DNA of 64,000 nt from Sedimentibacter sp. MB31-C6 (lineage in GTDB: Bacteria; Bacillota; Clostridia; Tissierellales; Sedimentibacteraceae), in NCBI RefSeq assembly GCF_035934735.1, contig NZ_CP142396.1, positions 620,001 to 684,000 of the forward strand. Reading direction: 5' to 3'. The position numbers were made by a program, and so were the translations under genes. The notes below the pieces were generated by a model. The model was not told the origin of the DNA, did no database searches, and worked only from the letters and a program-made list of their open reading frames with translations. Below, piece after piece: positions 1 to 64,000 of this stretch (positions are counted from its first letter, which is position 1; each line of letters opens with the position of its first letter).

Positions 1-607
1 CTTGATACAGTGAAAGGCTGGGGCTATATAAGTACAAACAGATTCAGGAGTGAAATTAAATACTGGCGTTCATTTGCAGGAGTTGTAGGATGGCAGCTAA
101 ACCGTTGGTATGAAAATCATCGTTTCTGCAGTAAATGTGGTAAAGAAATGAAACGTTCAGAGAAAGAAAGAATGCTTTATTGTGAATCTTGTGGATTCCA
201 AGTTTATCCTACTATATCTCCATGTGTAATAGTTGCTGTACATAATGGTGACCGCTTGCTTTTAACCAAGTATGCAGGACGAGCTTATACTAATTATGCT
301 CTTATAGCCGGTTTTGCTGAAATTGGTGAAAGTTTAGAGCAAACAGTAATAAGGGAAGTTAAAGAGGAAGTTGGACTGGATGTAAAAAAATTTAAAATTT
401 TATAAAAGCCAACCATGGCCATTTACTGATACACTACTTGCCGGATTTTATGCTGAGCTTGATGGGGATGATACTATCACTCTTCAAGAAGAAGAGCTAT
501 CAATGGGGATTTGGCTTAACAGAGAGGACATACCTCCTGCGAAACTGAATATAAGCCTAACCAGTGAGATGATGGAAGCATTCAGAAATAATGTTGAGGA
601 ATTGTAG
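1..607 (+). pseudogene. nudC: NudC-type NAD(H) diphosphatase, 5' partial and frameshifted
   Basis: NudC hydrolyses NAD(H), and NAD caps on RNA, to the mononucleotides. The frame is open at the left edge, so the N-terminus lies outside the window. A zinc ribbon (two CxxC pairs, CSKC and CESC) is followed by a complete Nudix box (GFAEIGES...REVKEEVGL). The frame then hits a stop at 403-405. In the next frame, the NudC signature SQPWPF and a normal C-terminal domain run on to TAG at 605-607. Removing one A from the A7 run at about 384-390 restores a continuous protein (VKNLKFYKSQPWPF). This is either a recent frameshift or a homopolymer sequencing error. Family assignment is secure; inactivation is not. 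Confidence 0.85.
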
Positions 608-615
608 ATAATTAA

Positions 616-651
616 AAAACTTGCAGATAAACCTCAACTGCAAGTTTTCTT
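616..651 (+). terminator. Rho-independent terminator after nudC
   Basis: An 11-bp stem (616-626 with 638-648) with an 11-nt loop is followed by a short T-rich tail. It sits 8 nt after the nudC stop. Confidence 0.75.
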
Positions 652-716
652 CACACTTAATGTACATTACAGAACTGATTGGGTTCAATGTGTGAGTTGA
701 AAACAATTTATTTGGT

Positions 717-1091
717 TTAAGAATTTAATAATTTTTCATAAATAGCATTAAAAATTATATTACACCTGTTTAAAGCCTCTTCTGGTGCTTTTTCTATAAA
801 TTCATACTGTCTATCACTCAAATTCAAAACTTTAACTTGATCCATTAGTATGTCACCTTTAGTTTGGATATTGTATTTATCTAAATTTACCCTTGTGAAA
901 AACGTACTAATTGAATTTGTTATTGGTACTACTGTTACTATACCATTCAATTCTTTTTGAGTAATTGGATCTGATATTACAACTCCAGGTCTATAGCCTT
1001 TCTGTTCGTGTCCTTTAGATGAGGAAAAATTAATTTTTATTATGTCGCCAAATCTCAAATTATTATAATTGTTCTTATCTAATTTAGTCAT
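717..1091 (-). CDS. mazF: MazF/PemK-type mRNA interferase toxin
   Basis: Predicted type II toxin that cleaves single-stranded RNA in a sequence-specific way. The 124-aa protein has the PemK/MazF fold signature: an RFGDII strand, the loop GYRPGVVISD with the conserved Arg, VPITNS with the conserved Thr, and a late DQVKVLNLSDRQ segment. The ATG at 1091 has AGAGTGG upstream; a GTG at 1103 is possible and would overlap mazE by 7 nt. It follows the antitoxin directly, as expected for a mazEF operon. The RNA target cannot be read from the sequence. Confidence 0.88.
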   Translation of the reverse strand: MTKLDKNNYNNLRFGDIIKINFSSSKGHEQKGYRPGVVISDPITQKELNGIVTVVPITNSISTFFTRVNLDKYNIQTKGDILMDQVKVLNLSDRQYEFIEKAPEEALNRCNIIFNAIYEKLLNS

Positions 1092-1096
1092 AATTA

Positions 1097-1354
1097 TTAC
1101 CACTCTTCTTTTCCAGTGGGATTACCCCAGTCTATATCTACTTTTGGATTTAATTTTTCTCCATTAGACTGTTCTGCTAAAAGTTCGAATTTAGTTTTTT
1201 CTTGTTTCTTTTTTAATATCAACTTATCACCTTCTATATCCATACTAAAACTTATCTTTTCAAAATTATTACTATCTATATTTAATTCTTCTAATATGGT
1301 CTTTGGTATACGAATAGCCGCACTATTTCCCCACTTAGATAAATTAGTTTTCAT
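1097..1354 (-). CDS. mazE: MazE/AbrB-type antitoxin
   Basis: Small (85 aa) acidic protein starting with the swapped-hairpin AbrB/MazE motif: KWGNSAAIRIPK at residues 7-18, then strands around SFSMDIEGDKLILKKK. The C-terminal tail (about 55-85) is likely disordered and toxin-binding. It would neutralise the downstream MazF and, as a dimer, repress their shared promoter. The AAGAGGTGG ribosome site lies just before the ATG. A consensus promoter with a nested palindromic repeat lies 40-70 bp upstream. Position before the toxin and length agree with the family. Confidence 0.88.
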   Translation of the reverse strand: MKTNLSKWGNSAAIRIPKTILEELNIDSNNFEKISFSMDIEGDKLILKKKQEKTKFELLAEQSNGEKLNPKVDIDWGNPTGKEEW

Positions 1355-1393
1355 TTAAACCACCTCTTTTTAAATTAGTAATCTCTTTAGTAT

Positions 1394-1422
1394 AGTATAT
1401 ACTCGTATATACATATTGTCAA
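1394..1422 (-). promoter_or_regulatory. mazEF promoter with nested operator
   Basis: TTGACA (1417-1422), a 17-bp spacer and TATACT (1394-1399) form a near-perfect sigma-A promoter reading into mazE. The spacer and -10 hold two copies of the 8-bp palindrome GTATATAC separated by GA (1395-1412). This suits binding by a MazE-MazF complex that blocks RNA polymerase. The promoter is read directly; the repressor is inferred from position. Confidence 0.8.
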
Positions 1423-1469
1423 CTTATAATATTTTTCGTTATAGATACTTATTCTTTTTTAATTACAAG

Positions 1470-1503
1470 AAGGCGGTTAAGCAATTTTTAGCTTAACCGC
1501 CTT
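1470..1503 (-). terminator. 13-bp perfect hairpin after the esterase gene
   Basis: AAGGCGGTTAAGC (1470-1482) pairs perfectly with 1491-1503 across an 8-nt loop. It lies 18 nt past the stop of the minus-strand esterase and upstream of the mazEF promoter. There is no clean T-run on either side, so termination is likely but unproven. Confidence 0.6.
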
Positions 1504-1521
1504 AGTTATACATGAACCTAA

Positions 1522-2244
1522 TTAAATCTCAATACATTGTATTAGTCCTTCTGTATATACTTTTGGATTTGTAAATAAACCTTCATGGTCACATTCTATC
1601 TCCACAACAGCATTTTTGCCTTGTGCTTTAAACATATTTAAAAAGGCACCTGGCTCAACAGATTTGTCTTTAGTACAATACAATAATACTTGAGGTATAT
1701 TTAATTGACTAAAATCATTTGCATTTATTTTTGTTTCCATTATTACTAGTGGTTGAGTAACAAGCTTGTCCATCAATGCTTCTATACGTTCTTCAGAAGC
1801 TTCTGTAGCTAACATTCCCTTTACAAATGTAATATCAATAGGAATAGCACCATCTCCACTTTCTTTTGCCATCATCCTCATACCTTCTTTTACTTCATCA
1901 GGAACAAAATCAAATTGAGACTTTCCATGAGGAAGTAACCATGCATTATTAAATATAATTTTTTCAACTTTTTCTTTTACCTTTGGAATAGCCATCTGTA
2001 AAATGTGTCCTGCACTAGAGTGTCCTACAACAATAACAGGTTTTTCTTGTTTGTTGATTGCTTCAGAAACATAATTTACATAATCTTCATATGAAACGTT
2101 TTTATTGTCGTTTGCTTTATTCCCAGGTAATGTTAATGCTTCTGATTCATAACCTTTTTCCTTTAATAATTGTTGAACCTCCATCCAACAGCTTCCATTA
2201 TGCCATGCACCATGAAGTAATAAAATTTTACTCGCTTTACTCAT
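1522..2244 (-). CDS. alpha/beta-hydrolase (esterase-like)
   Basis: A 240-aa single-domain alpha/beta hydrolase. Oxyanion-hole motif LLLHGAWHNG lies at 8-17, nucleophile elbow GHSSAG at 74-79 (Ser76), and the likely acid and base are the Asp in LLYCTKDKSVEPG and the His in ECDHEG near the C-terminus. It resembles the MES/EstC-type esterases that act on small esters; the substrate is unknown. The ATG at 2244 is chosen because GGGAG lies 9 nt upstream and it leaves a 14-nt gap to the previous gene; longer starts would overlap that gene. It is last in a three-gene operon with a tautomerase-like protein and a PAS-HTH regulator. Confidence 0.8.
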   Translation of the reverse strand: MSKASKILLLHGAWHNGSCWMEVQQLLKEKGYESEALTLPGNKANDNKNVSYEDYVNYVSEAINKQEKPVIVVGHSSAGHILQMAIPKVKEKVEKIIFNNAWLLPHGKSQFDFVPDEVKEGMRMMAKESGDGAIPIDITFVKGMLATEASEERIEALMDKLVTQPLVIMETKINANDFSQLNIPQVLLYCTKDKSVEPGAFLNMFKAQGKNAVVEIECDHEGLFTNPKVYTEGLIQCIEI

Positions 2245-2258
2245 TTTACTTTCTCCCT

Positions 2259-2591
2259 TCATTTTATAGTACCGTTTAAATAAAAATATCCACTTTGCAT
2301 TGGTGTGCAAATTACTGCAGAACTATTTTGTTTTTTATTAAAATAACTTTCAGATAAAGAGGATATTTTTCTACATATAAGATCAATCTGATCTTTTTGA
2401 TTATCCTCGGAAATATGTACAAAAATAATTAAATTATTATCTAATTTTAAAAAATCTTTATCCTCATAATAATCCACCATAATAGAAATTCGGTTAATAT
2501 CAATTCCAGTGGATTTCGATAAATCTTCACTTAATAATTTTAAATTTACAGTGGTATTCGTTTTTTTTGTTTTTATTACAATACAAGGCAA
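2259..2591 (-). CDS. tautomerase-superfamily protein (DUF1904/MIF-like)
   Basis: A 110-aa protein beginning Met-Pro-Cys-Ile-Val. Removal of Met would expose Pro1, the catalytic base of the 4-OT/MIF tautomerase superfamily. One short beta-alpha-beta unit fits residues 1-60 and a second fits 60-110; the length matches DUF1904 proteins. The start is TTG with a near-ideal AGGAGGTGA 5 nt upstream. It sits between a DauR-like regulator (15-nt gap) and an esterase (14-nt gap), suggesting turnover of a small keto/enol substrate. Assignment rests on Pro1, size and strand pattern, so it is moderate. Confidence 0.55.
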   Translation of the reverse strand: MPCIVIKTKKTNTTVNLKLLSEDLSKSTGIDINRISIMVDYYEDKDFLKLDNNLIIFVHISEDNQKDQIDLICRKISSLSESYFNKKQNSSAVICTPMQSGYFYLNGTIK

Positions 2592-2606
2592 GTAATCACC
2601 TCCTCA

Positions 2607-3260
2607 TCATTCTATTTCACGTAAATATCGATATATACTTGTTTCTGAAACATCGAGTTGTTTAGCTACTTCTCTCACCACACCTTTTATTCTAAAAACT
2701 CCCTTTTCTTTTAATAATCTCAGAATCTCTATTTTTTCTTCCATATTCATCCTGTCTACTGGAACATCTGATTGATTAACAATTTTTTTCATAATACGAT
2801 ATGTATATTCCTCTATAGTTTCTTCTTCCTCATTGACTTTATGATTGTTATTCAAAGTGTTATTCATAAACTCTGAAAGAAATTTTTCAGTAATTTTGTT
2901 AAGCGTTATTATGGAGGATAGGTCTATATTGACACATAATATTCCAATTAATTCACCTGAAGAATCTTTTATAAAAAAACTATTAGATTTCATGTCGCCA
3001 CCTTCTATTGTTTTATGAAATCTATTTGCGGAATAGCTATTACCTTTAGAAATTTCAATTTGTTTTTTTAAAACATCATCTTTTTCAATCCCAATTGCGC
3101 GATTACTAATGTGTCCATTTTTTATAGCAATAATAGATGACCCTTCTTCTGTTATTTCGTGAAGAACTATTTCACAATTCTCTCCATATATTTCTGATAA
3201 AAAATCAGTAAAAGTCATAAAGATATTCATTATGTATTTTCTTTCTATATTTTTAAACAT
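2607..3260 (-). CDS. YheO/DauR-type PAS-HTH transcriptional regulator
   Basis: A 217-aa regulator. Residues about 12-125 form the YheO-like PAS domain (FLSEIYGENCEIVLHEI, then GGDMKSNSFFIKDSSGELIGILCVN). Residues about 160-217 form a DauR-type helix-turn-helix (VVREVAKQLDVSETSIYRYLREIE). Characterised relatives sense small metabolites, for example in D-arginine catabolism. The ATG has GAGG 7 nt upstream. It is first in an operon with the tautomerase-like and esterase genes, so it is probably their regulator. A 19-bp hairpin lies about 40 bp upstream and could be its operator. Confidence 0.83.
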   Translation of the reverse strand: MFKNIERKYIMNIFMTFTDFLSEIYGENCEIVLHEITEEGSSIIAIKNGHISNRAIGIEKDDVLKKQIEISKGNSYSANRFHKTIEGGDMKSNSFFIKDSSGELIGILCVNIDLSSIITLNKITEKFLSEFMNNTLNNNHKVNEEEETIEEYTYRIMKKIVNQSDVPVDRMNMEEKIEILRLLKEKGVFRIKGVVREVAKQLDVSETSIYRYLREIE

Positions 3261-3297
3261 TTTTTTACCTCAACTATATTTTTCGTAACGTTTTCCT

Positions 3298-3343
3298 AAA
3301 TAGCAGTTAATATAAAATGTTCAGTTTATATTAACTGCTATTT
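3298..3343. repeat. 19-bp perfect inverted repeat upstream of the PAS-HTH gene
   Basis: AAATAGCAGTTAATATAAA (3298-3316) is repeated inverted at 3325-3343 across an 8-nt loop. It lies between the end of the isocitrate dehydrogenase gene and the PAS-HTH gene, both on the minus strand. No T-run follows on that strand, which favours an operator or processing hairpin over an intrinsic terminator. Confidence 0.6.
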
Positions 3344-3432
3344 AGTCAATGATAGAAATTTTTCCATCATGGTAATTATATCACCACAATTGATATTTGT
3401 CAATTTATAACATTTATTTGATTAATATTTAC

Positions 3433-3522
3433 GGGACGCATGCAAATGTACTCCTACAGTAAGGAAATTGTAGGGTATGCATTTTATGCATACCGCGGTA
3501 CGAATTGCATGCGTCCCCTACA
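3433..3522. repeat. REP-like double-hairpin repeat, copy A, with decayed half-copy
   Basis: The full unit is 3469-3522: TGTAGGG, a hairpin arm pair around TATGCAT/ATGCATA, a CCGCGG centre, a second hairpin with GCATGCGTCCCC, and an ending CCCTACA. A degenerate half-unit lies at 3433-3458. The right terminus overlaps the isocitrate dehydrogenase stop codon: that gene's TAG (3518-3520) is part of the repeat's CCTACA end. Confidence 0.85.
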
Positions 3523-4516
3523 TGTTGGTGAGTATTTCTTTTTTAAATTCTATTGTTGTTAAATCTCCTCCAATATCTCTTGTATGCATTTTTTTGTTTT
3601 TTAAGACATTTCTCAATGCATTTTCGATTTTTAACGCAGCTTCATTTTCATTTATATACCTTAATAACAAGATGCCTGATAAAATTGCAGATGTTGGGTT
3701 GGCAATATTTTTACCTGCTATATCAGGTGCTGAACCGTGTACAGGTTCAAATATTGCCATTTCATCTCCTATATTAGCGCTTGGAGTCATACCAAGACCT
3801 CCAATTAAACCTGCTAACATATCAGAAAGTATGTCACCGTATAAATTAGGAGCTACTATAACCTGATAATCATGTGGATTCATTACTAACTTCATAGACA
3901 TTGCATCAACAATAACATCTTCAAATTCAATATCGAGATATTTTAACGCTACATTTCTGCCGGATTCTAAAAATAATCCATCGGTTAATTTCATTATGTT
4001 TGCTTTGTGAGTTAATGTGACTTTATTTCTGTTTTCCTTTTGAGCTAATTTAAATGCAAAATCAGCTATCCTTTCGCTTGCTTTTCTTGTGATAACCTTA
4101 ATGCTTTCGGCAGCATCTTTATTTACCATATGTTCAATTCCTCTGTATAGATCTTCTGTATTTTCTCTAACTATAACCAAATCTAAATTTTTATGAAGGG
4201 ACTCGATACCTTCATATGATTTTACAGGTCTTACATTGGCATATAAATTAAATTTTTGTCTTAACTCTACATTTATACTTCTAAAACCTTTACCAACAGG
4301 TGTTGTTATAGGTCCTTTTAAAACCACTTTATTTGTTTTTATGCTGTTTATAGTTTCTTCTGGCAAAAGAACTCCGCACTTTTCATATGCGATGTTACCT
4401 GCTATTACTTCTTCCCATTCGATATTATCTGTTGCAGCATCTATAATTTCTCTTGCCGCATGCATTATCTCCAAACCTATCCCGTCTCCAGGAATCAATG
4501 TAATTTTTCTTTTCAT
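3518..4516 (-). CDS. icd: isocitrate dehydrogenase, NAD-type
   Basis: Oxidative decarboxylation of isocitrate to 2-oxoglutarate. The 332-aa protein is a complete isocitrate/isopropylmalate dehydrogenase fold: LIPGDGIG at the start, [10 protein letters not shown], the KAN segment, and NLYGDILSD with the metal-binding Asp residues. In [16 protein letters not shown], Asp-Ile occupies the place of the NADP-binding Lys-Tyr of E. coli Icd, so NAD is the likelier cofactor. The ATG is one base from the aconitase stop, with AGAGGG as ribosome site. It is last of a three-gene citrate-to-2-oxoglutarate operon. Its final codon and stop merge into repeat copy A. Isopropylmalate dehydrogenase is the alternative, made unlikely by context. 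Confidence 0.9.
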
Positions 4517-4517
4517 T

Positions 4518-6449
4518 TTACCCTCTGCTCTTTTTCATAAAATTTAAAAGTCCACCTGATTTAATTATATCAGTTTGCCTTTTTGACAATGTAAGTCCCA
4601 TTTCAAAAGTTTTATTTTTTGTTTTATTTTTAACCTTAACTATATTGTTTTCTACCTGTTCTAAAATATTGTCGATAATTATTTCATCCATCATATCAAT
4701 GATTTCGTAGTCCTCTTCATTTACAAAAGTTAAAGGAAGTATGCCGTTATTGACTAAATTGCTTTTATGAATTCTTGCAAAGGATTTAGCCATTACTGCT
4801 TTTATTCCCAAGTATAATGGAGCTAATGCAGCATGCTCTCTGCTGGAGCCTTGTCCATAATTTTTACCTGAAACTATTATTCCGCCATTATTTTCTTTTG
4901 CTCTTTTAGAAAAGTTCTCATCTATTTGTGAAAAACAAAATTCTGATAAATATGGAATATTTGATCTATAAGGAAGAAGTTTTGCATTGGAAGGCATTAT
5001 TGTATCTGTTGTAACATCTTCTCCAACCTTTATTAATACTTTTCCCTTTATGGTATTTTTCATAGTTTTGTTCTTTGGAAACGGCTTTATATTAGGTCCT
5101 CTAATAATTTCAATATTTTTGCTATTATCTGAAGGGCTCACTATTAAGTTGTCCTTTATAAGGAATTTTTCCGGTATTTCTATATTTAAATCAACTTCAT
5201 CATCGAAATCTTCACTACCTGCTATATAACCTTTTATTGCAGAAATTGCAGCAACTTCAGGACTTACTAAATATACATCTGCTGATTGAGTTCCGCACCT
5301 ACCTTTAAAATTTCTATTAAATGTTCTAAGAGATACACCATTACTACTTGGAGCTTGTCCCATTCCAATACATGGACCGCAACCACTTTCAAGAATACGG
5401 GCACCTGCAGATATTATTTTAGCCAATGCTCCGTTTTGTGCAATCATCGCAAGAACTTGCTTTGAACCTGGCGATACTACCAATGATACATCTTCATGAA
5501 CAGTATGACCGTCAAGTATATTAGCAACCTTCATCAAATCCATATATGAAGAATTTGTGCAGCTTCCAATGGCAACTTGAGTAACCTTTTTGCCGCGTAC
5601 CTTACTTACAGGTACAACTGCATCCGGTGAATGAGGAAGAGCTATATTTTGACTAAGCATATTTAAGTCAATAGTTATTTTTTCCGAATAAACAGCTTCT
5701 TCATCTGCTTTCAACTCTGTAAATTCCTTTTCTCTTCCCTGAGCTTTTAAAAACTCCAAAGTTCTTTCATCAGAAGGAAAAATAGAAGTTGTTGCCCCTA
5801 ATTCAGCACCCATATTTGTAATTGTTCCTCTTTCGGGAACAGATAAGGTTTTTACACCTTCGCCTGTATATTCAAATATTTTATTCACTCCACCTTTAAC
5901 TGTAAAATATTTCAACACTTCTAGTATTATATCTTTCGCAGTTGAAAATTTATTGAGTTTACCCTTTAATTCAACATTTACGATTTGTGGCATTACAATA
6001 TTGTATTCTCCTCCTGCCATAGCTGCTGCAACATCAAGACCACCTGCACCGAATGCAAGCATACCCATCCCTCCGCAAGTTGGAGTATGACTGTCAGAGC
6101 CAAGAAGTGTATCTCCTGGAACCGAAAACCTTTCTAAATGAACCTGATGGCATATGCCATTTCCAGGTTTGGAAAAGTGAATTCCGTGTTTTTTTGCAAC
6201 TGTTTGAATATAAAGGTGATCATCAGCATTTTCAGGTCCTGACTGAAGCATGTTATGGTCTATATATGCTACTGATAGTTTCGTCCTCACCTTATCAATT
6301 CCCATAGTTTCAAACTGTAGGTAAGCCATTGTTCCTGTAGAGTCTTGGGTTAGTGTTTGGTCAATTTTTATTCCAATTTCCTGTCCAGAAATCATTTCAC
6401 CTGTAACTAAATGTTTTTTAATAATTTTTTCAGATAACGTTAATGCCAT
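4518..6449 (-). CDS. acn: aconitate hydratase (Aquifex-type, single chain)
   Basis: Interconverts citrate and isocitrate through cis-aconitate using a [4Fe-4S] cluster. The 643-aa protein has the N-terminal aconitase domains (GSDSHTPTCGGMGMLAFGAGG), cluster-ligand Cys in GSCTNSSYMD and in ESGCGPCIGMG, and the C-terminal swivel domain with NYGQGSSREHAALAP. The length matches the shorter TIGR01342 group rather than the roughly 900-aa AcnA. The ATG follows an AGGAGG site, and the upstream Re-citrate synthase stop is 8 nt away. The genes to either side settle its role in making isocitrate for glutamate synthesis; a homoaconitase or LeuCD-type function is less likely. Confidence 0.93.
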   Translation of the reverse strand: MALTLSEKIIKKHLVTGEMISGQEIGIKIDQTLTQDSTGTMAYLQFETMGIDKVRTKLSVAYIDHNMLQSGPENADDHLYIQTVAKKHGIHFSKPGNGICHQVHLERFSVPGDTLLGSDSHTPTCGGMGMLAFGAGGLDVAAAMAGGEYNIVMPQIVNVELKGKLNKFSTAKDIILEVLKYFTVKGGVNKIFEYTGEGVKTLSVPERGTITNMGAELGATTSIFPSDERTLEFLKAQGREKEFTELKADEEAVYSEKITIDLNMLSQNIALPHSPDAVVPVSKVRGKKVTQVAIGSCTNSSYMDLMKVANILDGHTVHEDVSLVVSPGSKQVLAMIAQNGALAKIISAGARILESGCGPCIGMGQAPSSNGVSLRTFNRNFKGRCGTQSADVYLVSPEVAAISAIKGYIAGSEDFDDEVDLNIEIPEKFLIKDNLIVSPSDNSKNIEIIRGPNIKPFPKNKTMKNTIKGKVLIKVGEDVTTDTIMPSNAKLLPYRSNIPYLSEFCFSQIDENFSKRAKENNGGIIVSGKNYGQGSSREHAALAPLYLGIKAVMAKSFARIHKSNLVNNGILPLTFVNEEDYEIIDMMDEIIIDNILEQVENNIVKVKNKTKNKTFEMGLTLSKRQTDIIKSGGLLNFMKKSRG

Positions 6450-6457
6450 GTTGCCTC

Positions 6458-7798
6458 CTATATTGCCTGTTCTGTGTTGCTAAAACTAAAAATAAATAAA
6501 TTTGCCAATTTTTTCATTTCTTCGCTTGATATATTAGTTGTTCTTCCATTTTCATATTCTTCATCTATTTTATTTTTTATGGATAATAACCGTTCATCAT
6601 TTTTATGTATTTTCTTATCGTCTTTTAATTCAAAATAACTGTTAATCCAATAAGCAATGCTTGAAATTCCTGAATATAAGTTAATAGCAACCAATGGTGG
6701 TTTATTAAGTATCTTTCTTGTGTCAAAGCTATTATATATTTCCTCATTCTTCAAAAGACCGTCCGCATGAATTCCTGCTTTTGTTACATTAAACTCGCTG
6801 CCTATATAGGGTGTTTTTGGGGGAATTTCATATTTAAGTTCTTTTTCAAAATATTTTTCTATTTCATTTATTACTTTTAAATTCATTGACTTCACATTAC
6901 CTTTAATTTGAGCATACTCTATAATCATTGCTTCAAGAGGTGTGTTTCCAACTCTTTCTCCTATTCCAAATAATGTTGTGTTTACAGATGAACCTCCATA
7001 CAACCATGAAGTTGTTGAATTAGTTACTGAAGCATAATAATCATTATGACCATGCCATTCTATAAACTCTGAAGGAACTTGTGCATAATACTTAAGTCCA
7101 TGAATAATTGCAGGAACAGATCTGGGCAGTTCAACGCCAATATGAGACACTCCCACACCCAATGTATCGCAGGCTCTAATTTTTACATTTATTTTACTCT
7201 CCATACTCAATTCCATTAGATTTTTAGCCAATGGTACTACAAAACCGTAAAAATCAGCTCTTGTAATATCTTCAAAATGACATCTTGGAATAATTCCATT
7301 TTCCAATGCAACATATACAATATCTAAATACATTTTCATTGCTTCTGATCTTGTTTTATTTAATTTGCTAAATATATGATAATCTGAACAAGACATCAAT
7401 ATCCCTGTTTCTTTTATTCCCATTGATTTAACCAAGTTAAAATCTTCCTTGTTAGCTCTAATCCAAGATGTAATCTCAGGAAATTTATAGTCCTTTTTCA
7501 TGCATTCTTCAACGGCTTTTCTATCTTTTTGCGAATAAAGAAAAAATTCCGTCTGCTTAATTATTCCTGAATCATTATCTAATTCATGAAGAAAATCAAA
7601 CAATTTTACCATCTGTTCAGTATTCATGCTTGTCATAGATTGTTGTCCATCTCTGAAAGTTGTATCGGTTATCCATATATTTTCAGGAGTATTTATAGGA
7701 AGCTGAATATTGTTAAATTTAATTATAGGAATTTCTTCATACGAAAAAATATCTTTATAAAGTTTTGGTTTAATTACATCTATTGAATTATATTTCAT
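6458..7798 (-). CDS. Re-citrate synthase (homocitrate synthase-like)
   Basis: Condenses acetyl-CoA and oxaloacetate to citrate with Re stereochemistry. This enzyme was found in Clostridium kluyveri and belongs to the HMGL/DRE-TIM family rather than the gltA family. The 446-aa protein has the catalytic TTFRDGQQS motif, HFEDITRADFYGF, the metal-binding HGHNDYY motif, and the active-site segment GERVGNTPLEAM. The start is the ATG at 7798, with GGGAGG 6 nt upstream. A longer ORF to 7924 exists, but the consensus promoter at 7883-7911 lies inside it, so that start is excluded. It is first of the citS-acn-icd operon. Homocitrate or isopropylmalate synthase is the alternative; the aconitase/IDH neighbours argue for citrate. 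Confidence 0.87.
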   Translation of the reverse strand: MKYNSIDVIKPKLYKDIFSYEEIPIIKFNNIQLPINTPENIWITDTTFRDGQQSMTSMNTEQMVKLFDFLHELDNDSGIIKQTEFFLYSQKDRKAVEECMKKDYKFPEITSWIRANKEDFNLVKSMGIKETGILMSCSDYHIFSKLNKTRSEAMKMYLDIVYVALENGIIPRCHFEDITRADFYGFVVPLAKNLMELSMESKINVKIRACDTLGVGVSHIGVELPRSVPAIIHGLKYYAQVPSEFIEWHGHNDYYASVTNSTTSWLYGGSSVNTTLFGIGERVGNTPLEAMIIEYAQIKGNVKSMNLKVINEIEKYFEKELKYEIPPKTPYIGSEFNVTKAGIHADGLLKNEEIYNSFDTRKILNKPPLVAINLYSGISSIAYWINSYFELKDDKKIHKNDERLLSIKNKIDEEYENGRTTNISSEEMKKLANLFIFSFSNTEQAI

Positions 7799-7812
7799 CT
7801 TGACCTCCCTAC

Positions 7813-7849
7813 ATGCAACTATATGAAAGTTATTTTTTATTAGTTGCAT
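7813..7849 (-). promoter_or_regulatory. 5' leader hairpin of the Re-citrate synthase operon
   Basis: ATGCAACTA (7841-7849, read on the minus strand) pairs with TAGTTGCAT (7813-7821) across a 19-nt loop. The stem ends two bases before the GTAGGGAGG ribosome site, so its formation could affect access to it. This is a candidate element only. Confidence 0.4.
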
Positions 7850-7882
7850 TTTGTATTTATTATTTTTAATTTCATAAGGCAT

Positions 7883-7911
7883 ATTATAATATCGTTTTGA
7901 GTCTAAGTCAA
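7883..7911 (-). promoter_or_regulatory. sigma-A promoter of the citS-acn-icd operon
   Basis: TTGACT (7906-7911), a 17-bp spacer and TATAAT (7883-7888) read toward Re-citrate synthase, giving a leader of about 78 nt. Confidence 0.8.
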
Positions 7912-8051
7912 GATTAAATTTCATTTTTATTTAATTATTCGCTATTTATTTTATATTTATTGAGGATTTTTGCAATTATTTATTCCATGCTTGCAATTTC
8001 GAAATACCTCGTTTAATCGATTTTATGCAATTTTCTATTTTATTCTTGCAT

Positions 8052-8105
8052 TGTAGGGTATGCATTTTATGCATATCGCGGGACGCATGCAATGCGTCCC
8101 CTACA
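8052..8105. repeat. REP-like double-hairpin repeat, copy B
   Basis: Full unit, TGTAGGG to CCCTACA, with one T instead of C next to the CGCGG centre. It accounts for part of the 350-bp stretch between the peroxiredoxin stop and the Re-citrate synthase start. A degenerate CACATGTTAG-type tail (8130-8155) continues to the peroxiredoxin stop. Confidence 0.88.
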
Positions 8106-8150
8106 TGTTAGTTTAGCGTTATGATACACATGTAATATGCCCACCACATG

Positions 8151-8813
8151 TTAGTTAAATGCATCTTCAACATTCCATTCTCGCCATACATTTCCTACAA
8201 GTTGCGGTCTAGGTTTTAATGTTTTTTTACCAGGCTTCCATCCTGAAGGTGTTACTTCTGTTCCACCAGATTCTCTTACATGTTTAAATGCTTTTAATTG
8301 TCTTAATCCTTCAGCTACATTTCTTCCTACAGGTGGAGAAAGCACTTCATAACCTTGTATAATTCCATCTGGATCTATAATGAATCTACCTCTTACTTCT
8401 GTTCCAGATTCTTCATTATAAACACCGTACATTCTACCTATTTCTCCATTTCTGTCAGATAACATTGGAAATGGAATATTGCCACCAATCATTTTTGATA
8501 GTTCTAAGTCATTCCACATTTTATGAGTATATACAGAATCTACACTACAGGATAAAACTTGTGCTCCTAATTCTTCAAATTCGTTATTTTTAGCAGCAAC
8601 TGCTGCTATTTCAGTGGCTCAAACAAATGTGAAATCACCCGGATAAAAGCAAAGATATACCCATTTACCTCTATAATCCTCCAAATTAACATTAACAAAA
8701 TTACCATTGTAAAATGCTTGTGCTGAGAATAACGGAGCCGGTTTACCTACATTAGCAGTTTTTTGTTCTTCTCTCAATAAACTTTCATTTAGTAAGGTGC
8801 TTATTTTATACAT
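8151..8813 (-). CDS. selenocysteine peroxiredoxin (in-frame UGA at the peroxidatic residue)
   Basis: Thiol/selenol peroxidase that reduces H2O2 and organic peroxides. The 220-aa reading frame is continuous except for TGA at 8619-8621, in the place of the peroxidatic Cys: [13 protein letters not shown], residue 65. In ordinary AhpC/Prx1 proteins this motif is FTFVCPTE. Both sides of the UGA are intact and in the same frame, and a bacterial SECIS-like hairpin follows it. The usual resolving-Cys motif (VCPxxWKPG) reads [10 protein letters not shown], so the resolving Cys is Thr and a 1-Cys-like mechanism is likely; Cys89 (LSCSVD) is the nearest other thiol. Known relatives include PrxU of Eubacterium acidaminophilum. 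The start ATG has GGAGGAG upstream. A nonsense mutation is the alternative but is improbable at exactly this codon. Confidence 0.92.
8591..8608 (-). promoter_or_regulatory. bacterial SECIS element of the peroxiredoxin mRNA
   Basis: On the minus strand, a 7-bp perfect stem (TAGCAGC/GCTGCTA) with the loop AGTT begins 10 nt after the UGA and lies inside the coding sequence. The UGA-to-loop distance is 17 nt and G is the second loop base. Both fit the published bacterial SECIS pattern for SelB recognition. Confidence 0.75.
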
Positions 8814-8925
8814 ATTATATTCTCCTCCTTTTACTTAATAATCAATATACTATTATCATAACATTCTATGAAATGCGAAAAAGCATTGTTACTATAGGGA
8901 CCTTGATATTAAATAAGTATAATAA

Positions 8926-8952
8926 AACCGCTCTGAAATTATCAGAGCGGTT
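8926..8952 (-). terminator. terminator of the flavocytochrome-type gene
   Basis: AACCGCTCTGA pairs perfectly with TCAGAGCGGTT (11 bp, 5-nt loop) and is followed on the minus strand by TTTATTATA. It lies 22 nt past the stop codon. Confidence 0.85.
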
Positions 8953-8974
8953 ATTATATTATGCTATTTTAATT

Positions 8975-10777
8975 CTATTTAACTTGTGATGCTTCTGCTG
9001 CTGCTTTTCCAGCTTGGATTCCCATTGTTGCACTCATTTGAATTGATGATCCTGAGCAAGGATATTGTCTATAAAACAATTCTCCATTGGCTACTTCTCC
9101 TGCAGCATACAGCCCAGATATTGTATCACCTGATGTTGATATTACTTCTGAATTTATATTAACTTTAGGTCCGCCAAATGTTCCAGTAACATAATTTGTT
9201 GGAAATGATATTGCATAATAAGGAGCTTCATCAATAGAAGTCAATAAATTTACTTCCTGAGCAAATTCCGCTCTATTTCCTATCATTCCTACAGCTGGTT
9301 TACCAAAGTCTGTATCCACTTGATTTATACACATTTCATTATAACGTGAAACTGTTTGAGATAAAACATCTGGTTCTATTCCAATTGCTGTTGCAAGTTC
9401 TTCTATTGTATCTGCTTTAAAAGCTGTCCCGTTATTTATTGCTTCTTCTAACCCTTCATTTTCTGTTTTTGAATCTAAGATTCCATAGTAATTATTGAAT
9501 CCTTCCTCAAAATACAAATTAGCTGTTCTTTTAAACCAATAATCATTTTCATTAGCAAAACGAGTTCCTTCTGGTGTTACATTAAGAAAAATTCCACCAG
9601 CATCAGAATATCCGGTAGCACCCATATCCATTGGATTTGCAATCGCACCACCACCAGCAACTATTTCTGCTCCTGCGTCTCTAGCCATAATCAATCCATC
9701 TCCTTGATGAGCTTCCCCAAGGAAAGTACCAAATGCACCTACTGCTGGACTATATTCTTTCATAAGTTCTTCGTTATTTGCATATCCACCTGTTGCTAAT
9801 ATTGTGCTTTTAGCATTAATTGTTATTTTACTTCCTTTATGTTCAGCAATAACACCTTTAATCACTCCATCTTCATTTATTAATGATACAGCCGGTGTTT
9901 CAAGTCTTACATCTACACCATTTTTCTCAGCTGTTTCTAGCAATGGCATTATAAAGTCTTGACCTGTTCCGCTAACTGTTGAATGATTTCTATAAGGTGA
10001 TTGTGCAGGATAATTGTAAGAAAATGTAACGTCGCCAAATGTTACTCCTCTTTCTTTCAACCAATCTACAGTATTACCACTGTTTTCAGCTACAAAGCTT
10101 ATTATTTCTTCATTAACTTTTTCTTGTCCTACTTCTAACCAATAATTTTTCAAATCTTCAGTAGAATCTTCGATTCCTTGATTTTTCTGCATTTCTGTTC
10201 CTGCTGCGATAATTTCTCCACCACAAACTATAGAAGCACCTCCGACGCTTGCCATTTTTTCAAGAAGTACTACTTTAGAACCTTCTTCAGAAGCTGCAAC
10301 AGCTGCAGAAAGACCAGCAATACCACCGCCAACTACAACAACGTCTGTTTCAATTACTTCATCTTCAGTAGCTGTTTCTTCTAAACCTTTGTTTTTAAGA
10401 TTATCAATATCTCCTCCTGCTTGTTCTAAGCAAGCAGTTACTGCTTCAATAATTGCATTACTTGTTAGCGTTGCACCAGACACAGCATCTACTTTTAAAC
10501 CTTGTGCACTTATTATATCTGCAGGTATTTTTTCAATTGCAGGATCTGATAATCCTGGTGTTTCATTATGATTCAATACTTTGACTGATTCAATTGAATT
10601 ATCTGATACAACTACCTCAACTTCAACATCTCCTCCCATACCTTGTGCCTTTGATGTATAAGTTCCCTTACTAAACAAAGCTGACTCATCAGTAGATGAA
10701 GTATTGCTACAGCCAGCTATACCAAACATCATTGCAAAAACTAATATTACTGATAAAATTTGTTTGATTTTTTTCAT
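8975..10777 (-). CDS. exported flavocytochrome c/fumarate-reductase-type flavoprotein (FMN-binding + FAD)
   Basis: Predicted cell-surface lipoprotein reductase of the fumarate/urocanate/acrylate type, which would use an organic acid as electron acceptor. The signal peptide ends in lipobox GIAGC (Cys23). An FMN-binding domain follows at about 37-118, with the ApbE flavinylation motif VDAVSGATLTS (97-107). Then comes an FAD-binding domain from about 144 to the C-terminus (DVVVVGGGIAGLSAAVA, with a late GGPKVN motif). No haem CxxCH is present, so electrons would come through the covalent FMN. The substrate is not determined by what I can see. It starts 49 nt after a TetR-family gene on the same strand, with which it is probably co-transcribed. 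Confidence 0.87.
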   Translation of the reverse strand: MKKIKQILSVILVFAMMFGIAGCSNTSSTDESALFSKGTYTSKAQGMGGDVEVEVVVSDNSIESVKVLNHNETPGLSDPAIEKIPADIISAQGLKVDAVSGATLTSNAIIEAVTACLEQAGGDIDNLKNKGLEETATEDEVIETDVVVVGGGIAGLSAAVAASEEGSKVVLLEKMASVGGASIVCGGEIIAAGTEMQKNQGIEDSTEDLKNYWLEVGQEKVNEEIISFVAENSGNTVDWLKERGVTFGDVTFSYNYPAQSPYRNHSTVSGTGQDFIMPLLETAEKNGVDVRLETPAVSLINEDGVIKGVIAEHKGSKITINAKSTILATGGYANNEELMKEYSPAVGAFGTFLGEAHQGDGLIMARDAGAEIVAGGGAIANPMDMGATGYSDAGGIFLNVTPEGTRFANENDYWFKRTANLYFEEGFNNYYGILDSKTENEGLEEAINNGTAFKADTIEELATAIGIEPDVLSQTVSRYNEMCINQVDTDFGKPAVGMIGNRAEFAQEVNLLTSIDEAPYYAISFPTNYVTGTFGGPKVNINSEVISTSGDTISGLYAAGEVANGELFYRQYPCSGSSIQMSATMGIQAGKAAAEASQVK

Positions 10778-10826
10778 GTCTTCTCTCCCTATTTTTTTTA
10801 TATGAAGGTTTTACCCATTCACAACA

Positions 10827-11411
10827 TTATTTTCTAATACTATCAACAGTTGCTTCTATCATTTTTTCTAAAAGTGCTTCATCTTTCAATACATGTTTAT
10901 TATTTTTAACATATGTAGAGATTCCTTCAACCGCACTAAAGAAAACATTACATAAGAATTCTAATGGTAGTTGTTTAAATTCTCCCATTTCTACTCCTGT
11001 CTTTACAAATTCCTTATTAATTTCATACGACCTAGAAAATGCCACATTTTCTGTTCCAACAACATTTACAGGTTTATAGTATGCTCTGGCAATTGAAGAT
11101 TCCTTTGGAAATTCTATATTCCATAATAATATATTCTTAACTCTTTTTTTCAACTTGTCGCTACTGCTTTTTTGAACTTCTACATCTTTCATAGAAGCTT
11201 CGATATGTAAATTAAAACAATAATTAAAAATATAAGAAACTAAATCATCTCTGTTTTTAAAATACAAATATATTGTTCCCTTGGCTATTCCTGCCTCATT
11301 TGCTATTTGTTGAATGCTCGTATTATCTATACCTTGATTATAAAATAACGTAATTGCTGCATCTCTAATTTTAATATACTTTTTTGGATCCAAAGACGTA
11401 TAACGAGCCAT
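10827..11411 (-). CDS. TetR-family regulator
   Basis: A 194-aa TetR/AcrR protein. The N-terminal helix-turn-helix covers about 12-58 (AAITLFYNQGIDNTSIQQIANEAG, then KGTIYLYFKNRDDL). The remaining helices form a ligand-binding domain of no recognisable specificity. Its own gene is preceded by a perfect palindromic operator ending 17 bp before the ATG, so autoregulation is likely. Control of the downstream flavoprotein reductase is inferred from the shared transcript. The AGGAGG site supports the start. Confidence 0.88.
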   Translation of the reverse strand: MARYTSLDPKKYIKIRDAAITLFYNQGIDNTSIQQIANEAGIAKGTIYLYFKNRDDLVSYIFNYCFNLHIEASMKDVEVQKSSSDKLKKRVKNILLWNIEFPKESSIARAYYKPVNVVGTENVAFSRSYEINKEFVKTGVEMGEFKQLPLEFLCNVFFSAVEGISTYVKNNKHVLKDEALLEKMIEATVDSIRK

Positions 11412-11428
11412 TTAAAGCCTCCTATAAA

Positions 11429-11460
11429 TTAATGACCGCACGGTCATTAATAGTCATTAA
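11429..11460. promoter_or_regulatory. TetR operator palindrome
   Basis: Arms TTAATGACCG (11429-11438) and CGGTCATTAA (11441-11450) flank a 2-bp centre, a classical TetR-family GACCGnnCGGTC site. An extra half-site (TAGTCATTAA, 11451-11460) adjoins it. It overlaps the region just before the TetR ribosome site. Confidence 0.82.
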
Positions 11461-11634
11461 AAAAATTCCTTTTTTTTAATATAAATTTATTTAGGAATTT
11501 TGATATTATTATAACAATACTTTCTATAATTGTAAATGATTTATTATTAACAATTAATGGAAATGGTTTTATGATAAAATAATAAAACTATATTTTTTTT
11601 ACATATTCACCACAATAGATTCAGGAAAATAAAA

Positions 11635-11675
11635 AAATATCACAAATTATATTATTATCATAATTTGTGATATTT
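11635..11675 (-). terminator. terminator of the TRAP operon
   Basis: A 16-bp stem (11635-11650 with 11660-11675) with a 9-nt loop, followed on the minus strand by TTTTATTTT. It lies 21 nt past the dctP stop. Confidence 0.85.
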
Positions 11676-11695
11676 TAGCTCAGTTATTGAATTTC

Positions 11696-12775
11696 TTATT
11701 TTTCAAGAGCTTTAAGCAAGGAATCCACATATTCTTGTCCTATTTCTGCACCTATTGAATCATATACTCCCTGCGCCTTAGTTAATACTTGTTCTATAAA
11801 ACTTGCATCAAATTCAACCAATTTCATTCCACCATCTATCAATTTTTGCTTATTAGTAACATCGATTTCTGCAAGCTTCGCCTCAATTTCTACTGCAGCT
11901 TCATCAACAGCCTGCTGAAGTGCATCTTGGTACATCGGGTCAAGGCTGTCAAATTTTTCAGCACTAATAAGGAACTGATTGCAATACAATATATGATGGG
12001 TCATGATCAAGTAATCCTGAACTTCCTGAAGGTTTGCTCCTATACAAGTATCTGTAGCATTTTCCTGTGCATCTACCAGACCTTGCTGCAAAGATACGTA
12101 TACCTCTGACCATGCAAGAGGCGTAGGTGCTGCGCCCATTAACTGCCAAAATGCCATGTGATTCTTATTCTCCATAGTTCTTATCTTCAATCCGTTAAAG
12201 TCATCAATCGTTGAAATATTTTTGTTAGAAGTTGTCTCTCTGAATGTTCCTCCTTGAAGAAAGTGAAGACAGTACATGTTTTTTGCTTTATAAGCCTCGT
12301 TAATTTTTTCTGTGAATTCACTTTTGTTAAGTGCATAGTCAATAGTTGCTGCATCATACTTCGCAAACACCATCGGAAGATCAAAAATAGCAACCTCTGG
12401 AACAAAAGATACTGTTTGTGCAGTCTGTGCAATTACAAAGTCAATATCTCCCGCAAGCATCTGTGCCTGAAGTTCTTGGTCATTTCCAAGCTGACTGTTT
12501 GGGAAATAATCTATTGTCAATTTTCCTCCAGTGATTTCTGATACCCTTTTTGTTATAAGTTCCCCATAAAGCTGTGCTGCAGCACCAACACCGGCATTAT
12601 CAGCACCTATAAGAACTACCGGTTCTAGTGATTCATACCCTCCTTCTTCTAATTCTGGCTGTTCAGACGGTTGTTCAGAAGGCTGTTCTGACGTAGGTGC
12701 AGGTGTATTTTGTGTACATGCAACAGGCGCTAAAACCATTGTTGTTGCCAATAATATAATTAATATTTTTTTCAC
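11696..12775 (-). CDS. dctP: TRAP transporter substrate-binding lipoprotein (DctP family)
   Basis: Captures a carboxylate solute outside the membrane for the DctQM permease. The 359-aa product has a lipoprotein signal with lipobox LAPVAC, then a Ser/Glu/Pro/Gln linker containing SEQP repeats, then the DctP fold. The conserved ligand Arg lies in FNGLKIRTMENKNH, followed by the typical LAWSEVYVSLQQGLVDAQEN segment. The GTG at 12775 is chosen because GGGAGG lies 8 nt before it; an ATG seven codons upstream has no ribosome site. It is last in the operon. The ligand is unknown; the conserved Arg implies a carboxylate. Confidence 0.9.
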   Translation of the reverse strand: MKKILIILLATTMVLAPVACTQNTPAPTSEQPSEQPSEQPELEEGGYESLEPVVLIGADNAGVGAAAQLYGELITKRVSEITGGKLTIDYFPNSQLGNDQELQAQMLAGDIDFVIAQTAQTVSFVPEVAIFDLPMVFAKYDAATIDYALNKSEFTEKINEAYKAKNMYCLHFLQGGTFRETTSNKNISTIDDFNGLKIRTMENKNHMAFWQLMGAAPTPLAWSEVYVSLQQGLVDAQENATDTCIGANLQEVQDYLIMTHHILYCNQFLISAEKFDSLDPMYQDALQQAVDEAAVEIEAKLAEIDVTNKQKLIDGGMKLVEFDASFIEQVLTKAQGVYDSIGAEIGQEYVDSLLKALEK

Positions 12776-12819
12776 TTTTATTCCTCCCTTTCTCATTTTT
12801 TATTTTTCCTTGAATCCAT

Positions 12820-14103
12820 TTAAAGAAATGCAAGACTTATCCATGGTATATATGTAATGATAAACAACGTTATACCAAATGCAAAAATAAAAGGTAATGC
12901 TCTTTTTGCCACGTTCATTGGAGGGGTGTCAGACAATGTTCCTGCTACAAACAGATCCAGACCAAATGGCGGTGTTGCTAAGCCTATGGATAGGCAACAC
13001 ACCATAATAACCCCAAAGTGAACAGGATGCACACCCATAGATTGAACTGCAGGCAGCAATATGGGTGATAAAATAACGATTGCAGGACCAGTATCCATGA
13101 CCATCCCAAGTAACAGAAATATTACAGCTATACCTGTCAGTACCGAAAAACTTGATGTGAAATTGTTCAAAATGAAGCCTTCAATGAGATTCGGCGCCTT
13201 CGCCAATGCCAAAACTCTTCCAAAAGCAGTTGCAAATGCAAGCACAAAGCACAATGGTGCATATGTTCTTACAGCTTTTGCTAGGAAGGGAATTATTTCT
13301 TTAACTGTAAATGACTTGTATACAACCAATGAAACAAACAGAGAATAGAATACTGATATACAAGCAGCCTCAGTAGGTGTTACAAAGCCAGAATAAATAC
13401 CACCCAACACAATAACCGGTGAAAGTAATGCCCAGAAACTCTCCTTAAAAAGCTTTACAAATCCATTACTTCTAAGCTCTTTCATTTTATGGTTAATCTT
13501 TTGTTTATCTTCTCCCTTTTTTTTGCAATATAATACCGTGTAGATCATCATTCCAATACCTATAAGAATTCCTGGCAATATACCTCCCAAAAAGAGAGCT
13601 CCAGTAGAAACCCCCGTTGCAAGCGAGTAGAGGACAAAAGGTATGGATGGTGGGATAATTACTCCAAGACCACCTGAAGTAGCAACCATGCCCGCTGACC
13701 AGGTTTTATCATAACCCATCTCAACCAAGAATGGAATAGTCATGGAACCAACAGCCGCCGTCGTTGCAGGACCAGAGCCAGAAATTGCTCCATAGAACAG
13801 ACAGGTCAATATAACTGCACAGGGAAGCCCTCCGGTTAAATTGCCTACAAAGTAAGCAAAGAAGTTAAATAACCTTCTGGATATTCCTCCCTCAGCCATA
13901 AGAACTCCTCCCAATATGAACAGAGGTACTGCTAAAATAGGGGTTGTGTCTGACCCTGAAAAGCTGTTTGCAATCAACTGTTGAATTGAGCTCCCGGTAC
14001 CGCCAAGTACAAGAGGTGTCATTGCACCAATCACCATACTAATAGCAATGGGCACAGCAAATACCAAACCTACCATAAATACCATAAATATACACAAAGC
14101 CAT
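12820..14103 (-). CDS. dctM: TRAP transporter large permease (DctM family)
   Basis: The channel subunit of a Na+-coupled TRAP transporter. The 427-aa protein is hydrophobic throughout, with about 12 membrane segments and family motifs such as AISGSGPATTAAVGSMTIP, FVTPTEAA and GLATPPFGLDLFV. Its ATG overlaps the DctQ stop by one base (TAATG), with GGAGG inside the end of dctQ, so the two are translationally coupled. Confidence 0.93.
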   Translation of the reverse strand: MALCIFMVFMVGLVFAVPIAISMVIGAMTPLVLGGTGSSIQQLIANSFSGSDTTPILAVPLFILGGVLMAEGGISRRLFNFFAYFVGNLTGGLPCAVILTCLFYGAISGSGPATTAAVGSMTIPFLVEMGYDKTWSAGMVATSGGLGVIIPPSIPFVLYSLATGVSTGALFLGGILPGILIGIGMMIYTVLYCKKKGEDKQKINHKMKELRSNGFVKLFKESFWALLSPVIVLGGIYSGFVTPTEAACISVFYSLFVSLVVYKSFTVKEIIPFLAKAVRTYAPLCFVLAFATAFGRVLALAKAPNLIEGFILNNFTSSFSVLTGIAVIFLLLGMVMDTGPAIVILSPILLPAVQSMGVHPVHFGVIMVCCLSIGLATPPFGLDLFVAGTLSDTPPMNVAKRALPFIFAFGITLFIITYIPWISLAFL

Positions 14104-14681
14104 TACACATCACCTCCTGATAAATTTAATCTGTCATCAAGCTCAACACCTGTGGCCTGTACTTCCTCTTTGGCTTCCTTGAGAGTAGCTTCCAAAGTTG
14201 TTTCAACTTTTTCGTTAAAATTCCTAATGTTATTTACTATTTCTTGCACCATCCTTATTGAAGATAACCCAAATCCAATTACAGTAGACAGATACATAAT
14301 CCACATGGGTATGTTCATTGCCGGTGAAAACTGCCCTGTCACCCGAATTTTATTGGTATAGACAATCGCATACCTAAATAAAATCACAAACAATACAAGC
14401 ATAATAACGTTTACCAAAATCTCTATGGTTCTTCTTACCTTTTGAGGCAACAAGTCCATTACAATTCCAACTTTCAACATGTTTCTTTTTTTAATGGTAT
14501 AACTAAGTGATAAAAAAACGGTCCAAATGTAGCAATATCTTGAAAATTCCTCAGGCCAAGTCATTGAGTTGAAAAAGGTTCGAGCAAATATTTGTGCCAT
14601 CATTACACTTGATATGGAAGCAAGTAAAAGCACTAAGATGGCTTCTTCAAAGTGTTCATCCAACCATTTAATTGCTGACAT
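14103..14681 (-). CDS. dctQ: TRAP transporter small permease (DctQ family)
   Basis: A 192-aa four-helix membrane protein with the DctQ signature (FARTFFNSMTWPEEFSRYCYIWTVFL split across helices 1-2) and a charged C-terminal tail. It docks on DctM. The start at 14681 is set by AAAGGAGG 7 nt upstream; a TTG eight codons earlier has no ribosome site. It links the upstream enzymes to the transporter in one operon. Confidence 0.9.
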   Translation of the reverse strand: MSAIKWLDEHFEEAILVLLLASISSVMMAQIFARTFFNSMTWPEEFSRYCYIWTVFLSLSYTIKKRNMLKVGIVMDLLPQKVRRTIEILVNVIMLVLFVILFRYAIVYTNKIRVTGQFSPAMNIPMWIMYLSTVIGFGLSSIRMVQEIVNNIRNFNEKVETTLEATLKEAKEEVQATGVELDDRLNLSGGDV

Positions 14682-14734
14682 TTCATTTCCTCCTTTCCTC
14701 TGCAAGTATTTGTATAGATATTAAGGTTAGTTTA

Positions 14735-15607
14735 TTATTTCCCTGAAAGGATATCCATGAGCTCCAGCCGCATCGCTTCCACAGGAGCGGTTTCTCCACT
14801 CCAAAGTTCAATCTGCTCAGCTCCCTGATATAAAGACATACCTAAGCCATTCATTATAATGCAGCCCATTTCCTCAGCCTCCATCAGAAACCGCGTTTTG
14901 GATGGATTGTAGGTTGCATCAAAACACAACTGACCAGAACGAAGATATTCCTTAGGTATTGGAGTTTCTCCAAGACTCGTAATCATACCGAGTCCAGTAT
15001 TGTTCATTATAACGTCTGACTCAGCGATTTTATCCTTCACTAAAACTGAATCTTTAATATTAACCAGCTCTGCAACCGGTACAAAATTATCGTTTACCTC
15101 ATCAACTAACACCTTGACTTTTGAAAGAGTTCTACTTGCTATATATATCTTTTTAGCACCATAATATGCTAATACACTACATATTGCTCTGGCTGCACCC
15201 CCTGCTCCTATACAGAAAAAAGTGGATTCATTCACTTTTATATCCTGAATTTCCTCTTTTAGTGCCCTATAAAATCCTATTCCGTCTGTATTGTACGCTT
15301 TCAATCTACCATCCGGTAACTTAACAACGGTATTACTGGCATTCATCTTTTCGCAAAGTGGATCCTTTTCATCAACGTACTTCATTATCTCGACTTTGTT
15401 AGGCTTTGTCACAGCAAAACCGGCAAAGTTCATATACCTTATTCCATTTACTACATCAAGCAGATGGTCGTTTTCCACCTCTGAGTAGAAATACAACATA
15501 TCAATTCCAGCAGCCTTGTATGCTGCATTCTGCATTCTTGCAGCATAAGATTGCGCCAAAGGCTTTCCGAGCAATGCAATCATTCTTGTATTTATACTGA
15601 CAGACAT
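14735..15607 (-). CDS. AroE-like shikimate/quinate-type dehydrogenase
   Basis: An NAD(P)-dependent hydroxyl dehydrogenase of the shikimate dehydrogenase family, 290 aa. The N-terminal substrate domain has GKPLAQSYAARMQNAAYKAAG in place of the canonical SxSxxxHN segment, and FAVTKPNK in place of NVTIPHK, with the catalytic Lys kept. KAYNTDGIGF supplies the conserved Asp. The Rossmann domain has GAGGAARA at about 135-142. The changed substrate residues and the location in a catabolic operon suggest a hydroxylated ring or acid other than shikimate. It overlaps the end of the isomerase gene by 16 nt and has its own GAGGAGG site, so it is translationally coupled. Confidence 0.83.
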   Translation of the reverse strand: MSVSINTRMIALLGKPLAQSYAARMQNAAYKAAGIDMLYFYSEVENDHLLDVVNGIRYMNFAGFAVTKPNKVEIMKYVDEKDPLCEKMNASNTVVKLPDGRLKAYNTDGIGFYRALKEEIQDIKVNESTFFCIGAGGAARAICSVLAYYGAKKIYIASRTLSKVKVLVDEVNDNFVPVAELVNIKDSVLVKDKIAESDVIMNNTGLGMITSLGETPIPKEYLRSGQLCFDATYNPSKTRFLMEAEEMGCIIMNGLGMSLYQGAEQIELWSGETAPVEAMRLELMDILSGK

Positions 15608-16467
15608 TCTATCTCCTCCTCATTATTGTTTCCTGAAGATGTCACCTCTAGCTGTTCTATATCTGCCATTAGCAATTTAGCTGTTAAGATACACCTTGCA
15701 ACATGTCCTGCTGCTCCTCTAAGTTCCATCTCTTTTGAATTTGGAAGTTCTATTGATATAGGATTGTTTGGCATAGCTAAAAGCATACCTTTAAGGTCTA
15801 TTTCACCTTCTCCTGCATATAGTCTTCCTTCCCTTGCAACGCCAATCATAGAAGGGTCCTCTAATGAAGGAATTTCTCCAGGACCATCACAAAGATGAAT
15901 AAATCCAAATCTTTTTTTGTCTACCTTATCTAAGTCAGCAGGGCTGACATTAGATCTATGTGCATGAAGTGTATCTACCATCAAATAGGCATTGGGACGA
16001 TCAACTCTGTCAAGGACTTCCAAAGCATCCTTAAGCCCCGTGATGCCTGAGAAAGTTACAAATTCAAGATTTACCTTCAAATTGTACTTGGCTGCCAAAT
16101 CACAAATCTTCTCAAATTCTCTGAAAGAGAATTCCTTATCTTTACTCCAAATGCTGGACAGCACATCAGTTGCACCAAGCTCAGCTCCTGCAGCAAATGC
16201 AGATTCATAGTCATAAACGTTTAAATCCTCTCTGACTCGTGCAAGTTCAATATCCATAAGCTTTATGCCATTTTCAGTTAATGCTGTTCTTATCTCTCTG
16301 AACAATTTCTTATCCAAATCAAATTGATACAAAGGTTCATTTGGAAGATGCATAGGAATTGGCCTAAGACTGACAAAATCATATCCAGCCTCAGCAGCAA
16401 TCTTTATCTGGTCAACCGGACTTGTTCCGGGTATAGTAAGATAAGCAAGCGAAAACTTTCTTGTCAT
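15592..16467 (-). CDS. sugar-phosphate isomerase/epimerase-like TIM-barrel protein
   Basis: A 291-aa AP-endonuclease-2-type TIM barrel, the fold of IolE/IolI, hydroxypyruvate isomerase and 3-dehydroshikimate dehydratase. Likely metal ligands come in the expected order: Glu in NLEFVTF, Asp in MVDTLHAHRS, His in FIHLCD and Glu in SIELPN. It would isomerise, epimerise or dehydrate a hydroxy-keto intermediate. It lies between the ThDP enzyme and the AroE-like dehydrogenase, and has AGGAGG before the ATG. The C-terminal 20 residues are acidic and probably disordered. Exact reaction unknown. Confidence 0.8.
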   Translation of the reverse strand: MTRKFSLAYLTIPGTSPVDQIKIAAEAGYDFVSLRPIPMHLPNEPLYQFDLDKKLFREIRTALTENGIKLMDIELARVREDLNVYDYESAFAAGAELGATDVLSSIWSKDKEFSFREFEKICDLAAKYNLKVNLEFVTFSGITGLKDALEVLDRVDRPNAYLMVDTLHAHRSNVSPADLDKVDKKRFGFIHLCDGPGEIPSLEDPSMIGVAREGRLYAGEGEIDLKGMLLAMPNNPISIELPNSKEMELRGAAGHVARCILTAKLLMADIEQLEVTSSGNNNEEEIECLSV

Positions 16468-16490
16468 ATTTGTCCTCCTTTTAAATAATA

Positions 16491-18308
16491 CTATTTGTGC
16501 GAAACAGAATGATTTGGCGGCTGGTACTCGCCCTTTTCATTCTTTAACAATTTTCCATTAACTATGCCAGGTTTAGGTATATAAATATCATTAATGTTCC
16601 AACATCCAGGTGTAGGCACTACTATATTTTCCATTGGAACATCCAACAAGTATGGCTTGTTGCAGCTTATAGCCTTTTTTAATTCAGGCTTGAAATCATC
16701 TGCAGATTTTATCTTTATTGCATCTACTCCATAAGCCTTGGCTACCTCAGCCCAATTTGGCGAATAAGGTTTTCCATCAGGCATAGTGAATACAGTCCCG
16801 AATTTTGTCTTATAATTTGCGTATTCCAACCCTGCAATTGTTCCGAATGCTGAGTTGTTCATAACTACCCAAACCACAGGAATATTTTGCTCTACAGCCG
16901 TAGCCAATGCACCTGGATTGACTCCAAAACCTCCGTCACCTACTAGCGTCAACACTACCTTGTCTGGTGCTGCCAGCTTTCCGCCAATCAAAGCAGATCC
17001 TCCAAATCCCATAGTAGCTAAACCAGAGCTATGGTGAATTGTACCAGGGATTGTGATATCAAATTGCTGCGCCACGCCATTTTTATTCCAGCCTACATCT
17101 GTAAAAATGATTGCATCCTCAGGGATAACCGCCTTGACATCCTTCAATATTCTCTGGGGAGTCATAGGGAACCTTCCGTCTTCTGAAATTTCAATATTCG
17201 ATTCTTTGAATTGAGTACGGTTTACTTTTATTATTTTCCTTAGCTCCGGTCTATCTATACCTTCCGGCAATAGAATTTTAGCTTCCTCAAGAATCTGAGT
17301 TAGTGCCAGCTTCAAATCAGCAATCGCACCAATTGCCACCGGATAGTTTCTGCCTATTTCCGCTGGATCAATATCTATCTGAAGAAATTCCGTCTTGTTC
17401 ATATCAAAGGTAACTCCTGTATACCAGCTTGAACTGTCTGCTTCTGCAAAGCGAGTGCCTAACCCCAATAATACATCAGCATTCGCTGTAAATCTGTGGG
17501 TAAACTCAATACCCCAAAATCCAGTTTGCCCAAGCATCAACGGATGTGTATCTGATATACATCCTTGCCCCATCAGTGTTCTTGATACCGGAATATCCAA
17601 AAATTCAATAAGTTTCTGAAGCTCCATTGATGCTTCTGCAAGCAATATTCCACCGCCAGCATGAATAACCGGATTCTTGGCTTCAATAAGCTTTTTTGCT
17701 ATAGCTTTTGCAGCTGAAGGTGCCAATGCAGGCTTAATTGTTTCAAAGCTATCTTTAAATGTACGAGCAAACAATTCTTCTTCTATTTCTGTTGAAAATA
17801 CGTCCATAGGAATGGATATAAGTACCGGTCCAGGTCTCCCACTTTCAGCCAACCTAAAAGCCTTGTCTAAGATTTCAGGAAGTGCTTCAGCATCATCAAT
17901 TCTCCAAACTCTTTTTACAATAGGTTTAAGTATTTCATATTGGGAAGCATCCGAATGCAAATTAACCTCCTGATGAGGATGTTTGCCATAATAATACCTT
18001 GGAACGTCACCTGCTATAACCACCATGGGGATAGAATCAAAAGATGCATTCGCAACTCCAGTAACAGCATTTGCCAAACCAGGCCCCAAGTGACAAAGTA
18101 CCACTCCTGCTTTTTTCTTAATTCTTGCATAACCGTCGGCAGCCATTGCTGCAAGCTGCTCATTCCTGAAAGATATATACTTTATCTTTCTACTTCTTGA
18201 CAAAGCATCCAGAAATCCAATCAAAGTATGCCCGCACAATCCAAAAACATATTCTGTATTCCGCCTTTCCAAATATTCAACCATTTGCTCAGAAATAAAT
18301 CTTTTCAT
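16491..18308 (-). CDS. thiamine-diphosphate-dependent enzyme (acetolactate synthase-like)
   Basis: A 605-aa ThDP enzyme with all three domains. Catalytic Glu50 lies in RNEQLAAMAADGYAR; the middle domain is at about 190-330; the ThDP-binding GDGGFG...NN motif is near 465-495. The fold covers acetolactate synthase, glyoxylate carboligase, sulfoacetaldehyde acetyltransferase, IolD and cyclohexane-1,2-dione hydrolase. No regulatory subunit or branched-chain genes are nearby, so biosynthetic acetolactate synthase is unlikely. Between a CoA-acylating aldehyde dehydrogenase and a TIM-barrel/AroE pair, it probably splits or decarboxylates a 2-oxo compound to give an aldehyde. AAGGAGGG precedes the ATG. 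Confidence 0.85.
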   Translation of the reverse strand: MKRFISEQMVEYLERRNTEYVFGLCGHTLIGFLDALSRSRKIKYISFRNEQLAAMAADGYARIKKKAGVVLCHLGPGLANAVTGVANASFDSIPMVVIAGDVPRYYYGKHPHQEVNLHSDASQYEILKPIVKRVWRIDDAEALPEILDKAFRLAESGRPGPVLISIPMDVFSTEIEEELFARTFKDSFETIKPALAPSAAKAIAKKLIEAKNPVIHAGGGILLAEASMELQKLIEFLDIPVSRTLMGQGCISDTHPLMLGQTGFWGIEFTHRFTANADVLLGLGTRFAEADSSSWYTGVTFDMNKTEFLQIDIDPAEIGRNYPVAIGAIADLKLALTQILEEAKILLPEGIDRPELRKIIKVNRTQFKESNIEISEDGRFPMTPQRILKDVKAVIPEDAIIFTDVGWNKNGVAQQFDITIPGTIHHSSGLATMGFGGSALIGGKLAAPDKVVLTLVGDGGFGVNPGALATAVEQNIPVVWVVMNNSAFGTIAGLEYANYKTKFGTVFTMPDGKPYSPNWAEVAKAYGVDAIKIKSADDFKPELKKAISCNKPYLLDVPMENIVVPTPGCWNINDIYIPKPGIVNGKLLKNEKGEYQPPNHSVSHK

Positions 18309-18328
18309 TGTCTTGCCCTCCTTTAGAC

Positions 18329-19795
18329 TTATCCTTCTCTATAAGGTTCATAGAATTCTCCGAACAATTCATCATCACTTGGTTTATCCTCGGGAATTTC
18401 CCTAGATACCCAAGTTACATTCATATAATGTTGCAGATGTACATTTTCTGAAGTTGCATTACCTCCCCAAGTTCCGCATCCTATGCTTGAAGTCATAGGC
18501 ATGCCATTTGTGAAGGATCCGGCATTTGATTTTGATTGGGGCTGTCTAACCATTATTCTGCCAACTTGGGCTTCAAGGGCAAGTCTGTGAATATGATTTT
18601 CATCGTATGAGTATATTCCGACGCTATGTCCCTTACCTCCCACTTCATGAATAGCTTTAACTATATCTATTGCATTTTGAAATTCTCCTTCATATTTATG
18701 AACTGCCAAAAGTGTTGTCAACTTTTCACGGCACCATGTGTCTTCGTAATTTGATGTATACTTCCCAGTTCCTATTGCTATAAGAAACTTCCTATCCTCC
18801 GGAATTTCAATTCCTGCAAGCTTTGCCATTGTCTGCGGCGATTGTGCCACAGAATCTGCCAATCTGTGGCATTCCTCATCCCACATTATTTTTTTTACTT
18901 TCTCCTGCTCGTTCTCATTCAGCAAATATCCTCCTACCTCTACCAAAGCTTTTATTCCTTCATCGTAAATGCTATGGTGAATAATTACATTGCCGTCCGC
19001 TGAGCATCCCGATCCAAAGTCCGAAGTCTTTGAAAGCATCGTATTGTACGAAGCCTGTATCAATTCGTCTTTGGCTGTCTCATCCCAAATCATTGTTGCA
19101 TTACCTGCTCCAACACCATATGCAGGTGTCCCTGAATGATATGCCCTTCTTACAACACCTTGCCCGCCTGTTGCTATTACCAAATCACATTTAGTGTTTA
19201 ATGCTTCTGACATAGACTTGTTTATTTTAGCCTTTCCCTGTCCCAATATCTGAATCAAATCCTCCGGAGCTCCTACTTGTCTCAATCCTTCTCTCATCAA
19301 TTCTATTGTCTTGCCACCGGTTTTAATTGCTCTAGGATGCGGAGAAAATATTATTGCATTTCTAGCCTTAAGCGCATATATAGCATTCCCCGCAGGTGTC
19401 AGGTCTGGGTTTGTCGCAGGTACTACACAAGCTATAACTCCTACCGGCTTTGCATATTTTACAATTCCCTTTGAGTGAATTTCCTCAATAATACCAACGC
19501 TTTTCTGTCGCAGAGCGTCTCGCAATACACCTCTTATCTTATATTTCTTATTTTCACGGCTTACGGGATCTCCCATTTTGCTTTCCTCAATGCTCATGGC
19601 AACCAACTCCTTAAAGGTTTGCGTATTAGCTACCTTCCATGCTATTGCCTTTATAGCTCTATCAATGTCTTCCTGTTTCCACTTTTCAAAAATTCTTTGG
19701 GCTGCGTCAGCTTTAGCAAATTTCTCCTCAATTTCGTTAATCTGATCTTGGTTAAGCTTTGCGTAAACCTCTTCCGTCGAACTCATTCTACTCAT
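18329..19795 (-). CDS. CoA-acylating aldehyde dehydrogenase
   Basis: Oxidises an aldehyde to its CoA thioester with NAD(P)+. The 488-aa protein matches the EutE/SucD/SauS group: KPVGVIACVVPATNPD, a nucleotide site around GQGVVRRA, catalytic Cys in FGSGCSADGN, and the C-terminal GCGTWGGNATSENVHLQHY region. These enzymes act on acetaldehyde, succinic semialdehyde or sulfoacetaldehyde; residues alone do not decide here. It is the second gene of the operon, just upstream of the ThDP enzyme whose aldehyde product it could take. There is no microcompartment targeting extension. Ribosome site AAGGAGG. Confidence 0.88.
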   Translation of the reverse strand: MSRMSSTEEVYAKLNQDQINEIEEKFAKADAAQRIFEKWKQEDIDRAIKAIAWKVANTQTFKELVAMSIEESKMGDPVSRENKKYKIRGVLRDALRQKSVGIIEEIHSKGIVKYAKPVGVIACVVPATNPDLTPAGNAIYALKARNAIIFSPHPRAIKTGGKTIELMREGLRQVGAPEDLIQILGQGKAKINKSMSEALNTKCDLVIATGGQGVVRRAYHSGTPAYGVGAGNATMIWDETAKDELIQASYNTMLSKTSDFGSGCSADGNVIIHHSIYDEGIKALVEVGGYLLNENEQEKVKKIMWDEECHRLADSVAQSPQTMAKLAGIEIPEDRKFLIAIGTGKYTSNYEDTWCREKLTTLLAVHKYEGEFQNAIDIVKAIHEVGGKGHSVGIYSYDENHIHRLALEAQVGRIMVRQPQSKSNAGSFTNGMPMTSSIGCGTWGGNATSENVHLQHYMNVTWVSREIPEDKPSDDELFGEFYEPYREG

Positions 19796-19887
19796 TTTTT
19801 CCTCCTTTAAATCTTATGATTACGAATTAGCTGAATGCTTCATAAGTTCAGATATTTGTGATATATTGTTATTGAAAACGATTGCCT

Positions 19888-20799
19888 TTACTTTATTAAA
19901 TCCTTTGAACGACCTGCTTTCAAAAGGTAAGAGTCAGCCTCATGTCCAAGCAGGTCCTGCATAAACATTGCTATATCTAAAAGCTTAATCACATCAATTC
20001 CTGTCTTTATTCCCATCTCTTCCATCATATGAACAACATCTTCAGAAGAAACATTGCCAGCTGCTCCTGGGACAAATGGGCATCCGCCAAAGCCACCTAT
20101 GGATGAGTCAAAATTTGTTATTCCTGCTTCCATAGCAGCTACGATATTTGCTATAGCCATCCCTCTAGTATTATGGAAATGCAGCCACCACTTTACAACC
20201 GGATATTTCATCTTCATTGAACTGCACATATCATAAACTTGGTTTGGAGTAGCCATTCCTGAAGCGTCAGACAATGAAATTTCTTTTATTCCTACATTTA
20301 AATACGATTCAACTATACTTTCCACATCTTCAATCGGAATTACTCCCTCCCACGGAGATCCAAAGGGCATAGATATTGACCCAGAAACTTCTAATCTATT
20401 TTTTAAAGCCAAGCTAACGTTTTCATCGAAACCAGCAACAGTTTGCTCTGGTGTTTTGTTTATATTAGCAATGTTATGTCCTTTACTGGCGGAAACATTG
20501 AGCTTAATTTTGCGGCAACCGCAGTCGATAGCCCTTTGTACGCCTTTTTTATTAGCCACAAGCGCTCGAAACTCCACATCCGTTACATTGTTAAGTTGCC
20601 TATAAAGCTCATCTGTGTCTGCCATCTGCGGAACTGCTTTTGGGCTCATAAAAGAACCTAATTCTATTACTTTGAAGCCTGCCTCAACTAAGCCGGTAAC
20701 CAGCTTTAGTTTCTCTAATGTATCCAATATCTTGGGCTCACTTTGCAAACCATCTCTCAAGCCAACCTCACATAAACTTACTTTCAAAGGAAGTTTCAA
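19888..20799 (-). CDS. HMG-CoA lyase-like enzyme (DRE-TIM family)
   Basis: Probable acyl-CoA lyase that cleaves a 3-hydroxy-acyl-CoA into acetyl-CoA and a keto acid. The 303-aa protein has GLRDGLQSE near the start, the metal-binding HFHNTRG motif, and the HMG-CoA lyase loop GGFGGCPFVPGAAGN with its catalytic Cys, followed by SSEDVVHM. A TTG start is inferred because GGGGTG lies 8 nt before it; the frame is open ten codons further with no ribosome site. It is first of the eight-gene operon, 92 nt from the next gene. HMG-CoA lyase of leucine catabolism is the nominal identity; the neighbours suggest a related substrate. Confidence 0.83.
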   Translation of the reverse strand: MKLPLKVSLCEVGLRDGLQSEPKILDTLEKLKLVTGLVEAGFKVIELGSFMSPKAVPQMADTDELYRQLNNVTDVEFRALVANKKGVQRAIDCGCRKIKLNVSASKGHNIANINKTPEQTVAGFDENVSLALKNRLEVSGSISMPFGSPWEGVIPIEDVESIVESYLNVGIKEISLSDASGMATPNQVYDMCSSMKMKYPVVKWWLHFHNTRGMAIANIVAAMEAGITNFDSSIGGFGGCPFVPGAAGNVSSEDVVHMMEEMGIKTGIDVIKLLDIAMFMQDLLGHEADSYLLKAGRSKDLIK

Positions 20800-20848
20800 C
20801 TTTATTTCACCCCTTTCAAGAATATACAATAATTTATATTTTTACAAA

Positions 20849-20877
20849 ATTTTATCTTAATAATCTTTGTAAGTCAA
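20849..20877 (-). promoter_or_regulatory. promoter of the lyase-TRAP operon
   Basis: TTGACT (20872-20877), a 17-bp spacer and TAAAAT (20849-20854) read into the HMG-CoA lyase-like gene. Confidence 0.65.
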
Positions 20878-20898
20878 ATACCAGTTTTATATAATAAC

Positions 20899-20915
20899 CA
20901 TAGAGTACTTCTATG
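20899..20915. promoter_or_regulatory. LysR-type (T-N11-A) binding site
   Basis: CATAGA-N5-TCTATG is an exact inverted repeat containing T-N11-A. Its centre is about 65 bp before the expected transcription start of the minus-strand operon, the usual place for an LTTR recognition site. The LysR gene is divergent. Confidence 0.65.
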
Positions 20916-20924
20916 ATTGAATTA

Positions 20925-20970
20925 TAGAATTTTTAGATACATTATATATATAATGTATCTAAAAATTCTA
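20925..20970. repeat. 46-bp perfect palindrome in the divergent promoter region
   Basis: TAGAATTTTTAGATACATTA and onward reads the same on both strands over 46 bp with no unpaired centre. No T-run follows on either side. It sits in the 543-bp gap between the catabolic operon and the LysR gene. From 20971 to 21342 I see only a possible LysR promoter (GAGACA 21219-21224, TATAAT 21242-21247). Confidence 0.85.
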
Positions 20971-21342
20971 AAACCACTGAAACTAATCGATTTAGACTCC
21001 TGAACCTTTTTTATTTATTTCGGTTCTTTGCAATTAAAATTAGGATATCAATTGTCTGAGAGTAAGTAAAAATATAGGTTTAGACAGATATTTTGTCGAA
21101 TTTTATCAAAAATAACAAACCTCCCTGATAATAATTAAATAAGGAATATACAATTAATCAAATAAAATACTACCGATTAATTCGTTACTTAAAGCTTATT
21201 GTTAAAAACAATACAATAGAGACAATTTATTATTAATGTGGTATAATTACTTAACATATCAAGGTATATTATTGCATGGTTAACCTGTTCTGCATATTAA
21301 CAACTAAAAGCACTCATTACAGAGTATAATAAGGAGGTTAAA

Positions 21343-22224
21343 ATGACACTACAGCAATTGCATTACTTCCGCGTTTTAGCAAAAATACAACATTATACTA
21401 AGGCTTCGGAAATACTACTAATTTCTCAACCAAGCTTAAGTTATGCAATATCCCAGTTAGAAAAGGAATTAAATGTACCATTGTTCGAAAAACACGGAAA
21501 AAAGATAAAATTAAGTCATCAAGGAGAACGATTTCTTAATTATGTTGAGAAATCACTAGATATATTGGATGAAGGAACAAAGATGCTTAAAACACTTACA
21601 GATCCTTCGACAGGAACGGTTACCCTTGGCTATATCTATAGCGTCAGCTCAAAATTCATTCCAGAAATGATTAATAAATTTTATAAAAATGATGCTAATA
21701 AATTAGTTAAATTTTCTTTGGTACAAAACGTAAGCGAATACCTTTTGCGAGATTTAAAAACTAATAAAATCGACTTAATATTTTGTCCAAAACTTGATAA
21801 AAGCTTAAAGTCTGTGCCTATTAGCAAACAACAACTTTATCTGATCGTATCTAAAAGTCATCCATTCGCCTTAAGAAAAGATGTTGAAATTTCAGAATTA
21901 ATCGGCGAACCTTTTATACACCTAAATAGAAATAGTTCTTTAAGAGATACAATTGATGATATGTTTGAACAATTGCATATAAAACCTAATATCGTTTTAG
22001 AGGCAGAGGAATGTAATGCTGTTATTTCCTTTGTATCTCTTAACCTTGGCATTGCCATAGTCCCTGAAATACCTTCTATGAGCAACCAAATTGTTACGGT
22101 AAAAATAAGAGACTGTGTGTTAGAAAGAAAAATTTACATGCATTGGACAAATGAAAAATATATGTCACCGACTGTAATTAAAACTAGAGATTTTATTATT
22201 AACAATTACACTCTTTCCAAATGA
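21343..22224 (+). CDS. LysR-family regulator
   Basis: A 293-aa LysR-type protein. The winged helix lies at 1-60 (LHYFRVLAKIQHYTKASEILLISQPSLS), followed by a linker helix and a periplasmic-binding-like effector domain from about 90 (TVTLGYIYSVSSKF). It is divergent from the lyase-ThDP-TRAP operon and faces a T-N11-A site there. It is therefore the likely activator, with a pathway metabolite as inducer. AAGGAGG lies 6 nt before the ATG. Confidence 0.9.
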   Translation: MTLQQLHYFRVLAKIQHYTKASEILLISQPSLSYAISQLEKELNVPLFEKHGKKIKLSHQGERFLNYVEKSLDILDEGTKMLKTLTDPSTGTVTLGYIYSVSSKFIPEMINKFYKNDANKLVKFSLVQNVSEYLLRDLKTNKIDLIFCPKLDKSLKSVPISKQQLYLIVSKSHPFALRKDVEISELIGEPFIHLNRNSSLRDTIDDMFEQLHIKPNIVLEAEECNAVISFVSLNLGIAIVPEIPSMSNQIVTVKIRDCVLERKIYMHWTNEKYMSPTVIKTRDFIINNYTLSK

Positions 22225-22327
22225 GCCTATTAATGTAATCGAGTTCTTATTTTACTTGGCCGAAAAAAAATCTACCATACAACTAGTATAGTAGAAACTC
22301 TATTATTTAATTTATAAACTAAATTTA

Positions 22328-23281
22328 TCAATTAAAACTTAGATACAACTTATTGCATATATCCTCAATAAAGTGTCGTTTTGCAATTTTGTCGATCCAT
22401 TCTTTAGGAATATCTTCATATCCGTAATATATTCCTGCTAATCCACCAGCTACAGCAGCAACAGTATCTGTATCATCTCCTAAATTAACAGATTTGAGAA
22501 TGCAATCTTTATAACTATCAGTGTTTAAAAAGCACCATAAAGCAGCCTCTAAAGTATCGACCACATATCCACTACTTCTTATTTGCTCTTCTGGAAGTTC
22601 ATTGAAATTTTTGGAATAAAGTCGTTGAAAATGATGTAATTCAGCTTCAAATTTGTCATACTTTTTATAGTAATTAATAGTGTTGTAAATTCCATTTTTA
22701 ACAGCTTCATATTTGCTCTTTTTTTCGATTAATCCCATAGCAATTGAACAGTATATACCACAGGATATCAAACTTCTTTTATGAGCATGAGTTAGTTTAG
22801 AAATATTATGGATAATATATATTCCTCTATCATCCTTAGTAATGTTTGTTATATTTTTTGATTTCAAGTAAAATACTATAGGAAGTATTCTCATTAGTGA
22901 TCCATTACCGTAGTCATGTTCCCCTACTCCGCCACAATTTAAAGGTTCTATTTTACTTTCATATTTTAAAAGAGCGCTTCTTGTTGAACCTCCAACATCA
23001 AAAACTTCTCCATAGGGAGTATATTCACCATTTGTAATCCATTTATTGAAATTATTCATAATGTCATCATAATTTAACCCTTTTGAGAGACTATCAGCTA
23101 AACAAATTGTCATACTAGTATCATCAGACCAAGTGCCGGCTGGTTGATTATATGTTCCATATGAACGCATATTAACTACAGGATTTTTCTTAAGTGTTTC
23201 CCTATATTCAAATTCTACTGGCACTCCTAGAGCATCTGCTACGCACAATCCCATTATTCCATCTATTATATAATTAGACAT
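22328..23281 (-). CDS. ADP-ribosylglycohydrolase (DraG/ARH family)
   Basis: Removes ADP-ribose from a modified target, or hydrolyses a related ADP-ribose compound. The 317-aa all-helical protein has the DraG metal motifs: GTWSDDTSMTICLA near the N-terminus, YGNGSLMRI in the middle, and NLGDDTDTVAAVAGGLAG near the C-terminus. The ATG at 23281 is preferred over an upstream GTG, though its ribosome site is weak. It is last of three genes, after an RNase-like MBL protein and a PD-(D/E)XK nuclease-like protein. No DraT-like transferase is visible, so its substrate is open. Confidence 0.87.
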   Translation of the reverse strand: MSNYIIDGIMGLCVADALGVPVEFEYRETLKKNPVVNMRSYGTYNQPAGTWSDDTSMTICLADSLSKGLNYDDIMNNFNKWITNGEYTPYGEVFDVGGSTRSALLKYESKIEPLNCGGVGEHDYGNGSLMRILPIVFYLKSKNITNITKDDRGIYIIHNISKLTHAHKRSLISCGIYCSIAMGLIEKKSKYEAVKNGIYNTINYYKKYDKFEAELHHFQRLYSKNFNELPEEQIRSSGYVVDTLEAALWCFLNTDSYKDCILKSVNLGDDTDTVAAVAGGLAGIYYGYEDIPKEWIDKIAKRHFIEDICNKLYLSFN

Positions 23282-23305
23282 ATCAATCACTTCTTTCTAT
23301 TTTCA

Positions 23306-24493
23306 TTATTTTATTTCAATTGTTTCTCCATCGTTTAAAATATGTACTGGATAATTTAAATCAGTATCTAATAACTTTTTCGAATTTTCACTATGAATTG
23401 GGATAATTCCAGACTTAGGTTTAACTGCATTGCATACACGAATTATCGTTTCTTTTGTTGCATGTCCACTTGTATGTAATTTTACATAATTTATATCTTT
23501 TAGAAATTCAACTAAACCATCATTCTTAGTATCATCTCTATCTAAATACCCACCCCACATAGAATAAACAAATAAAAAATCTTCTTTTTCATATTTTTCT
23601 ATTATATTTTTGAAAAAGTCATTTTGTCTTACCAACATACAAAATCCTTTTGTTCTTAATTTATCTTCTAAATTTTTCCCATAGGTAAGTGCATATTTAA
23701 AATTATAAAAATTTGATTTATTGCTACCAAATTTTGAAACTACATCTAAAATGCTCTTTTGATATTCATCACAAATAAAGTATCTGCCACGAGGATTCGA
23801 ATTATAAAATAAGGCTATTCTATCAATATTCGTTGAAGAACATAATACAAATACATATTTTTTATTTTCATTGTTCATCAAAACTTTAGCTTGTTTCATA
23901 ATTTCATCTTCACTAATAACAGTTCCTTCACGTGACAGCATAGTCCCTTCAATAATCAAAGTATCAACTTTCCCCACATATTTTTCAAGCATTTTTATAA
24001 GTTTTTTCCCTCTAAAACCATGTTCTCTAAAATCACCTGTATGTAAAATTCTTTTATTATCAGATTCTATGAGAAACATATAAGCATCATAAGCAGAATG
24101 GTCAATTAGTAAAGGAGTTATTTTAATATTACCAACTCTAATTTTATCCAACGCCTTAAATGTTATAAATTCTTGTACAATAGGTACGGCTTCTTTATCT
24201 ATACGTTCTGATAACTTTAAAAATATTTCCTTAGCTGCCTCTCCAATATATATTGGAATATCTGGCAATATATTTTTATAGAGTCCTAAATGATCTCCAT
24301 GATAATGAGTAAAAAAAACTGCATTACAATCTTTTATTCCTTTAGTTATTCCATCGATTTCTATGTTGTGTGGTGCTTTGTTTTTATTAGGCAGTTCTTC
24401 TCCCATATCTATTATTATTTTTGTAGTTTGTGTTGATATTTCTGTTATACACCCACCAATTTGATGAGTACCGCGATGAATTTTTACTTTCAT
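23306..24493 (-). CDS. beta-CASP metallo-beta-lactamase-fold RNase-like protein
   Basis: Predicted metal-dependent nuclease related to RNase J, 395 aa. The N-terminal MBL domain has THYHGDHLG and TGDFREHG; the second half has beta-CASP-type motifs HTSGHA and PIHSE. It is shorter than RNase J (about 550 aa) and lacks that enzyme's C-terminal domain. The ATG at 24493, with GTGGGGG upstream, lies 11 nt after the nuclease-like gene stop and 24 nt before the ADP-ribosylglycohydrolase stretch, so the three are one operon. RNA is the likelier substrate; DNA cannot be excluded. Confidence 0.8.
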   Translation of the reverse strand: MKVKIHRGTHQIGGCITEISTQTTKIIIDMGEELPNKNKAPHNIEIDGITKGIKDCNAVFFTHYHGDHLGLYKNILPDIPIYIGEAAKEIFLKLSERIDKEAVPIVQEFITFKALDKIRVGNIKITPLLIDHSAYDAYMFLIESDNKRILHTGDFREHGFRGKKLIKMLEKYVGKVDTLIIEGTMLSREGTVISEDEIMKQAKVLMNNENKKYVFVLCSSTNIDRIALFYNSNPRGRYFICDEYQKSILDVVSKFGSNKSNFYNFKYALTYGKNLEDKLRTKGFCMLVRQNDFFKNIIEKYEKEDFLFVYSMWGGYLDRDDTKNDGLVEFLKDINYVKLHTSGHATKETIIRVCNAVKPKSGIIPIHSENSKKLLDTDLNYPVHILNDGETIEIK

Positions 24494-24504
24494 TTTTGCC
24501 CCCA

Positions 24505-25527
24505 CTAATTAAGAGAAGTTTCCATTATCGGCTTTATCTTTATAATATCATTATTGACTGTGTTTTCATCAAAATAAATATAATGCAATTCTAGTTGGTC
24601 ATTTCCTCCTAAAGATAATCTCTTTTTTTCAAAACTTTTATCGTTATAATCACCTATTGGCATAACTATAACAGCATTCAAAATCAAGTCTTTAGGTATT
24701 GGAAAGGAAAAACCAAACAATTTCCACCAACATTCATTATTTGCTTCTTCATGTCTCAATAGTTCTCTAATAAATGTAGCATATGCAATAGCTTGTTTAA
24801 TTGCTTTTTCAGGCCTTTCTCTAGAAATACATTCATCCTTAAGTTCCATTATACAAATTCTAGCTCTGTTTCCTTTTCTCATACGAGTTAATATATCTAT
24901 CCCCCCTCCATTTTTCCCAGAGTATTCAACAATATTATCTTTTGCTTTACTTGCACTAAAAGGAGTCGGCATTTGAAAACGACTATCTAACAATGTAACT
25001 GGTTGAATATTTAAAATAGCCTTATTTTTAGATTCACTTTTAGAAAATTCAGTCAATAATAAACTCTCTAATCTATGTTCCAAATTACTTTTTCCGTTGT
25101 CAATTCTCTGCTGATTATCTTCAAATCTTTTTTTAAAGTAATTTCTAAATTTTTTAGCTTTTTCTGAATTCCAATCGTATTCTGTATCATCTGTTTTTAT
25201 ATATTCAAAATTTTTATAAATTGAATTATTTTCCTTTAAAGAAACATTACCATTATTCTTTATATTTAATGTTGCAACTTTTTGACCTTCAAATCTTAAA
25301 GAATACTTAACTGTACTTTTATTTGCATTTATAGTATCTGATATATTTGAGTACACATATAATGGCTCCCACTGGTGAAAATTTTTTCTAGCATCTTTTA
25401 TAAAACTTTGATTTTCCATAATTAAATCAGAATATCTTTTGTAATTAGAGGTCCATTCGTTAACATTATTATTCAATAATTCTTGTACCATACTTATAAT
25501 ATTATTGTATTCAGAAAATAAATCCAT
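24505..25527 (-). CDS. PD-(D/E)XK nuclease-like protein of unknown family
   Basis: A 340-aa protein I cannot place in a named family. The second half has a PD-(D/E)XK-like core: Glu150/Glu154 on a helix, Asp211 in GGGIDILTRM, Glu228-x-Lys230 in ICIMELKDE, and a following helix QAIAYATFI. This is the usual order for restriction-like endonucleases. Residues 1-145 are helical and charged, with a small beta region at 75-110. GGAGG precedes the ATG. It is first of a tight operon with an RNase-like MBL protein and an ADP-ribosylglycohydrolase, suggestive of a defence or RNA-repair module, but there is no direct evidence. Confidence 0.6.
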   Translation of the reverse strand: MDLFSEYNNIISMVQELLNNNVNEWTSNYKRYSDLIMENQSFIKDARKNFHQWEPLYVYSNISDTINANKSTVKYSLRFEGQKVATLNIKNNGNVSLKENNSIYKNFEYIKTDDTEYDWNSEKAKKFRNYFKKRFEDNQQRIDNGKSNLEHRLESLLLTEFSKSESKNKAILNIQPVTLLDSRFQMPTPFSASKAKDNIVEYSGKNGGGIDILTRMRKGNRARICIMELKDECISRERPEKAIKQAIAYATFIRELLRHEEANNECWWKLFGFSFPIPKDLILNAVIVMPIGDYNDKSFEKKRLSLGGNDQLELHYIYFDENTVNNDIIKIKPIMETSLN

Positions 25528-25628
25528 TATATAAATTCCTCCGTTTTAATCTTAGTCAAATTTTTTTACACTACTTATAATGATAAACAATTTCACAATT
25601 GCATTATTCTAAAATTATGACTTACAAA

Positions 25629-26183
25629 TCAACTACATAAAGTATTAATCAAGTTTTCTGCCTCGCTTTTAGAAAGTGATATATCTGTTATTAGTCGTCC
25701 ATCTTCACAAAGTACACCAAATTTACTTTTGCTTTTTAAAATATAATATTTTTTAAGTTTAGGCCATATAACATTGGTGTTATATTCTACCTTAAAATAA
25801 TATGGTTTTTCATCTAATTCAGTCTTAACTATCAAATCAAATTCATTATCATATAAATCCCACTTAACATCATAATCCAATTTATTACTTAAACTCTCAT
25901 CAACTAATTTCTTTACAGTTTTCTTTTTTCCGCAAACAATAAAGTCATTTTCATAGCTTGTACATAAAAATTCATATTTAAAAGGAATTAATATTTTATT
26001 TTCATTATTTACCAATCCCCATTTTCCTCTTTTAGATACTTTAAAAAGTCCCCTATAAGGTATTGTTTCAGCATCATCATAAACAGCTGGAATAGTAACT
26101 TCACCTTTATTGTTTATATAACCATGTTTTCCTTTTTCTACTTTAAACCTTCCTACACCATGATATACCGTACAATTTTGCAA
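25629..26183 (-). CDS. WG-repeat protein
   Basis: A 184-aa protein with two or three WG-type beta repeats in its first 80 residues (HGYINNKGEVTIPAVYDD, then KWGLVNNENKILIPFKYEF). The C-terminal half is lysine-rich. WG repeats are thought to mediate protein contacts; no enzymatic motif is visible and there is no signal peptide. The start is TTG with AGGAGG 8 nt upstream. It lies 101 nt upstream of the nuclease-like gene on the same strand and may belong to that cluster. Confidence 0.75.
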   Translation of the reverse strand: MQNCTVYHGVGRFKVEKGKHGYINNKGEVTIPAVYDDAETIPYRGLFKVSKRGKWGLVNNENKILIPFKYEFLCTSYENDFIVCGKKKTVKKLVDESLSNKLDYDVKWDLYDNEFDLIVKTELDEKPYYFKVEYNTNVIWPKLKKYYILKSKSKFGVLCEDGRLITDISLSKSEAENLINTLCS

Positions 26184-26248
26184 ATTATTTTCCTCCTGAA
26201 TAGCGAAATATATGAGATTCTAACTAAAACAAAATAATATAGCTACTC

Positions 26249-26746
26249 CTATTTTTTAAAGTATTCGCTTTTTAGCATAGAATACACTTTTTGGTCTAAA
26301 AAGCCTCGTTCAGATTTATAATTTTGTCTTAATACTCCGTCACAATGCATTCCAACCCCTTCATACAGCTTTATTCCTACTACATTGTCTGGATATACAT
26401 CTAACCAAAAACGATTTATATTAAGTTCTTCAAATGCATATTTAAATAATGCAGTCAAAACTTCTTTCCCATAACCAATTCCCTTTTTAGATATTGCAAT
26501 TCTTCTAAGTTCAAAAATCTCAGATTCATAATCTAATTTGTTTAAAATAAAACCAACAATTGTATTATTATCTTTTTCTTTAATTACAAAAAGTAAGAAA
26601 TCTTTATCCTTAATTTCAGCCATATGTTCTTCATATGTACCACTCCAGATAAAATCTCTATTGTCCTCATGTTTTTCAAACTCCATAATTGTTTCAATGT
26701 CCGATTCATTTGCTTCAACAATATATAACCTTTTTGTTTCTATCAA
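26249..26746 (-). CDS. GNAT N-acetyltransferase
   Basis: A 165-aa RimJ/RimL-type acetyltransferase. It begins IETKRLYIVEANESD, has an acetyl-CoA-binding segment ISKKGIGYGKEVLTALFKYAF (95-115 region), and ends in NRFWLDVYPDNVVGIKLYEGVGM. It would acetylate an amino group on a small molecule or protein; the substrate is unknown. Start TTG, with AAGGAGG 8 nt upstream. Confidence 0.85.
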   Translation of the reverse strand: MIETKRLYIVEANESDIETIMEFEKHEDNRDFIWSGTYEEHMAEIKDKDFLLFVIKEKDNNTIVGFILNKLDYESEIFELRRIAISKKGIGYGKEVLTALFKYAFEELNINRFWLDVYPDNVVGIKLYEGVGMHCDGVLRQNYKSERGFLDQKVYSMLKSEYFKK

Positions 26747-26830
26747 TCCAATTTCCTCCTTATTTGAATAATATCATATTTATAGTTCAATTTCGCAAAT
26801 TCATGTTATAATCGTGTCATATTCATGTAT

Positions 26831-27466
26831 TTATTCAATACTGACAATTACTTTTAATAGTTCATCAATACTATGTATTATATAATCATATTCACTAACA
26901 TTACCAAATCCATATTCAGCATAAACAAATGGAATAGATGCAAAACGTGCTGATTTCAAATCTCCTTCGGTGTCTCCTACGTATATTGGATTATTCAAAT
27001 TATTTCTCTTTATTATAAGGTTTATATTTTCACCTTTAGTTAAGCCTGTCCTTCCTACATTTTCATAGTCTACAAAGTACTTATTTAACTTATGTGCTTT
27101 TAAAAATGCTTCAATATATCCTTGTTGACAATTGCTTACAATGAAAAGTTTATATTTATCTGACAATGCTTCTAGAGTTTCTTCTAAACCATTATACAGT
27201 TTTCCCCCACTTTTTTCTAAATACTTACACTCTTCTTCACAACAAACTCTTAGTATTTCGACGCTCTTTTCTTCATCTAAAGTTGGAAAAAATCTTTTTC
27301 CAATTTCATTGATTGTTAACCCCATTACACCTTTCAAATCTTCAACTGTTATTTTTCTTTTTACATCAATATATTTAATAATAGTTTCATTCCATATATC
27401 TAAAATACTATCAATAGAATCCCACAGCGTTCCATCTAAATCAAAAATAATGCTATCAACATTCAT
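26831..27466 (-). CDS. HAD-family hydrolase (phosphoglycolate phosphatase-like)
   Basis: A 211-aa HAD phosphatase with all four motifs: DLDGTLWDS (nucleophile Asp near residue 9), the SNCQ Ser, a Lys in the GLTKGE segment, and VGDTEGDLKSA. The cap is the small helical C1 type of the Gph/PGMB group. Substrates in this group are small phosphate esters and cannot be told from sequence. AGGAGGG supports the ATG. Confidence 0.87.
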   Translation of the reverse strand: MNVDSIIFDLDGTLWDSIDSILDIWNETIIKYIDVKRKITVEDLKGVMGLTINEIGKRFFPTLDEEKSVEILRVCCEEECKYLEKSGGKLYNGLEETLEALSDKYKLFIVSNCQQGYIEAFLKAHKLNKYFVDYENVGRTGLTKGENINLIIKRNNLNNPIYVGDTEGDLKSARFASIPFVYAEYGFGNVSEYDYIIHSIDELLKVIVSIE

Positions 27467-27687
27467 ATAAAAACCCTCCTAAATTATATATGCTCTTATA
27501 TATTTTACCAAACTTCTTAAGAAATTAATATATCTTCTTTGATAAAAATTCATTGTTTACTTTAAGAACTGTTTCATATAATCAAAATAAGATAAATTTT
27601 CAGATAAACGAACTATTGTCATATTGATAAAAAATTGTTATACTAGATTTATAAATGTAAACAAATCTTGAAAAATGAGGGTAAATT

Positions 27688-28245
27688 ATGAACAGATGTC
27701 CTTGGTGTGGCAATGATGAATTATATGTAAAATATCATGATGAGGAATGGGGTGTACCCGTACATGATGATAAAAAGCATTTTGAATTTTTAGTTCTTGA
27801 ATCAGCTCAAGCTGGCTTAAATTGGCTCACTGTATTACGAAAAAGAGAAAATTACAGAAAAGCTTATGATGACTTTGACGTAAACAAGGTTTCTAATTAT
27901 GATGAAAATAAGATTAATGAACTTATGCAAAATGCTGGTATTATAAGAAATCGAAGAAAAATAGAAGCCTCAGTAAATAATGCTAAATGCTTTATAGAAA
28001 TTCAAGAAGAATTTGGTAGCTTTGATAAATATATTTGGAGCTTTGTTAACAACAAAGTTGTTGTTAATCATTGGAATGATATTTCACAAGTCCCTGCTAA
28101 TTCAGAACTTTCTGACAAAGTCAGCAAAAATTTAAAATCTAGAGGCTTTAAATTTTTAGGCACAACAATAATCTACGCTCACTTGCAGGCAACAGGGTTA
28201 ATTAACGACCATTTGACTAGTTGTTTTAAGTATAAATCAGTATAA
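27688..28245 (+). CDS. tag: DNA-3-methyladenine glycosylase I
   Basis: Excises 3-methyladenine from DNA in base-excision repair. The 185-aa protein matches Tag throughout: RCPWCGNDELYVKYHDEEWG at the start, with Zn ligands Cys4 and His17, and NDHLTSCF near the end with the other His and Cys. AGLNWLTVLRKRENYR and VNHWND are also family segments. Monocistronic and divergent from the HAD gene, with a -10-like TATACT at about 27640. Confidence 0.95.
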   Translation: MNRCPWCGNDELYVKYHDEEWGVPVHDDKKHFEFLVLESAQAGLNWLTVLRKRENYRKAYDDFDVNKVSNYDENKINELMQNAGIIRNRRKIEASVNNAKCFIEIQEEFGSFDKYIWSFVNNKVVVNHWNDISQVPANSELSDKVSKNLKSRGFKFLGTTIIYAHLQATGLINDHLTSCFKYKSV

Positions 28246-28251
28246 ATAAAA

Positions 28252-28275
28252 AGATACAATTATTTAATTGTATCT
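28252..28275 (-). terminator. terminator between convergent tag and flavodoxin genes
   Basis: A 9-bp stem AGATACAAT/ATTGTATCT with a 6-nt loop, followed on the minus strand by TTTTTATTTA. It serves the flavodoxin transcript and may also stop tag. Confidence 0.75.
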
Positions 28276-28290
28276 AAAGCTTGATAATAA

Positions 28291-28764
28291 TTATCCATTA
28301 ATATCCATGGCAAATTTATTAATATTATCATAATTTATATTTGATTTATCAGAAGTAACTTTAGTAATTTTTTTAATAATAAATTTTTCCATAAAATTCA
28401 TCTTTTTAAAAGTAAATTCTCCACCAAAGTGTTTTACTGTTTTTGCAATTTTTAGAAGTTCTTCAGGAAAAATTTCATTTGTTTGTTTTTCTAACATATT
28501 CATATCCATACCACAGATAAATAGTCCAATTTCCTTTTTTAATAATTCATCTAGGTTACTTGAACAAAAATCTGTTACTTCTTTTTGGACCTTTCCTATA
28601 TAAATAGAGCCTCCTATTATTACCCTATCATATTTAGAAAGATCAACATTGCTTTTTTCTTTCAAATTAACAAGTTCAACATTATCTTTCAACCTTTTTG
28701 ACAATTCTTGAGCACATTTTTGTGTACAACCGTACTTTGTTGCATACGCTACTAATGTATTCAT
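28291..28764 (-). CDS. flavodoxin-domain protein (HemG-like)
   Basis: A 157-aa short flavodoxin with an FMN phosphate loop at the start (VAYATKYGCTQKCAQEL) and the second strand VIIGGSIYIGKVQKEVTDFC. It resembles the flavodoxin-type protoporphyrinogen oxidase/menaquinone-dependent group. Start at 28764, set by GGAGGGT 4 nt upstream; the frame extends further back into the GGDEF gene without a ribosome site. It lies 46 nt after the GGDEF gene, possibly on one transcript. Confidence 0.82.
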   Translation of the reverse strand: MNTLVAYATKYGCTQKCAQELSKRLKDNVELVNLKEKSNVDLSKYDRVIIGGSIYIGKVQKEVTDFCSSNLDELLKKEIGLFICGMDMNMLEKQTNEIFPEELLKIAKTVKHFGGEFTFKKMNFMEKFIIKKITKVTSDKSNINYDNINKFAMDING

Positions 28765-28810
28765 ATACCCTCCATATTGTATATTTGTTTGATTAACACC
28801 ACTATTATTT

Positions 28811-29914
28811 TTATCCCATAACAGTGTTTTTTCCTGCATCTTTTGCACCATAAAGCATTTCATCTGCTTCTTTAATAAAGCTATAAAAATCATCATCTTT
28901 TGATAACTGATTAACTCCAATACTACATGTTATGTTTTTTATTTGAGTGAAATTGTATGTCTCTACCACATGTCGAAGTCTATTTCCCATTTCTATAGCT
29001 TGAGATATTTCAGTATTAGGAAGGATTATAATAAATTCTTCTCCTCCCCATCTGCCTAATATATCAACTTCCCTTATATTATTTTGGATAATCGTTACAA
29101 ATTCAACAATTATACGATCACCTATCAAATGTCCATAAGTATCGTTTACTTTTTTAAAATCATCTATATCAATTATCATAATAGACAGTGGTGTATTAAA
29201 CCTTTTTGAAAATTGAATATTCCTTATTATTTCACAATTCAATTTGGATTTATTATATACTGCCGTTAATTGATCTGTTTCAGATAGTGTTGTTAAATAC
29301 TTATTATCGATAAAATGAACTCTTTTATAATAATTATTTCTATAAGTAACGATTGATAATAATATAAGTACTATAGTTAAATTAACTATTCCCGCTAATA
29401 ATTCAGAAATTTTAATGTCTTTTATAAAATAAAATGAAATTACATTAAATAATACAATTACAACCACCGACAATACAATGTTATTTATAAAATAGTTAGG
29501 AATAATAAATATTCCCATAATTAATATTATAACTCCAAAAGCCTGAATTAAATAATTAGGTGAATCATAGTTATAAAATACAAATAAAAATAAAAAGATA
29601 TAAATAACTTCATTTATAGTTACCCATTTTGTTAAAAGTTTGAAGTTTTTGATGTAATCTATTCTAAAATATAATATTATAATAAACAAAGCAAAAATAA
29701 TCCTACCAATACATATTAAAATAAAAGAATCAACATCAACTACAAAATAGTCGAGTATAATAAGCGAAATATTAAATATTTCTAAAATTAAAATAATTGA
29801 CTTAATATAATCGATAGATTTTTTCAAATTTAATTGAATATACTCATTTTCCAATTCTTTATCAACGAACATTCCTAAAAAATTAATTTTATAATCAATA
29901 CTATTTATTTTCAT
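28811..29914 (-). CDS. membrane diguanylate cyclase (GGDEF)
   Basis: Makes cyclic di-GMP. The 367-aa protein has about six N-terminal membrane helices (residues 40-190) of no named sensor type and a GGDEF domain at about 205-365. The active-site motif is intact as GRWGGEEF, with the substrate-binding DIDDFKKVNDTYGH before it. No inhibitory RxxD is placed five residues before GGEEF. GAGG precedes the ATG. Confidence 0.92.
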   Translation of the reverse strand: MKINSIDYKINFLGMFVDKELENEYIQLNLKKSIDYIKSIILILEIFNISLIILDYFVVDVDSFILICIGRIIFALFIIILYFRIDYIKNFKLLTKWVTINEVIYIFLFLFVFYNYDSPNYLIQAFGVIILIMGIFIIPNYFINNIVLSVVVIVLFNVISFYFIKDIKISELLAGIVNLTIVLILLSIVTYRNNYYKRVHFIDNKYLTTLSETDQLTAVYNKSKLNCEIIRNIQFSKRFNTPLSIMIIDIDDFKKVNDTYGHLIGDRIIVEFVTIIQNNIREVDILGRWGGEEFIIILPNTEISQAIEMGNRLRHVVETYNFTQIKNITCSIGVNQLSKDDDFYSFIKEADEMLYGAKDAGKNTVMG

Positions 29915-30104
29915 AAATAAATCCTCTTTTATATAAAAATAAAATTATATATTATGCTTCGTATTCTTTATTCCTCTTTTATTTAATAGAATCGATATTT
30001 GCTCCGAGAAATATAAATTCCCAAGAATAATTTAATTTTTGATAGCCTATCATATCACTTATTTTTTTAAATAATATGAGGATAACATTAATTGTAAAAA
30101 ATAG

Positions 30105-30121
30105 GTCGCATTAAAAGCGAC
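30105..30121 (-). terminator. short terminator after the macrodomain gene
   Basis: GTCGC/GCGAC stem (5 bp, 7-nt loop) followed on the minus strand by CTATTTTTTAC, touching the stop codon. Weak stem but good T-run. Confidence 0.55.
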
Positions 30122-30122
30122 A

Positions 30123-31136
30123 TTATACGCCTAATAAGGACTGGTCAAAAGCAAATAATGCTTCATTGATTTCAAAAATATTGTAATTTCCTTCTTCAAT
30201 GAAATATTCAACAATTATATCAAATTTACTACTATGAGAAAGTGCATATCCAGCTTTGCAAATCAAATCCTTTGTTTCGTCTAAATTTAATTCAAGTGAT
30301 ATGGCTAACGCGAGAGCCGTTGTCTTTCTTGGTTTATAATGCTTGTCCACTCTAATTTTAGAAAATAATTTTCGATCAATATTAGCTTTTTTGTAAGTTT
30401 CTACATCAGTTTTTCCTTTTTCATCAATTAAACGAAGGAGCATTTGAGAAAAAGTTTCATCTAAGTTTTTAACTACATCCTCTAGTTTCCTTTTTCCTTT
30501 AATTGAATGTTTAGGAATATATTGAAAAAATCCTTTATAGTTTAATTGCTCTTCTTGAATCTCATAATTTTCAATAATTCTGTCTCTATCTTTTACATAA
30601 TTTTCTTCAATATATTTATCATTTATGTATTTTTCAATTGATTCAAATAATTTTTCAGTTAATTCAAGAGCTTTTTTATCAAATACAGACAAGTATACCA
30701 TCATCTCGTTTTCAAGTAAAAACCTTTCAATTGATGACAATGCCACTTTCAATGCTTTTTGCTTTGGATATCCATAAATACCTGAGGATATTAGTGGAAA
30801 AGCTATTGATTTAATGTTATTTCCCTGTGCAAGTTTAAGAGAGTTCATATAGCAATTGATAAGATGCTTTTCCTCGTTGTTATTTCCCCCATTCCAAATT
30901 GGTCCAACAGTATGTATTATATACTTTGCAGGAAGATTATAGCCTTTTGTAATGACAGCTTCTCCAACCTTACATCCACCTATTGCATCACATTCTATTT
31001 GTAGAGCTTCGTACCCAGCTGCATTAAAAATAGCACCACAAACACCACCACCCATCTTCAGAGCAGTATTTGCAGCGTTAACTATTGCATCTACATTCAT
31101 TTTAGTTATATCGTTTCTTATAATCTCAAATGGCAT
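30123..31136 (-). CDS. macrodomain protein with C-terminal helical/HTH-like domain
   Basis: Predicted ADP-ribose-binding or ADP-ribosyl-hydrolysing protein, 337 aa. The macrodomain (1-165) has VDAIVNAANTALKMGGGVCGAIFNAAG and PLISSGIYGYPKQKAL, the two ADP-ribose loops. A charged linker covers 165-215. Residues 215-337 form a helical unit resembling an XRE-type fold (DVETYKKANIDRKLFSKIR, then KTTALALAISLELNLDETKDLI). A macrodomain joined to this helical domain recurs in Firmicutes; its target is unknown to me. It is monocistronic. With the DraG-like gene 7 kb away, this gives two ADP-ribose genes in one accessory stretch. Confidence 0.85.
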   Translation of the reverse strand: MPFEIIRNDITKMNVDAIVNAANTALKMGGGVCGAIFNAAGYEALQIECDAIGGCKVGEAVITKGYNLPAKYIIHTVGPIWNGGNNNEEKHLINCYMNSLKLAQGNNIKSIAFPLISSGIYGYPKQKALKVALSSIERFLLENEMMVYLSVFDKKALELTEKLFESIEKYINDKYIEENYVKDRDRIIENYEIQEEQLNYKGFFQYIPKHSIKGKRKLEDVVKNLDETFSQMLLRLIDEKGKTDVETYKKANIDRKLFSKIRVDKHYKPRKTTALALAISLELNLDETKDLICKAGYALSHSSKFDIIVEYFIEEGNYNIFEINEALFAFDQSLLGV

Positions 31137-31249
31137 TTAATTTCTCCTTATTAGGACAGTGTTACTATTTTTTTAATTGTCTTTATTTAATAATTGTACA
31201 TTTTCTGTATGTAAAATTATAACATATTAGCACTTTATTACAAGTTTTT

Positions 31250-32170
31250 TTACTTTTTCTTATTTGTTCTTTTCCTTCTTTTTTGTTGATTGTTAGTATT
31301 TTCATTTTTATTTTGTTGTTGCACTTTAGGATTTTCTCTTATAGAAACCCATAAAGATGTACCTTCTTCTCCTTTAGTATGAATGTCAAGAAAATCAAAT
31401 TTCTTTAGAAACTTCGAGAGTTTTGTATCTCCATAATTTCTGACATCAAAATCAGGATATCTTTTTACTAACTTACTTCCTAATTCGCCCATGTGCATAC
31501 TTTGATCCTCATCATCTATTCCATTCAACATCTTGATAATTGTCATTTTTATAGTATTCAGGTCTGTCATTGCTTTTTCGTTATCATTTTTATCTAGAAA
31601 AATAGAACTTTTATCTAATTTATTATTTTTATTTTCAACTAACATTTCATTCTTGGTTTCATTACCCTTTTCTTGATTTGCATTAATAGTGCTTTTTGAT
31701 TGAGTTTCATCTAACCCTATATCATTTTTCTCAGATTCAGCCAAAACATCAAGATATTTAAATTGATTACATGATGATATGAAAGGTTTAGGAGTTTTCT
31801 TTTCGCCCATACCAACAACAAACATACCTGATTCACGTAATCTAGATGACAATTTTGTAAAATCGCTATCACTAGACACAATACAAAAACCATCTACATT
31901 ACCAGAATATAGTATATCCATAGCATCAATTATCATTGCTGAATCTGTAGCATTTTTCCCAACTGTATAACCATATTGCTGTATTGGTGAAACTGAATTC
32001 TCCAACAACACATCCTTCCACGATGCAGCGTTAGGTTTTGTCCAATCACCGTAAATCCTTTTGTAAGTTGCTACGCCGTAATTAGTAATTTCATCTAAAA
32101 TATATTTTATGTATTTAGCCGATACATTATCAGCATCAATTAAAACTGCAAATCTTTTTTCTTCAACCAT
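31250..32170 (-). CDS. NYN-domain (LabA/DUF88) protein with LOTUS/OST-HTH domain
   Basis: Predicted RNA-acting PIN-like nuclease, 306 aa. The NYN domain (5-150) has FAVLIDADNVSAKY, a KNATDSAMIIDAMD segment and CIVSSDSDFTKLSSRLRESG, giving a cluster of acidic metal ligands. Residues 150-205 are charged and disordered. The OST-HTH/LOTUS-like domain is at about 208-285, followed by a strongly basic tail (QQKRRKRTNKKK). This architecture is common in bacteria and links RNA cleavage with RNA binding. Confidence 0.87.
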   Translation of the reverse strand: MVEEKRFAVLIDADNVSAKYIKYILDEITNYGVATYKRIYGDWTKPNAASWKDVLLENSVSPIQQYGYTVGKNATDSAMIIDAMDILYSGNVDGFCIVSSDSDFTKLSSRLRESGMFVVGMGEKKTPKPFISSCNQFKYLDVLAESEKNDIGLDETQSKSTINANQEKGNETKNEMLVENKNNKLDKSSIFLDKNDNEKAMTDLNTIKMTIIKMLNGIDDEDQSMHMGELGSKLVKRYPDFDVRNYGDTKLSKFLKKFDFLDIHTKGEEGTSLWVSIRENPKVQQQNKNENTNNQQKRRKRTNKKK

Positions 32171-32201
32171 AATCTCTTCCTTTCATAATATATGTTTAAC
32201 T

Positions 32202-33035
32202 TTAATTCTGATATGATTCACGTAATAACTTTATTTCTTCTTCATGACCTGATAAATCATTTGGAGTTTCCAAAAAGAAAGGTAGTTTATACAGTAGTGG
32301 ATGATTTATAATTTTAAATATAGCTTCATTTCCTATATAGCCTTTTCCAATATTTTCATGACGGTCCTTATGACTATTAAAAGGATTTTTGCTGTCATTC
32401 AAATGAATTGCATATAGCTTATTAAGACCAATTATTTTATCGAATTCATTTAACACTCCATCCAAATCATTTACTATATCATATCCAGCATCATAAACAT
32501 GGCATGTATCAAGACAAACACCCATTTTATCGCTTAAAGTAACACCATCTAAAATTTGTTTAAGTTCTTCAAATGTACGCCCTACCTCAGTTCCCTTACC
32601 AGACATTGTTTCAAGTAACACTAAAGTAGTTTGTTCTGGTTTAAGTATCTTATTTAAAGCTTCTATTATATATTGTATACCTATATCAACACCTTGTTTA
32701 ACATGACTACCAGGATGAAAATTATATAGATTATTCGGCAAGTATTCCATTCTTTTTAAATCATCTTCCATAACTTCTAAAGCGAATTCCCTTGTTCTTT
32801 CATCAGCAGAGCATATGTTCAGCGTATAGGGTGCATGACCTATAACTGGTGCGAATTTATTTTCTTTTAATATTATTTTTAATTTTTCTACATCATCAAC
32901 ATCTATAGCTTTTGCTTTGCTACCTCTTGGATTACGAGTAAAAAACTGAAATGTATTGGCTCCTATTTTAATAGCATCTTTGCCCATTGATTCATAACCT
33001 TTTGATATTGATAAGTGACATCCTATATTTAACAT
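32202..33035 (-). CDS. nfo: endonuclease IV (AP endonuclease)
   Basis: Cuts DNA 5' of abasic sites in base-excision repair. The 277-aa TIM barrel has the three Zn-site segments: [20 protein letters not shown] and [12 protein letters not shown], with HLNDSK and [10 protein letters not shown] afterwards. Full length, ATG with GGAGG upstream. Together with tag it gives two repair genes in this accessory stretch. Confidence 0.95.
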
Positions 33036-33130
33036 GAAATTTCCTCCAATTTACAAATCTAATATTGTGTATTATTTAATAATACTTCATACAGAATAAT
33101 TTTACAACTAAAACAAAAGATAAATTATAC

Positions 33131-33220
33131 TGTCGGGGACGCATTTCCGGGTCCCGCGGTATGCATACAATGCATACCCTACATATGCAAAGAATATTTT
33201 ATTCTGTCGGGGACGCATAT
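33131..33220. repeat. REP-like double-hairpin repeat, copy C, plus fragment
   Basis: The unit at 33131-33183 is in inverse orientation to copy A: TGTCGGGGACGC, then CCGCGG, then ATGCATACCCTACA, with a damaged first hairpin. A second end fragment (TGTCGGGGACGCATAT) lies at 33205-33220. Both have TGTCGGGG instead of TGTAGGGG. Confidence 0.8.
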
Positions 33221-33237
33221 ATTTTTTAAAATTATAC

Positions 33238-33285
33238 TTGACAATTTGTATTTTTGGTAGTATTATTATATTGTAATCATTACAA
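33238..33285 (+). promoter_or_regulatory. perR promoter with PerR box
   Basis: TTGACA (33238-33243), a 17-bp spacer and TATTAT (33261-33266). Immediately downstream is the perfect 7-1-7 palindrome TTGTAAT-C-ATTACAA (33271-33285), close to the PerR consensus TTATAATnATTATAA and placed over the start site. This indicates autoregulated, peroxide-inducible expression of perR and the following gene. Confidence 0.85.
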
Positions 33286-33337
33286 AGTAACAATACTTAT
33301 AAAATAGTTAAAAAAACATTTGTAGGAAGGATGTATT

Positions 33338-33751
33338 ATGAAAATTAATTTGGAAGATTTATTAAAAGAACTAAAAAGAAAAAAAATTCGTCTTTCACAT
33401 CAAAGATTAAAAGTATTAGAATACCTTACTTTAAATCAATGTCATCCTACAGTAGATCAAATTTATAACAATCTACACATGGAAGTTCCTACATTGTCAA
33501 AAACTACAGTATACAATACATTAAACTCATTGACAGAAGCAGGATTAGTAAGAATTATAAATATAGAAGACCATGAAACTCGATATGATATAAGAATCGA
33601 TGACCATGGACATTTCAAATGCGAATCTTGCAAAAAAATATATGATTTCAATATAGACATTAACGCTTTTGAAACCAATGATTTAAAGAACTTTGCAATT
33701 AATGACAAGAACGTCTATTTCAAAGGTATTTGCCCGAATTGCAAATTATAG
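33338..33751 (+). CDS. perR: PerR-type Fur-family peroxide regulator
   Basis: Metal-dependent repressor that is inactivated by peroxide. The 137-aa protein has the Fur winged helix at 1-80 (KIRLSHQRLKVLEYL, then STVYNTLNSL-type helix) and a dimer/metal domain with HGHFKCESCKKIYDF and GICPNCKL, giving two structural CxxC Zn pairs. PerR rather than Fur is favoured by the PerR box in its own promoter and by rubrerythrin 57 nt downstream. Ribosome site GGAAGGA. Confidence 0.88.
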   Translation: MKINLEDLLKELKRKKIRLSHQRLKVLEYLTLNQCHPTVDQIYNNLHMEVPTLSKTTVYNTLNSLTEAGLVRIINIEDHETRYDIRIDDHGHFKCESCKKIYDFNIDINAFETNDLKNFAINDKNVYFKGICPNCKL

Positions 33752-33808
33752 ATAGTTAATAATAAGTATTACAAAAATAAATAAATTTAAAAAAATGGAG
33801 GATTTAAA

Positions 33809-34303
33809 ATGGAAAATCAAAAAACACTCAAAAATCTTATGGATGGATTTGCTGGAGAATCTCAAGCTAATAGAAAATATTTAGCTTATGCTAAGAAGGC
33901 AGAAAAGGAAGGAAAAACTAATGCGGCTAAGCTTTTCAAAGCTGCTTCAGATGCAGAAGCTTTACATGCACAAAAGCATTTAGAAGTTGCAGGTAAAATT
34001 AAAACAACCGAAGATAATTTGAAAGATGCAGTTGCAGGTGAAACTTATGAATTTGAAAGTATGTACCCAGAATTCATTAAAGCAGCTGAATCTGAAGGTA
34101 ACAAGCCAGCTATAAACACATTTAAACTTGCTATGGAAGCTGAAAAAGTTCACGCAAAGCTTTATAAGGAAGCAATAGAAAATATTGATGAAACAGAAGA
34201 AGTATTCTATTACCTATGCCCTGTATGTGGAAATATAGAAAAATCTGTTCCTGACAAATGCAGTATTTGTGGAGTTCCAGGATCAAAATTCATCAAATAT
34301 TAA
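33809..34303 (+). CDS. rbr: rubrerythrin
   Basis: Non-haem di-iron peroxidase that reduces H2O2 in anaerobes. The 164-aa protein has a four-helix ferritin-like domain (Glu ligands in FAGESQANRKY, DAEALHAQKH, EFIKAAESEGN and AMEAEKVHAKLY) and a C-terminal rubredoxin-like Fe(SCys)4 domain (CPVCG...CSICG). It lies 57 nt after perR, probably co-transcribed and under the PerR box. GGAGG precedes the ATG. Confidence 0.96.
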   Translation: MENQKTLKNLMDGFAGESQANRKYLAYAKKAEKEGKTNAAKLFKAASDAEALHAQKHLEVAGKIKTTEDNLKDAVAGETYEFESMYPEFIKAAESEGNKPAINTFKLAMEAEKVHAKLYKEAIENIDETEEVFYYLCPVCGNIEKSVPDKCSICGVPGSKFIKY

Positions 34304-34322
34304 AAATAAATAAATTTTTATG

Positions 34323-34375
34323 GTAGGGTATGCATTGCATGCATACCGCGGGACGCATACAATGCGTCCCCTACA
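34323..34375. repeat. REP-like double-hairpin repeat, copy D
   Basis: Complete unit, GTAGGG to CCCTACA, 20 bp after the rubrerythrin stop and 42 bp before the TraX-like gene. As RNA its two hairpins could mark the 3' end of the perR-rbr transcript. Confidence 0.88.
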
Positions 34376-34416
34376 GTGAACCATCTATCTAAATTTTATT
34401 TGAATTGGAGAAATTG

Positions 34417-35067
34417 ATGAGTATACTTACTTTAAAAATGATAGCGCTTTTTACAATGATAACAGATCATTATGGAGCAATATTCCAAAATAATATTTAT
34501 TTATTTAGAATTATTGGTAGAATAGCCTTTCCAATATATTGTTTTTTATTAGTAGAAGGTTATTTTCACACTAGCAATGTAAAGAAGTATGCAATAAGAT
34601 TACTTATCTTTGCTTTAATTTCTGAGGTACCCTTTGATTTAGCCTTTTACAATAAGATTGATTTTGTTCATCAGAATGTTTTCTTCACACTTTTAATTGG
34701 TTTAATTATGGTGTATTTCTTAGACAATAAACAAGCAAAATACAAACTTAATAATACAATCATTATCATTATGGCTAGTATTTTATCCTTAATTTTATCT
34801 GTTGATTATAACATAATAGGTATTATTTATATTTTAGCTTTTTACTATACTAAAAGTTACCCAAAATCACAAAGATTTATTAGAGTAGCTATAATAATGT
34901 TTTTAACAAATTTCTTATCAGTAACAATTCAACAGTTTTCTCTATTATCTTTGTTGCTTTTATATTTATATAATGGAGACCTTGGTCCTCAAAATAGATT
35001 TTTGCAAATTTTATTTTATGTTGCATACCCTCTGCATTTAATATTATTTTATATTTTTTCTTTTTAA
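34417..35067 (+). CDS. TraX-family membrane protein
   Basis: A 216-aa polytopic membrane protein with about seven hydrophobic segments and the TraX/acyltransferase-like N-terminus (LKMIALFTMITDHYGAIF, then RIIGRIAFPIYCFLLVEGYFHT). Family members acetylate pilin or fimbrial proteins in plasmid systems; chromosomal copies in Firmicutes have no known role. ATG at 34417 with GGAG 6 nt upstream; an earlier in-frame TTG is less likely. Confidence 0.83.
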   Translation: MSILTLKMIALFTMITDHYGAIFQNNIYLFRIIGRIAFPIYCFLLVEGYFHTSNVKKYAIRLLIFALISEVPFDLAFYNKIDFVHQNVFFTLLIGLIMVYFLDNKQAKYKLNNTIIIIMASILSLILSVDYNIIGIIYILAFYYTKSYPKSQRFIRVAIIMFLTNFLSVTIQQFSLLSLLLLYLYNGDLGPQNRFLQILFYVAYPLHLILFYIFSF

Positions 35068-35100
35068 TTTTTCTTTAATTTCACCTTGCAATATATGATT

Positions 35101-35733
35101 TTATTTAATAAAATTTGTATATCTCTTTTTTTCAAATTCTGGCTCTTCTATTTTGTCTTTTCCAAATTCAATTAATTTCATAAGCCAAGCCATATTTTTA
35201 CCAAGAACTCTCATTATTTGAACACCTTCTTCATCTTCTATAACCTGACCTGGTTTTAAACCATAAATTACGTTCCAATAATTAGAACTTGGCATTAACA
35301 TTTCTGTATACTGTATATAATTATTTAACTGATTGTATGTAGGAACTCCACCTGAACGTCTTACAGCCACAACCGATGCTCCAACTTTATGTCTGAACAA
35401 CGACTTATTTGCATCAGCAACATAAAAGGCTCTATCTAAAAATGCCTTCATTGTTGCACTTATTGCAGAAAAATGAACTGGAGAGCCTAAAATAATACCA
35501 TCTGATTCTTTCATTTTTTGAATCCATTCATTTACTTCATCATCTATTATGCATCTTTCATTACGATTTTTAAAACATGCATTACATGCAGTACAACCGT
35601 TGATTTTCTTATTTCCAACTTGAATTATTTCAACTTCAATTCCCTGGCTTTCTAATTCATTTGTTACTATTTTTATAGCTTCATATGTGTTTCCATCATT
35701 TCTGGGACTACCATTAAATGCAACAACTTTCAT
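35101..35733 (-). CDS. iron-sulfur flavoprotein / NADPH-dependent FMN reductase family
   Basis: A 210-aa flavodoxin-fold redox protein. The FMN phosphate loop is GSPRNDGNT (8-16). The compact motif Cys47-x2-Cys50-x2-Cys53-x7-Cys61 is that of iron-sulfur flavoproteins (Isf), which carry a [4Fe-4S] cluster and FMN. GSPVHFSAISATMKAFLDRAF completes the flavin site. Electron-transfer or O2/H2O2 detoxifying roles are known in methanogen Isf; this would fit its place near perR-rbr. GAGG precedes the ATG. Confidence 0.87.
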   Translation of the reverse strand: MKVVAFNGSPRNDGNTYEAIKIVTNELESQGIEVEIIQVGNKKINGCTACNACFKNRNERCIIDDEVNEWIQKMKESDGIILGSPVHFSAISATMKAFLDRAFYVADANKSLFRHKVGASVVAVRRSGGVPTYNQLNNYIQYTEMLMPSSNYWNVIYGLKPGQVIEDEEGVQIMRVLGKNMAWLMKLIEFGKDKIEEPEFEKKRYTNFIK

Positions 35734-35881
35734 TTTTTACCTCTTTCTTTATTAATAATATATTTAATACACACTGAACAAATTAATAGATAACTTATTA
35801 ATGTGCGACATTTTTCTTATCTTTATAAGTTATTATAACATATAGCAAAGTTATGGCAAGTATAAACCACTTATAATTATT

Positions 35882-37093
35882 TTATATACTTTCTTCAACA
35901 ATGTTTAATCCTTCAATTTGCGTTCTTCTAAGATATTTAAGCACATTGGCTGAAACTTCATCCATATCGGAACTATTTAAAATTATAATCGTTAAATTCT
36001 GGTTTTGACAAATGTTGTTTAGTAATTTTATAAAGGCATTAATTATACATACACTCATAACTTCTCTTTTATACTCGTAGACAAGGTTTTCTTTTTCACT
36101 ACAGTAACTTAAAATATCACTTTGTATATATCCCAAATCCAATAATTCTTTCTCACTTAATTGGTTAATGTACTCCCCATCAATTACCGCAACTAATTTT
36201 CCAATTACATCAGAAATCCAAAAATATTCTACATTTTTCATACAATCAGAAACAATTTTTAAAGCAGGATAATTCTTATTATTAAATGAAGATTTTGAGT
36301 GCATCTTATCATAATCATCAGTTTCTCTATTAGGATGACTATCTGATAGTGTTAATCTTATTTCATTATATTTGTCTCTAAGTTTATTAGAAGGAGATAT
36401 ACCTAAACTTCCTGCCAACAAATTACTAAAGTTATTGTAATATGTTATTGCTGAAACCCTCTTTCCGCACTTGACATATATATCTAGTATCTTCAACACC
36501 ATATCCTCATCATAAGGTTCAATTTCAAGAACTTCATTTATAATTTCTAGACTATCATTATAATTATCATCCTTTTCATAAAGTTCTACTAAACGCTTTA
36601 ATATTTTAACCTTACGTTGTTCAAAATTTATCCTTTCAAAAATAATAAGATCATTAAACTCATCACATTTGTTAAAATAACAGCCCTCTAATAAATCCCC
36701 TCTGAATAACTGTTTAAGTTTTATAATACTATCTATAGAGTCCTTTTGATTTGGTTTGAATTTCATTATATCATAAATATCACATTTAAATTCATAATCC
36801 CTATTTATAGAACAACAATCATTATCTACGCGAAGGAATGGATGACCTTTTTCATCCTCGCCAATATTTTTCTTTATAAGCCATAAGTTATATCTTAAAT
36901 TATATCTTGCAGCTTCAATATTACTGTCAGGCCATAGATAACCAACGATTTTATCTCTACTTAAATATCGTTTTTCATTAAGCACAAGAAGGCATATTAA
37001 AGCTATCGCTTTATTTCCTAATTGGTCCTCAATTCCCTTACCTTGATATTCAATTTTTGATTTGCCCAAAAAATAAATATTCAACATATCCAT
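35882..37093 (-). CDS. SARP-type regulator (OmpR-like DNA-binding + BTAD)
   Basis: A 403-aa transcription factor. Residues 5-95 form an OmpR-like winged helix (NKAIALICLLVLNEKRYLSRDKIVGYLWP). Residues 98-245 form a bacterial transcriptional activation domain with TPR-like repeats (DDNYNDSLEIINEVLEIEPYDEDMVLKILDIYVKCG split across helices). Residues 270-403 are an unrecognised sensor or effector region with no ATPase P-loop. It follows the amidohydrolase gene by 9 nt, so it is the last gene of the NhaC-M20-amidohydrolase operon and its likely regulator. It differs from long LuxR/AfsR-type relatives by size. Confidence 0.82.
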   Translation of the reverse strand: MDMLNIYFLGKSKIEYQGKGIEDQLGNKAIALICLLVLNEKRYLSRDKIVGYLWPDSNIEAARYNLRYNLWLIKKNIGEDEKGHPFLRVDNDCCSINRDYEFKCDIYDIMKFKPNQKDSIDSIIKLKQLFRGDLLEGCYFNKCDEFNDLIIFERINFEQRKVKILKRLVELYEKDDNYNDSLEIINEVLEIEPYDEDMVLKILDIYVKCGKRVSAITYYNNFSNLLAGSLGISPSNKLRDKYNEIRLTLSDSHPNRETDDYDKMHSKSSFNNKNYPALKIVSDCMKNVEYFWISDVIGKLVAVIDGEYINQLSEKELLDLGYIQSDILSYCSEKENLVYEYKREVMSVCIINAFIKLLNNICQNQNLTIIILNSSDMDEVSANVLKYLRRTQIEGLNIVEESI

Positions 37094-37102
37094 GTCCTAT
37101 CC

Positions 37103-38638
37103 TTATCCAAGTTTGTTAAAAAGAATTTCACCTGATTTTATAGTTACATTTACCTTTATATTCTCTATTTGATCTAATGGCACTGAAATAATATCCTTGT
37201 CCAAAATTACTATATCAGCTAATTTCCCAGCAGTTAAGGAGCCCTTTTCATTTTCTTCAAAAATACCGTATGCTCCATTACAAGTAAACATTTTCAACGC
37301 TTCATAAATATCAACTCTATGCTCTTCAACTGGATGGTTTACAGCTGAGTGAATCCCCAAGAGTGGCCTCGGCTCAGTAATATCGCTGTCTGAACCACCA
37401 CAAATAATTACACCTTTGTCAATAATTTCTTTAAAAGGATTACTACGTACATAATTATCTCCCAACCTCTGTTCATACATTTTTCCTTGTCCACCCCAAT
37501 AGGTCTCATAAGTTGGTTGCATGGAAAATATGATTCCTAGCTCTTTTGCTCTCTTGATTTGTTTTTCATTAGCTAATTCCGCATGCTCAAGCCTATGACG
37601 AAGTCCAGTTATACCTGTTTGATAAAGTGCATATTCATGGGCATTAAGTGCTAATTCGATAGCTCTATCACCAATGGTATATAAAGCTAATTGAAGATTA
37701 TTTTTATAACATTTTAAAACAAAGTCATTTATTTCCTGTTGAGTTAACAGGAGGCTACCCATAGTACCTGGATAATCTGCATATTCAAAAGAAAGGGCTG
37801 CAGTTCTGGCTCCTAATGTACCATCGACATAAAGGCATCCGCCTACTCTTTTTAATCCCATTGAAATTATTTTCTCAATATCCATAGTTTGATAAAAAAG
37901 CACCATATCTATCGGGAATTCTTTACCATGTTCATATAAGAACTCAGCATCCTTATCGCTGTACATAAATCCGCCTTCCATGGCATTTACGGTAGTAATA
38001 CCATTCATTAAAAGGGTAGCCATAATATCTGATATAGCCTTTTTTCTACCAATATCAGCAATATTTTTTAATATATTAGTACGTAGAATTGCATTTGCAT
38101 GTTTTCTAAAAATACCTGTAGGCATCTGCTTTTCATCCATCTCTATACCTTCTGCTGTAAATGGTATTTTAAAATATAACATAGCATAGGTATTAAGCAT
38201 GCTTACCTGATATTCATAGGAATTAAGCAAAACCGGTATATCGTTACAATACTTGTCCAACAATGTTCTGTCGGGGAATTTTTTTTCCTTAAATTGTCCT
38301 TCATTAAGTCGTATTCCACGAATATAGCTTCCTGCAAAGGATTTAGAAGCTTCTTTTATTTGTTGGCCTAACTCCTCATGGGTCTTTACTCCACTCAAAT
38401 CAAGACTCACAGAATTAAGTGCAGTCTGAACAACATGGAAATGACTATCAATGAACCCTGGCAACACGGTATTTCCATTAACGTCAAATATAATTGTATT
38501 ATTTCCTACAAGGGACTCATATTCTAAACCAACTCCCGTTGCAATAATTCTACTTTGTTCAATGGCAATCCAGTCCTTAATTTCTCTTCCTTCCATAGTC
38601 ATGCATTTTCCATTTTTTATTAGAATATCCGCGTGCAT
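37103..38638 (-). CDS. YtcJ-type amidohydrolase (Amidohydro_3), paralogue 1
   Basis: A metal-dependent amidohydrolase of 511 aa, in the group of N-substituted formamide deformylase and YtcJ. It has the N-terminal beta-sandwich (DILIKNGKCMTMEG), the metal motif GFIDSHFHVV, later RLEHAEL, and the catalytic Asp in CGGSDSDITEPRP, then GKLADIVILDKD at the end. It would cleave an amide, N-acyl or cyclic C-N bond. ATG at 38638 with GGAGG 7 nt upstream. It is clearly paralogous to the next gene and to a third copy 10 kb away. Confidence 0.87.
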   Translation of the reverse strand: MHADILIKNGKCMTMEGREIKDWIAIEQSRIIATGVGLEYESLVGNNTIIFDVNGNTVLPGFIDSHFHVVQTALNSVSLDLSGVKTHEELGQQIKEASKSFAGSYIRGIRLNEGQFKEKKFPDRTLLDKYCNDIPVLLNSYEYQVSMLNTYAMLYFKIPFTAEGIEMDEKQMPTGIFRKHANAILRTNILKNIADIGRKKAISDIMATLLMNGITTVNAMEGGFMYSDKDAEFLYEHGKEFPIDMVLFYQTMDIEKIISMGLKRVGGCLYVDGTLGARTAALSFEYADYPGTMGSLLLTQQEINDFVLKCYKNNLQLALYTIGDRAIELALNAHEYALYQTGITGLRHRLEHAELANEKQIKRAKELGIIFSMQPTYETYWGGQGKMYEQRLGDNYVRSNPFKEIIDKGVIICGGSDSDITEPRPLLGIHSAVNHPVEEHRVDIYEALKMFTCNGAYGIFEENEKGSLTAGKLADIVILDKDIISVPLDQIENIKVNVTIKSGEILFNKLG

Positions 38639-38715
38639 CAAATTTCCTCCGAAATATTAATCTAATTTATATAAAACCAGTTCATTGATTATCATACCAT
38701 ACTATTTTTATCTGA

Positions 38716-40344
38716 TTATACCATATATACTCGTTTTCCTGCAACAATTGTCATTAAAACATTAACATTTAACAATTCTTCTTCCTTAGATTCAAAGGGA
38801 TTTCTATCAACAACGACCATATCTGCAAATTTACCAATTTCTAATGTACCCAATTTATTTTCTTGACCAGTTGCAACATGAACATTCTTTGTAAATAAGG
38901 AAAAGGCTTCAAATATCGATAGTTTTTCTTTAGGTGAAAAACCTCCTTCAGGATATCCATCCATGTCCTTTCTTGATACAGCAGCATAAATTCCTTTCAT
39001 TGGATCAAAGTATTCCACTGGACAATCGGACCCTCCAGTTTGTATCAAACCTTCATTCATCAATGTTTTCCAACAATAAGATTTTTTAGTCCTTTCTTGT
39101 CCTATTCTATCTTCAATCCAGTGTAAATCAGTACATAAAAAAATAGGCTGTATATCTAGAATAATCGGAAGTTTCTTCATGCGTTCTAATAAATCACTAT
39201 CAACCATTTGTGCATGTATAATACGGAAAGGAAGTCGTTGCTTTTGCTCTTCTTCTAACATACCTCTTTTTCTTGTTTCTAATAAAGTATATTCAATAGC
39301 TGTTAATGTCATATCCATTGCAGCATCTCCTATAGCATGTATTGCAGGCTGAAGTCCCCTTTCATATCCATCTAAAACTCTTTTATTCAATTCTTCCTGA
39401 GTACATATAATAAATCCACAATTTCCTTCATCATCGCAATATGGTTCCTTAAGAGCAGCTGATCTAGATCCTAATGACCCATCAGTAAATAGTTTATAAG
39501 AACCATATTGAACTAATCTATAGGGATCATCCTTTTGTTGTTGAGTTAGATTCTCCTTATCAAATAGTTCATCTAAGCAAACAGTTACCCTGACAGGAAG
39601 TTTACCTTCTTCTTCAAATGATTTATATAGTTTAATATCTTCATTGTATCTCCAAATCTTTGCTGCATAAGTATGAATTGTAGTAACTCCTTTTGAAGCC
39701 ATGTCAGCAAATACCTGTAACATAATTTTTTGCTTTTCCTTTTCATCAGATAAAGGATCAGGAATTATTTCATCAAATATTTTAGTACATTGCTCCCTAA
39801 GTATACCATTTGGCTCTCCATCAGAATCAAATTCTACAATTCCACCTGTTCCTCCATCGTATCCTTTCCCAATTCCCGCAATTTCCAGTGCCTTGGAATT
39901 TGCAACTATCGCATGAAGACAACATCTCCTTATAACAATAGGATGTTCACTACTTATTTTATCTAAATCATATCTTGTTGGAAAACGGTTCTCTTTAAAC
40001 TTACTTTGATCAAAATTGACACCCTTAATCCAATTTCCTTTAGGCGTTTCACTTGCTTTTTTACTTATTAACTCAATCATTTGTTCTATACTACGTGCCG
40101 ATTCCAAATTAACAGAAGTTTGATTTTGACAATATGCATACATATGCATATGTGAATCTGCTAATCCTGGTACTACCGTTTTACCTTTTAAATCTACTAC
40201 TTCACTACTTTCATAATTTTTTGCTTCTTTATTAGTTCCTACAAACTTAATAATACCATCCTTAATACCTATAGCCTCTACATTTTTACCTTCCTCTTCC
40301 ATTGTATATATTTTTCCATTAACAAGTAATGTGTCAAATTTCAT
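38716..40344 (-). CDS. YtcJ-type amidohydrolase (Amidohydro_3), paralogue 2
   Basis: A 542-aa member of the same family: DTLLVNGKIYTMEEEG at the start, metal motif GLADSHMHMYAYC, HAIGDAAMDMTL, RIIHAQMVDSD, and the catalytic Asp in TGGSDCPVEYFDPM. The KFADMVVVDRNPF end is typical. ATG at 40344 with GGAGGATAGT directly before it; a longer frame upstream has no ribosome site. It sits between the M20 hydrolase and paralogue 1. Close neighbours suggest both act on related N-acylated or cyclic amides. Confidence 0.88.
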   Translation of the reverse strand: MKFDTLLVNGKIYTMEEEGKNVEAIGIKDGIIKFVGTNKEAKNYESSEVVDLKGKTVVPGLADSHMHMYAYCQNQTSVNLESARSIEQMIELISKKASETPKGNWIKGVNFDQSKFKENRFPTRYDLDKISSEHPIVIRRCCLHAIVANSKALEIAGIGKGYDGGTGGIVEFDSDGEPNGILREQCTKIFDEIIPDPLSDEKEKQKIMLQVFADMASKGVTTIHTYAAKIWRYNEDIKLYKSFEEEGKLPVRVTVCLDELFDKENLTQQQKDDPYRLVQYGSYKLFTDGSLGSRSAALKEPYCDDEGNCGFIICTQEELNKRVLDGYERGLQPAIHAIGDAAMDMTLTAIEYTLLETRKRGMLEEEQKQRLPFRIIHAQMVDSDLLERMKKLPIILDIQPIFLCTDLHWIEDRIGQERTKKSYCWKTLMNEGLIQTGGSDCPVEYFDPMKGIYAAVSRKDMDGYPEGGFSPKEKLSIFEAFSLFTKNVHVATGQENKLGTLEIGKFADMVVVDRNPFESKEEELLNVNVLMTIVAGKRVYMV

Positions 40345-40445
40345 ACTATCCTCCATATTATTCTTTTTTTCATCTATGCACCAATTTATAAAAAGGAAAG
40401 TCATTATTAGACCTCCCTTTTAGTTAAATATTTAATTTTGAGAAA

Positions 40446-41657
40446 TTATGAGCATAACACCTTTTCAAGGAATGAATAAACAACTTCAGCAATTTTTACA
40501 ACTGAATCTAATTCTGCATATTCATCACTTCCATGAAAATTTCCACCACTAGCACCAAATATAATTGCAGGTGCTCCTAATCTTGAACCTAAATAATTAA
40601 AATCTCCAATACTTTGAAAATATGAAATACTAGGCTTAGTTTCACATACTTCTTCAATTGTTTCTATAAAGTCTTTGGACATAGGCTCTTCTCCAGTTAT
40701 TGTATAAGGCATAAATCCTTTTGAGCCCTCAGAAGGTGCTTCTCTAAAATTAATCTTATATTCACAATCTATATTTGCTCTTTTTATAGCTTTTTCAATT
40801 TCATCTGTAATTGTCTTTTCACTTTCGCCAACAACGATATGCCAGAATAATCGTACTTTTGCGTAATCTGGTACACTACAGGCTCCACCGTCACTTTCTA
40901 GTGCTACAACACATGCAGTACCCTTGCCAAGATGTGGGTCTTCAATATATTCTACGTTTTTCAACTCACCTACTACCTTCGCTGCAGCTTCTGCTGCATT
41001 TACTCCTATTTCTGGAGTTGCTGCATGAGAAGATACTCCAAAGAACTCAATTTCTAAGCCATATCCCCCTCGAGCACCAAGGCAAACGTCTGGAAATTGA
41101 TTACCAGAAAAGCCTGCACTAGGTTCAGTTATAATTGAAAAGTCTACATCTTTTAAGTAACCTTCCTCTATGAGAGCATTAGTTCCCATTCCATAAGGAC
41201 CTTCTTCTACAGATACATATGTAGAGATGATTTTACCTTTAAAGTCTTTATGGTTTTCAACAAAGGCTTTTAATGCAATCATTGTTGCTGCACATCCAGA
41301 TTTCATGTCTAGAGCTCCAACTCCATAAAGTTTGTCGTCTTTTATTTCTCCCTTAGGATTTACAGTCCATCCATTACATAACTTAACTGTATCTAAATGA
41401 CCATTCAAACATATTACAGGACCATCTTCTTTACCTTCTATTTTTACAATAATATTCTTTCCTTTAAAACCTGTAACTTTTGATTCATGATATTCATGAA
41501 CAGCAGCTTCTATATTATTATCTTGAAACCACTTGTACACAAAATCCATAATTTTTTCTTCTTCAAAATATGGACTTTCAATGGATACTAAATCCATTAA
41601 TAACTTCGTTGTTTGATCTTTTTCAATTTTATACATTTGATATACCATTTCCTTCAT
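40446..41657 (-). CDS. M20-family deacylase/peptidase (ArgE/DapE type)
   Basis: A di-zinc amidohydrolase of 403 aa that removes an acyl or amino-acyl group. Metal ligands appear in order: LNGHLDTV, GALDMKSGCAATM, the catalytic VEEG, TEPS and the C-terminal HGSDE. The dimerisation lid domain is at about 190-300 (ARGGYGLEIEFFGVSSHAATPEIG). It lies 26 nt after the NhaC gene and 101 nt before paralogue 2. Succinyl-diaminopimelate desuccinylase and acetylornithine deacetylase are close relatives; biosynthetic neighbours are absent. The start among three early Met codons is uncertain. Confidence 0.87.
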   Translation of the reverse strand: MKEMVYQMYKIEKDQTTKLLMDLVSIESPYFEEEKIMDFVYKWFQDNNIEAAVHEYHESKVTGFKGKNIIVKIEGKEDGPVICLNGHLDTVKLCNGWTVNPKGEIKDDKLYGVGALDMKSGCAATMIALKAFVENHKDFKGKIISTYVSVEEGPYGMGTNALIEEGYLKDVDFSIITEPSAGFSGNQFPDVCLGARGGYGLEIEFFGVSSHAATPEIGVNAAEAAAKVVGELKNVEYIEDPHLGKGTACVVALESDGGACSVPDYAKVRLFWHIVVGESEKTITDEIEKAIKRANIDCEYKINFREAPSEGSKGFMPYTITGEEPMSKDFIETIEEVCETKPSISYFQSIGDFNYLGSRLGAPAIIFGASGGNFHGSDEYAELDSVVKIAEVVYSFLEKVLCS

Positions 41658-41683
41658 AAACTGATGATGATTGATGATTGTTT

Positions 41684-43111
41684 TTATTTTGAAGCATTAT
41701 CAACAACGTCCTTTGCAACGTCTTCCTTCCAAATGAATTTTCCTGTTAATGCATAAATTATTGCGACAATTGGAGTTAAATAGCATAAAAATGCAAACGG
41801 AAGATATTCAAGAGTATTTACTCCTAAAGTTCCTGTGAAAAATACTCCACACAATCCCCATGGAACTAATGGAGATGTTACTGTTCCAGAATCTTCACAA
41901 GTTCTTGAAGCTACATCACTTCTTATTCCAAGTTTTTTATAAGCAGGTAAGAACATTCTACCAGGAATTATTATTGAAACATATTGACTAGCAGAAATTA
42001 AGTTAACAAAAATTGATGAGAAAATATGAGTGATGATAAGATTTTTTGCACTTTTTGTTAAAGCTGCCATCTTGTCTAATAATGATGTCAAGGTTCCTGT
42101 TTTTTCTAAAATACCACCATAAGATAATCCTAAGTATCCTAAAGAAACAGTCCACATCATTGCCTGAATACCACCTCTGTTTAGAAGTTTATCAACTTCT
42201 GCAACTCCAGTATCTATTACAAAACCATAGTTCATAAATGACATCATCTCTAAAATATTATAACCTTGAGTAATCATTGCAAGAATCATAGCTATAATAG
42301 ACGCAATAACCATAGCTGCAAGAGCGCTTACTTTTTTAACAGCCATTATTACTATAGCTGCTAATGGAATTAAACTAATCATTGTGTATCCAAAAGAAAC
42401 ATTAAAGTTCTGAGAAATTCCACCTAAAATTGCATCTACTGCAGTTGTATCAATTGAAGATGCATTATATTTCATACCAAGTATTAAATATAATACTAGT
42501 GAAATTATAAATGCAGGAACAGTAGTAAAGAACATACTCTTAATATGTGCAAATAAATTTGTTTCTGTAACACCTGCGGCTAAATTTGTAGAATCTGATA
42601 AAGGTGATATTTTATCTCCTATAACAGCTCCTGATATAACAGCACCTGCTGTTAATGCTGGAGGTATTCCAAGTCCTATACTTATACCCATAAATGCAAC
42701 ACCAAAAGTTCCTCCAGTAGTATAACTACTACCAGTACAAACTGAAGATACACCACATATTAAAGCTGCAGTAAACAGGAACACTGAAGGATTAATTATT
42801 TTCAATCCATAGTATATAAGTGCTGGAATAGTTCCTGATGCAATAAGTGCTGGGATAAGCATACCAATAAACATAAGAATTAACATTGGAATCGTTGCAA
42901 TTTTACATCCATGCATAATTCCATCTTCTACGGCTGACCAAGTAGTACCCGTTGCCATAAGTAACAATACAGCAAATGCAATTGAAAATACAAGGGTCAA
43001 ATGAATGTCAGGACTACCAGCCACTACAACCTGAGCAATAATTATTACAAATAAAAATGCTACTATTAATAGTGAAATACTAAATGATGGTTTTTTTAAA
43101 TTTTTTTCCAT
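41684..43111 (-). CDS. NhaC-family Na+/H+ antiporter-like carrier, copy 1
   Basis: A 475-aa membrane protein with about 12 helices and the NhaC pattern (GDKISPLSDSTNLAAGVT, then the late CEDSGTVTSPLVPWGLCG). NhaC relatives exchange Na+ for H+ or for organic acids such as malate and lactate. As first gene of an operon with an M20 hydrolase and two amidohydrolases, it may carry the substrate or product rather than only protons. AGGAGGAAGATTC precedes the ATG. Confidence 0.87.
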   Translation of the reverse strand: MEKNLKKPSFSISLLIVAFLFVIIIAQVVVAGSPDIHLTLVFSIAFAVLLLMATGTTWSAVEDGIMHGCKIATIPMLILMFIGMLIPALIASGTIPALIYYGLKIINPSVFLFTAALICGVSSVCTGSSYTTGGTFGVAFMGISIGLGIPPALTAGAVISGAVIGDKISPLSDSTNLAAGVTETNLFAHIKSMFFTTVPAFIISLVLYLILGMKYNASSIDTTAVDAILGGISQNFNVSFGYTMISLIPLAAIVIMAVKKVSALAAMVIASIIAMILAMITQGYNILEMMSFMNYGFVIDTGVAEVDKLLNRGGIQAMMWTVSLGYLGLSYGGILEKTGTLTSLLDKMAALTKSAKNLIITHIFSSIFVNLISASQYVSIIIPGRMFLPAYKKLGIRSDVASRTCEDSGTVTSPLVPWGLCGVFFTGTLGVNTLEYLPFAFLCYLTPIVAIIYALTGKFIWKEDVAKDVVDNASK

Positions 43112-43252
43112 GAATCTTCCTCCTTTTTTATTTAAATCAATTATATACTCGCGATGTTGTTTTTATAGTTTAATAAAGTTTTAACAATTAAATTTATTAT
43201 AAAAATAAAAAACGTCATTATAAACACTTTTTAAACACTTTTTAAACAAATC

Positions 43253-43996
43253 CTAGAATTCTGCTTTTTTTGATAAATAATTTAAAGGAATATAGTACTT
43301 CATATAATGATTACCTAATGAATCTACATAATTACCATTAATATCAAGAGACATTACAGTTGCTCTTTTATTTATTCTAGTTATAATACCTCTTAATACT
43401 TTTCCTTCATATTCGAAGTCTACTTTATCACCAGGCTTATAACCATATTTTTGGATATTAATTTCTGTAGCACTTACTAATTTATGAGTTGATTCAGTTT
43501 GTCCAAACAAACCATATATTAAATTTTTGAAGGGTTTTTTTCTACAACTTGACTTTTTATAAATTAAAAATTCAATAACATGACAAAGTTCATGTTCAAA
43601 TATCAGCATAAGACTGTCCAATTTGTTTTTTACTACTATACCTCCAACATACTTATATCTGTCTACTTTATCAAAATCTGTTAAATGATTTAAAGAAATT
43701 TTAATTTCAAATTCAATATCTTCAGGTTTGCTTATAGCTATATTTTTTTTAGTTCTTGTATTTCCTGCAGAGCGAGTTAGTTGCCTTGATAATGTAAATT
43801 TAATTTTACCTTTAAAATTATGATGAAACCATGATTCTAAGAAAATTTCATCATAAAGTTTAAACAATATATTTAAATCATAATTTGATATGTTAGTAAA
43901 GTTATCTGACTTTATTCTAGATGTTTCAAACAACTTCACCTTTATTATATTTCTTTTATCATTTATAGTTTTTAAATCATAATTTATATTAATCAT
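43253..43996 (-). CDS. SprT-like zinc metalloprotease-domain protein
   Basis: A 247-aa protein. Residues 40-185 match the SprT-like fold, with the zincin motif His135-Glu136-L-C-His139 after LDSLMLIFE. Residues 188-240 form a small beta barrel (YKPGDKVDFEYEGKVLRGIITRINKRATVM) resembling KOW/Tudor-type nucleic-acid or peptide-binding barrels. SprT-like domains include Spartan, which removes DNA-protein crosslinks; a bacterial role is not established. No strong ribosome site is seen, so the start is provisional. Confidence 0.78.
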   Translation of the reverse strand: MININYDLKTINDKRNIIKVKLFETSRIKSDNFTNISNYDLNILFKLYDEIFLESWFHHNFKGKIKFTLSRQLTRSAGNTRTKKNIAISKPEDIEFEIKISLNHLTDFDKVDRYKYVGGIVVKNKLDSLMLIFEHELCHVIEFLIYKKSSCRKKPFKNLIYGLFGQTESTHKLVSATEINIQKYGYKPGDKVDFEYEGKVLRGIITRINKRATVMSLDINGNYVDSLGNHYMKYYIPLNYLSKKAEF

Positions 43997-44174
43997 TTAT
44001 TTTTAATTTAGTTTCTCCTTTTAAAGTTTTCAATAAATATAAACTTATAATACATTAATCTTGTAATACTTACAATATATTTTACTTTTTAAGTTTGCTT
44101 TTAACTGTAATTTTATTCTTTAATTTCATTGATAACATTTGCAATTTACATATAGTTAATTTTTTAACATCCTG

Positions 44175-44202
44175 TTGACATTATATTTTATAATATTATA
44201 AT
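44175..44202 (+). promoter_or_regulatory. promoter of the [FeFe] hydrogenase gene
   Basis: TTGACA (44175-44180), a 16-bp spacer and TATAAT (44197-44202), about 48 bp before the ATG. Confidence 0.75.
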
Positions 44203-44249
44203 AAAGCTACAGGAAGACAAGCTATATAAGAAAGGATACGTATATATTT

Positions 44250-45704
44250 ATGAGTAAAAAGTTTGATAATCACGCCCAGTACATTAAGTATAAAGTAATG
44301 AAAGAAATTATTCGTTCGAAAAAAAAGAATAGCCTAAATAAAGACATATTTAGCATTCCCAACAAAATAATACCAGGACCTAATGCACAAACAAGGTGTT
44401 GTATATATAAAGAAAGAGCAATTATATCAGATAGAATAAAAAATGTTATTTATGAATTAAATGATAATGTTGTTAATGTAATTGACATAGCATGCGATGA
44501 ATGTCCATTATATCGATTTTCAGTAACAGAAGCCTGCAGGGGATGTTTGGCACATCATTGCATTGAAAATTGTCCTACAGGTGCTATAGAATTAATAAAC
44601 CAAAGAGCCCATATAAATCAGGAAAAATGCATAGAATGTGGAAAATGTAGCAAAGCATGTCTTTTTGAAGCAATATCAGATGTTAAAAGACCATGTAGAT
44701 CTTCCTGCAAAACAGGAGCCTTAGTTTATGATGCAAACACAAAAAAATCAATTATTGATTATGATAATTGTATAAATTGTGGCGCTTGTGTTTCTAGATG
44801 CCCTTTTGGAGCAATTACGGACAAGTCTCATATTTTGGAGATTATGGAATTAATTAATAAATCAAAACTTAATACTAACTATAAAGTATATGCTATAGTA
44901 GCTCCTGCTATTTCAGCTCAAATTCCTGGAGTTAACATTGAGAAGATTGTTACAGCAATAAAAAAGCTTGGATTTTATGATGTTGTAGAGGCAGCTTTAG
45001 GTGCAGATATAGTTGCAAATTATGAAGCTAAAATTTTAGAAGAAGAACTTAATCATAAAAAATTCATTACTTCATCATGTTGTCCAGCATTTGTATCATA
45101 TATTAAGCTAAAATATCCTAGCTTTACAGATAATATATCAACATCAGTATCTCCAATGATAGCAACTGCTAGATTAATAAAAAATACTGACCCTAGTGCA
45201 AAAATCATATTTATTGGACCTTGTGTAGCTAAAAAGAGCGAAATTACTCAAGAAAATCTAAAAAATGATATTCAATATGCTATGAGTTTTGAAGAACTCC
45301 AAGCATTTTTAGATGCCTATGATATAAATCCTTTAGAATGTGAAGATTCTCCTTTAGACGATGCAACATATTATGCGAGAATTTTCCCTCGTTCAGGTGG
45401 AGTTACAGAAGCTATTAAAAATTCCATAAATGAACAAAATTTAAATGTAGAACTAAAACCAGTAATTTGTAATGGTTTAGATGAATGTGAAAAAGCTCTG
45501 CGTTTAGCACAAATTGGAAAGTTAGACGGAAACTTTATAGAGGGTATGGCATGTAAAGGAGGCTGTATTAATGGGCCTGTATCATTATTTAAAAAATCTA
45601 CAGGTACAATTGTTATTAATAACAATGCAGTTTCAGCAGAAAAAATAGATGTTAAAAATAATATAAATGAATATGATTTAGAAAATATTAATTTAGATAT
45701 ATAA
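44250..45704 (+). CDS. monomeric [FeFe] hydrogenase, group B-like
   Basis: Reduces protons or oxidises H2 in the cytoplasm with ferredoxin as partner. The 484-aa protein has an N-terminal set of Cys-rich ferredoxin modules (CRGCLAHHCIENCP, CIECGKCSKACLFEA, CINCGACVSRCPFGA) and then the H-cluster domain: L1 TSSCCPAF, L2 FIGPCVAKK, L3 EGMACKGGC. The L1 and L3 sequences differ from group A (TSCCPGW, EVMACPGGC) and fit the less-studied group B. The Cys used for proton transfer in CpI is present. It is alone on its strand; no maturase genes (hydEFG) are in the window. AAGGA precedes the start. Confidence 0.9.
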   Translation: MSKKFDNHAQYIKYKVMKEIIRSKKKNSLNKDIFSIPNKIIPGPNAQTRCCIYKERAIISDRIKNVIYELNDNVVNVIDIACDECPLYRFSVTEACRGCLAHHCIENCPTGAIELINQRAHINQEKCIECGKCSKACLFEAISDVKRPCRSSCKTGALVYDANTKKSIIDYDNCINCGACVSRCPFGAITDKSHILEIMELINKSKLNTNYKVYAIVAPAISAQIPGVNIEKIVTAIKKLGFYDVVEAALGADIVANYEAKILEEELNHKKFITSSCCPAFVSYIKLKYPSFTDNISTSVSPMIATARLIKNTDPSAKIIFIGPCVAKKSEITQENLKNDIQYAMSFEELQAFLDAYDINPLECEDSPLDDATYYARIFPRSGGVTEAIKNSINEQNLNVELKPVICNGLDECEKALRLAQIGKLDGNFIEGMACKGGCINGPVSLFKKSTGTIVINNNAVSAEKIDVKNNINEYDLENINLDI

Positions 45705-45732
45705 TAATGTTTCATTTTGAACCAACACATGT

Positions 45733-45786
45733 TGTAGGGGACGCATTGCATGCGTCCCGCGGTATGCATGCAATGCATACCCTACA
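45733..45786. repeat. REP-like double-hairpin repeat, copy E
   Basis: Complete unit in inverse orientation, TGTAGGGGACGC to ATACCCTACA, 28 bp after the hydrogenase stop. Confidence 0.88.
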
Positions 45787-45871
45787 TTGTAAAGTAATTT
45801 TTTGAATATTGTTATTCCAGACTAGCATGAAATGGTTTATCAACAATCCGAAACAATATATGAAAGCTGCC

Positions 45872-45901
45872 GTAGGGGACGCATGCAATGCATACCCTAC
45901 A
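45872..45901. repeat. REP-like repeat, copy F, internally deleted
   Basis: Only the two ends remain (GTAGGGGACGCAT joined to GCAATGCATACCCTAC). The unit looks like copy E with the CCGCGG centre removed by recombination at GCAT. Its right end supplies the TAG stop of the MocA-like gene (45897-45899). Confidence 0.82.
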
Positions 45902-46478
45902 TTTTCATATTTTTAACTTTTTCATAATCTTCTATAGTATCAATGTCTATATTTTCATATTTCGTTATAATATCAACTCTAATAACTAAATCTTGGTTAT
46001 TATTTATAACAACTTTTCCACCATCATCATTTTCAAGACTCATTAACTTATCTTTTAAAGCAAATGGAAATATTACAGGATTTCCTCTTGTTCCATTATA
46101 ATAAGGCATAATAATATTATTGGGGTTTTTATAAAATTCTTTACATAGTTTTTGAATGGTTGTCAATTTAATAAAAGGCTGATCAGCAACAAAAAACATA
46201 AATCCATCAGTATTCTCAGTAGCATTAATTCCTGCTTTTATAGATTCACTTTGTCCTAAATAATACTTTTTATTTCTCACTCCATAAAAACCTAAGTTTT
46301 CAGATTTTTTCAAAATATTTTCATCTTTAGAAACAATTATGATTTCATGAAAATCATATTTTTTAATAGTTTCTAATATATATTCATAAATTTTCTTACT
46401 ATTAATTTCCAAATTAAGTTTGTTTGTCTTCATTCTTTTTGATAAACCAGAAGCCATTACTATTGCACTAATATTCAT
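45897..46478 (-). CDS. MocA/MobA-like nucleotidyltransferase
   Basis: A 193-aa NTP transferase with the GT-A fold. It begins SAIVMASGLSKRMKTNK, the nucleotide-binding loop of MobA/MocA/IspD proteins, and has FVADQPFI (metal-binding) and GNPVIFP. MocA makes molybdopterin cytosine dinucleotide for xanthine-dehydrogenase-type enzymes; no such enzyme or other cofactor gene is in view. ATG at 46478 with GGAG 9 nt upstream. The last residues and stop (KNMKM-TAG) run into repeat copy F, so the natural C-terminus may have been altered by that insertion. Confidence 0.82.
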   Translation of the reverse strand: MNISAIVMASGLSKRMKTNKLNLEINSKKIYEYILETIKKYDFHEIIIVSKDENILKKSENLGFYGVRNKKYYLGQSESIKAGINATENTDGFMFFVADQPFIKLTTIQKLCKEFYKNPNNIIMPYYNGTRGNPVIFPFALKDKLMSLENDDGGKVVINNNQDLVIRVDIITKYENIDIDTIEDYEKVKNMKM

Positions 46479-46553
46479 ATATTTTATCTCCAAATCTTGT
46501 TATCTATTATTTTATCATGTTTTAATATTTTATTCAATTTTAAAAAAAGACTG

Positions 46554-46582
46554 TTGACAAGATAAATTTCTCATGTTACTAT
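46554..46582 (+). promoter_or_regulatory. promoter of the lysine-riboswitch transcript
   Basis: TTGACA (46554-46559), a 17-bp spacer and TACTAT (46577-46582), about 40 bp before the aptamer. Confidence 0.75.
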
Positions 46583-46624
46583 AGGTGAAATTTAAAAATT
46601 TCATAAAAAATCCTCATCCTATCG

Positions 46625-46805
46625 GGTGGGGTAGAGGCGCGGTTGTTATAAGTAGCTATATCGAGGTCGGAAACCAATGACATATAGAGAAAGGAACTAT
46701 CGCCGAAGTTTCAGATACCAAAATCTGATGCTGGGTCTGTATCGAATAGGTGCAGGACTGTCATCATAGTATATGCTCAATATTATGATGTTGTGCTATC
46801 TCACA
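46625..46805 (+). ncRNA. lysine riboswitch (L box) aptamer
   Basis: All conserved lysine-aptamer blocks are present in order: GGGGTAGAGGCGCG, a kink-turn-like arm, ATCGCCGAAG, GCTGGGTCTG, a hairpin, and GGACTGTCA. Helix P1 closes between GTGGGGTAG (46626-46634) and CTATCTCAC (46796-46804). Lysine binding would favour the terminator downstream and shut off the APC permease-amidohydrolase transcript. Read directly from sequence and known consensus. Confidence 0.9.
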
Positions 46806-46827
46806 CTGAGCCAGAAAGGAGAGAGGA

Positions 46828-46885
46828 TTGTCTTAGCTTTGCTACGCAAATAGCATCTGACAAGCCTGTTAGATGTTTTTATTTT
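46828..46885 (+). terminator. riboswitch expression platform (terminator/antiterminator)
   Basis: The terminator stem CATCTGACA/TGTTAGATG (46854-46862 with 46867-46875, one G-U pair, 4-nt loop) is followed by TTTTTATTTT. A competing pairing of TTGTC (46828-46832) with GACAA (46859-46863) could form the antiterminator when lysine is low. From here to 46990 nothing else is seen except the ribosome site. Confidence 0.82.
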
Positions 46886-46990
46886 GCCTATTTTTAAATT
46901 TGAAATACCAAAAAGATATTTATGACAGTATAATATAATGATTTTTCATCTATACTTGTCGAAACAGAAAATAATAAAGGAGCATAAAAT

Positions 46991-48373
46991 ATGATTAATA
47001 GTTTAAATAATACGATAAATACGACTAATTCTGGTTTCAAAAAAGAAATAAGTTTATTTGGAGGAGTTAGTATAATTGGTGGTATAATGGTAGGGTCAGG
47101 TATATTTTATCTTGGTTCCTATGTATTAATGAGGTCTGGAATGAGTCTTGGCTTAGCTTTGCTAAGTTGGATAATTGGAGGTGTAATTTCCTTACTTGGT
47201 GGTATTTGCTTTGCTGAATTAGGTGCCTCAGATACAAAGGCAGGAGGATTGACTGTTTATTTAAGTAAGGCTTATTCACCAATGATTGGATTTCTATGTG
47301 GTTTTACTAGTTGGCTAATTGGTGGTCCAGGTTCAATAGCGGCCTTGGCTATAGCTTTACCAAGTGCATTAACTTTTATTTTTCCTATGGGAGAATTGAC
47401 CATTAAAGTAATTGCAATATCTTTAATAATTGGATTAACAGCTGTAAACTATTTTGGTGTTAAATTTGGATCTAGTCTACAAAACATATCTATGATAGCA
47501 AAGATAATTCCTATTGGAATTATAATGATTTTAGGACTTATGTTTGGACAAGTCTCACCTGATTTAAGCTTATCACCAAAAACAGGAGATATTAGTTTCA
47601 GTTCTATTATTAGCATGGTGGCCTTTGCTGTAGTTGCAAGTTTATGGGCATACGAAGGATGGACTAATTTAAATACTGTTGCTGAGGAAGTTAAAAATCC
47701 TAATAGGAATTTACCTCTAGCTATTATAATTTCTATTACTTCAATAACAGTACTTTACACATTATTCAATTATTCCATTTACAGAGTTATACCTTTTGAT
47801 GAAATTCAAAGTCTATTGGCTAATAATGAATTTTATTTAGGAACTTTTGCAGCAGAAAAATTATTGGGCAAATCAGGCAGTATGTTAGTTGTTATAGGTA
47901 TGGTAATATCTATGTTTGGAGCTTTAAATGGATGTATTCTTGCTTTTCCGAGAATGTATTATTCAATGAGTGAGCAAGGTCACTTCTTTAAGAGTTTTAA
48001 AAATCTACATCCTACATATAAAGTACCGTCATCTGCATTAATAGCACAATGTATAATATCTATAATTTTGGTTTTACTGAGAAACTTAAATCAATTAACT
48101 TCTTTAGTTGTTTTTTCAGGCATGTTATTCAATACTTTAGGTATTTTAGCAGTTTTAATATACAGAAAAAAATTTCCTGATTTAAAAAGGCCATACAAGG
48201 TAATAGGATATCCAATAACAGTAAGTATAACTTCTCTTATATTTATTGGACTCATGCTAAACACTTTATTCGAGGATCCTTTGACTTCCATTATTGGTTT
48301 AATTGTTCCGCTTTTTGGCATTTTATTTTACTTATATTTTAGTAGAAAAAATATACATACAAAAACTATTTAG
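46991..48373 (+). CDS. APC-superfamily amino-acid permease, lysine-riboswitch controlled
   Basis: A 460-aa, 12-helix amino-acid carrier. It begins with the APC signature (SLFGGVSIIGGIMVGSGIFYLG) and has the conserved helix-6 segment FAVVASLWAYEGWTNLN. It resembles SteT/LAT-type exchangers and is distinct from LysP. Because a lysine riboswitch precedes it, lysine or a lysine derivative is the likely cargo; imported lysine would repress its own uptake. AAAGGAG precedes the ATG; the following amidohydrolase starts 11 nt after the stop. Confidence 0.88.
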   Translation: MINSLNNTINTTNSGFKKEISLFGGVSIIGGIMVGSGIFYLGSYVLMRSGMSLGLALLSWIIGGVISLLGGICFAELGASDTKAGGLTVYLSKAYSPMIGFLCGFTSWLIGGPGSIAALAIALPSALTFIFPMGELTIKVIAISLIIGLTAVNYFGVKFGSSLQNISMIAKIIPIGIIMILGLMFGQVSPDLSLSPKTGDISFSSIISMVAFAVVASLWAYEGWTNLNTVAEEVKNPNRNLPLAIIISITSITVLYTLFNYSIYRVIPFDEIQSLLANNEFYLGTFAAEKLLGKSGSMLVVIGMVISMFGALNGCILAFPRMYYSMSEQGHFFKSFKNLHPTYKVPSSALIAQCIISIILVLLRNLNQLTSLVVFSGMLFNTLGILAVLIYRKKFPDLKRPYKVIGYPITVSITSLIFIGLMLNTLFEDPLTSIIGLIVPLFGILFYLYFSRKNIHTKTI

Positions 48374-48383
48374 GGAGGTATAT

Positions 48384-49985
48384 ATGAAAACAATTTTAAA
48401 AAATGGAAAAATCTATGTAAAAAAAAACCATTTTCAAGAAGCGATATTTATTGAAAATGGTATCATTCAGGAAATTGGCACAAATGAAAATATTCTTAAA
48501 AACAAGGCTGACAACATAATAGACTTACAAAGAAAAACTGTTTTACCTGGTTTTAATGATAGTCACATGCATTTAGCATCTGTTGGTGATGCAATGACAT
48601 CTTGTAATTTGACATCAGCAAAATCAATAAATGAAATAATTCTATTAGGTAGAATTTTCTTAGAACAAAACAAAGAAATAAGAGCCTTAAATGGTCGAGG
48701 ATGGAATCAGGATTATTTCACTACTGGTGAAAAACGTATGTTAAATCGACATGACTTAGATAGAATAACTACTGAAATTCCAATTGTATTCGAAAGAGTA
48801 TGTGGACATGTATCAGTAGGAAATACTAAAGCAATAGAAATCCTTGGTATCAATGAAACCACTGTTGTTGATGGTGGTGTAATTGAAATAGGAAGTGATG
48901 GAAAACCAAATGGTATATTCAATGAAAATGCTATTCACTTAATACAATCTGTTTTACCAAAAAAGAATGATAATGAAAAAGAAAATGAATTTTTAAAAGC
49001 TGCTAATTATGCACTAAGTGTTGGAATAACTTCCGTACAATCATGTGATATCGCAAATAAAGATTTTATTAATATGCTTAGGATTATTAAAAATATTTAC
49101 AATAATAAAAAAGTTAAATTAAGATATGGTATTCAATATAATTTTCAAAATATTAATGATTTTAAAAAATATATTGAAACAGAATTTAAAACAGGAACAT
49201 ATGATGAAAAATTTTTGTCAAAAGGTACATTAAAATTATTTAAAGACGGTTCTTTAGGAGCAAGAACTGCTTTAATGTTAAAAGATTATGTAGATGATCC
49301 TGGTAACAAAGGTGTAGAAGCATTAAGTGATAAACAACTTCAGGATTTGTGTAATTTAGCAACCGAAAATGGCATTAGAGTTATAACTCATGCAATTGGA
49401 GATGGTGCTGTTGAAAGTGTAATAAATGCATATTCAAATACTATGAAGAATAATCAAAATTCTTTACGCCATGGAATTGTTCACTGTCAAATAACTAATA
49501 TAGAACAATTGAAAAGAATTGCTGAATTACATATTCCTGTAATGTATCAACCTATTTTCTTAGATTATGATAATAAAATAATGGAATCCCGTATTGGTAA
49601 AGATTTAGCAAAAACATCTTATGCTTTTAATACTTTATATAAATTGGAAGCTCCTATAAGTTTTGGAACAGATTCTCCAGTGGAGGATTGTAATCCCTTC
49701 CCTAATATTTATTGTGCAGTAACCAGACAAGGAATTGACGGTAATCCTAGAGGCGGGTTTAATCCAAGTGAAAAAATGGAAGTTGCAGATGTAATCGACG
49801 CATATACTATCGGAAGTGCCTTTAATGAATTTAAAGAAAATTTTAAAGGAAGATTAACTCCTGGATATGTTGCAGATTTAATTGTATTAGATAAGGATAT
49901 ATTTACAATTGATACAGATAAAATTAAAGACATAAAAGTTGAAAAAACTATGGTCAATGGAGAATTTGTATACGAAAATAAATAA
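48384..49985 (+). CDS. YtcJ-type amidohydrolase, paralogue 3, lysine-riboswitch controlled
   Basis: A 533-aa amidohydrolase with KTILKNGKIYVKK at the start, metal motif GFNDSHMHLAS, HAIGDGAVESV, RHGIVHCQITN, and catalytic Asp in FGTDSPVEDCNPF. It ends with ADLIVLDKDIF. The ATG at 48384 follows GGGAGGTATAT; the frame continues back into the permease without a ribosome site. It shares a transcript with the permease, so lysine should repress both. One reading is release of lysine from an imported amide, acyl or lactam form. The reaction itself is not shown by sequence. Confidence 0.87.
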   Translation: MKTILKNGKIYVKKNHFQEAIFIENGIIQEIGTNENILKNKADNIIDLQRKTVLPGFNDSHMHLASVGDAMTSCNLTSAKSINEIILLGRIFLEQNKEIRALNGRGWNQDYFTTGEKRMLNRHDLDRITTEIPIVFERVCGHVSVGNTKAIEILGINETTVVDGGVIEIGSDGKPNGIFNENAIHLIQSVLPKKNDNEKENEFLKAANYALSVGITSVQSCDIANKDFINMLRIIKNIYNNKKVKLRYGIQYNFQNINDFKKYIETEFKTGTYDEKFLSKGTLKLFKDGSLGARTALMLKDYVDDPGNKGVEALSDKQLQDLCNLATENGIRVITHAIGDGAVESVINAYSNTMKNNQNSLRHGIVHCQITNIEQLKRIAELHIPVMYQPIFLDYDNKIMESRIGKDLAKTSYAFNTLYKLEAPISFGTDSPVEDCNPFPNIYCAVTRQGIDGNPRGGFNPSEKMEVADVIDAYTIGSAFNEFKENFKGRLTPGYVADLIVLDKDIFTIDTDKIKDIKVEKTMVNGEFVYENK

Positions 49986-50004
49986 AATTAATTATTATAT
50001 TTCA

Positions 50005-50049
50005 AACGCCAAAGATTCACTACTTACAATCTTTGGCGTTTTATTTTCA
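50005..50049 (+). terminator. terminator between convergent amidohydrolase and bceB
   Basis: AACGCCAAAGATT pairs perfectly with 50028-50040 (13 bp, 10-nt loop) and is followed by TTATTTT on the plus strand. It may also serve the minus-strand operon. Confidence 0.88.
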
Positions 50050-50051
50050 AA

Positions 50052-52010
50052 TTATCTTACTATTTTATAATATTCTCTTGCAGTCAATATATATACCAAA
50101 GTGTAAAATAATATAAAGATTAAAACTGTTACAATAGTACAATTCAAAAACAACTTTACATTGTATAAATTGAATAAAGACAATAATCTTGTAATCATTT
50201 TAAATGCTGCAGCAATATGAATTACAGCAAATACTATTGGTAAAAAAAAGACTAGCAATACTTGACTTTGAATTGATTTTTTAACTTCCTTTAAACTCAT
50301 ACCTACTTTTTGCATAATATTATATCGCTCTTTGTCTTCATAGCCTTCTGATATTTGTTTATAATAAATTATCAAGACTGTTGCCATGAGAAAAAGTGCT
50401 CCTAGAAATATACCTAAAAAAAACATTCCTCCATATAAATAATAAAACTTTTCTTTATATTGATATCTACTTTCAACAAAAGCATCAGTTCTTTCATTAA
50501 TAGAATATATTGTAGTACTTAAATCTTCATCCTTACCCTCTACATCATAGCCAAAACAATATGTTAAACCCTTCATATCAATTTCATTATTTGCTTCATT
50601 AAATAATTTTTGTGCTATATTTTCACTTGATACTACTATATAGTAAACATCATTAATTGTATTATTAAAAAAGTCTCCGATTTTTAATTTTTTTAATTTA
50701 TTCTTTATTTTAAACTTTTGACTACCTAAATTAATATTCTTATAATCAAATTCATCATTAGGAGAATAAATTAACACTTCATTTTCTTCCAATGAAATTG
50801 ACTTTTTTTCTAATTTATTGTATTCTTCAGCAGTTATTGTATAAACATGTTTCATATTATTAGTAAAATAAGAGTTATCATATATAATTTGAAAATCACT
50901 TCCATCTTTTATATAACTAGTTTGAATATAATAAAATCCTAAAGAATCTTCTACCTTCAAATTATTATTAACAGCTTCTTCTTTTGCAATTTTGCTAATC
51001 ATTTCTCCATCTTCTTTACTTGAATTATAGCTAGTAATTAATACATCCTTCGGAATAAAATTACTTAAAACATCTTCAACACCTAAGTATAATGATATTG
51101 TTGTAGAAATCATTACTAATACAGCAGTACTTAAAATACAAATATTAGATAATCCCACAGCATTTTGTTTCATACGGTAAATCATACCTGAAACTGCTGT
51201 AAAATGATTTGTCTTGTAATAATAATTTTTATTCTTTCTCAGTATTTTAAGCAATGCTATACTGCCTGCTGTAAATAAAGAATATGTTCCTATAATAACT
51301 AAAATTACAGCTATGAAAAATAAATTTATTGCTTTTAACGGTGATTCAGTTGTTATAGCTATATAATATCCAATCCCAATAGTGATAACACCTATAACAG
51401 TTAGTATAATCTTTGTTTTAGGTTCTTTTTCTCCTAATTCACCACCTCTCATAAGTTCAACTGGGTTTGATAAATGAATTTGAAACAAATTATACAATAA
51501 AATCACTATAAAAATAACTAAAAACAATATTAATGTAATTAACAGCGAAGGAATTGAAATCGAAAATTTTAACACAACAGGGAACTTAAGAATTTTTAGT
51601 AAAACTAAAAACATTAATTTACTTGTAATTAATCCACCTACTAAACCTATTATAGTACTAATTACAAATGTTAAAAATGTTTCGAAAAAGAGCATTTTTG
51701 CTATATGCTTTTTATCCATACCAAGAATATTATATAACCCTAATTCTTTTTTCCTTCTTTTAATTAAAAAACTATTCGTATAAAACAGAAAAATAATTGA
51801 AAATATACCTATAACATAAGTCCCCACATTTAATATTTCTTTTACTGAACTTCCACCACTCATAGTATCAAGGCCCTCATTTATAGACATTGCTTTCATA
51901 ATATAAAACATTACAATTGTACAAATGCAGGTCAAGATATATGGATAATATATTTTCTTATTATTCTTTATATTGGTAAATGCAAGTTTTGGATATAATA
52001 AATTACTCAA
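50052..52010 (-). CDS. BceB-type ABC transporter permease
   Basis: Membrane part of a peptide-sensing and resistance ABC transporter. The 652-aa protein has ten hydrophobic segments: four N-terminal, a group at about 200-300, and three at the end. Between segments 7 and 8 lies a large extracellular domain (about 310-520), the hallmark of BceB and its peptide-binding region. LYNILGMDKKHI and EKVGMSLKEVKK-like FtsX motifs are present. It overlaps the ATPase gene by 8 nt. It would both remove peptide from its target and signal to the adjacent kinase. Confidence 0.9.
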   Translation of the reverse strand: MSNLLYPKLAFTNIKNNKKIYYPYILTCICTIVMFYIMKAMSINEGLDTMSGGSSVKEILNVGTYVIGIFSIIFLFYTNSFLIKRRKKELGLYNILGMDKKHIAKMLFFETFLTFVISTIIGLVGGLITSKLMFLVLLKILKFPVVLKFSISIPSLLITLILFLVIFIVILLYNLFQIHLSNPVELMRGGELGEKEPKTKIILTVIGVITIGIGYYIAITTESPLKAINLFFIAVILVIIGTYSLFTAGSIALLKILRKNKNYYYKTNHFTAVSGMIYRMKQNAVGLSNICILSTAVLVMISTTISLYLGVEDVLSNFIPKDVLITSYNSSKEDGEMISKIAKEEAVNNNLKVEDSLGFYYIQTSYIKDGSDFQIIYDNSYFTNNMKHVYTITAEEYNKLEKKSISLEENEVLIYSPNDEFDYKNINLGSQKFKIKNKLKKLKIGDFFNNTINDVYYIVVSSENIAQKLFNEANNEIDMKGLTYCFGYDVEGKDEDLSTTIYSINERTDAFVESRYQYKEKFYYLYGGMFFLGIFLGALFLMATVLIIYYKQISEGYEDKERYNIMQKVGMSLKEVKKSIQSQVLLVFFLPIVFAVIHIAAAFKMITRLLSLFNLYNVKLFLNCTIVTVLIFILFYTLVYILTAREYYKIVR

Positions 52011-52770
52011 ATTTCATTCCTCCTGTAGCTATAACTGTTAAAGTATCTGAAATTTTTTGAAACATTTCTTCTTTGGACAAATTTCCTCTATATAATTGAT
52101 GATACACTTCTCCATCTTTTATAAATAGTACCCTACCTGCATTACTAGCAGCTCTAATACTATGAGTTACCATTAAAATCGTTTGACCTTCTTCATTAAT
52201 TTTAGTAAATAATTGTAGTAATTGCTCTGAAGCTTTCGAATCTAATGATCCTGTTGGTTCGTCAGCTAAAATTAGCTGAGGATTCGTTATTAATGCTCTA
52301 GCTATTGCTGCTCTTTGTTTTTGTCCGCCAGATACTTCATAAGGAAATTTAACTAACAAATCGCCTATACCAAGTTTTCTGGCAATAGGTATTAACCTTG
52401 TGTTCATTTCTTCATACTTTTTACCAGACAAAACTAATGGCAATAATATATTATCTTTAATTGAAAATGTATCTAATAAATTAAAGTCCTGAAATACAAA
52501 TCCCAAATTATTTCTTCTAAAAGCTGTTATTTCACTTTCTTTTATAGATGTCAGATTTTTTTCATTCAGATATAAATCACCACTAGTAGGTTTATCTAAA
52601 TGTGCTAAAATGTTGAGCAAAGTTGTTTTGCCGGAACCTGATTCACCCATTATTGCAATAAATTCTCCTTGCTCTACTGAAAAACTTATATTTCTTAATG
52701 CTTGAACATTATTTCCTCCAAATCTTGTAGTGTAAATCTTCTTTAAATCCTTAACCTCTAATAATGACAT
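52003..52770 (-). CDS. BceA-type ABC transporter ATPase
   Basis: A 255-aa ATPase of the MacB/BceA group: Walker A GESGSGKTT, Q-loop FVFQDFNLLDTF, signature VSGGQKQR, Walker B LILADEPTGSLD and H-loop VTHS. The ATG at 52770 (GGAAGG 9 nt upstream) is preferred over upstream codons. It is preceded by its own promoter and BceR-type box, so it can be induced apart from the upstream two-component genes. Confidence 0.93.
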   Translation of the reverse strand: MSLLEVKDLKKIYTTRFGGNNVQALRNISFSVEQGEFIAIMGESGSGKTTLLNILAHLDKPTSGDLYLNEKNLTSIKESEITAFRRNNLGFVFQDFNLLDTFSIKDNILLPLVLSGKKYEEMNTRLIPIARKLGIGDLLVKFPYEVSGGQKQRAAIARALITNPQLILADEPTGSLDSKASEQLLQLFTKINEEGQTILMVTHSIRAASNAGRVLFIKDGEVYHQLYRGNLSKEEMFQKISDTLTVIATGGMKFE

Positions 52771-52804
52771 TATGACCAACCTTCCTTATTTCTTTTTCTA
52801 ATTT

Positions 52805-52880
52805 AGTATAAATAAAAAAGAAATGCTTTGCCATAACTTTAGCTTACATTTCCACTTTTTACCTTACATTTCTGTAAGGT
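52805..52880 (-). promoter_or_regulatory. bceAB promoter and BceR-type operator
   Basis: ACCTTACA-N4-TGTAAGGT (52861-52880) is a perfect 8-4-8 inverted repeat matching the published BceR-family consensus TNACA-N4-TGTAA. An additional TTACATTTC half-site is at 52844-52852. Then come TGGCAA (52828-52833), 17 bp and TATACT (52805-52810), reading into the ATPase gene. A weak -35 with an upstream activator site fits OmpR-type activation. Confidence 0.82.
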
Positions 52881-52885
52881 TTCCA

Positions 52886-53899
52886 TTATTCAAACATTAA
52901 TTCTATACTGGACAAATCAATATAAACTTTAGTTCCCTTTGAAATCTCAGAAGTAATATTAATACTATGAGATAATTTTGTTAGAATGCTTTTACATAAA
53001 TAAAGACCTATTCCTGTAGATTTTTTATCTTGTCTACCATTAAATCCTGTAAATCCCCTCTCAAATACCCGTGGTATATCTTCCTGTCGTATACCAATAC
53101 CTGTATCTTCTATTACTAATGTTTTTTCTTTTTCTTTATCCATATATATAAAGATTGTTCCTTCATTTGTATATTTAAGAGCATTCGATAAAATTTGTTC
53201 AATGGCAAATACTAACCATTTCTCATCACTAAGAACTTGACAGTCTGGTTCGTTAAATTCTAATTTCATTTTTTTATAAATAAACATCGTAGAATATTTC
53301 CTTATTGCCTGTTTTATAACCTTTGATAAGCTTATATATTCTAACCTTAAATCTGAATACATATCTTCTAAACGCAAATAGCATAAAACCATTTCCACAT
53401 ATTGCTCTATTTTAAAAAGTTCTAAAGTTAATTTTTTGTTTATACAGTTTTCTTCTGACTGCAATAATAATCTCATTGCAGAAATAGGTGTTTTAATTTG
53501 ATGAACCCACATTGTATAATAATCAATAGTTTCTTGATATTTTATTTTTGCTTTAGATTCCAACTGCACCTTATCATTTAATAATTGATTTATAATTTCT
53601 ATATAATCCTTCTCCAATAAATTTATAGATAACGGTATGCTTGTAATACTTATAATACCATTATCTAATATTTTAGTTAAATTAATGTGCTGCTTATAAA
53701 ATATATAGAAATCATAACTAATTAAAATTATTGCAATAGTTAAAAATAACAATGTTCCATAAAGAATAGCATCAAGATTAATTGAATATAAATAAAAAAC
53801 TATAGAAAAAATTAATATGAATGAACAATATCCAACTATATTTATGATATTTTTTTTTATATATTCTTTCAATATATAATAGATATTGTTATTATCCAT
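52886..53899 (-). CDS. BceS-type intramembrane-sensing histidine kinase
   Basis: A 337-aa sensor kinase with two N-terminal membrane helices (about 14-34 and 38-58) separated by only a few residues, so it has no real extracellular sensor and must be signalled through the BceAB transporter. Phospho-acceptor His lies in HQIKTPISAMRLL; the ATPase domain has N, G1 (EDTGIGI) and G2 (STGIGLYL) boxes. It follows the response regulator by 17 nt. Confidence 0.92.
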   Translation of the reverse strand: MDNNNIYYILKEYIKKNIINIVGYCSFILIFSIVFYLYSINLDAILYGTLLFLTIAIILISYDFYIFYKQHINLTKILDNGIISITSIPLSINLLEKDYIEIINQLLNDKVQLESKAKIKYQETIDYYTMWVHQIKTPISAMRLLLQSEENCINKKLTLELFKIEQYVEMVLCYLRLEDMYSDLRLEYISLSKVIKQAIRKYSTMFIYKKMKLEFNEPDCQVLSDEKWLVFAIEQILSNALKYTNEGTIFIYMDKEKEKTLVIEDTGIGIRQEDIPRVFERGFTGFNGRQDKKSTGIGLYLCKSILTKLSHSINITSEISKGTKVYIDLSSIELMFE

Positions 53900-53916
53900 A
53901 TTTTTTCCTTTCTAAG

Positions 53917-54588
53917 TTATTCTATGATATATCCCATACCTTTTTTTGTTTCAATAAAATTACTTAATCCTATTTCTTCGAGTTTCTTACGAAGTCTTGT
54001 CATATTTACAGTCAATGTATTATCATCAATATAACTATCGCTTTCCCATAATCTTGTCATTATTGCATCTCTATATACTACTTTGCCTAAATTTTCATAT
54101 AAAATCTGCATTATTTTATATTCATTTTTTGATAAATCAATTTTTTGTTCTTGATATGTTAACGTAGTATCACTAAGATTTAATATAGCATTTTTATGTT
54201 CTATTATATTTACCATACCTTGAAAAGAATATGTTCTCCTTACTAACGCATGAACCTTAGCAGTAATAACATTTATATCAAAAGGTTTTGCTACAAAATC
54301 ATCTCCTCCCATATTAATAGCCATAACTATATTCATATTATCTGATGCAGAAGAAATAAATATAATTGGAACTTTAGAGTGTTTACGAATTTCGCTACAC
54401 CAATAAAATCCATTAAAATAAGGCAAAGTAATGTCTAGCAATATTAAATGAGGTTCATGTTGTAAAAATTGCTCAACAATATTTTTAAAATCTGTTATAT
54501 AAATAACCTCATAATCCCATGATTGCAGATGATTTTTTAGTGCTTTAGCAATTGTAAAATCATCTTCTATTATCATAATTTTGTACAT
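53917..54588 (-). CDS. BceR-type OmpR-family response regulator
   Basis: A 223-aa regulator: receiver domain 1-118 with phospho-acceptor Asp in LLDITLPYFNGF and Lys in DFVAKPFD, then a winged-helix DNA-binding domain ending IETKKGMGYIIE. ATG at 54588 with GGAGGG upstream; a longer frame overlaps the preceding gene. It should bind the TNACA-N4-TGTAA box before bceA. It starts 22 nt after the Cys-rich unknown gene, so that gene may share its transcript. Confidence 0.92.
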   Translation of the reverse strand: MYKIMIIEDDFTIAKALKNHLQSWDYEVIYITDFKNIVEQFLQHEPHLILLDITLPYFNGFYWCSEIRKHSKVPIIFISSASDNMNIVMAINMGGDDFVAKPFDINVITAKVHALVRRTYSFQGMVNIIEHKNAILNLSDTTLTYQEQKIDLSKNEYKIMQILYENLGKVVYRDAIMTRLWESDSYIDDNTLTVNMTRLRKKLEEIGLSNFIETKKGMGYIIE

Positions 54589-54610
54589 GATTCCCTCCAA
54601 GACAATGACA

Positions 54611-55663
54611 CTAAACTGCACATGCAACTCTTTGTAACGGTCCATTTGGATTAGGTATTTCTTTAATATCTAAATTTTTAATATTGCAGTAATGTTCAAA
54701 AAACTTTGTAGCCAATTCTTCATCAGCAGTATTTTTCTTAATTTCACATATTTTTTTAAGTATTTGTGCTGCTTGAATATCTGAAATATATCTATATAGT
54801 CCACTACCAAATACTATTTTTTCAGGTTTTTTTTGATTGAAATAATAATCCCAAAATTTTAGTTTTTTAGCTTCTTCGAGAGATAACTCTATCCTATATC
54901 TTTCATTTGCTGCTATATACCCTTCTTCTTTATAATCACCTTCATAGTTTTCTAAAATTAAGAATGCAGCAAAAATAAACCTGTTTTTTTCTTTATCATT
55001 AGGCAATCTAGTAGTTAATAGCGCTAAGCTATTTGAGCAGACATTTCTAAGTTTTCTTGGTTTTCCTTTGTTGGCACCACTATGATTTACCCCTGCAAAA
55101 GCACGCCAATCTACTAACATTTGACTTTCATAACAAACATTTGCCTTTTTACATTTCGATTCAAGATATTCCCTAGAAATATCATTATGTAGATACTGGT
55201 AACAATCACAATCAGGATCTCTACACCATATATGTTTTATGTTATTAACATTATAATTAATTATCTCATCACTACAAACACCTTTATATCCAATGCTATC
55301 ATTATTACTACCACCGTCGCAATAATTACATTTAAATGCTACATTAGAGTCAGTTTTCACTTTTTTAGTTTTCTTTACATTGTCTTTTTCTTCAATTTTC
55401 TTTTCTTCTATTTCACGCTGTTTTTTTAATTCTTCCTTTAATTTCTTTTCTTCTTCTATTTTTATTTTTGTATTTTTATCTTCTTCAACTTGTTTTAACA
55501 AATCTTTATTTTCCAGCTCTAAATATACCCCAATAGCATCTGGATATATGAAATCCTTTACATCATCATTATTAAAACTAATTTTTATAAAATCATTATT
55601 ATGTTCGATTATTTTCCCTTCACCAAAAACAACATGTTTTACTAATTCTCCTACAAATCCCAT
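54611..55663 (-). CDS. unknown protein: N-terminal beta barrel, coiled coil, Cys-rich core
   Basis: A 350-aa protein I do not recognise. Residues 1-50 (VGELVKHVVFGEGKIIEHNNDFIKISF) resemble the Tudor-like DNA/RNA-contacting barrel at the end of UvrD/PcrA and in DUF3553-type proteins. Residues 52-105 are a Lys/Glu-rich coiled coil. Residues 110-180 hold a Cys cluster (CNYCDGG, then CRDPDCDCYQYL), probably metal-binding. The rest is mixed alpha/beta with conserved-looking RNVCSNSLALLTTR and SGLYRYISDIQAAQILKK segments. A good AGGAGGT start and a 22-nt gap to bceR argue for a real gene. Confidence 0.6.
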   Translation of the reverse strand: MGFVGELVKHVVFGEGKIIEHNNDFIKISFNNDDVKDFIYPDAIGVYLELENKDLLKQVEEDKNTKIKIEEEKKLKEELKKQREIEEKKIEEKDNVKKTKKVKTDSNVAFKCNYCDGGSNNDSIGYKGVCSDEIINYNVNNIKHIWCRDPDCDCYQYLHNDISREYLESKCKKANVCYESQMLVDWRAFAGVNHSGANKGKPRKLRNVCSNSLALLTTRLPNDKEKNRFIFAAFLILENYEGDYKEEGYIAANERYRIELSLEEAKKLKFWDYYFNQKKPEKIVFGSGLYRYISDIQAAQILKKICEIKKNTADEELATKFFEHYCNIKNLDIKEIPNPNGPLQRVACAV

Positions 55664-55800
55664 TACATACCTCCTATGTTATTATATCAGCTTATATTTA
55701 TATCATTCAAATGTAAAATCATTACAAAATTGACATAATTTCATTGTACTACACTATAAACTAATAGTCAAATATAGGAAAATTTATAACATTTATTTAA

Positions 55801-55837
55801 ATGTAAACACAGATGAAAATATCATCTGTGTTTACAT
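55801..55837 (-). terminator. 16-bp hairpin at the end of the NdpA-like gene
   Basis: ATGTAAACACAGATGA (55801-55816) pairs perfectly with 55822-55837 across 5 nt, directly abutting the TGA stop; an ATTTAAATAA tail follows on the minus strand. Confidence 0.75.
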
Positions 55838-56835
55838 CATTTATCTATAATACTATCAATGTTTTTCAAAACAATTGAAATAGTTCCATTTGTATTTGTT
55901 ATAAATTCAACTTTGTCTGTATCACTTATCATTTCGTAAGGTATATTTATTTCTATACCTTCATCTGTAATTATTTTCTGCTTTGTTTTGATTTTGTTTG
56001 CATAGTTAAAATTAACTTTTACTTCTGGTTCCTTTATACCTTTTGTCCTAATTTCTTCATTATATGTTTTTTTAATATTTTGGTCTTTAAAAACTTGTTC
56101 TGATATTTGATCTAAATTAATATTTAAAGATTCCTCAACATTTTCTCTGATAATATTTTTAACCTGACTTTTCATAATCATATCATCATCATAGTATTCT
56201 TTAATTATTTTATCAGTTGTATCAGTAATTATCTTAACCTTTTCTTTGTCTGATTTTTCTTCTTTACAACCAAGTAGATATTTTGATATATAATAACATG
56301 GTTCATTATATACCTGACACTTTTTCTCTTTAACAAAAACTTCAAAGTTATTAAGATCTACAAAGATAACTTCATCTATTTTCTGAGTTGCTGAAGGTAA
56401 TGAACAAGGTTGCTCAATTATAATATTTTTAGCCCCTTCTTCTTCTTTAGTGTAATGAATATAACCTTTTTTATAATTTAATTTCATAATTATCATATAA
56501 TCTTTATTATAAACATTAGCTTGCACAAACAAAAGGTCACATGTTTTTATATCTGGATTTTCTGATATTAATTTATAAAAAAATTCTGATATTTCTTTTG
56601 TAAATTTTTTAAACTCAAATTTATCTATATATTCTTTAATATTTTTATAAAAAAAACCGTCTTCATTTATAAATTTTGTTTTTTTCAAATCTGCATCATT
56701 GTAACATTTTAATATATGCTTTTCTATATATTCTCTCATATCTTCACCTAATGACATGAGATTCTCTGATAATACTGGTACTCCTAGACTAGTATCTAGA
56801 ATATGTAATATCGCCCTTGATATTGATACGCTCAT
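55837..56835 (-). CDS. nucleoid-associated protein NdpA/YejK-like
   Basis: A 332-aa protein matching the 37-kDa nucleoid-associated (YejK/NdpA) family: ISRAILHILDTSLGVPVLSE at the start, a central DLLFVQANVYNKDYMIIMKLNY strand pair, and FVDLNNFEVFVKEK. Family members associate with DNA; one phage-associated homologue acts in defence contexts, but a specific role here is not shown. The C-terminal third is lysine-rich. Ribosome site GAGGG. It follows the gamma carbonic anhydrase gene by 39 nt. Confidence 0.78.
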   Translation of the reverse strand: MSVSISRAILHILDTSLGVPVLSENLMSLGEDMREYIEKHILKCYNDADLKKTKFINEDGFFYKNIKEYIDKFEFKKFTKEISEFFYKLISENPDIKTCDLLFVQANVYNKDYMIIMKLNYKKGYIHYTKEEEGAKNIIIEQPCSLPSATQKIDEVIFVDLNNFEVFVKEKKCQVYNEPCYYISKYLLGCKEEKSDKEKVKIITDTTDKIIKEYYDDDMIMKSQVKNIIRENVEESLNINLDQISEQVFKDQNIKKTYNEEIRTKGIKEPEVKVNFNYANKIKTKQKIITDEGIEINIPYEMISDTDKVEFITNTNGTISIVLKNIDSIIDK

Positions 56836-56874
56836 TTTTCCCTCTTTTGTCTTTTCCTTATTGTCTTAATATTT

Positions 56875-57423
56875 TTATATTATATCTTCATTATTATATA
56901 TTTCTCCACCTGCATTTGGTAATATACCATATTGTTTAGTCCATAAAGTTTTATATTTAACTGCTTGAGCATGTATATTATCTATTTTTTCAGGAATAGT
57001 CTTTATCACTTTTCCAGGTATACCTACTACCATTGAAAATGGAGGAATTATTGCATTTTCTTTGACTACTGCTCCCGCAGCAATAATACTGCCTCTACCT
57101 ATTACAGCTCCATTCAATATAACTGAACCCATACCAATTAAGCAGTGATCTTCAATTACGCAACCATGTATTATTGCTCCATGTCCTACAGTAACATAAT
57201 CTCCAATTATTGTAGGATTGTCCCCTTCAACATGAACTACTGAATTATCTTGAATATTTGTATACTTTCCTATTTTAATACTGTTAACATCTCCTCTTAT
57301 TACAGTATTGTACCAAATGCTACAATATTCTTCTAAGGTTACTGCTCCAATTACTTGTGCTCCATCTGCTATATATGCTCTTTTATCTATTTCAGGAAAT
57401 ACACCTTGAAATTCCTTAATCAT
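56875..57423 (-). CDS. gamma-class carbonic anhydrase-like hexapeptide protein
   Basis: A 182-aa left-handed beta-helix trimer of the YrdA/PaaY/CaiE group. Hexapeptide repeats run from about 10 to 140, and the zinc-site pattern is kept: His in SVVHVEG and the pair in GHGAIIHGCVIEDHCLIG. Either CO2 hydration or a related metallo-activity is possible; the acidic loop of true Cam is absent. GAGG precedes the ATG, and the SLH-HtrA gene ends 21 nt upstream. Confidence 0.87.
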   Translation of the reverse strand: MIKEFQGVFPEIDKRAYIADGAQVIGAVTLEEYCSIWYNTVIRGDVNSIKIGKYTNIQDNSVVHVEGDNPTIIGDYVTVGHGAIIHGCVIEDHCLIGMGSVILNGAVIGRGSIIAAGAVVKENAIIPPFSMVVGIPGKVIKTIPEKIDNIHAQAVKYKTLWTKQYGILPNAGGEIYNNEDII

Positions 57424-57443
57424 CTGTTTATACCTCTCTTATG

Positions 57444-59306
57444 TTATATATCATATATTACTACAATAAATACTGTAGTATCTGCTAATTGTGATAGTCC
57501 AAACATAACTTCTTTGCCTAAACTCTTATTGCTAAAGACCAACACTTCATTACCACTTTCGTCATAAAAATTATTACTATAATAAAATCCATTAGATAAT
57601 AAGTAAGATGAATATAGTTCTAAATCATCTGGTTCTACATCTAAAATATTGTATGTATATGAATTATCTAGTGCAATGTAAGGTTCACAATTTGTTATTT
57701 TACCAAAATCAGGTACTCCATTATGTGCATCATAATAAATAGAATATGTTTCTTCTTCTCCTTTTACAAAGCTAAACACCTGACTATCGCTAGATTCAAT
57801 ACCATCTTTAACACTTGTTACAATTATATTATATCTAATACCATTCTCCAAGTCATAATATTCAGCACTATACTCGTCATCATAATAGAACTTTATTTTC
57901 GAATCATTATCTTCATCATACCAGTATGAGCTCTCTCCATCAACTTGATAATAAAAATGGTAATAATCAGCATTTGGAACTGGATCCCAATTAATATATA
58001 CAGTATCATCAGTTTCATCTACTATTCCAATATTATTTGGTGGATATAATTCATTTTCATAAGAAGTTGTATCATTTCCAAAAATATCAACTGGAATTAA
58101 ATCTTTATCTGAAACCTCCTCAAGTAAATTTACAGGAATTGCAAAACCCATGTTTTCAGATTCAGTAAACTTAGCATAAACAATACCTATTAATTCTCCA
58201 TTTTTATTAAAGAGTCCTCCACCACTACTACCAGAGCCAATAGCTGCTGATATTTGAATATCATTCTGTCTTATTGCAGATATAATACCCTCAGTTACTG
58301 TGTTAAAATACCCATATGGGCTACCTATTGCAACAACAGACTCTCCTAATTTAAGTGTTTTAGAATCACCAATATCTACTGATTCTAGGTCTGTTTTATC
58401 TACTTTAATAACTGCTAAATCTAAATTTTCATCATAATCTTGTATATAAACGTCTTCAGAATAAACACTTCCGTCATTAAAATAAACTGTTATTTCCTTT
58501 GCACCTTTTATTACATGATAGTTAGTTATTATTTCACCATCGGAACTTATTATAACACCACTACCTTGACTAGTTCCTTCAGGTACTGAGCAAGATAACA
58601 TTACGATACTTTTAACATTTTCTGCTACTTCAGCAGTATCTTTTTCTTGTTTAATTGTTTCAGATATTATCTTTTCTTTAAACTTGTTACCGATATTTTC
58701 ATCTACCTTACCATCAACAATTAAAATATCAATTAAAAGTGCATCTTTGCCTTTGTATGGAAACTTCAAAGTATCATATGAAGTTTTTGCAACATGAGAA
58801 CGTAAAAATGTTGAACTTGCTAAAGTTCCATACATATCTGTATCTATTAAACCTAATTTCAAAGCATAGTTTAGTGCATTTATATATGTAAAGTCTCCTT
58901 CACTGTCATCATATCCTAAACTTCTTAGTAAAAATGTAATATATGCTTTTGCTTCTAGTGTATTATTTGAACCAAATTTAGTATCACTTATTCCCTTTGT
59001 AAGACCTTCTTCATAAGCATAAGCTACATAACCTTTAGCCCAATCAGGAACATCTGTAAATGGTATTTTTAAATCGGACATTGTTTTTGCATCTTCTTCA
59101 GCACCTAATAATCGAATTAACATAACAATTCCTTCAACCCTTGTAGGAGCCCTATCTAACTCAAATCCATTTTCTGTACCCAAAAAAACACCTAAGTCAA
59201 ATAAGCTATCTGCGTATTCATTATAATCTGTAACAGCATAAACATTTATTGAGGAAAATAATACTATAAAAAGCACAATTAATGCTAGCAAACTATTTTT
59301 CTTCAA
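57444..59306 (-). CDS. exported SLH-domain HtrA-type serine protease with Fn3 domain
   Basis: A 620-aa envelope protease. A signal peptide (1-24) is followed by two or three S-layer homology repeats (about 28-190), then a trypsin-like domain (about 225-410) with His in NYHVIKGAK, Asp in NLDLAVIKV and Ser in GSGSSGGGLF. A fibronectin type III-like domain follows (about 425-525), then a C-terminal region without PDZ domains. The SLH part would anchor it to the cell wall; the protease part resembles DegP. Start TTG after GGTGGAG. It may handle misfolded envelope proteins. Neighbours downstream: gamma carbonic anhydrase and NdpA-like protein. Confidence 0.88.
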   Translation of the reverse strand: MKKNSLLALIVLFIVLFSSINVYAVTDYNEYADSLFDLGVFLGTENGFELDRAPTRVEGIVMLIRLLGAEEDAKTMSDLKIPFTDVPDWAKGYVAYAYEEGLTKGISDTKFGSNNTLEAKAYITFLLRSLGYDDSEGDFTYINALNYALKLGLIDTDMYGTLASSTFLRSHVAKTSYDTLKFPYKGKDALLIDILIVDGKVDENIGNKFKEKIISETIKQEKDTAEVAENVKSIVMLSCSVPEGTSQGSGVIISSDGEIITNYHVIKGAKEITVYFNDGSVYSEDVYIQDYDENLDLAVIKVDKTDLESVDIGDSKTLKLGESVVAIGSPYGYFNTVTEGIISAIRQNDIQISAAIGSGSSGGGLFNKNGELIGIVYAKFTESENMGFAIPVNLLEEVSDKDLIPVDIFGNDTTSYENELYPPNNIGIVDETDDTVYINWDPVPNADYYHFYYQVDGESSYWYDEDNDSKIKFYYDDEYSAEYYDLENGIRYNIIVTSVKDGIESSDSQVFSFVKGEEETYSIYYDAHNGVPDFGKITNCEPYIALDNSYTYNILDVEPDDLELYSSYLLSNGFYYSNNFYDESGNEVLVFSNKSLGKEVMFGLSQLADTTVFIVVIYDI

Positions 59307-59434
59307 ATTTACTCCACCTTTCCTTTGCTAACTTTACAATGTTAAAATAAATTACTATTAAAATAATTCTACATTAATATGACAATTTTTTCAATGTATT
59401 TTACTTCCAAAATTAAATTAAAAGAAAAAATAAC

Positions 59435-59462
59435 AAAAGCATTGCAATATTGCAATGCTTTT
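59435..59462 (-). terminator. 28-bp palindromic terminator
   Basis: AAAAGCATTGCAAT and its exact complement adjoin with no unpaired centre; TTATTTTTTC follows on the minus strand. It lies 130 nt past the nhaC stop, beyond repeats G and H, and faces the SLH-HtrA start region. Confidence 0.78.
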
Positions 59463-59474
59463 AAAATGTAAATC

Positions 59475-59575
59475 GTAGGGTATGCATTTTATGCATACCG
59501 CGGGACGCATGCAATGCGTCCCCTACAGTGAGGATATCATAAATACTCTGCGGTCGTGTGCAATGCGTCCCTACA
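59475..59575. repeat. REP-like double-hairpin repeat, copies G (full) and H (half)
   Basis: Copy G (59475-59527) is complete, GTAGGG to CCCTACA. Copy H (about 59557-59575, TGTGCAATGCGTCCCTACA) is a right-end remnant. Together they fill much of the gap downstream of the second nhaC gene. Confidence 0.87.
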
Positions 59576-59590
59576 GTAAAATTGTTTTAA

Positions 59591-61000
59591 CTACATGCTT
59601 GTAAAACCTATAATCAAATAAGCGATTAATGCTATACCACCACAAATAAGTGCATATGGTATTTGTGTTTTTACGTGGTCTATATGGTCTGCTGCCGCCC
59701 CTGTAGAGGCAAGGATTGTTGTATCTGATAATGGTGAACAGTGATCACCAAATACTCCACCACCTGCAACTGCAGAAAATGATGCAACTACTAACGTCGT
59801 TACAACTCCACCTGTAAAATTAAATGCTAAAGGTAATGCTATTGGCATACATATTGCGAATGTTCCCCAAGATGAACCAGTTGAAAAAGCCATTATTGCT
59901 GAAATAATAAAGATTATTGCTGGCAACAATTGTGGAGTTAAAAATCCTTCACTAACTGAAATAATATAATTAGCTGTTCCCATAGTTTTACTTAATGAAT
60001 TTATTGAATAGGCTAATGCTAAAATAATTACTGCAGGAATAGCTCCTTTTATACCATCTGTAGCTGTATCCATTATTTCTTTAAATGGTATACCTTGTAT
60101 AAACATACTAATTCCCATAAATATAATTACAAACAAAAATGCTTCCATTGTTTTAGCTGATTTTAACGTAACATAAGTACCCACAGCAATTACTACAATC
60201 ATAATAACTGGCAATACAAAGTTTAAGAATACTTTTTGTTTAATTCCTGGATAAGCTTCCATATCTGTTAACTCTTTACCTATTAATGGATTAGCACCAT
60301 CTCTTATAACTTTGCCCTCATTTATAGCCCTTTCTTCTGCTTTTTTCATAGGACCAAAATCTTTTATTACTCCACCTGCTACTAATCCTACAAAAGCAAC
60401 TGTTATTAATGCATAAAAATTAAATGGCATAGCTTTAATAAATAACTGTGTAGCATCTTCCTGAGTAACTATAGCTCCAACTCCAATAGCTAATCCACTT
60501 AAATATGCTGCCCATCCTGTAATAGGTACTAAAACACTTACTGGTGCTGCTCCTGAGTCAGCTATATAAGATAATTTTTCTCTTGATATTTTAGCTTTAT
60601 CTGAAATACTTCTCATTGTAGTACCTACAAATAATGGACTAAATGAATCACTAAAATAAACAAACATACCTAATACCCATGCTACTAATTGAATTGCTCT
60701 TCTACTTAATTGTTTATCTTGAATATATTGAGCAAAACCTTGAATAGCACCGGTTTTTTGAAAAAAAGCTACTAATATTCCTATAAAAGTATTTAATAAC
60801 ATAACCCATGAAAAACTCGTTGAACCTAAACTTGTTTTTAATAAAGTAGGAAATCCCATTAATCCCTGTCCTGCTAATAAAGTTCCAGATATACATGCTA
60901 TCATTAAAGATATTACAGTATTTCTCGTTACAAATGATAATACAATAGCTAATACGGCAGGTATAAGTGATAAAATACCTAAATTCAATACTTCTTCCAT
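59591..61000 (-). CDS. NhaC-family Na+/H+ antiporter-like carrier, copy 2
   Basis: A 469-aa, roughly 12-helix NhaC protein with FSDSFSPLFVGTTMRSISDKAKIS split over a loop, and the late GDHCSPLSDTTILASTGAAADHIDH motif. ATG at 61000 with AGGAGG 7 nt upstream. It is the second gene after alanine dehydrogenase, so it may be a Na+-coupled amino-acid or organic-acid carrier or restore the ion balance during amino-acid use. It shares a sigma-54 promoter with that gene. Confidence 0.87.
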   Translation of the reverse strand: MEEVLNLGILSLIPAVLAIVLSFVTRNTVISLMIACISGTLLAGQGLMGFPTLLKTSLGSTSFSWVMLLNTFIGILVAFFQKTGAIQGFAQYIQDKQLSRRAIQLVAWVLGMFVYFSDSFSPLFVGTTMRSISDKAKISREKLSYIADSGAAPVSVLVPITGWAAYLSGLAIGVGAIVTQEDATQLFIKAMPFNFYALITVAFVGLVAGGVIKDFGPMKKAEERAINEGKVIRDGANPLIGKELTDMEAYPGIKQKVFLNFVLPVIMIVVIAVGTYVTLKSAKTMEAFLFVIIFMGISMFIQGIPFKEIMDTATDGIKGAIPAVIILALAYSINSLSKTMGTANYIISVSEGFLTPQLLPAIIFIISAIMAFSTGSSWGTFAICMPIALPLAFNFTGGVVTTLVVASFSAVAGGGVFGDHCSPLSDTTILASTGAAADHIDHVKTQIPYALICGGIALIAYLIIGFTSM

Positions 61001-61091
61001 TTCTCTTCCTCCTATTTTTCCCCTCATATTAGTAGTTATGAGGGAACTATTATTGTATTTATTTCAATTTATAAATAATAAATTTATAACT

Positions 61092-62255
61092 TTATAACTT
61101 TATAAAGTTTTCTGACCTGGTAACAGTTGCAGGTGGTGCTGGATCTAATTTTTCATTAGATATATTTAATATATCTTCAGGTTTAATCCACGGTCTATTT
61201 TGAATAGCACTTGTCTCCTCATGTGTCAAATATCCCTTATATGATGTCAAGCTTCTTCTCAAGAAACCGTCCTTAGCACATGCCTTTTCTATGCCTAAAT
61301 TTAAAATATTCCTTATATGAGGATTTACAGAAGCTGCATAAGCAATCGTAGTAGAATTAGCTATTGCTCCTGGTATATTTCCAACACAATAATGAACAAC
61401 TCCTTCTTCCACGTATCTTGGATTTTCATGTGTCGTTTCATGGAATGTTTCAATTACTCCATAATCATTACTTATGTCAACTATAACAGAACCCTCTGGC
61501 ATCATTTTAACCATTTCTCTGTCAATTAAAAAATCATTTTTGCCTTTTGGCCATTTAACACTATTGATTAATAAGTCTATTTCGGGCAACATTTTTTTAA
61601 TATTATATTTGTTTGATATTTGAGTATTAACCTTTTCATTGTATAATTTACCAATTTCTCTTAAAGTAGCTATATTAACATCCATTACAGTTACCCAAGC
61701 TCCTAAAGATTGTAATACCTGTAATGCACTTTTACCTACTATACCTCCTCCTAATATTAAAACTTTAATACCAGGGGCTCCAGCTAAACCACTTACAAAT
61801 TTACCACTTCCTCCATTAATAGATAGAAGTGATTCTAATCCCATTAAAGCACCTTGTTTTCCTGCAGCTTCACAATTTGGTGAACCATATCTATGAGAAT
61901 CTTCTGCAGTAAATGCAATTACCTTTTTATCCAACAATGCTTGAACTTCTTCCTCATGTGCCGCAGGATGAATACATGTAAATATTATTTGATTTTCTCG
62001 CAATAAATCATACTCACATGGCTCTATTTCTTTAACTTTAGCTACCAAATCACATTTAGAGTATATTTCCTCCATTGTGTCTACAATTTCAGCTCCTGTT
62101 TTTACATAATCTTCATCAGCAAAACCAGCTTTTTCACCTGCACCTTTTTGAACTAATACCTTATGTCCATCATCAATAATAGTTGATACTTCAGACGGAG
62201 TTGCAATTACTCTGTACTCTCCATTCTTAATATCTTTTAAAACACCAAATATCAC
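61092..62255 (-). CDS. ald: alanine dehydrogenase-family enzyme
   Basis: NAD-dependent oxidative deamination of L-alanine to pyruvate, or a close relative. The 387-aa protein has the AlaDH/PNT N-terminal (GVLKDIKNGEYRVIATPSEVS, with Lys in LVAKVKE) and a Rossmann domain (VLILGGGIVGKSALQV). The central segment TCIHPAAHEEEVQALL and the ESLLSINGGSG region are divergent from standard AlaDH, so another amino acid is possible. Start GTG with GGAGG 6 nt upstream. It is first in an operon read from a -24/-12 promoter. Confidence 0.85.
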   Translation of the reverse strand: MIFGVLKDIKNGEYRVIATPSEVSTIIDDGHKVLVQKGAGEKAGFADEDYVKTGAEIVDTMEEIYSKCDLVAKVKEIEPCEYDLLRENQIIFTCIHPAAHEEEVQALLDKKVIAFTAEDSHRYGSPNCEAAGKQGALMGLESLLSINGGSGKFVSGLAGAPGIKVLILGGGIVGKSALQVLQSLGAWVTVMDVNIATLREIGKLYNEKVNTQISNKYNIKKMLPEIDLLINSVKWPKGKNDFLIDREMVKMMPEGSVIVDISNDYGVIETFHETTHENPRYVEEGVVHYCVGNIPGAIANSTTIAYAASVNPHIRNILNLGIEKACAKDGFLRRSLTSYKGYLTHEETSAIQNRPWIKPEDILNISNEKLDPAPPATVTRSENFIKL

Positions 62256-62294
62256 AATATGCCTCCTGTAAATTTATTTAGTCATATTAAATAT

Positions 62295-62310
62295 TGCAAG
62301 TTATATGCCA
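62295..62310 (-). promoter_or_regulatory. sigma-54 (-24/-12) promoter of ald-nhaC
   Basis: TGGCAT-ATAAC-TTGCA, with GG and GC the required 10 bp apart, matches TGGCAC-N5-TTGCA. It lies about 40 bp before the ald start and 140 bp after the stop of a sigma-54 activator gene. Confidence 0.85.
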
Positions 62311-62394
62311 TGCTTTAGTATTTGTTTTTACAATAGAAAATGTACAGAATTTCAATCAATCGTTCAGTTTTAACATTTAAATAAGTATATTTAA

Positions 62395-62434
62395 TAGCCC
62401 ACACATGGGCACTGCCATGCTCATATGTGGGCTA
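62395..62434 (-). terminator. terminator-like hairpin after the sigma-54 activator gene
   Basis: TAGCCCACA (62395-62403) pairs with TGTGGGCTA (62426-62434), and the stem extends by ATG/CAT after one mismatch. ATTAAATATA follows on the minus strand; the T-run is weak. It separates the activator gene from the sigma-54 promoter. Confidence 0.65.
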
Positions 62435-62449
62435 TCGATTTCTAATTAT

Positions 62450-63880
62450 TTAAATCAAATCATAGTTTTTAACTTTTCTTTGTAATGTCTGTCTAGGGAC
62501 TTTTAAAATTTTCGAAGCTTTAGATACATTGAAGTCAACCTGCTTTAAAGTCTTTTCGATTATGCTTTTCTCATAATTCTGAATCATTGCAGTTAATGGT
62601 TCTACCATATTAAGCTTCACATCGCTATTAAGCTCAGTTAATTCATTGATTTTTTTCTCTATGTCAGAATATTCTAACTTTTCTTTATCTTTACTAACAG
62701 TACTTAATCCATATATTATTACATTTTCTAATTCTCTAATATTACCTGGCCAATCATACTTACTTAAATTATGGTATAAATTCCTTGATACATATTTAAT
62801 ATTCTTATTCAATACAATATTATACTTAGATATTATAGAATTAACCAAAATAGGTATATCATCTTTTCTTTCACGCAAAGGAGGTATGTTTATATTTAAA
62901 ACACTTAATCTATAATATATATCACGTCTTAAGTGTCCTTCTTCAATTGATTTTAATGGTTCTTCATTTAAAGCAGCTATTATTTTTACATCTACTTTTT
63001 TTTCTTTCTTTGAGCCTATACTCCTGAAAGTTCCGTCTTGTAATACTCTCAGTAGTTTTGATTGCAAATGTATAGGCATAGAATTAATTTCATCTAATAA
63101 TAAAGTTCCTCCATTAGCAAGTTCTAATAATCCTATATTATCAATCGCCCCTGTAAATGCTCCTTTTGATGTACCAAATAAAATACTTTCTAATAAATTT
63201 TCAGGTATGGCTGCACAATTTTGAGCTATAAAAGGTTTATTTTTTCTATTGCTTGAATTATGAATAGCTTGGGCAAAAAGCTCTTTACCAGTTCCTGTTT
63301 CACCATAAATTAATGTAGGCAAATCACAATCAGCTGCAATTGTAATATATTCTTTTAATTCTATCATTTTTTTGTTATTTGTAATTATACTGTCAGTTTC
63401 GTAAACTGCTTTATTATCTTTTCCTTTTAGTTTATTGACTTTATTATTTTCAAATGTTTCTATATTAATATGATCTTGAATATTTTTCTGAAAATCTTTA
63501 GAACTTATTTCTATATTATCCTTTTCAAAATCATCCTCATTAACAGATAAATCTATAGCACCAACAATTTTACTTCCTGATTTAATAGGAATGGACAGGG
63601 ATGTAATATTTATCTCTTTTCTTCCTTTTGATTTGAGATTCTGTTTTTCTGTATATAAAGGAGCACCTAAAGTCATTGATTTATATGTAGAACTTGTATT
63701 TTCATCGAGGTTTTCATAAACATCTAAGAACTTCTTACCAACTACTTCATAATTCTCATTACTTCCGGAGTTTAATTTATTATTAAATTTTGCTGTAAAT
63801 AGAATTTCTCCTTCTAAATCTATAATTGTTATACCATCTATATAACCTTTACCATTAAAAAGATTATTCATTAATTGCAT
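62450..63880 (-). CDS. sigma-54-dependent activator (PAS-like sensor, AAA+, Fis HTH)
   Basis: A 476-aa enhancer-binding protein. Residues 1-115 form a PAS-like sensor domain with no receiver. The AAA+ domain (about 168-400) has Walker A GETGTGKE, the sigma-54 contact loop KGAFTGAIDN, Walker B LLLDEI and the arginine-finger region. A Fis-type HTH ends the protein (VSKASKILKVPRQTLQRKV). ATG at 63880 with AGGTGG 4 nt upstream. Its gene sits directly upstream of the ald-nhaC operon with its -24/-12 promoter, so it is the likely activator. Confidence 0.93.
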   Translation of the reverse strand: MQLMNNLFNGKGYIDGITIIDLEGEILFTAKFNNKLNSGSNENYEVVGKKFLDVYENLDENTSSTYKSMTLGAPLYTEKQNLKSKGRKEINITSLSIPIKSGSKIVGAIDLSVNEDDFEKDNIEISSKDFQKNIQDHINIETFENNKVNKLKGKDNKAVYETDSIITNNKKMIELKEYITIAADCDLPTLIYGETGTGKELFAQAIHNSSNRKNKPFIAQNCAAIPENLLESILFGTSKGAFTGAIDNIGLLELANGGTLLLDEINSMPIHLQSKLLRVLQDGTFRSIGSKKEKKVDVKIIAALNEEPLKSIEEGHLRRDIYYRLSVLNINIPPLRERKDDIPILVNSIISKYNIVLNKNIKYVSRNLYHNLSKYDWPGNIRELENVIIYGLSTVSKDKEKLEYSDIEKKINELTELNSDVKLNMVEPLTAMIQNYEKSIIEKTLKQVDFNVSKASKILKVPRQTLQRKVKNYDLI

Positions 63881-64000
63881 ATTGCCACCTCTTATTCCTA
63901 AGCTTTTATACATTATATAATAATAGTGGCATTAATACAATTGGATAAATTATTATTCTATAACAAGCAGACTATCTATATAAGTATCACGAAAAATCGG

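Follow-up and report, generated by a model that had tools for sequence, protein, structure and literature searches.

In the myo-inositol pathway (IolG, IolE, IolD) a ring alcohol is oxidized to a ketone, a TIM-barrel enzyme dehydrates the ketone to a 1,2-diketone, and a ThDP enzyme hydrolyzes the ring to an aldehyde-acid; the route ends in a phosphorylated sugar acid and an aldolase. Cyclohexane-1,2-dione hydrolase also yields an aldehyde-acid, and we know of no acyl-CoA/lyase continuation after this enzyme. The Azoarcus hydrolase uses ThDP to break a C-C bond in a cyclic 1,2-diketone (PMC12247030). Aerobic quinate/shikimate catabolism proceeds through QDH, AroD, and 3-dehydroshikimate dehydratase to protocatechuate, and HMG-CoA lyase, citryl-CoA lyase, and homocitrate synthase perform retro-Claisen (or Claisen) chemistry on tertiary 3-hydroxyacyl-CoAs. 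Plants contain quinate and shikimate in abundance, and chlorogenate releases quinate. Brune and Schink reportedly found in 1992 that fermenting bacteria degrade both acids without aromatic intermediates; to our knowledge, no genes have been assigned to this fermentative route.

We describe here an operon of Sedimentibacter sp. MB31-C6 that likely serves the anaerobic, non-aromatizing breakdown of quinate (and of shikimate in sister clusters) to acetyl-CoA and 2-oxoglutarate. The proposed route resembles the myo-inositol pathway up to ring hydrolysis, but would start from a carboxylated hydroaromatic substrate, uses a ThDP enzyme of a separate clade and would end with an acyl-CoA and a lyase. 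It would share the ThDP cleavage of a cyclic 1,2-diketone with cyclohexane-1,2-dione hydrolase, to which the sequence similarity is weak (169.6 bits). With aerobic quinate/shikimate catabolism it would have the entry enzymes and the dehydroquinate/dehydroshikimate node in common, but not aromatization or an oxygenase, and unlike the known lyases and synthases of its last step it would cleave homocitryl-CoA as a catabolic reaction.

The DNA analyzed, hereafter the window, is a 64,000-nt stretch (GCF_035934735.1, NZ_CP142396.1, positions 620,001-684,000, forward strand), within which we examined the operon region at 11,696-22,224. Its minus strand carries eight closely packed ORFs with the expected Pfam domains. 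First in transcription order is an HMG-CoA-lyase-like DRE-TIM enzyme (19888..20829; PF00682, 164.1 bits), the proposed homocitryl-CoA lyase, followed after 92 bases by a CoA-acylating aldehyde dehydrogenase (ALDH; 18329..19795; PF00171), the proposed homocitrate-semialdehyde dehydrogenase, and after a further 20 bases by a ThDP enzyme with three TPP domains (16491..18308), the putative ring-opening 1-hydroxy-3,4-dioxocyclohexane-carboxylate hydrolase. The gene for a xylose-isomerase-like TIM barrel (15592..16467; PF01261), a candidate 3-dehydroquinate C5-dehydratase, begins 23 bases on and overlaps by 16 bases that of an AroE-like dehydrogenase (14735..15607; PF08501 and SDH_C), a candidate quinate dehydrogenase. 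Then come the TRAP transporter genes, encoding the small permease DctQ (14103..14705; PF04290) after a gap of 29 bases, the large permease DctM (12820..14103; PF06808; TIGR00786, 372.5 > 268.45) with an overlap of one base, and, 23 bases further, the solute-binding protein DctP (11696..12796; PF03480), which might bind quinate or shikimate. A divergent LysR-type regulator gene (21343..22224; PF00126 and PF03466) lies on the plus strand, 513 bp from the lyase gene. The eight tightly spaced genes and LysR control gene of the original prediction were thus all found in place with the Pfam domains named. Scans for consensus promoters and terminators were uninformative in this DNA (34 promoter-like sites where shuffles gave 39.5, and 4 terminator-like sites where they gave 6.6).

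What we observed are the genes, how far they are conserved, the families to which the enzymes belong, the neighboring dehydroquinate dehydratase genes, and the exchange of one lyase for another; all substrates and reactions of the following route are inferred. DctPQM would import the acid, and the AroE-like enzyme would oxidize quinate to its 3-keto form, 3-dehydroquinate. The TIM barrel would take the C4 proton and the C5 hydroxyl group off 3-dehydroquinate, much as IolE acts on keto-inositol and as 3-dehydroshikimate dehydratases act, and the resulting enol would give the 3,4-diketone 1-hydroxy-3,4-dioxocyclohexane-1-carboxylate; because C1 is sp3, this diketone could not aromatize by the dehydration step. 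The ThDP enzyme would attack the C3 keto group and hydrolyze the C3-C4 bond, in the manner of IolD and cyclohexane-1,2-dione hydrolase, so that C3 would become an aldehyde and C4 a carboxylate in the product, homocitrate semialdehyde. By our reasoning, this IolD-type regiochemistry, in which the carbon that first bore the keto group becomes the aldehyde, is the only outcome that a 3-hydroxyacyl-CoA lyase could use. The acylating ALDH would convert the semialdehyde to homocitryl-CoA, presumably the (R) form if derived from (1R)-dehydroquinate, and the HMG-CoA-lyase-like enzyme would split it by a retro-Claisen reaction to acetyl-CoA and 2-oxoglutarate. The net reaction would be quinate + CoA + 2 NAD(P)+ -> acetyl-CoA + 2-oxoglutarate + 2 NAD(P)H. 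A chain of import, AroE-like oxidation, TIM-barrel dehydration, ThDP cleavage to an aldehyde, acylation, and lyase cleavage had been predicted before and fits the comparative evidence, as does the leading guess made with it, that hydroxylated cyclohexane carboxylates are processed along the lines of the IolD or cyclohexane-dione hydrolase routes; homocitryl-CoA and the end products were not named there.

A search of other genomes for the same gene order had been proposed, and using the TIM-barrel protein as probe we found that the gene set recurs. Matches, with the window's own genome counted in each case, were present in 11 of 41 relatives, 11 of 25 genomes of the genus, 7 of 391 of the class, and 4 of 398 of the phylum; two more searches gave matches in 2 of 15 genomes in the class of genome G446 and seven loci in a scan of named genomes, six of which were treated as overlapping genomes already found. 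After removal of overlaps, 21 distinct genomes carry the set, whole or cut by contig ends, and in all 21 one or more further genes of the set lie on the same contig as the TIM match. The TIM gene is clustered on one contig with a ThDP gene of the same clade in 20 of the 21; in the remaining genome (L027) the contig stops about 150 bases past the TIM gene. Several of the contigs are cut short. An HMG-CoA-lyase-like gene is present in 16 clusters and a citryl-CoA-lyase-like gene in one, and the ALDH is single-copy wherever seen, apart from a second copy (59.5% identical) in L024. The ALDH was not found in the stretches read of the G024 cluster, and no HMG-CoA-lyase-like match was found in G011, a draft genome that is 87% complete. 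Chance alone does not account for the array. We also considered the flavoprotein and TetR genes at 8975-11411 as members but dropped them, as no homologue (E <= 1e-5) was found in the loci read.

The lyase passes the HMG-CoA lyase subfamily model NF004283 (308 > 246), is matched weakly by homocitrate synthase models (84.1 bits), and keeps R25, D26, E56, H217, H219, C250, and N259, whose catalytic roles we take from human HMG-CoA lyase, invariant in 9/9 aligned rows. In the L059 cluster of G446, which holds ALDH, ThDP, TIM, AroE, and AroD genes, the lyase gene encodes a citrate-synthase-family protein that passes the NCBIfam citryl-CoA lyase equivalog (347.5 > 261) and whose ORF has 11 bases in common with the called aroD ORF. 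No HMG-CoA-lyase-like match was found in G446 (E <= 1e-20), and among 11 cluster-bearing genomes searched the citryl-CoA-lyase-like protein occurs in G446 alone (E <= 1e-10). This exchange suggests that the enzyme should act on a 3-hydroxy-3-carboxy-acyl-CoA, which, if derived from a cyclohexane with a tertiary hydroxyl and a carboxyl group, would be homocitryl-CoA.

Among solved structures, the ALDH is nearest in sequence to 8cei, an acetylating succinate-semialdehyde dehydrogenase, and its best NCBIfam model is that of the acylating sulfoacetaldehyde dehydrogenase SauS (NF047625). Together with the HMG-CoA lyase model of the lyase, this would suit a sulfonate or branched-acid pathway with a SauS-kind ALDH, a lyase acting on an HMG-like CoA, and a ThDP 2-oxo acid decarboxylase. 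We regard that pathway as extremely unlikely: the ALDH misses the SauS cut-off (435.5 < 600), as do those of L059 and L088 (450.4 and 448.5 bits), AroE, AroD, and the TIM barrel would be left without a role, and citryl-CoA lyase stands in for the lyase in L059. The sulfonate route was set aside on the missed cut-off.

In the tree the ThDP enzymes group in a clade of their own (15 of 24 rows, support 99/99, stem 1.51, with a long-branch warning from the program), apart from IolD. Tight clustering with authentic acetolactate synthases (ALS) had been named beforehand as a result that would speak against the prediction; the tree places the enzyme in a separate clade instead, and the window protein is 28.9-31.9% identical to three ALS, compared with 23.5-24.5% to IolD. 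It also falls short of the ALS equivalog TIGR00118 (391.6 bits, cut-off 538). In one MAFFT alignment E50, H27, and H112 are present in 15/15 clade rows. H112 occupies the position of the Phe of the ALS FQE motif (3/3 ALS rows), presumably an active-site residue, and the GH-position His (H27), the GD motif, and the catalytic Glu are common to 15/15 clade rows and 3/3 IolD rows, where ALS have G-G and G-Q at the H27 and GD-motif positions (3/3). An authentic ALS was set aside on the missed cut-off, the separate clade, and these residues. An IolD orthologue was set aside on the tree position and on the model TIGR04377 (cut-off 715 bits), which had no match in the own genome at E <= 1e-100 and is not among the best 25 families listed for the protein. 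Of the solved structures, BbmA (281.9 bits, above the cyclohexane-1,2-dione hydrolase) and ALS come closest in sequence; the AlphaFold model was poor (mean pLDDT 54.6) and was left out of the argument.

The AroE-like protein passes TIGR00507 (213.3 > 200.2) and retains in 21/21 rows the Lys and Asp that we take to be catalytic. Its carboxylate motif reads QSYAAR in place of HSxSP, in line with the altered substrate residues claimed originally. The second Ser of the SxS motif is Ala in 11/11 A-type rows, while L030, L033, and L036 retain the motif. Plant quinate dehydrogenases carry the changes Thr381Gly (sufficient) and Ser338Gly (PMC7752791); in 11/11 A-type rows the Thr is unchanged, and Ala rather than Gly replaces the second Ser. 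By the cofactor rule of the same study, the NRT or SRT of 10/11 A-type rows is closer to the NADP motif NRT than to the NAD motif, which counts against the quinate route, as a catabolic enzyme would be expected to use NAD. Elsewhere in the own genome lies a separate AroE and AroD pair, whose AroE passes an equivalog (446.5 > 431); biosynthesis is therefore probably not the role of the operon copy.

Type I dehydroquinate dehydratase (AroD) genes, all passing TIGR01093, lie inside 3 of the 21 clusters (L030, L059, and L060), and another is near a fourth, L024. In L060 aroA and aroC come after aroD, and this AroD may therefore be biosynthetic; L033, with a canonical-type AroE, showed no AroD in the stretches read. 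The altered AroE-like site would also suit another hydroxylated cyclohexane carboxylate or a cyclitol (inositol-type or an aminoshikimate-like acid), degraded by the same chemistry but bypassing 3-dehydroquinate, and a Gfo/Idh/MocA oxidoreductase beside 4/21 clusters points the same way; the one at L021 weakly resembles levoglucosan and inositol dehydrogenases and scores far under their cut-offs. This substrate class seems improbable, because the presence of AroD in three clusters, together with the citryl-CoA lyase exchange, indicates a ring bearing a tertiary hydroxyl and a carboxyl group and the dehydroquinate node. These two findings and the SauS score likewise leave the carboxylate-free cyclitols and sulfonated or branched acids of the original prediction less well supported.

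The TIM barrel has a xylose-isomerase-like fold with a candidate metal site, as indicated by PF01261, fold matches, and four residues (E135, D165, H191, and E240) that are invariant in 9/9 aligned rows and are presumed ligands by analogy with xylose-isomerase-like enzymes. Its similarity to IolE is distant (hhalign probability 78.5, E 1.7e-5). The folds nearest to its predicted model (mean pLDDT 78.2) are IolI and sugar epimerases, with the 5hmq fusion protein and AsbF (rank 50) also matching. Such epimerase and isomerase neighbors, and a ThDP enzyme nearer ALS/Gcl than IolD, would be compatible with a different cut of the same substrate, in which the TIM barrel isomerizes the 3-keto-4-hydroxy pair, the ThDP enzyme acts as an acyloin lyase (retro-benzoin) to give a dialdehyde, and the lyase releases acetyl-CoA and a C5 hydroxy-oxo aldehyde. 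We think this unlikely, since a second aldehyde would be left over that no gene of the set obviously removes, with one ALDH per cluster (L024 excepted), whereas dehydration leads to two central metabolites. The fold and superfamily shared with AsbF and the 5hmq fusion, and a weak match to the QuiC model (E 8e-5; 21.3 bits, cut-off 1200), could alternatively mark an ordinary 3-dehydroshikimate dehydratase leading to protocatechuate, with the ThDP enzyme, ALDH, and lyase in a separate downstream or unrelated pathway. This is very unlikely and was set aside, given the clustering of TIM and ThDP genes in 20/21 genomes and the lack of an obvious task for a ThDP hydrolase, an acylating ALDH, and a citryl-CoA-type lyase. 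TIM and AroE types also mix: in L036 the ThDP piece is A-type and both TIM and AroE are B-type, and L032 and L060 pair an A-like AroE with a B-type TIM, which fits one common TIM substrate for A-type (QSYAAR) and canonical (HSKSP) AroE alike.

For the quinate route we therefore count the lyase exchange, AroD in clusters, the TIM/AroE mixing, the IolD-like ThDP residues, the separate AroE and AroD, and the regio- and stereochemistry. Against it we count the overall closeness of the ThDP enzyme to ALS rather than IolD with the long-branch warning, an AroE without the plant Thr-to-Gly change and with an NADP-like motif, AroD in only 3/21 clusters (though several contigs are short) and not in the L033 stretches read, the G024 and G011 gene absences, and a TIM barrel distant from IolE with IolI and epimerases as closest folds. 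No description of such a pathway, and no paper treating homocitryl-CoA together with a lyase, was found among the open-license PMC papers listed, by searches of which some were weak. On balance, the set probably encodes a complete new pathway of central relevance in anaerobes, in which ThDP ring hydrolases of a new clade would lead to a homocitryl-CoA node, with a dedicated lyase that would have arisen two or more times, once as an HMGL-type and once as a citryl-CoA-lyase-type enzyme. If so, it would be the first gene set known to us, with a stepwise chemistry, for aromatic-free quinate/shikimate breakdown, would give homocitryl-CoA a catabolic use and ThDP ring hydrolases a new branch, and would allow annotation of genomes and metagenomes whose genes match acetolactate synthase, HMG-CoA lyase, or shikimate dehydrogenase models.

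The nearest solved relatives of DctP are TRAP binding proteins for sialate and for unnamed ligands, which do not fix its own ligand. The intergenic region between the lyase and LysR genes contains a palindrome with 26-bp arms (20922..20973); in the corresponding region, 0/7 other loci have arms this long and 3/7 have shorter inverted repeats. LysR proteins 39-68% identical to that of the window adjoin eight other clusters, and a 31% identical LysR fragment lies by a ninth.

The eight genes of the operon lie on the minus strand (20829-11696), with intergenic gaps of at most 92 bases and two overlaps, and a LysR gene runs divergently from 21343. They encode an HMG-CoA lyase (HMGL)-like lyase, an acylating aldehyde dehydrogenase (ALDH), a three-domain ThDP enzyme, a xylose-isomerase-like TIM barrel, an AroE-like dehydrogenase, and the TRAP components DctQ, DctM, and DctP. 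A near-perfect palindrome with 26-bp arms is located at 20922-20973, between the LysR and lyase genes. The lyase scored above the cut-off of the HMG-CoA lyase subfamily (308 > 246) and the AroE-like protein above that of TIGR00507 (213.3 > 200.2). Among the models shown, no equivalog named the ThDP enzyme (top score 404.5, cut-off 866; TIGR00118, 391.6 against 538) or the ALDH (top score 435.5, cut-off 600).

We searched for related clusters with the window's TIM-barrel protein, whose top match among solved structures reached only E 1.1e-7, using a profile for the genus and phylum searches. Counting the window's genome, matches were found in 11/41 relatives, in 11/25 genomes of the genus, and at class and phylum level in 7/391 and 4/398 genomes, respectively; the class of genome G446 gave 2/15, and a scan of named genomes yielded seven TIM-barrel loci. 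Named carriers include Lutispora thermophila DSM 19022, Anoxynatronum buryatiense, and MAGs of Tissierellia, Clostridiales, and Thermoanaerobacterales. Removal of overlaps left 21 distinct cluster-bearing genomes. Thirteen carry A-type clusters near the window's (where visible, ThDP enzyme 81-90% and ALDH 84-90% identical), and eight carry B-type or mixed clusters (62-70% identity to the window's ThDP enzyme, except for the A-type enzyme of G012, and 45-49% for the TIM barrel). The operon is real and conserved.

The operon is probably catabolic, and we consider it likely that it encodes an undescribed anaerobic quinate/shikimate pathway via homocitryl-CoA; among the papers listed by our searches of open-licence PMC, none described such a pathway. 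Brune and Schink reportedly observed in 1992 that quinate and shikimate are fermented without aromatic intermediates. In the proposed route, 3-dehydroquinate would arise from quinate directly, or from shikimate via 3-dehydroshikimate and AroD. Loss of the C5 hydroxyl would give 1-hydroxy-3,4-dioxocyclohexane-carboxylate, and hydrolytic ring opening between C3 and C4 would yield OHC-CH2-C(OH)(COOH)-CH2-CH2-COOH, homocitrate semialdehyde. We predict the semialdehyde as product by carrying over the regiochemistry of the inositol pathway, where the first keto carbon ends up as the aldehyde and the newly formed one as the carboxylate. Oxidation to the CoA ester would then produce homocitryl-CoA, which a retro-Claisen cut would split into acetyl-CoA and 2-oxoglutarate. 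Because the priority order at the carbon centre is retained, (1R)-3-dehydroquinate would lead to (R)-homocitryl-CoA (assigned by hand); natural homocitrate has the R configuration.

The TIM barrel is the candidate dehydratase. Its predicted model (mean pLDDT 78.2) matched IolI, Lmo2234, sugar epimerases, and the TIM-barrel fusion 5hmq, with the 3-dehydroshikimate dehydratase AsbF at rank 50. All 9 aligned rows share the same four candidate metal ligands, and sequence similarity to the inositol pathway enzyme IolE is weak.

For the ThDP enzyme, the candidate for ring opening, we built a midpoint-rooted tree of 24 rows that also held three acetolactate synthases (ALS), Gcl, PoxB, Oxc, and three IolD. 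The 15 cluster enzymes form a single clade (support 99/99, stem 1.51) separate from all of these, although the tree program flagged that long branches meet. With 28.9-31.9% identity to ALS and 23.5-24.5% to IolD, the window's enzyme is not an IolD; its greater closeness to ALS counts against the proposed pathway. His27 (G-H) and the GD of AGDVP are present in all 15 clade rows and 3/3 IolD but in 0/3 ALS. All 15 clade rows also have His112 at the ALS Phe position, and the catalytic Glu50 is conserved in the clade. According to an excerpt of PMC12247030, the H28A/N484A variant of cyclohexane-1,2-dione hydrolase is able to couple pyruvate with ketones.

The AroE-like gene is an extra copy, since the window's genome (3.02 Mb) has a separate AroE and AroD pair at 1.69 Mb whose AroE passes an equivalog cut-off (446.5 > 431). 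All 21 rows retain the catalytic Lys and Asp. A-type rows read QSYAARMQ instead of the canonical HSxSPxMH, and VTKPNK where other enzymes have, for example, VTMPHK; the canonical carboxylate motif is retained at loci L030, L033, and L036. In plants, an excerpt of PMC7752791 states, quinate dehydrogenase activity is conferred by Thr381Gly and enhanced by Ser338Gly. The A-type enzymes have Ala at the Ser position but retain Thr381; the retained Thr counts against the proposal and leaves them putative quinate dehydrogenases. The NADP-like NRT/SRT in 10/11 A-type rows also counts against it. L036 combines a B-type TIM barrel and AroE with a ThDP piece that is A-type (87% over 247 aa), and L032 and L060 pair a B-type TIM barrel with an A-like AroE; such mixing fits a single TIM-barrel substrate, 3-dehydroquinate.

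A type I 3-dehydroquinate dehydratase (AroD, above the TIGR01093 cut-off) lies inside the clusters at L030, L059, and L060, at L030 on the same strand 311 bases after DctP. The L060 region runs on into aroA and aroC, so this AroD may be biosynthetic. In A. buryatiense (L024), aroD lies on the far side of the LysR gene, accompanied by a further AroE and by an ORF that, by eye, resembles a chorismate mutase-shikimate kinase. Two points weigh against the pathway: AroD is within just 3/21 clusters, and at L033, with its canonical AroE, AroD was not found in the stretches examined.

A lyase gene stands beside the pathway genes in 17/21 genomes; in the others (G796, G195, G001, and G011) the cluster contig ends early and carries none. 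It is HMGL-like in 16 of these 17. In G446 (L059) it is replaced by a 292-aa citrate-synthase-family protein above the NCBIfam citryl-CoA lyase equivalog cut-off (347.5 > 261), whose ORF overlaps that of aroD by 11 bases (mechanical ORF calls). Among 11 cluster-bearing genomes, profile searches found HMGL-like proteins in nine (E <= 1e-20), the exceptions being G446 and G011, and a citryl-CoA-lyase-like protein in G446 only (E <= 1e-10). The lack of an HMGL-like match in G011, whose genome is 87% complete, counts against the pathway. The G446 gene looks like a non-orthologous replacement, which predicts the type of bond cut: a 3-hydroxy-3-carboxy-acyl-CoA would yield acetyl-CoA and a 2-oxo acid. 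The opposite ring-opening regiochemistry would place the hydroxyl at thioester position 4, where neither lyase could act. The G446 importer is of the TctCBA carboxylate type, as against TRAP in other clusters. Immediately upstream of this cluster (L059 1216-2643) is, by eye, a group II intron reverse-transcriptase-like ORF.

Further genes adjoin individual clusters. In G024, where no ALDH gene was found in the stretches examined (a point against the pathway), a GlcD-like FAD enzyme (178.1, under the glcD cut-off of 567.9), EtfB, and a 4Fe-4S EtfA directly follow the HMGL gene (L043 8476-12086). They are possibly an electron-bifurcating 2-hydroxyacid dehydrogenase, which, as one case only, would fit electron disposal on a 2-oxo acid. 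In A. buryatiense, DctP is followed by another acylating ALDH (L024 15005-16429) that shares 59.5% identity with the window's. Gfo/Idh/MocA oxidoreductases with 51-83% mutual identity adjoin four clusters (L021 1386-2582, L028 14520-15692, L033 7857-9035, and L035 1364-2557) and may provide entry for a quinate stereoisomer.

Within the window, the minus-strand stretch 8975-11411 holds a flavocytochrome c/fumarate-reductase-like flavoprotein with FMN_bind and FAD_binding_2 domains and a signal-peptide-like start; the gene upstream of it is, by eye, TetR-like. No homologue of these genes was found in the related cluster loci compared. Minus-strand ORFs at 3518-7924 resemble, by eye, an isocitrate-type dehydrogenase, an aconitase, and a DRE-TIM synthase, the last with TDTTFRDGQQ and similar to Re-citrate or homocitrate synthase. 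They likely form a module for making 2-oxoglutarate, some 4 kb away from the operon.
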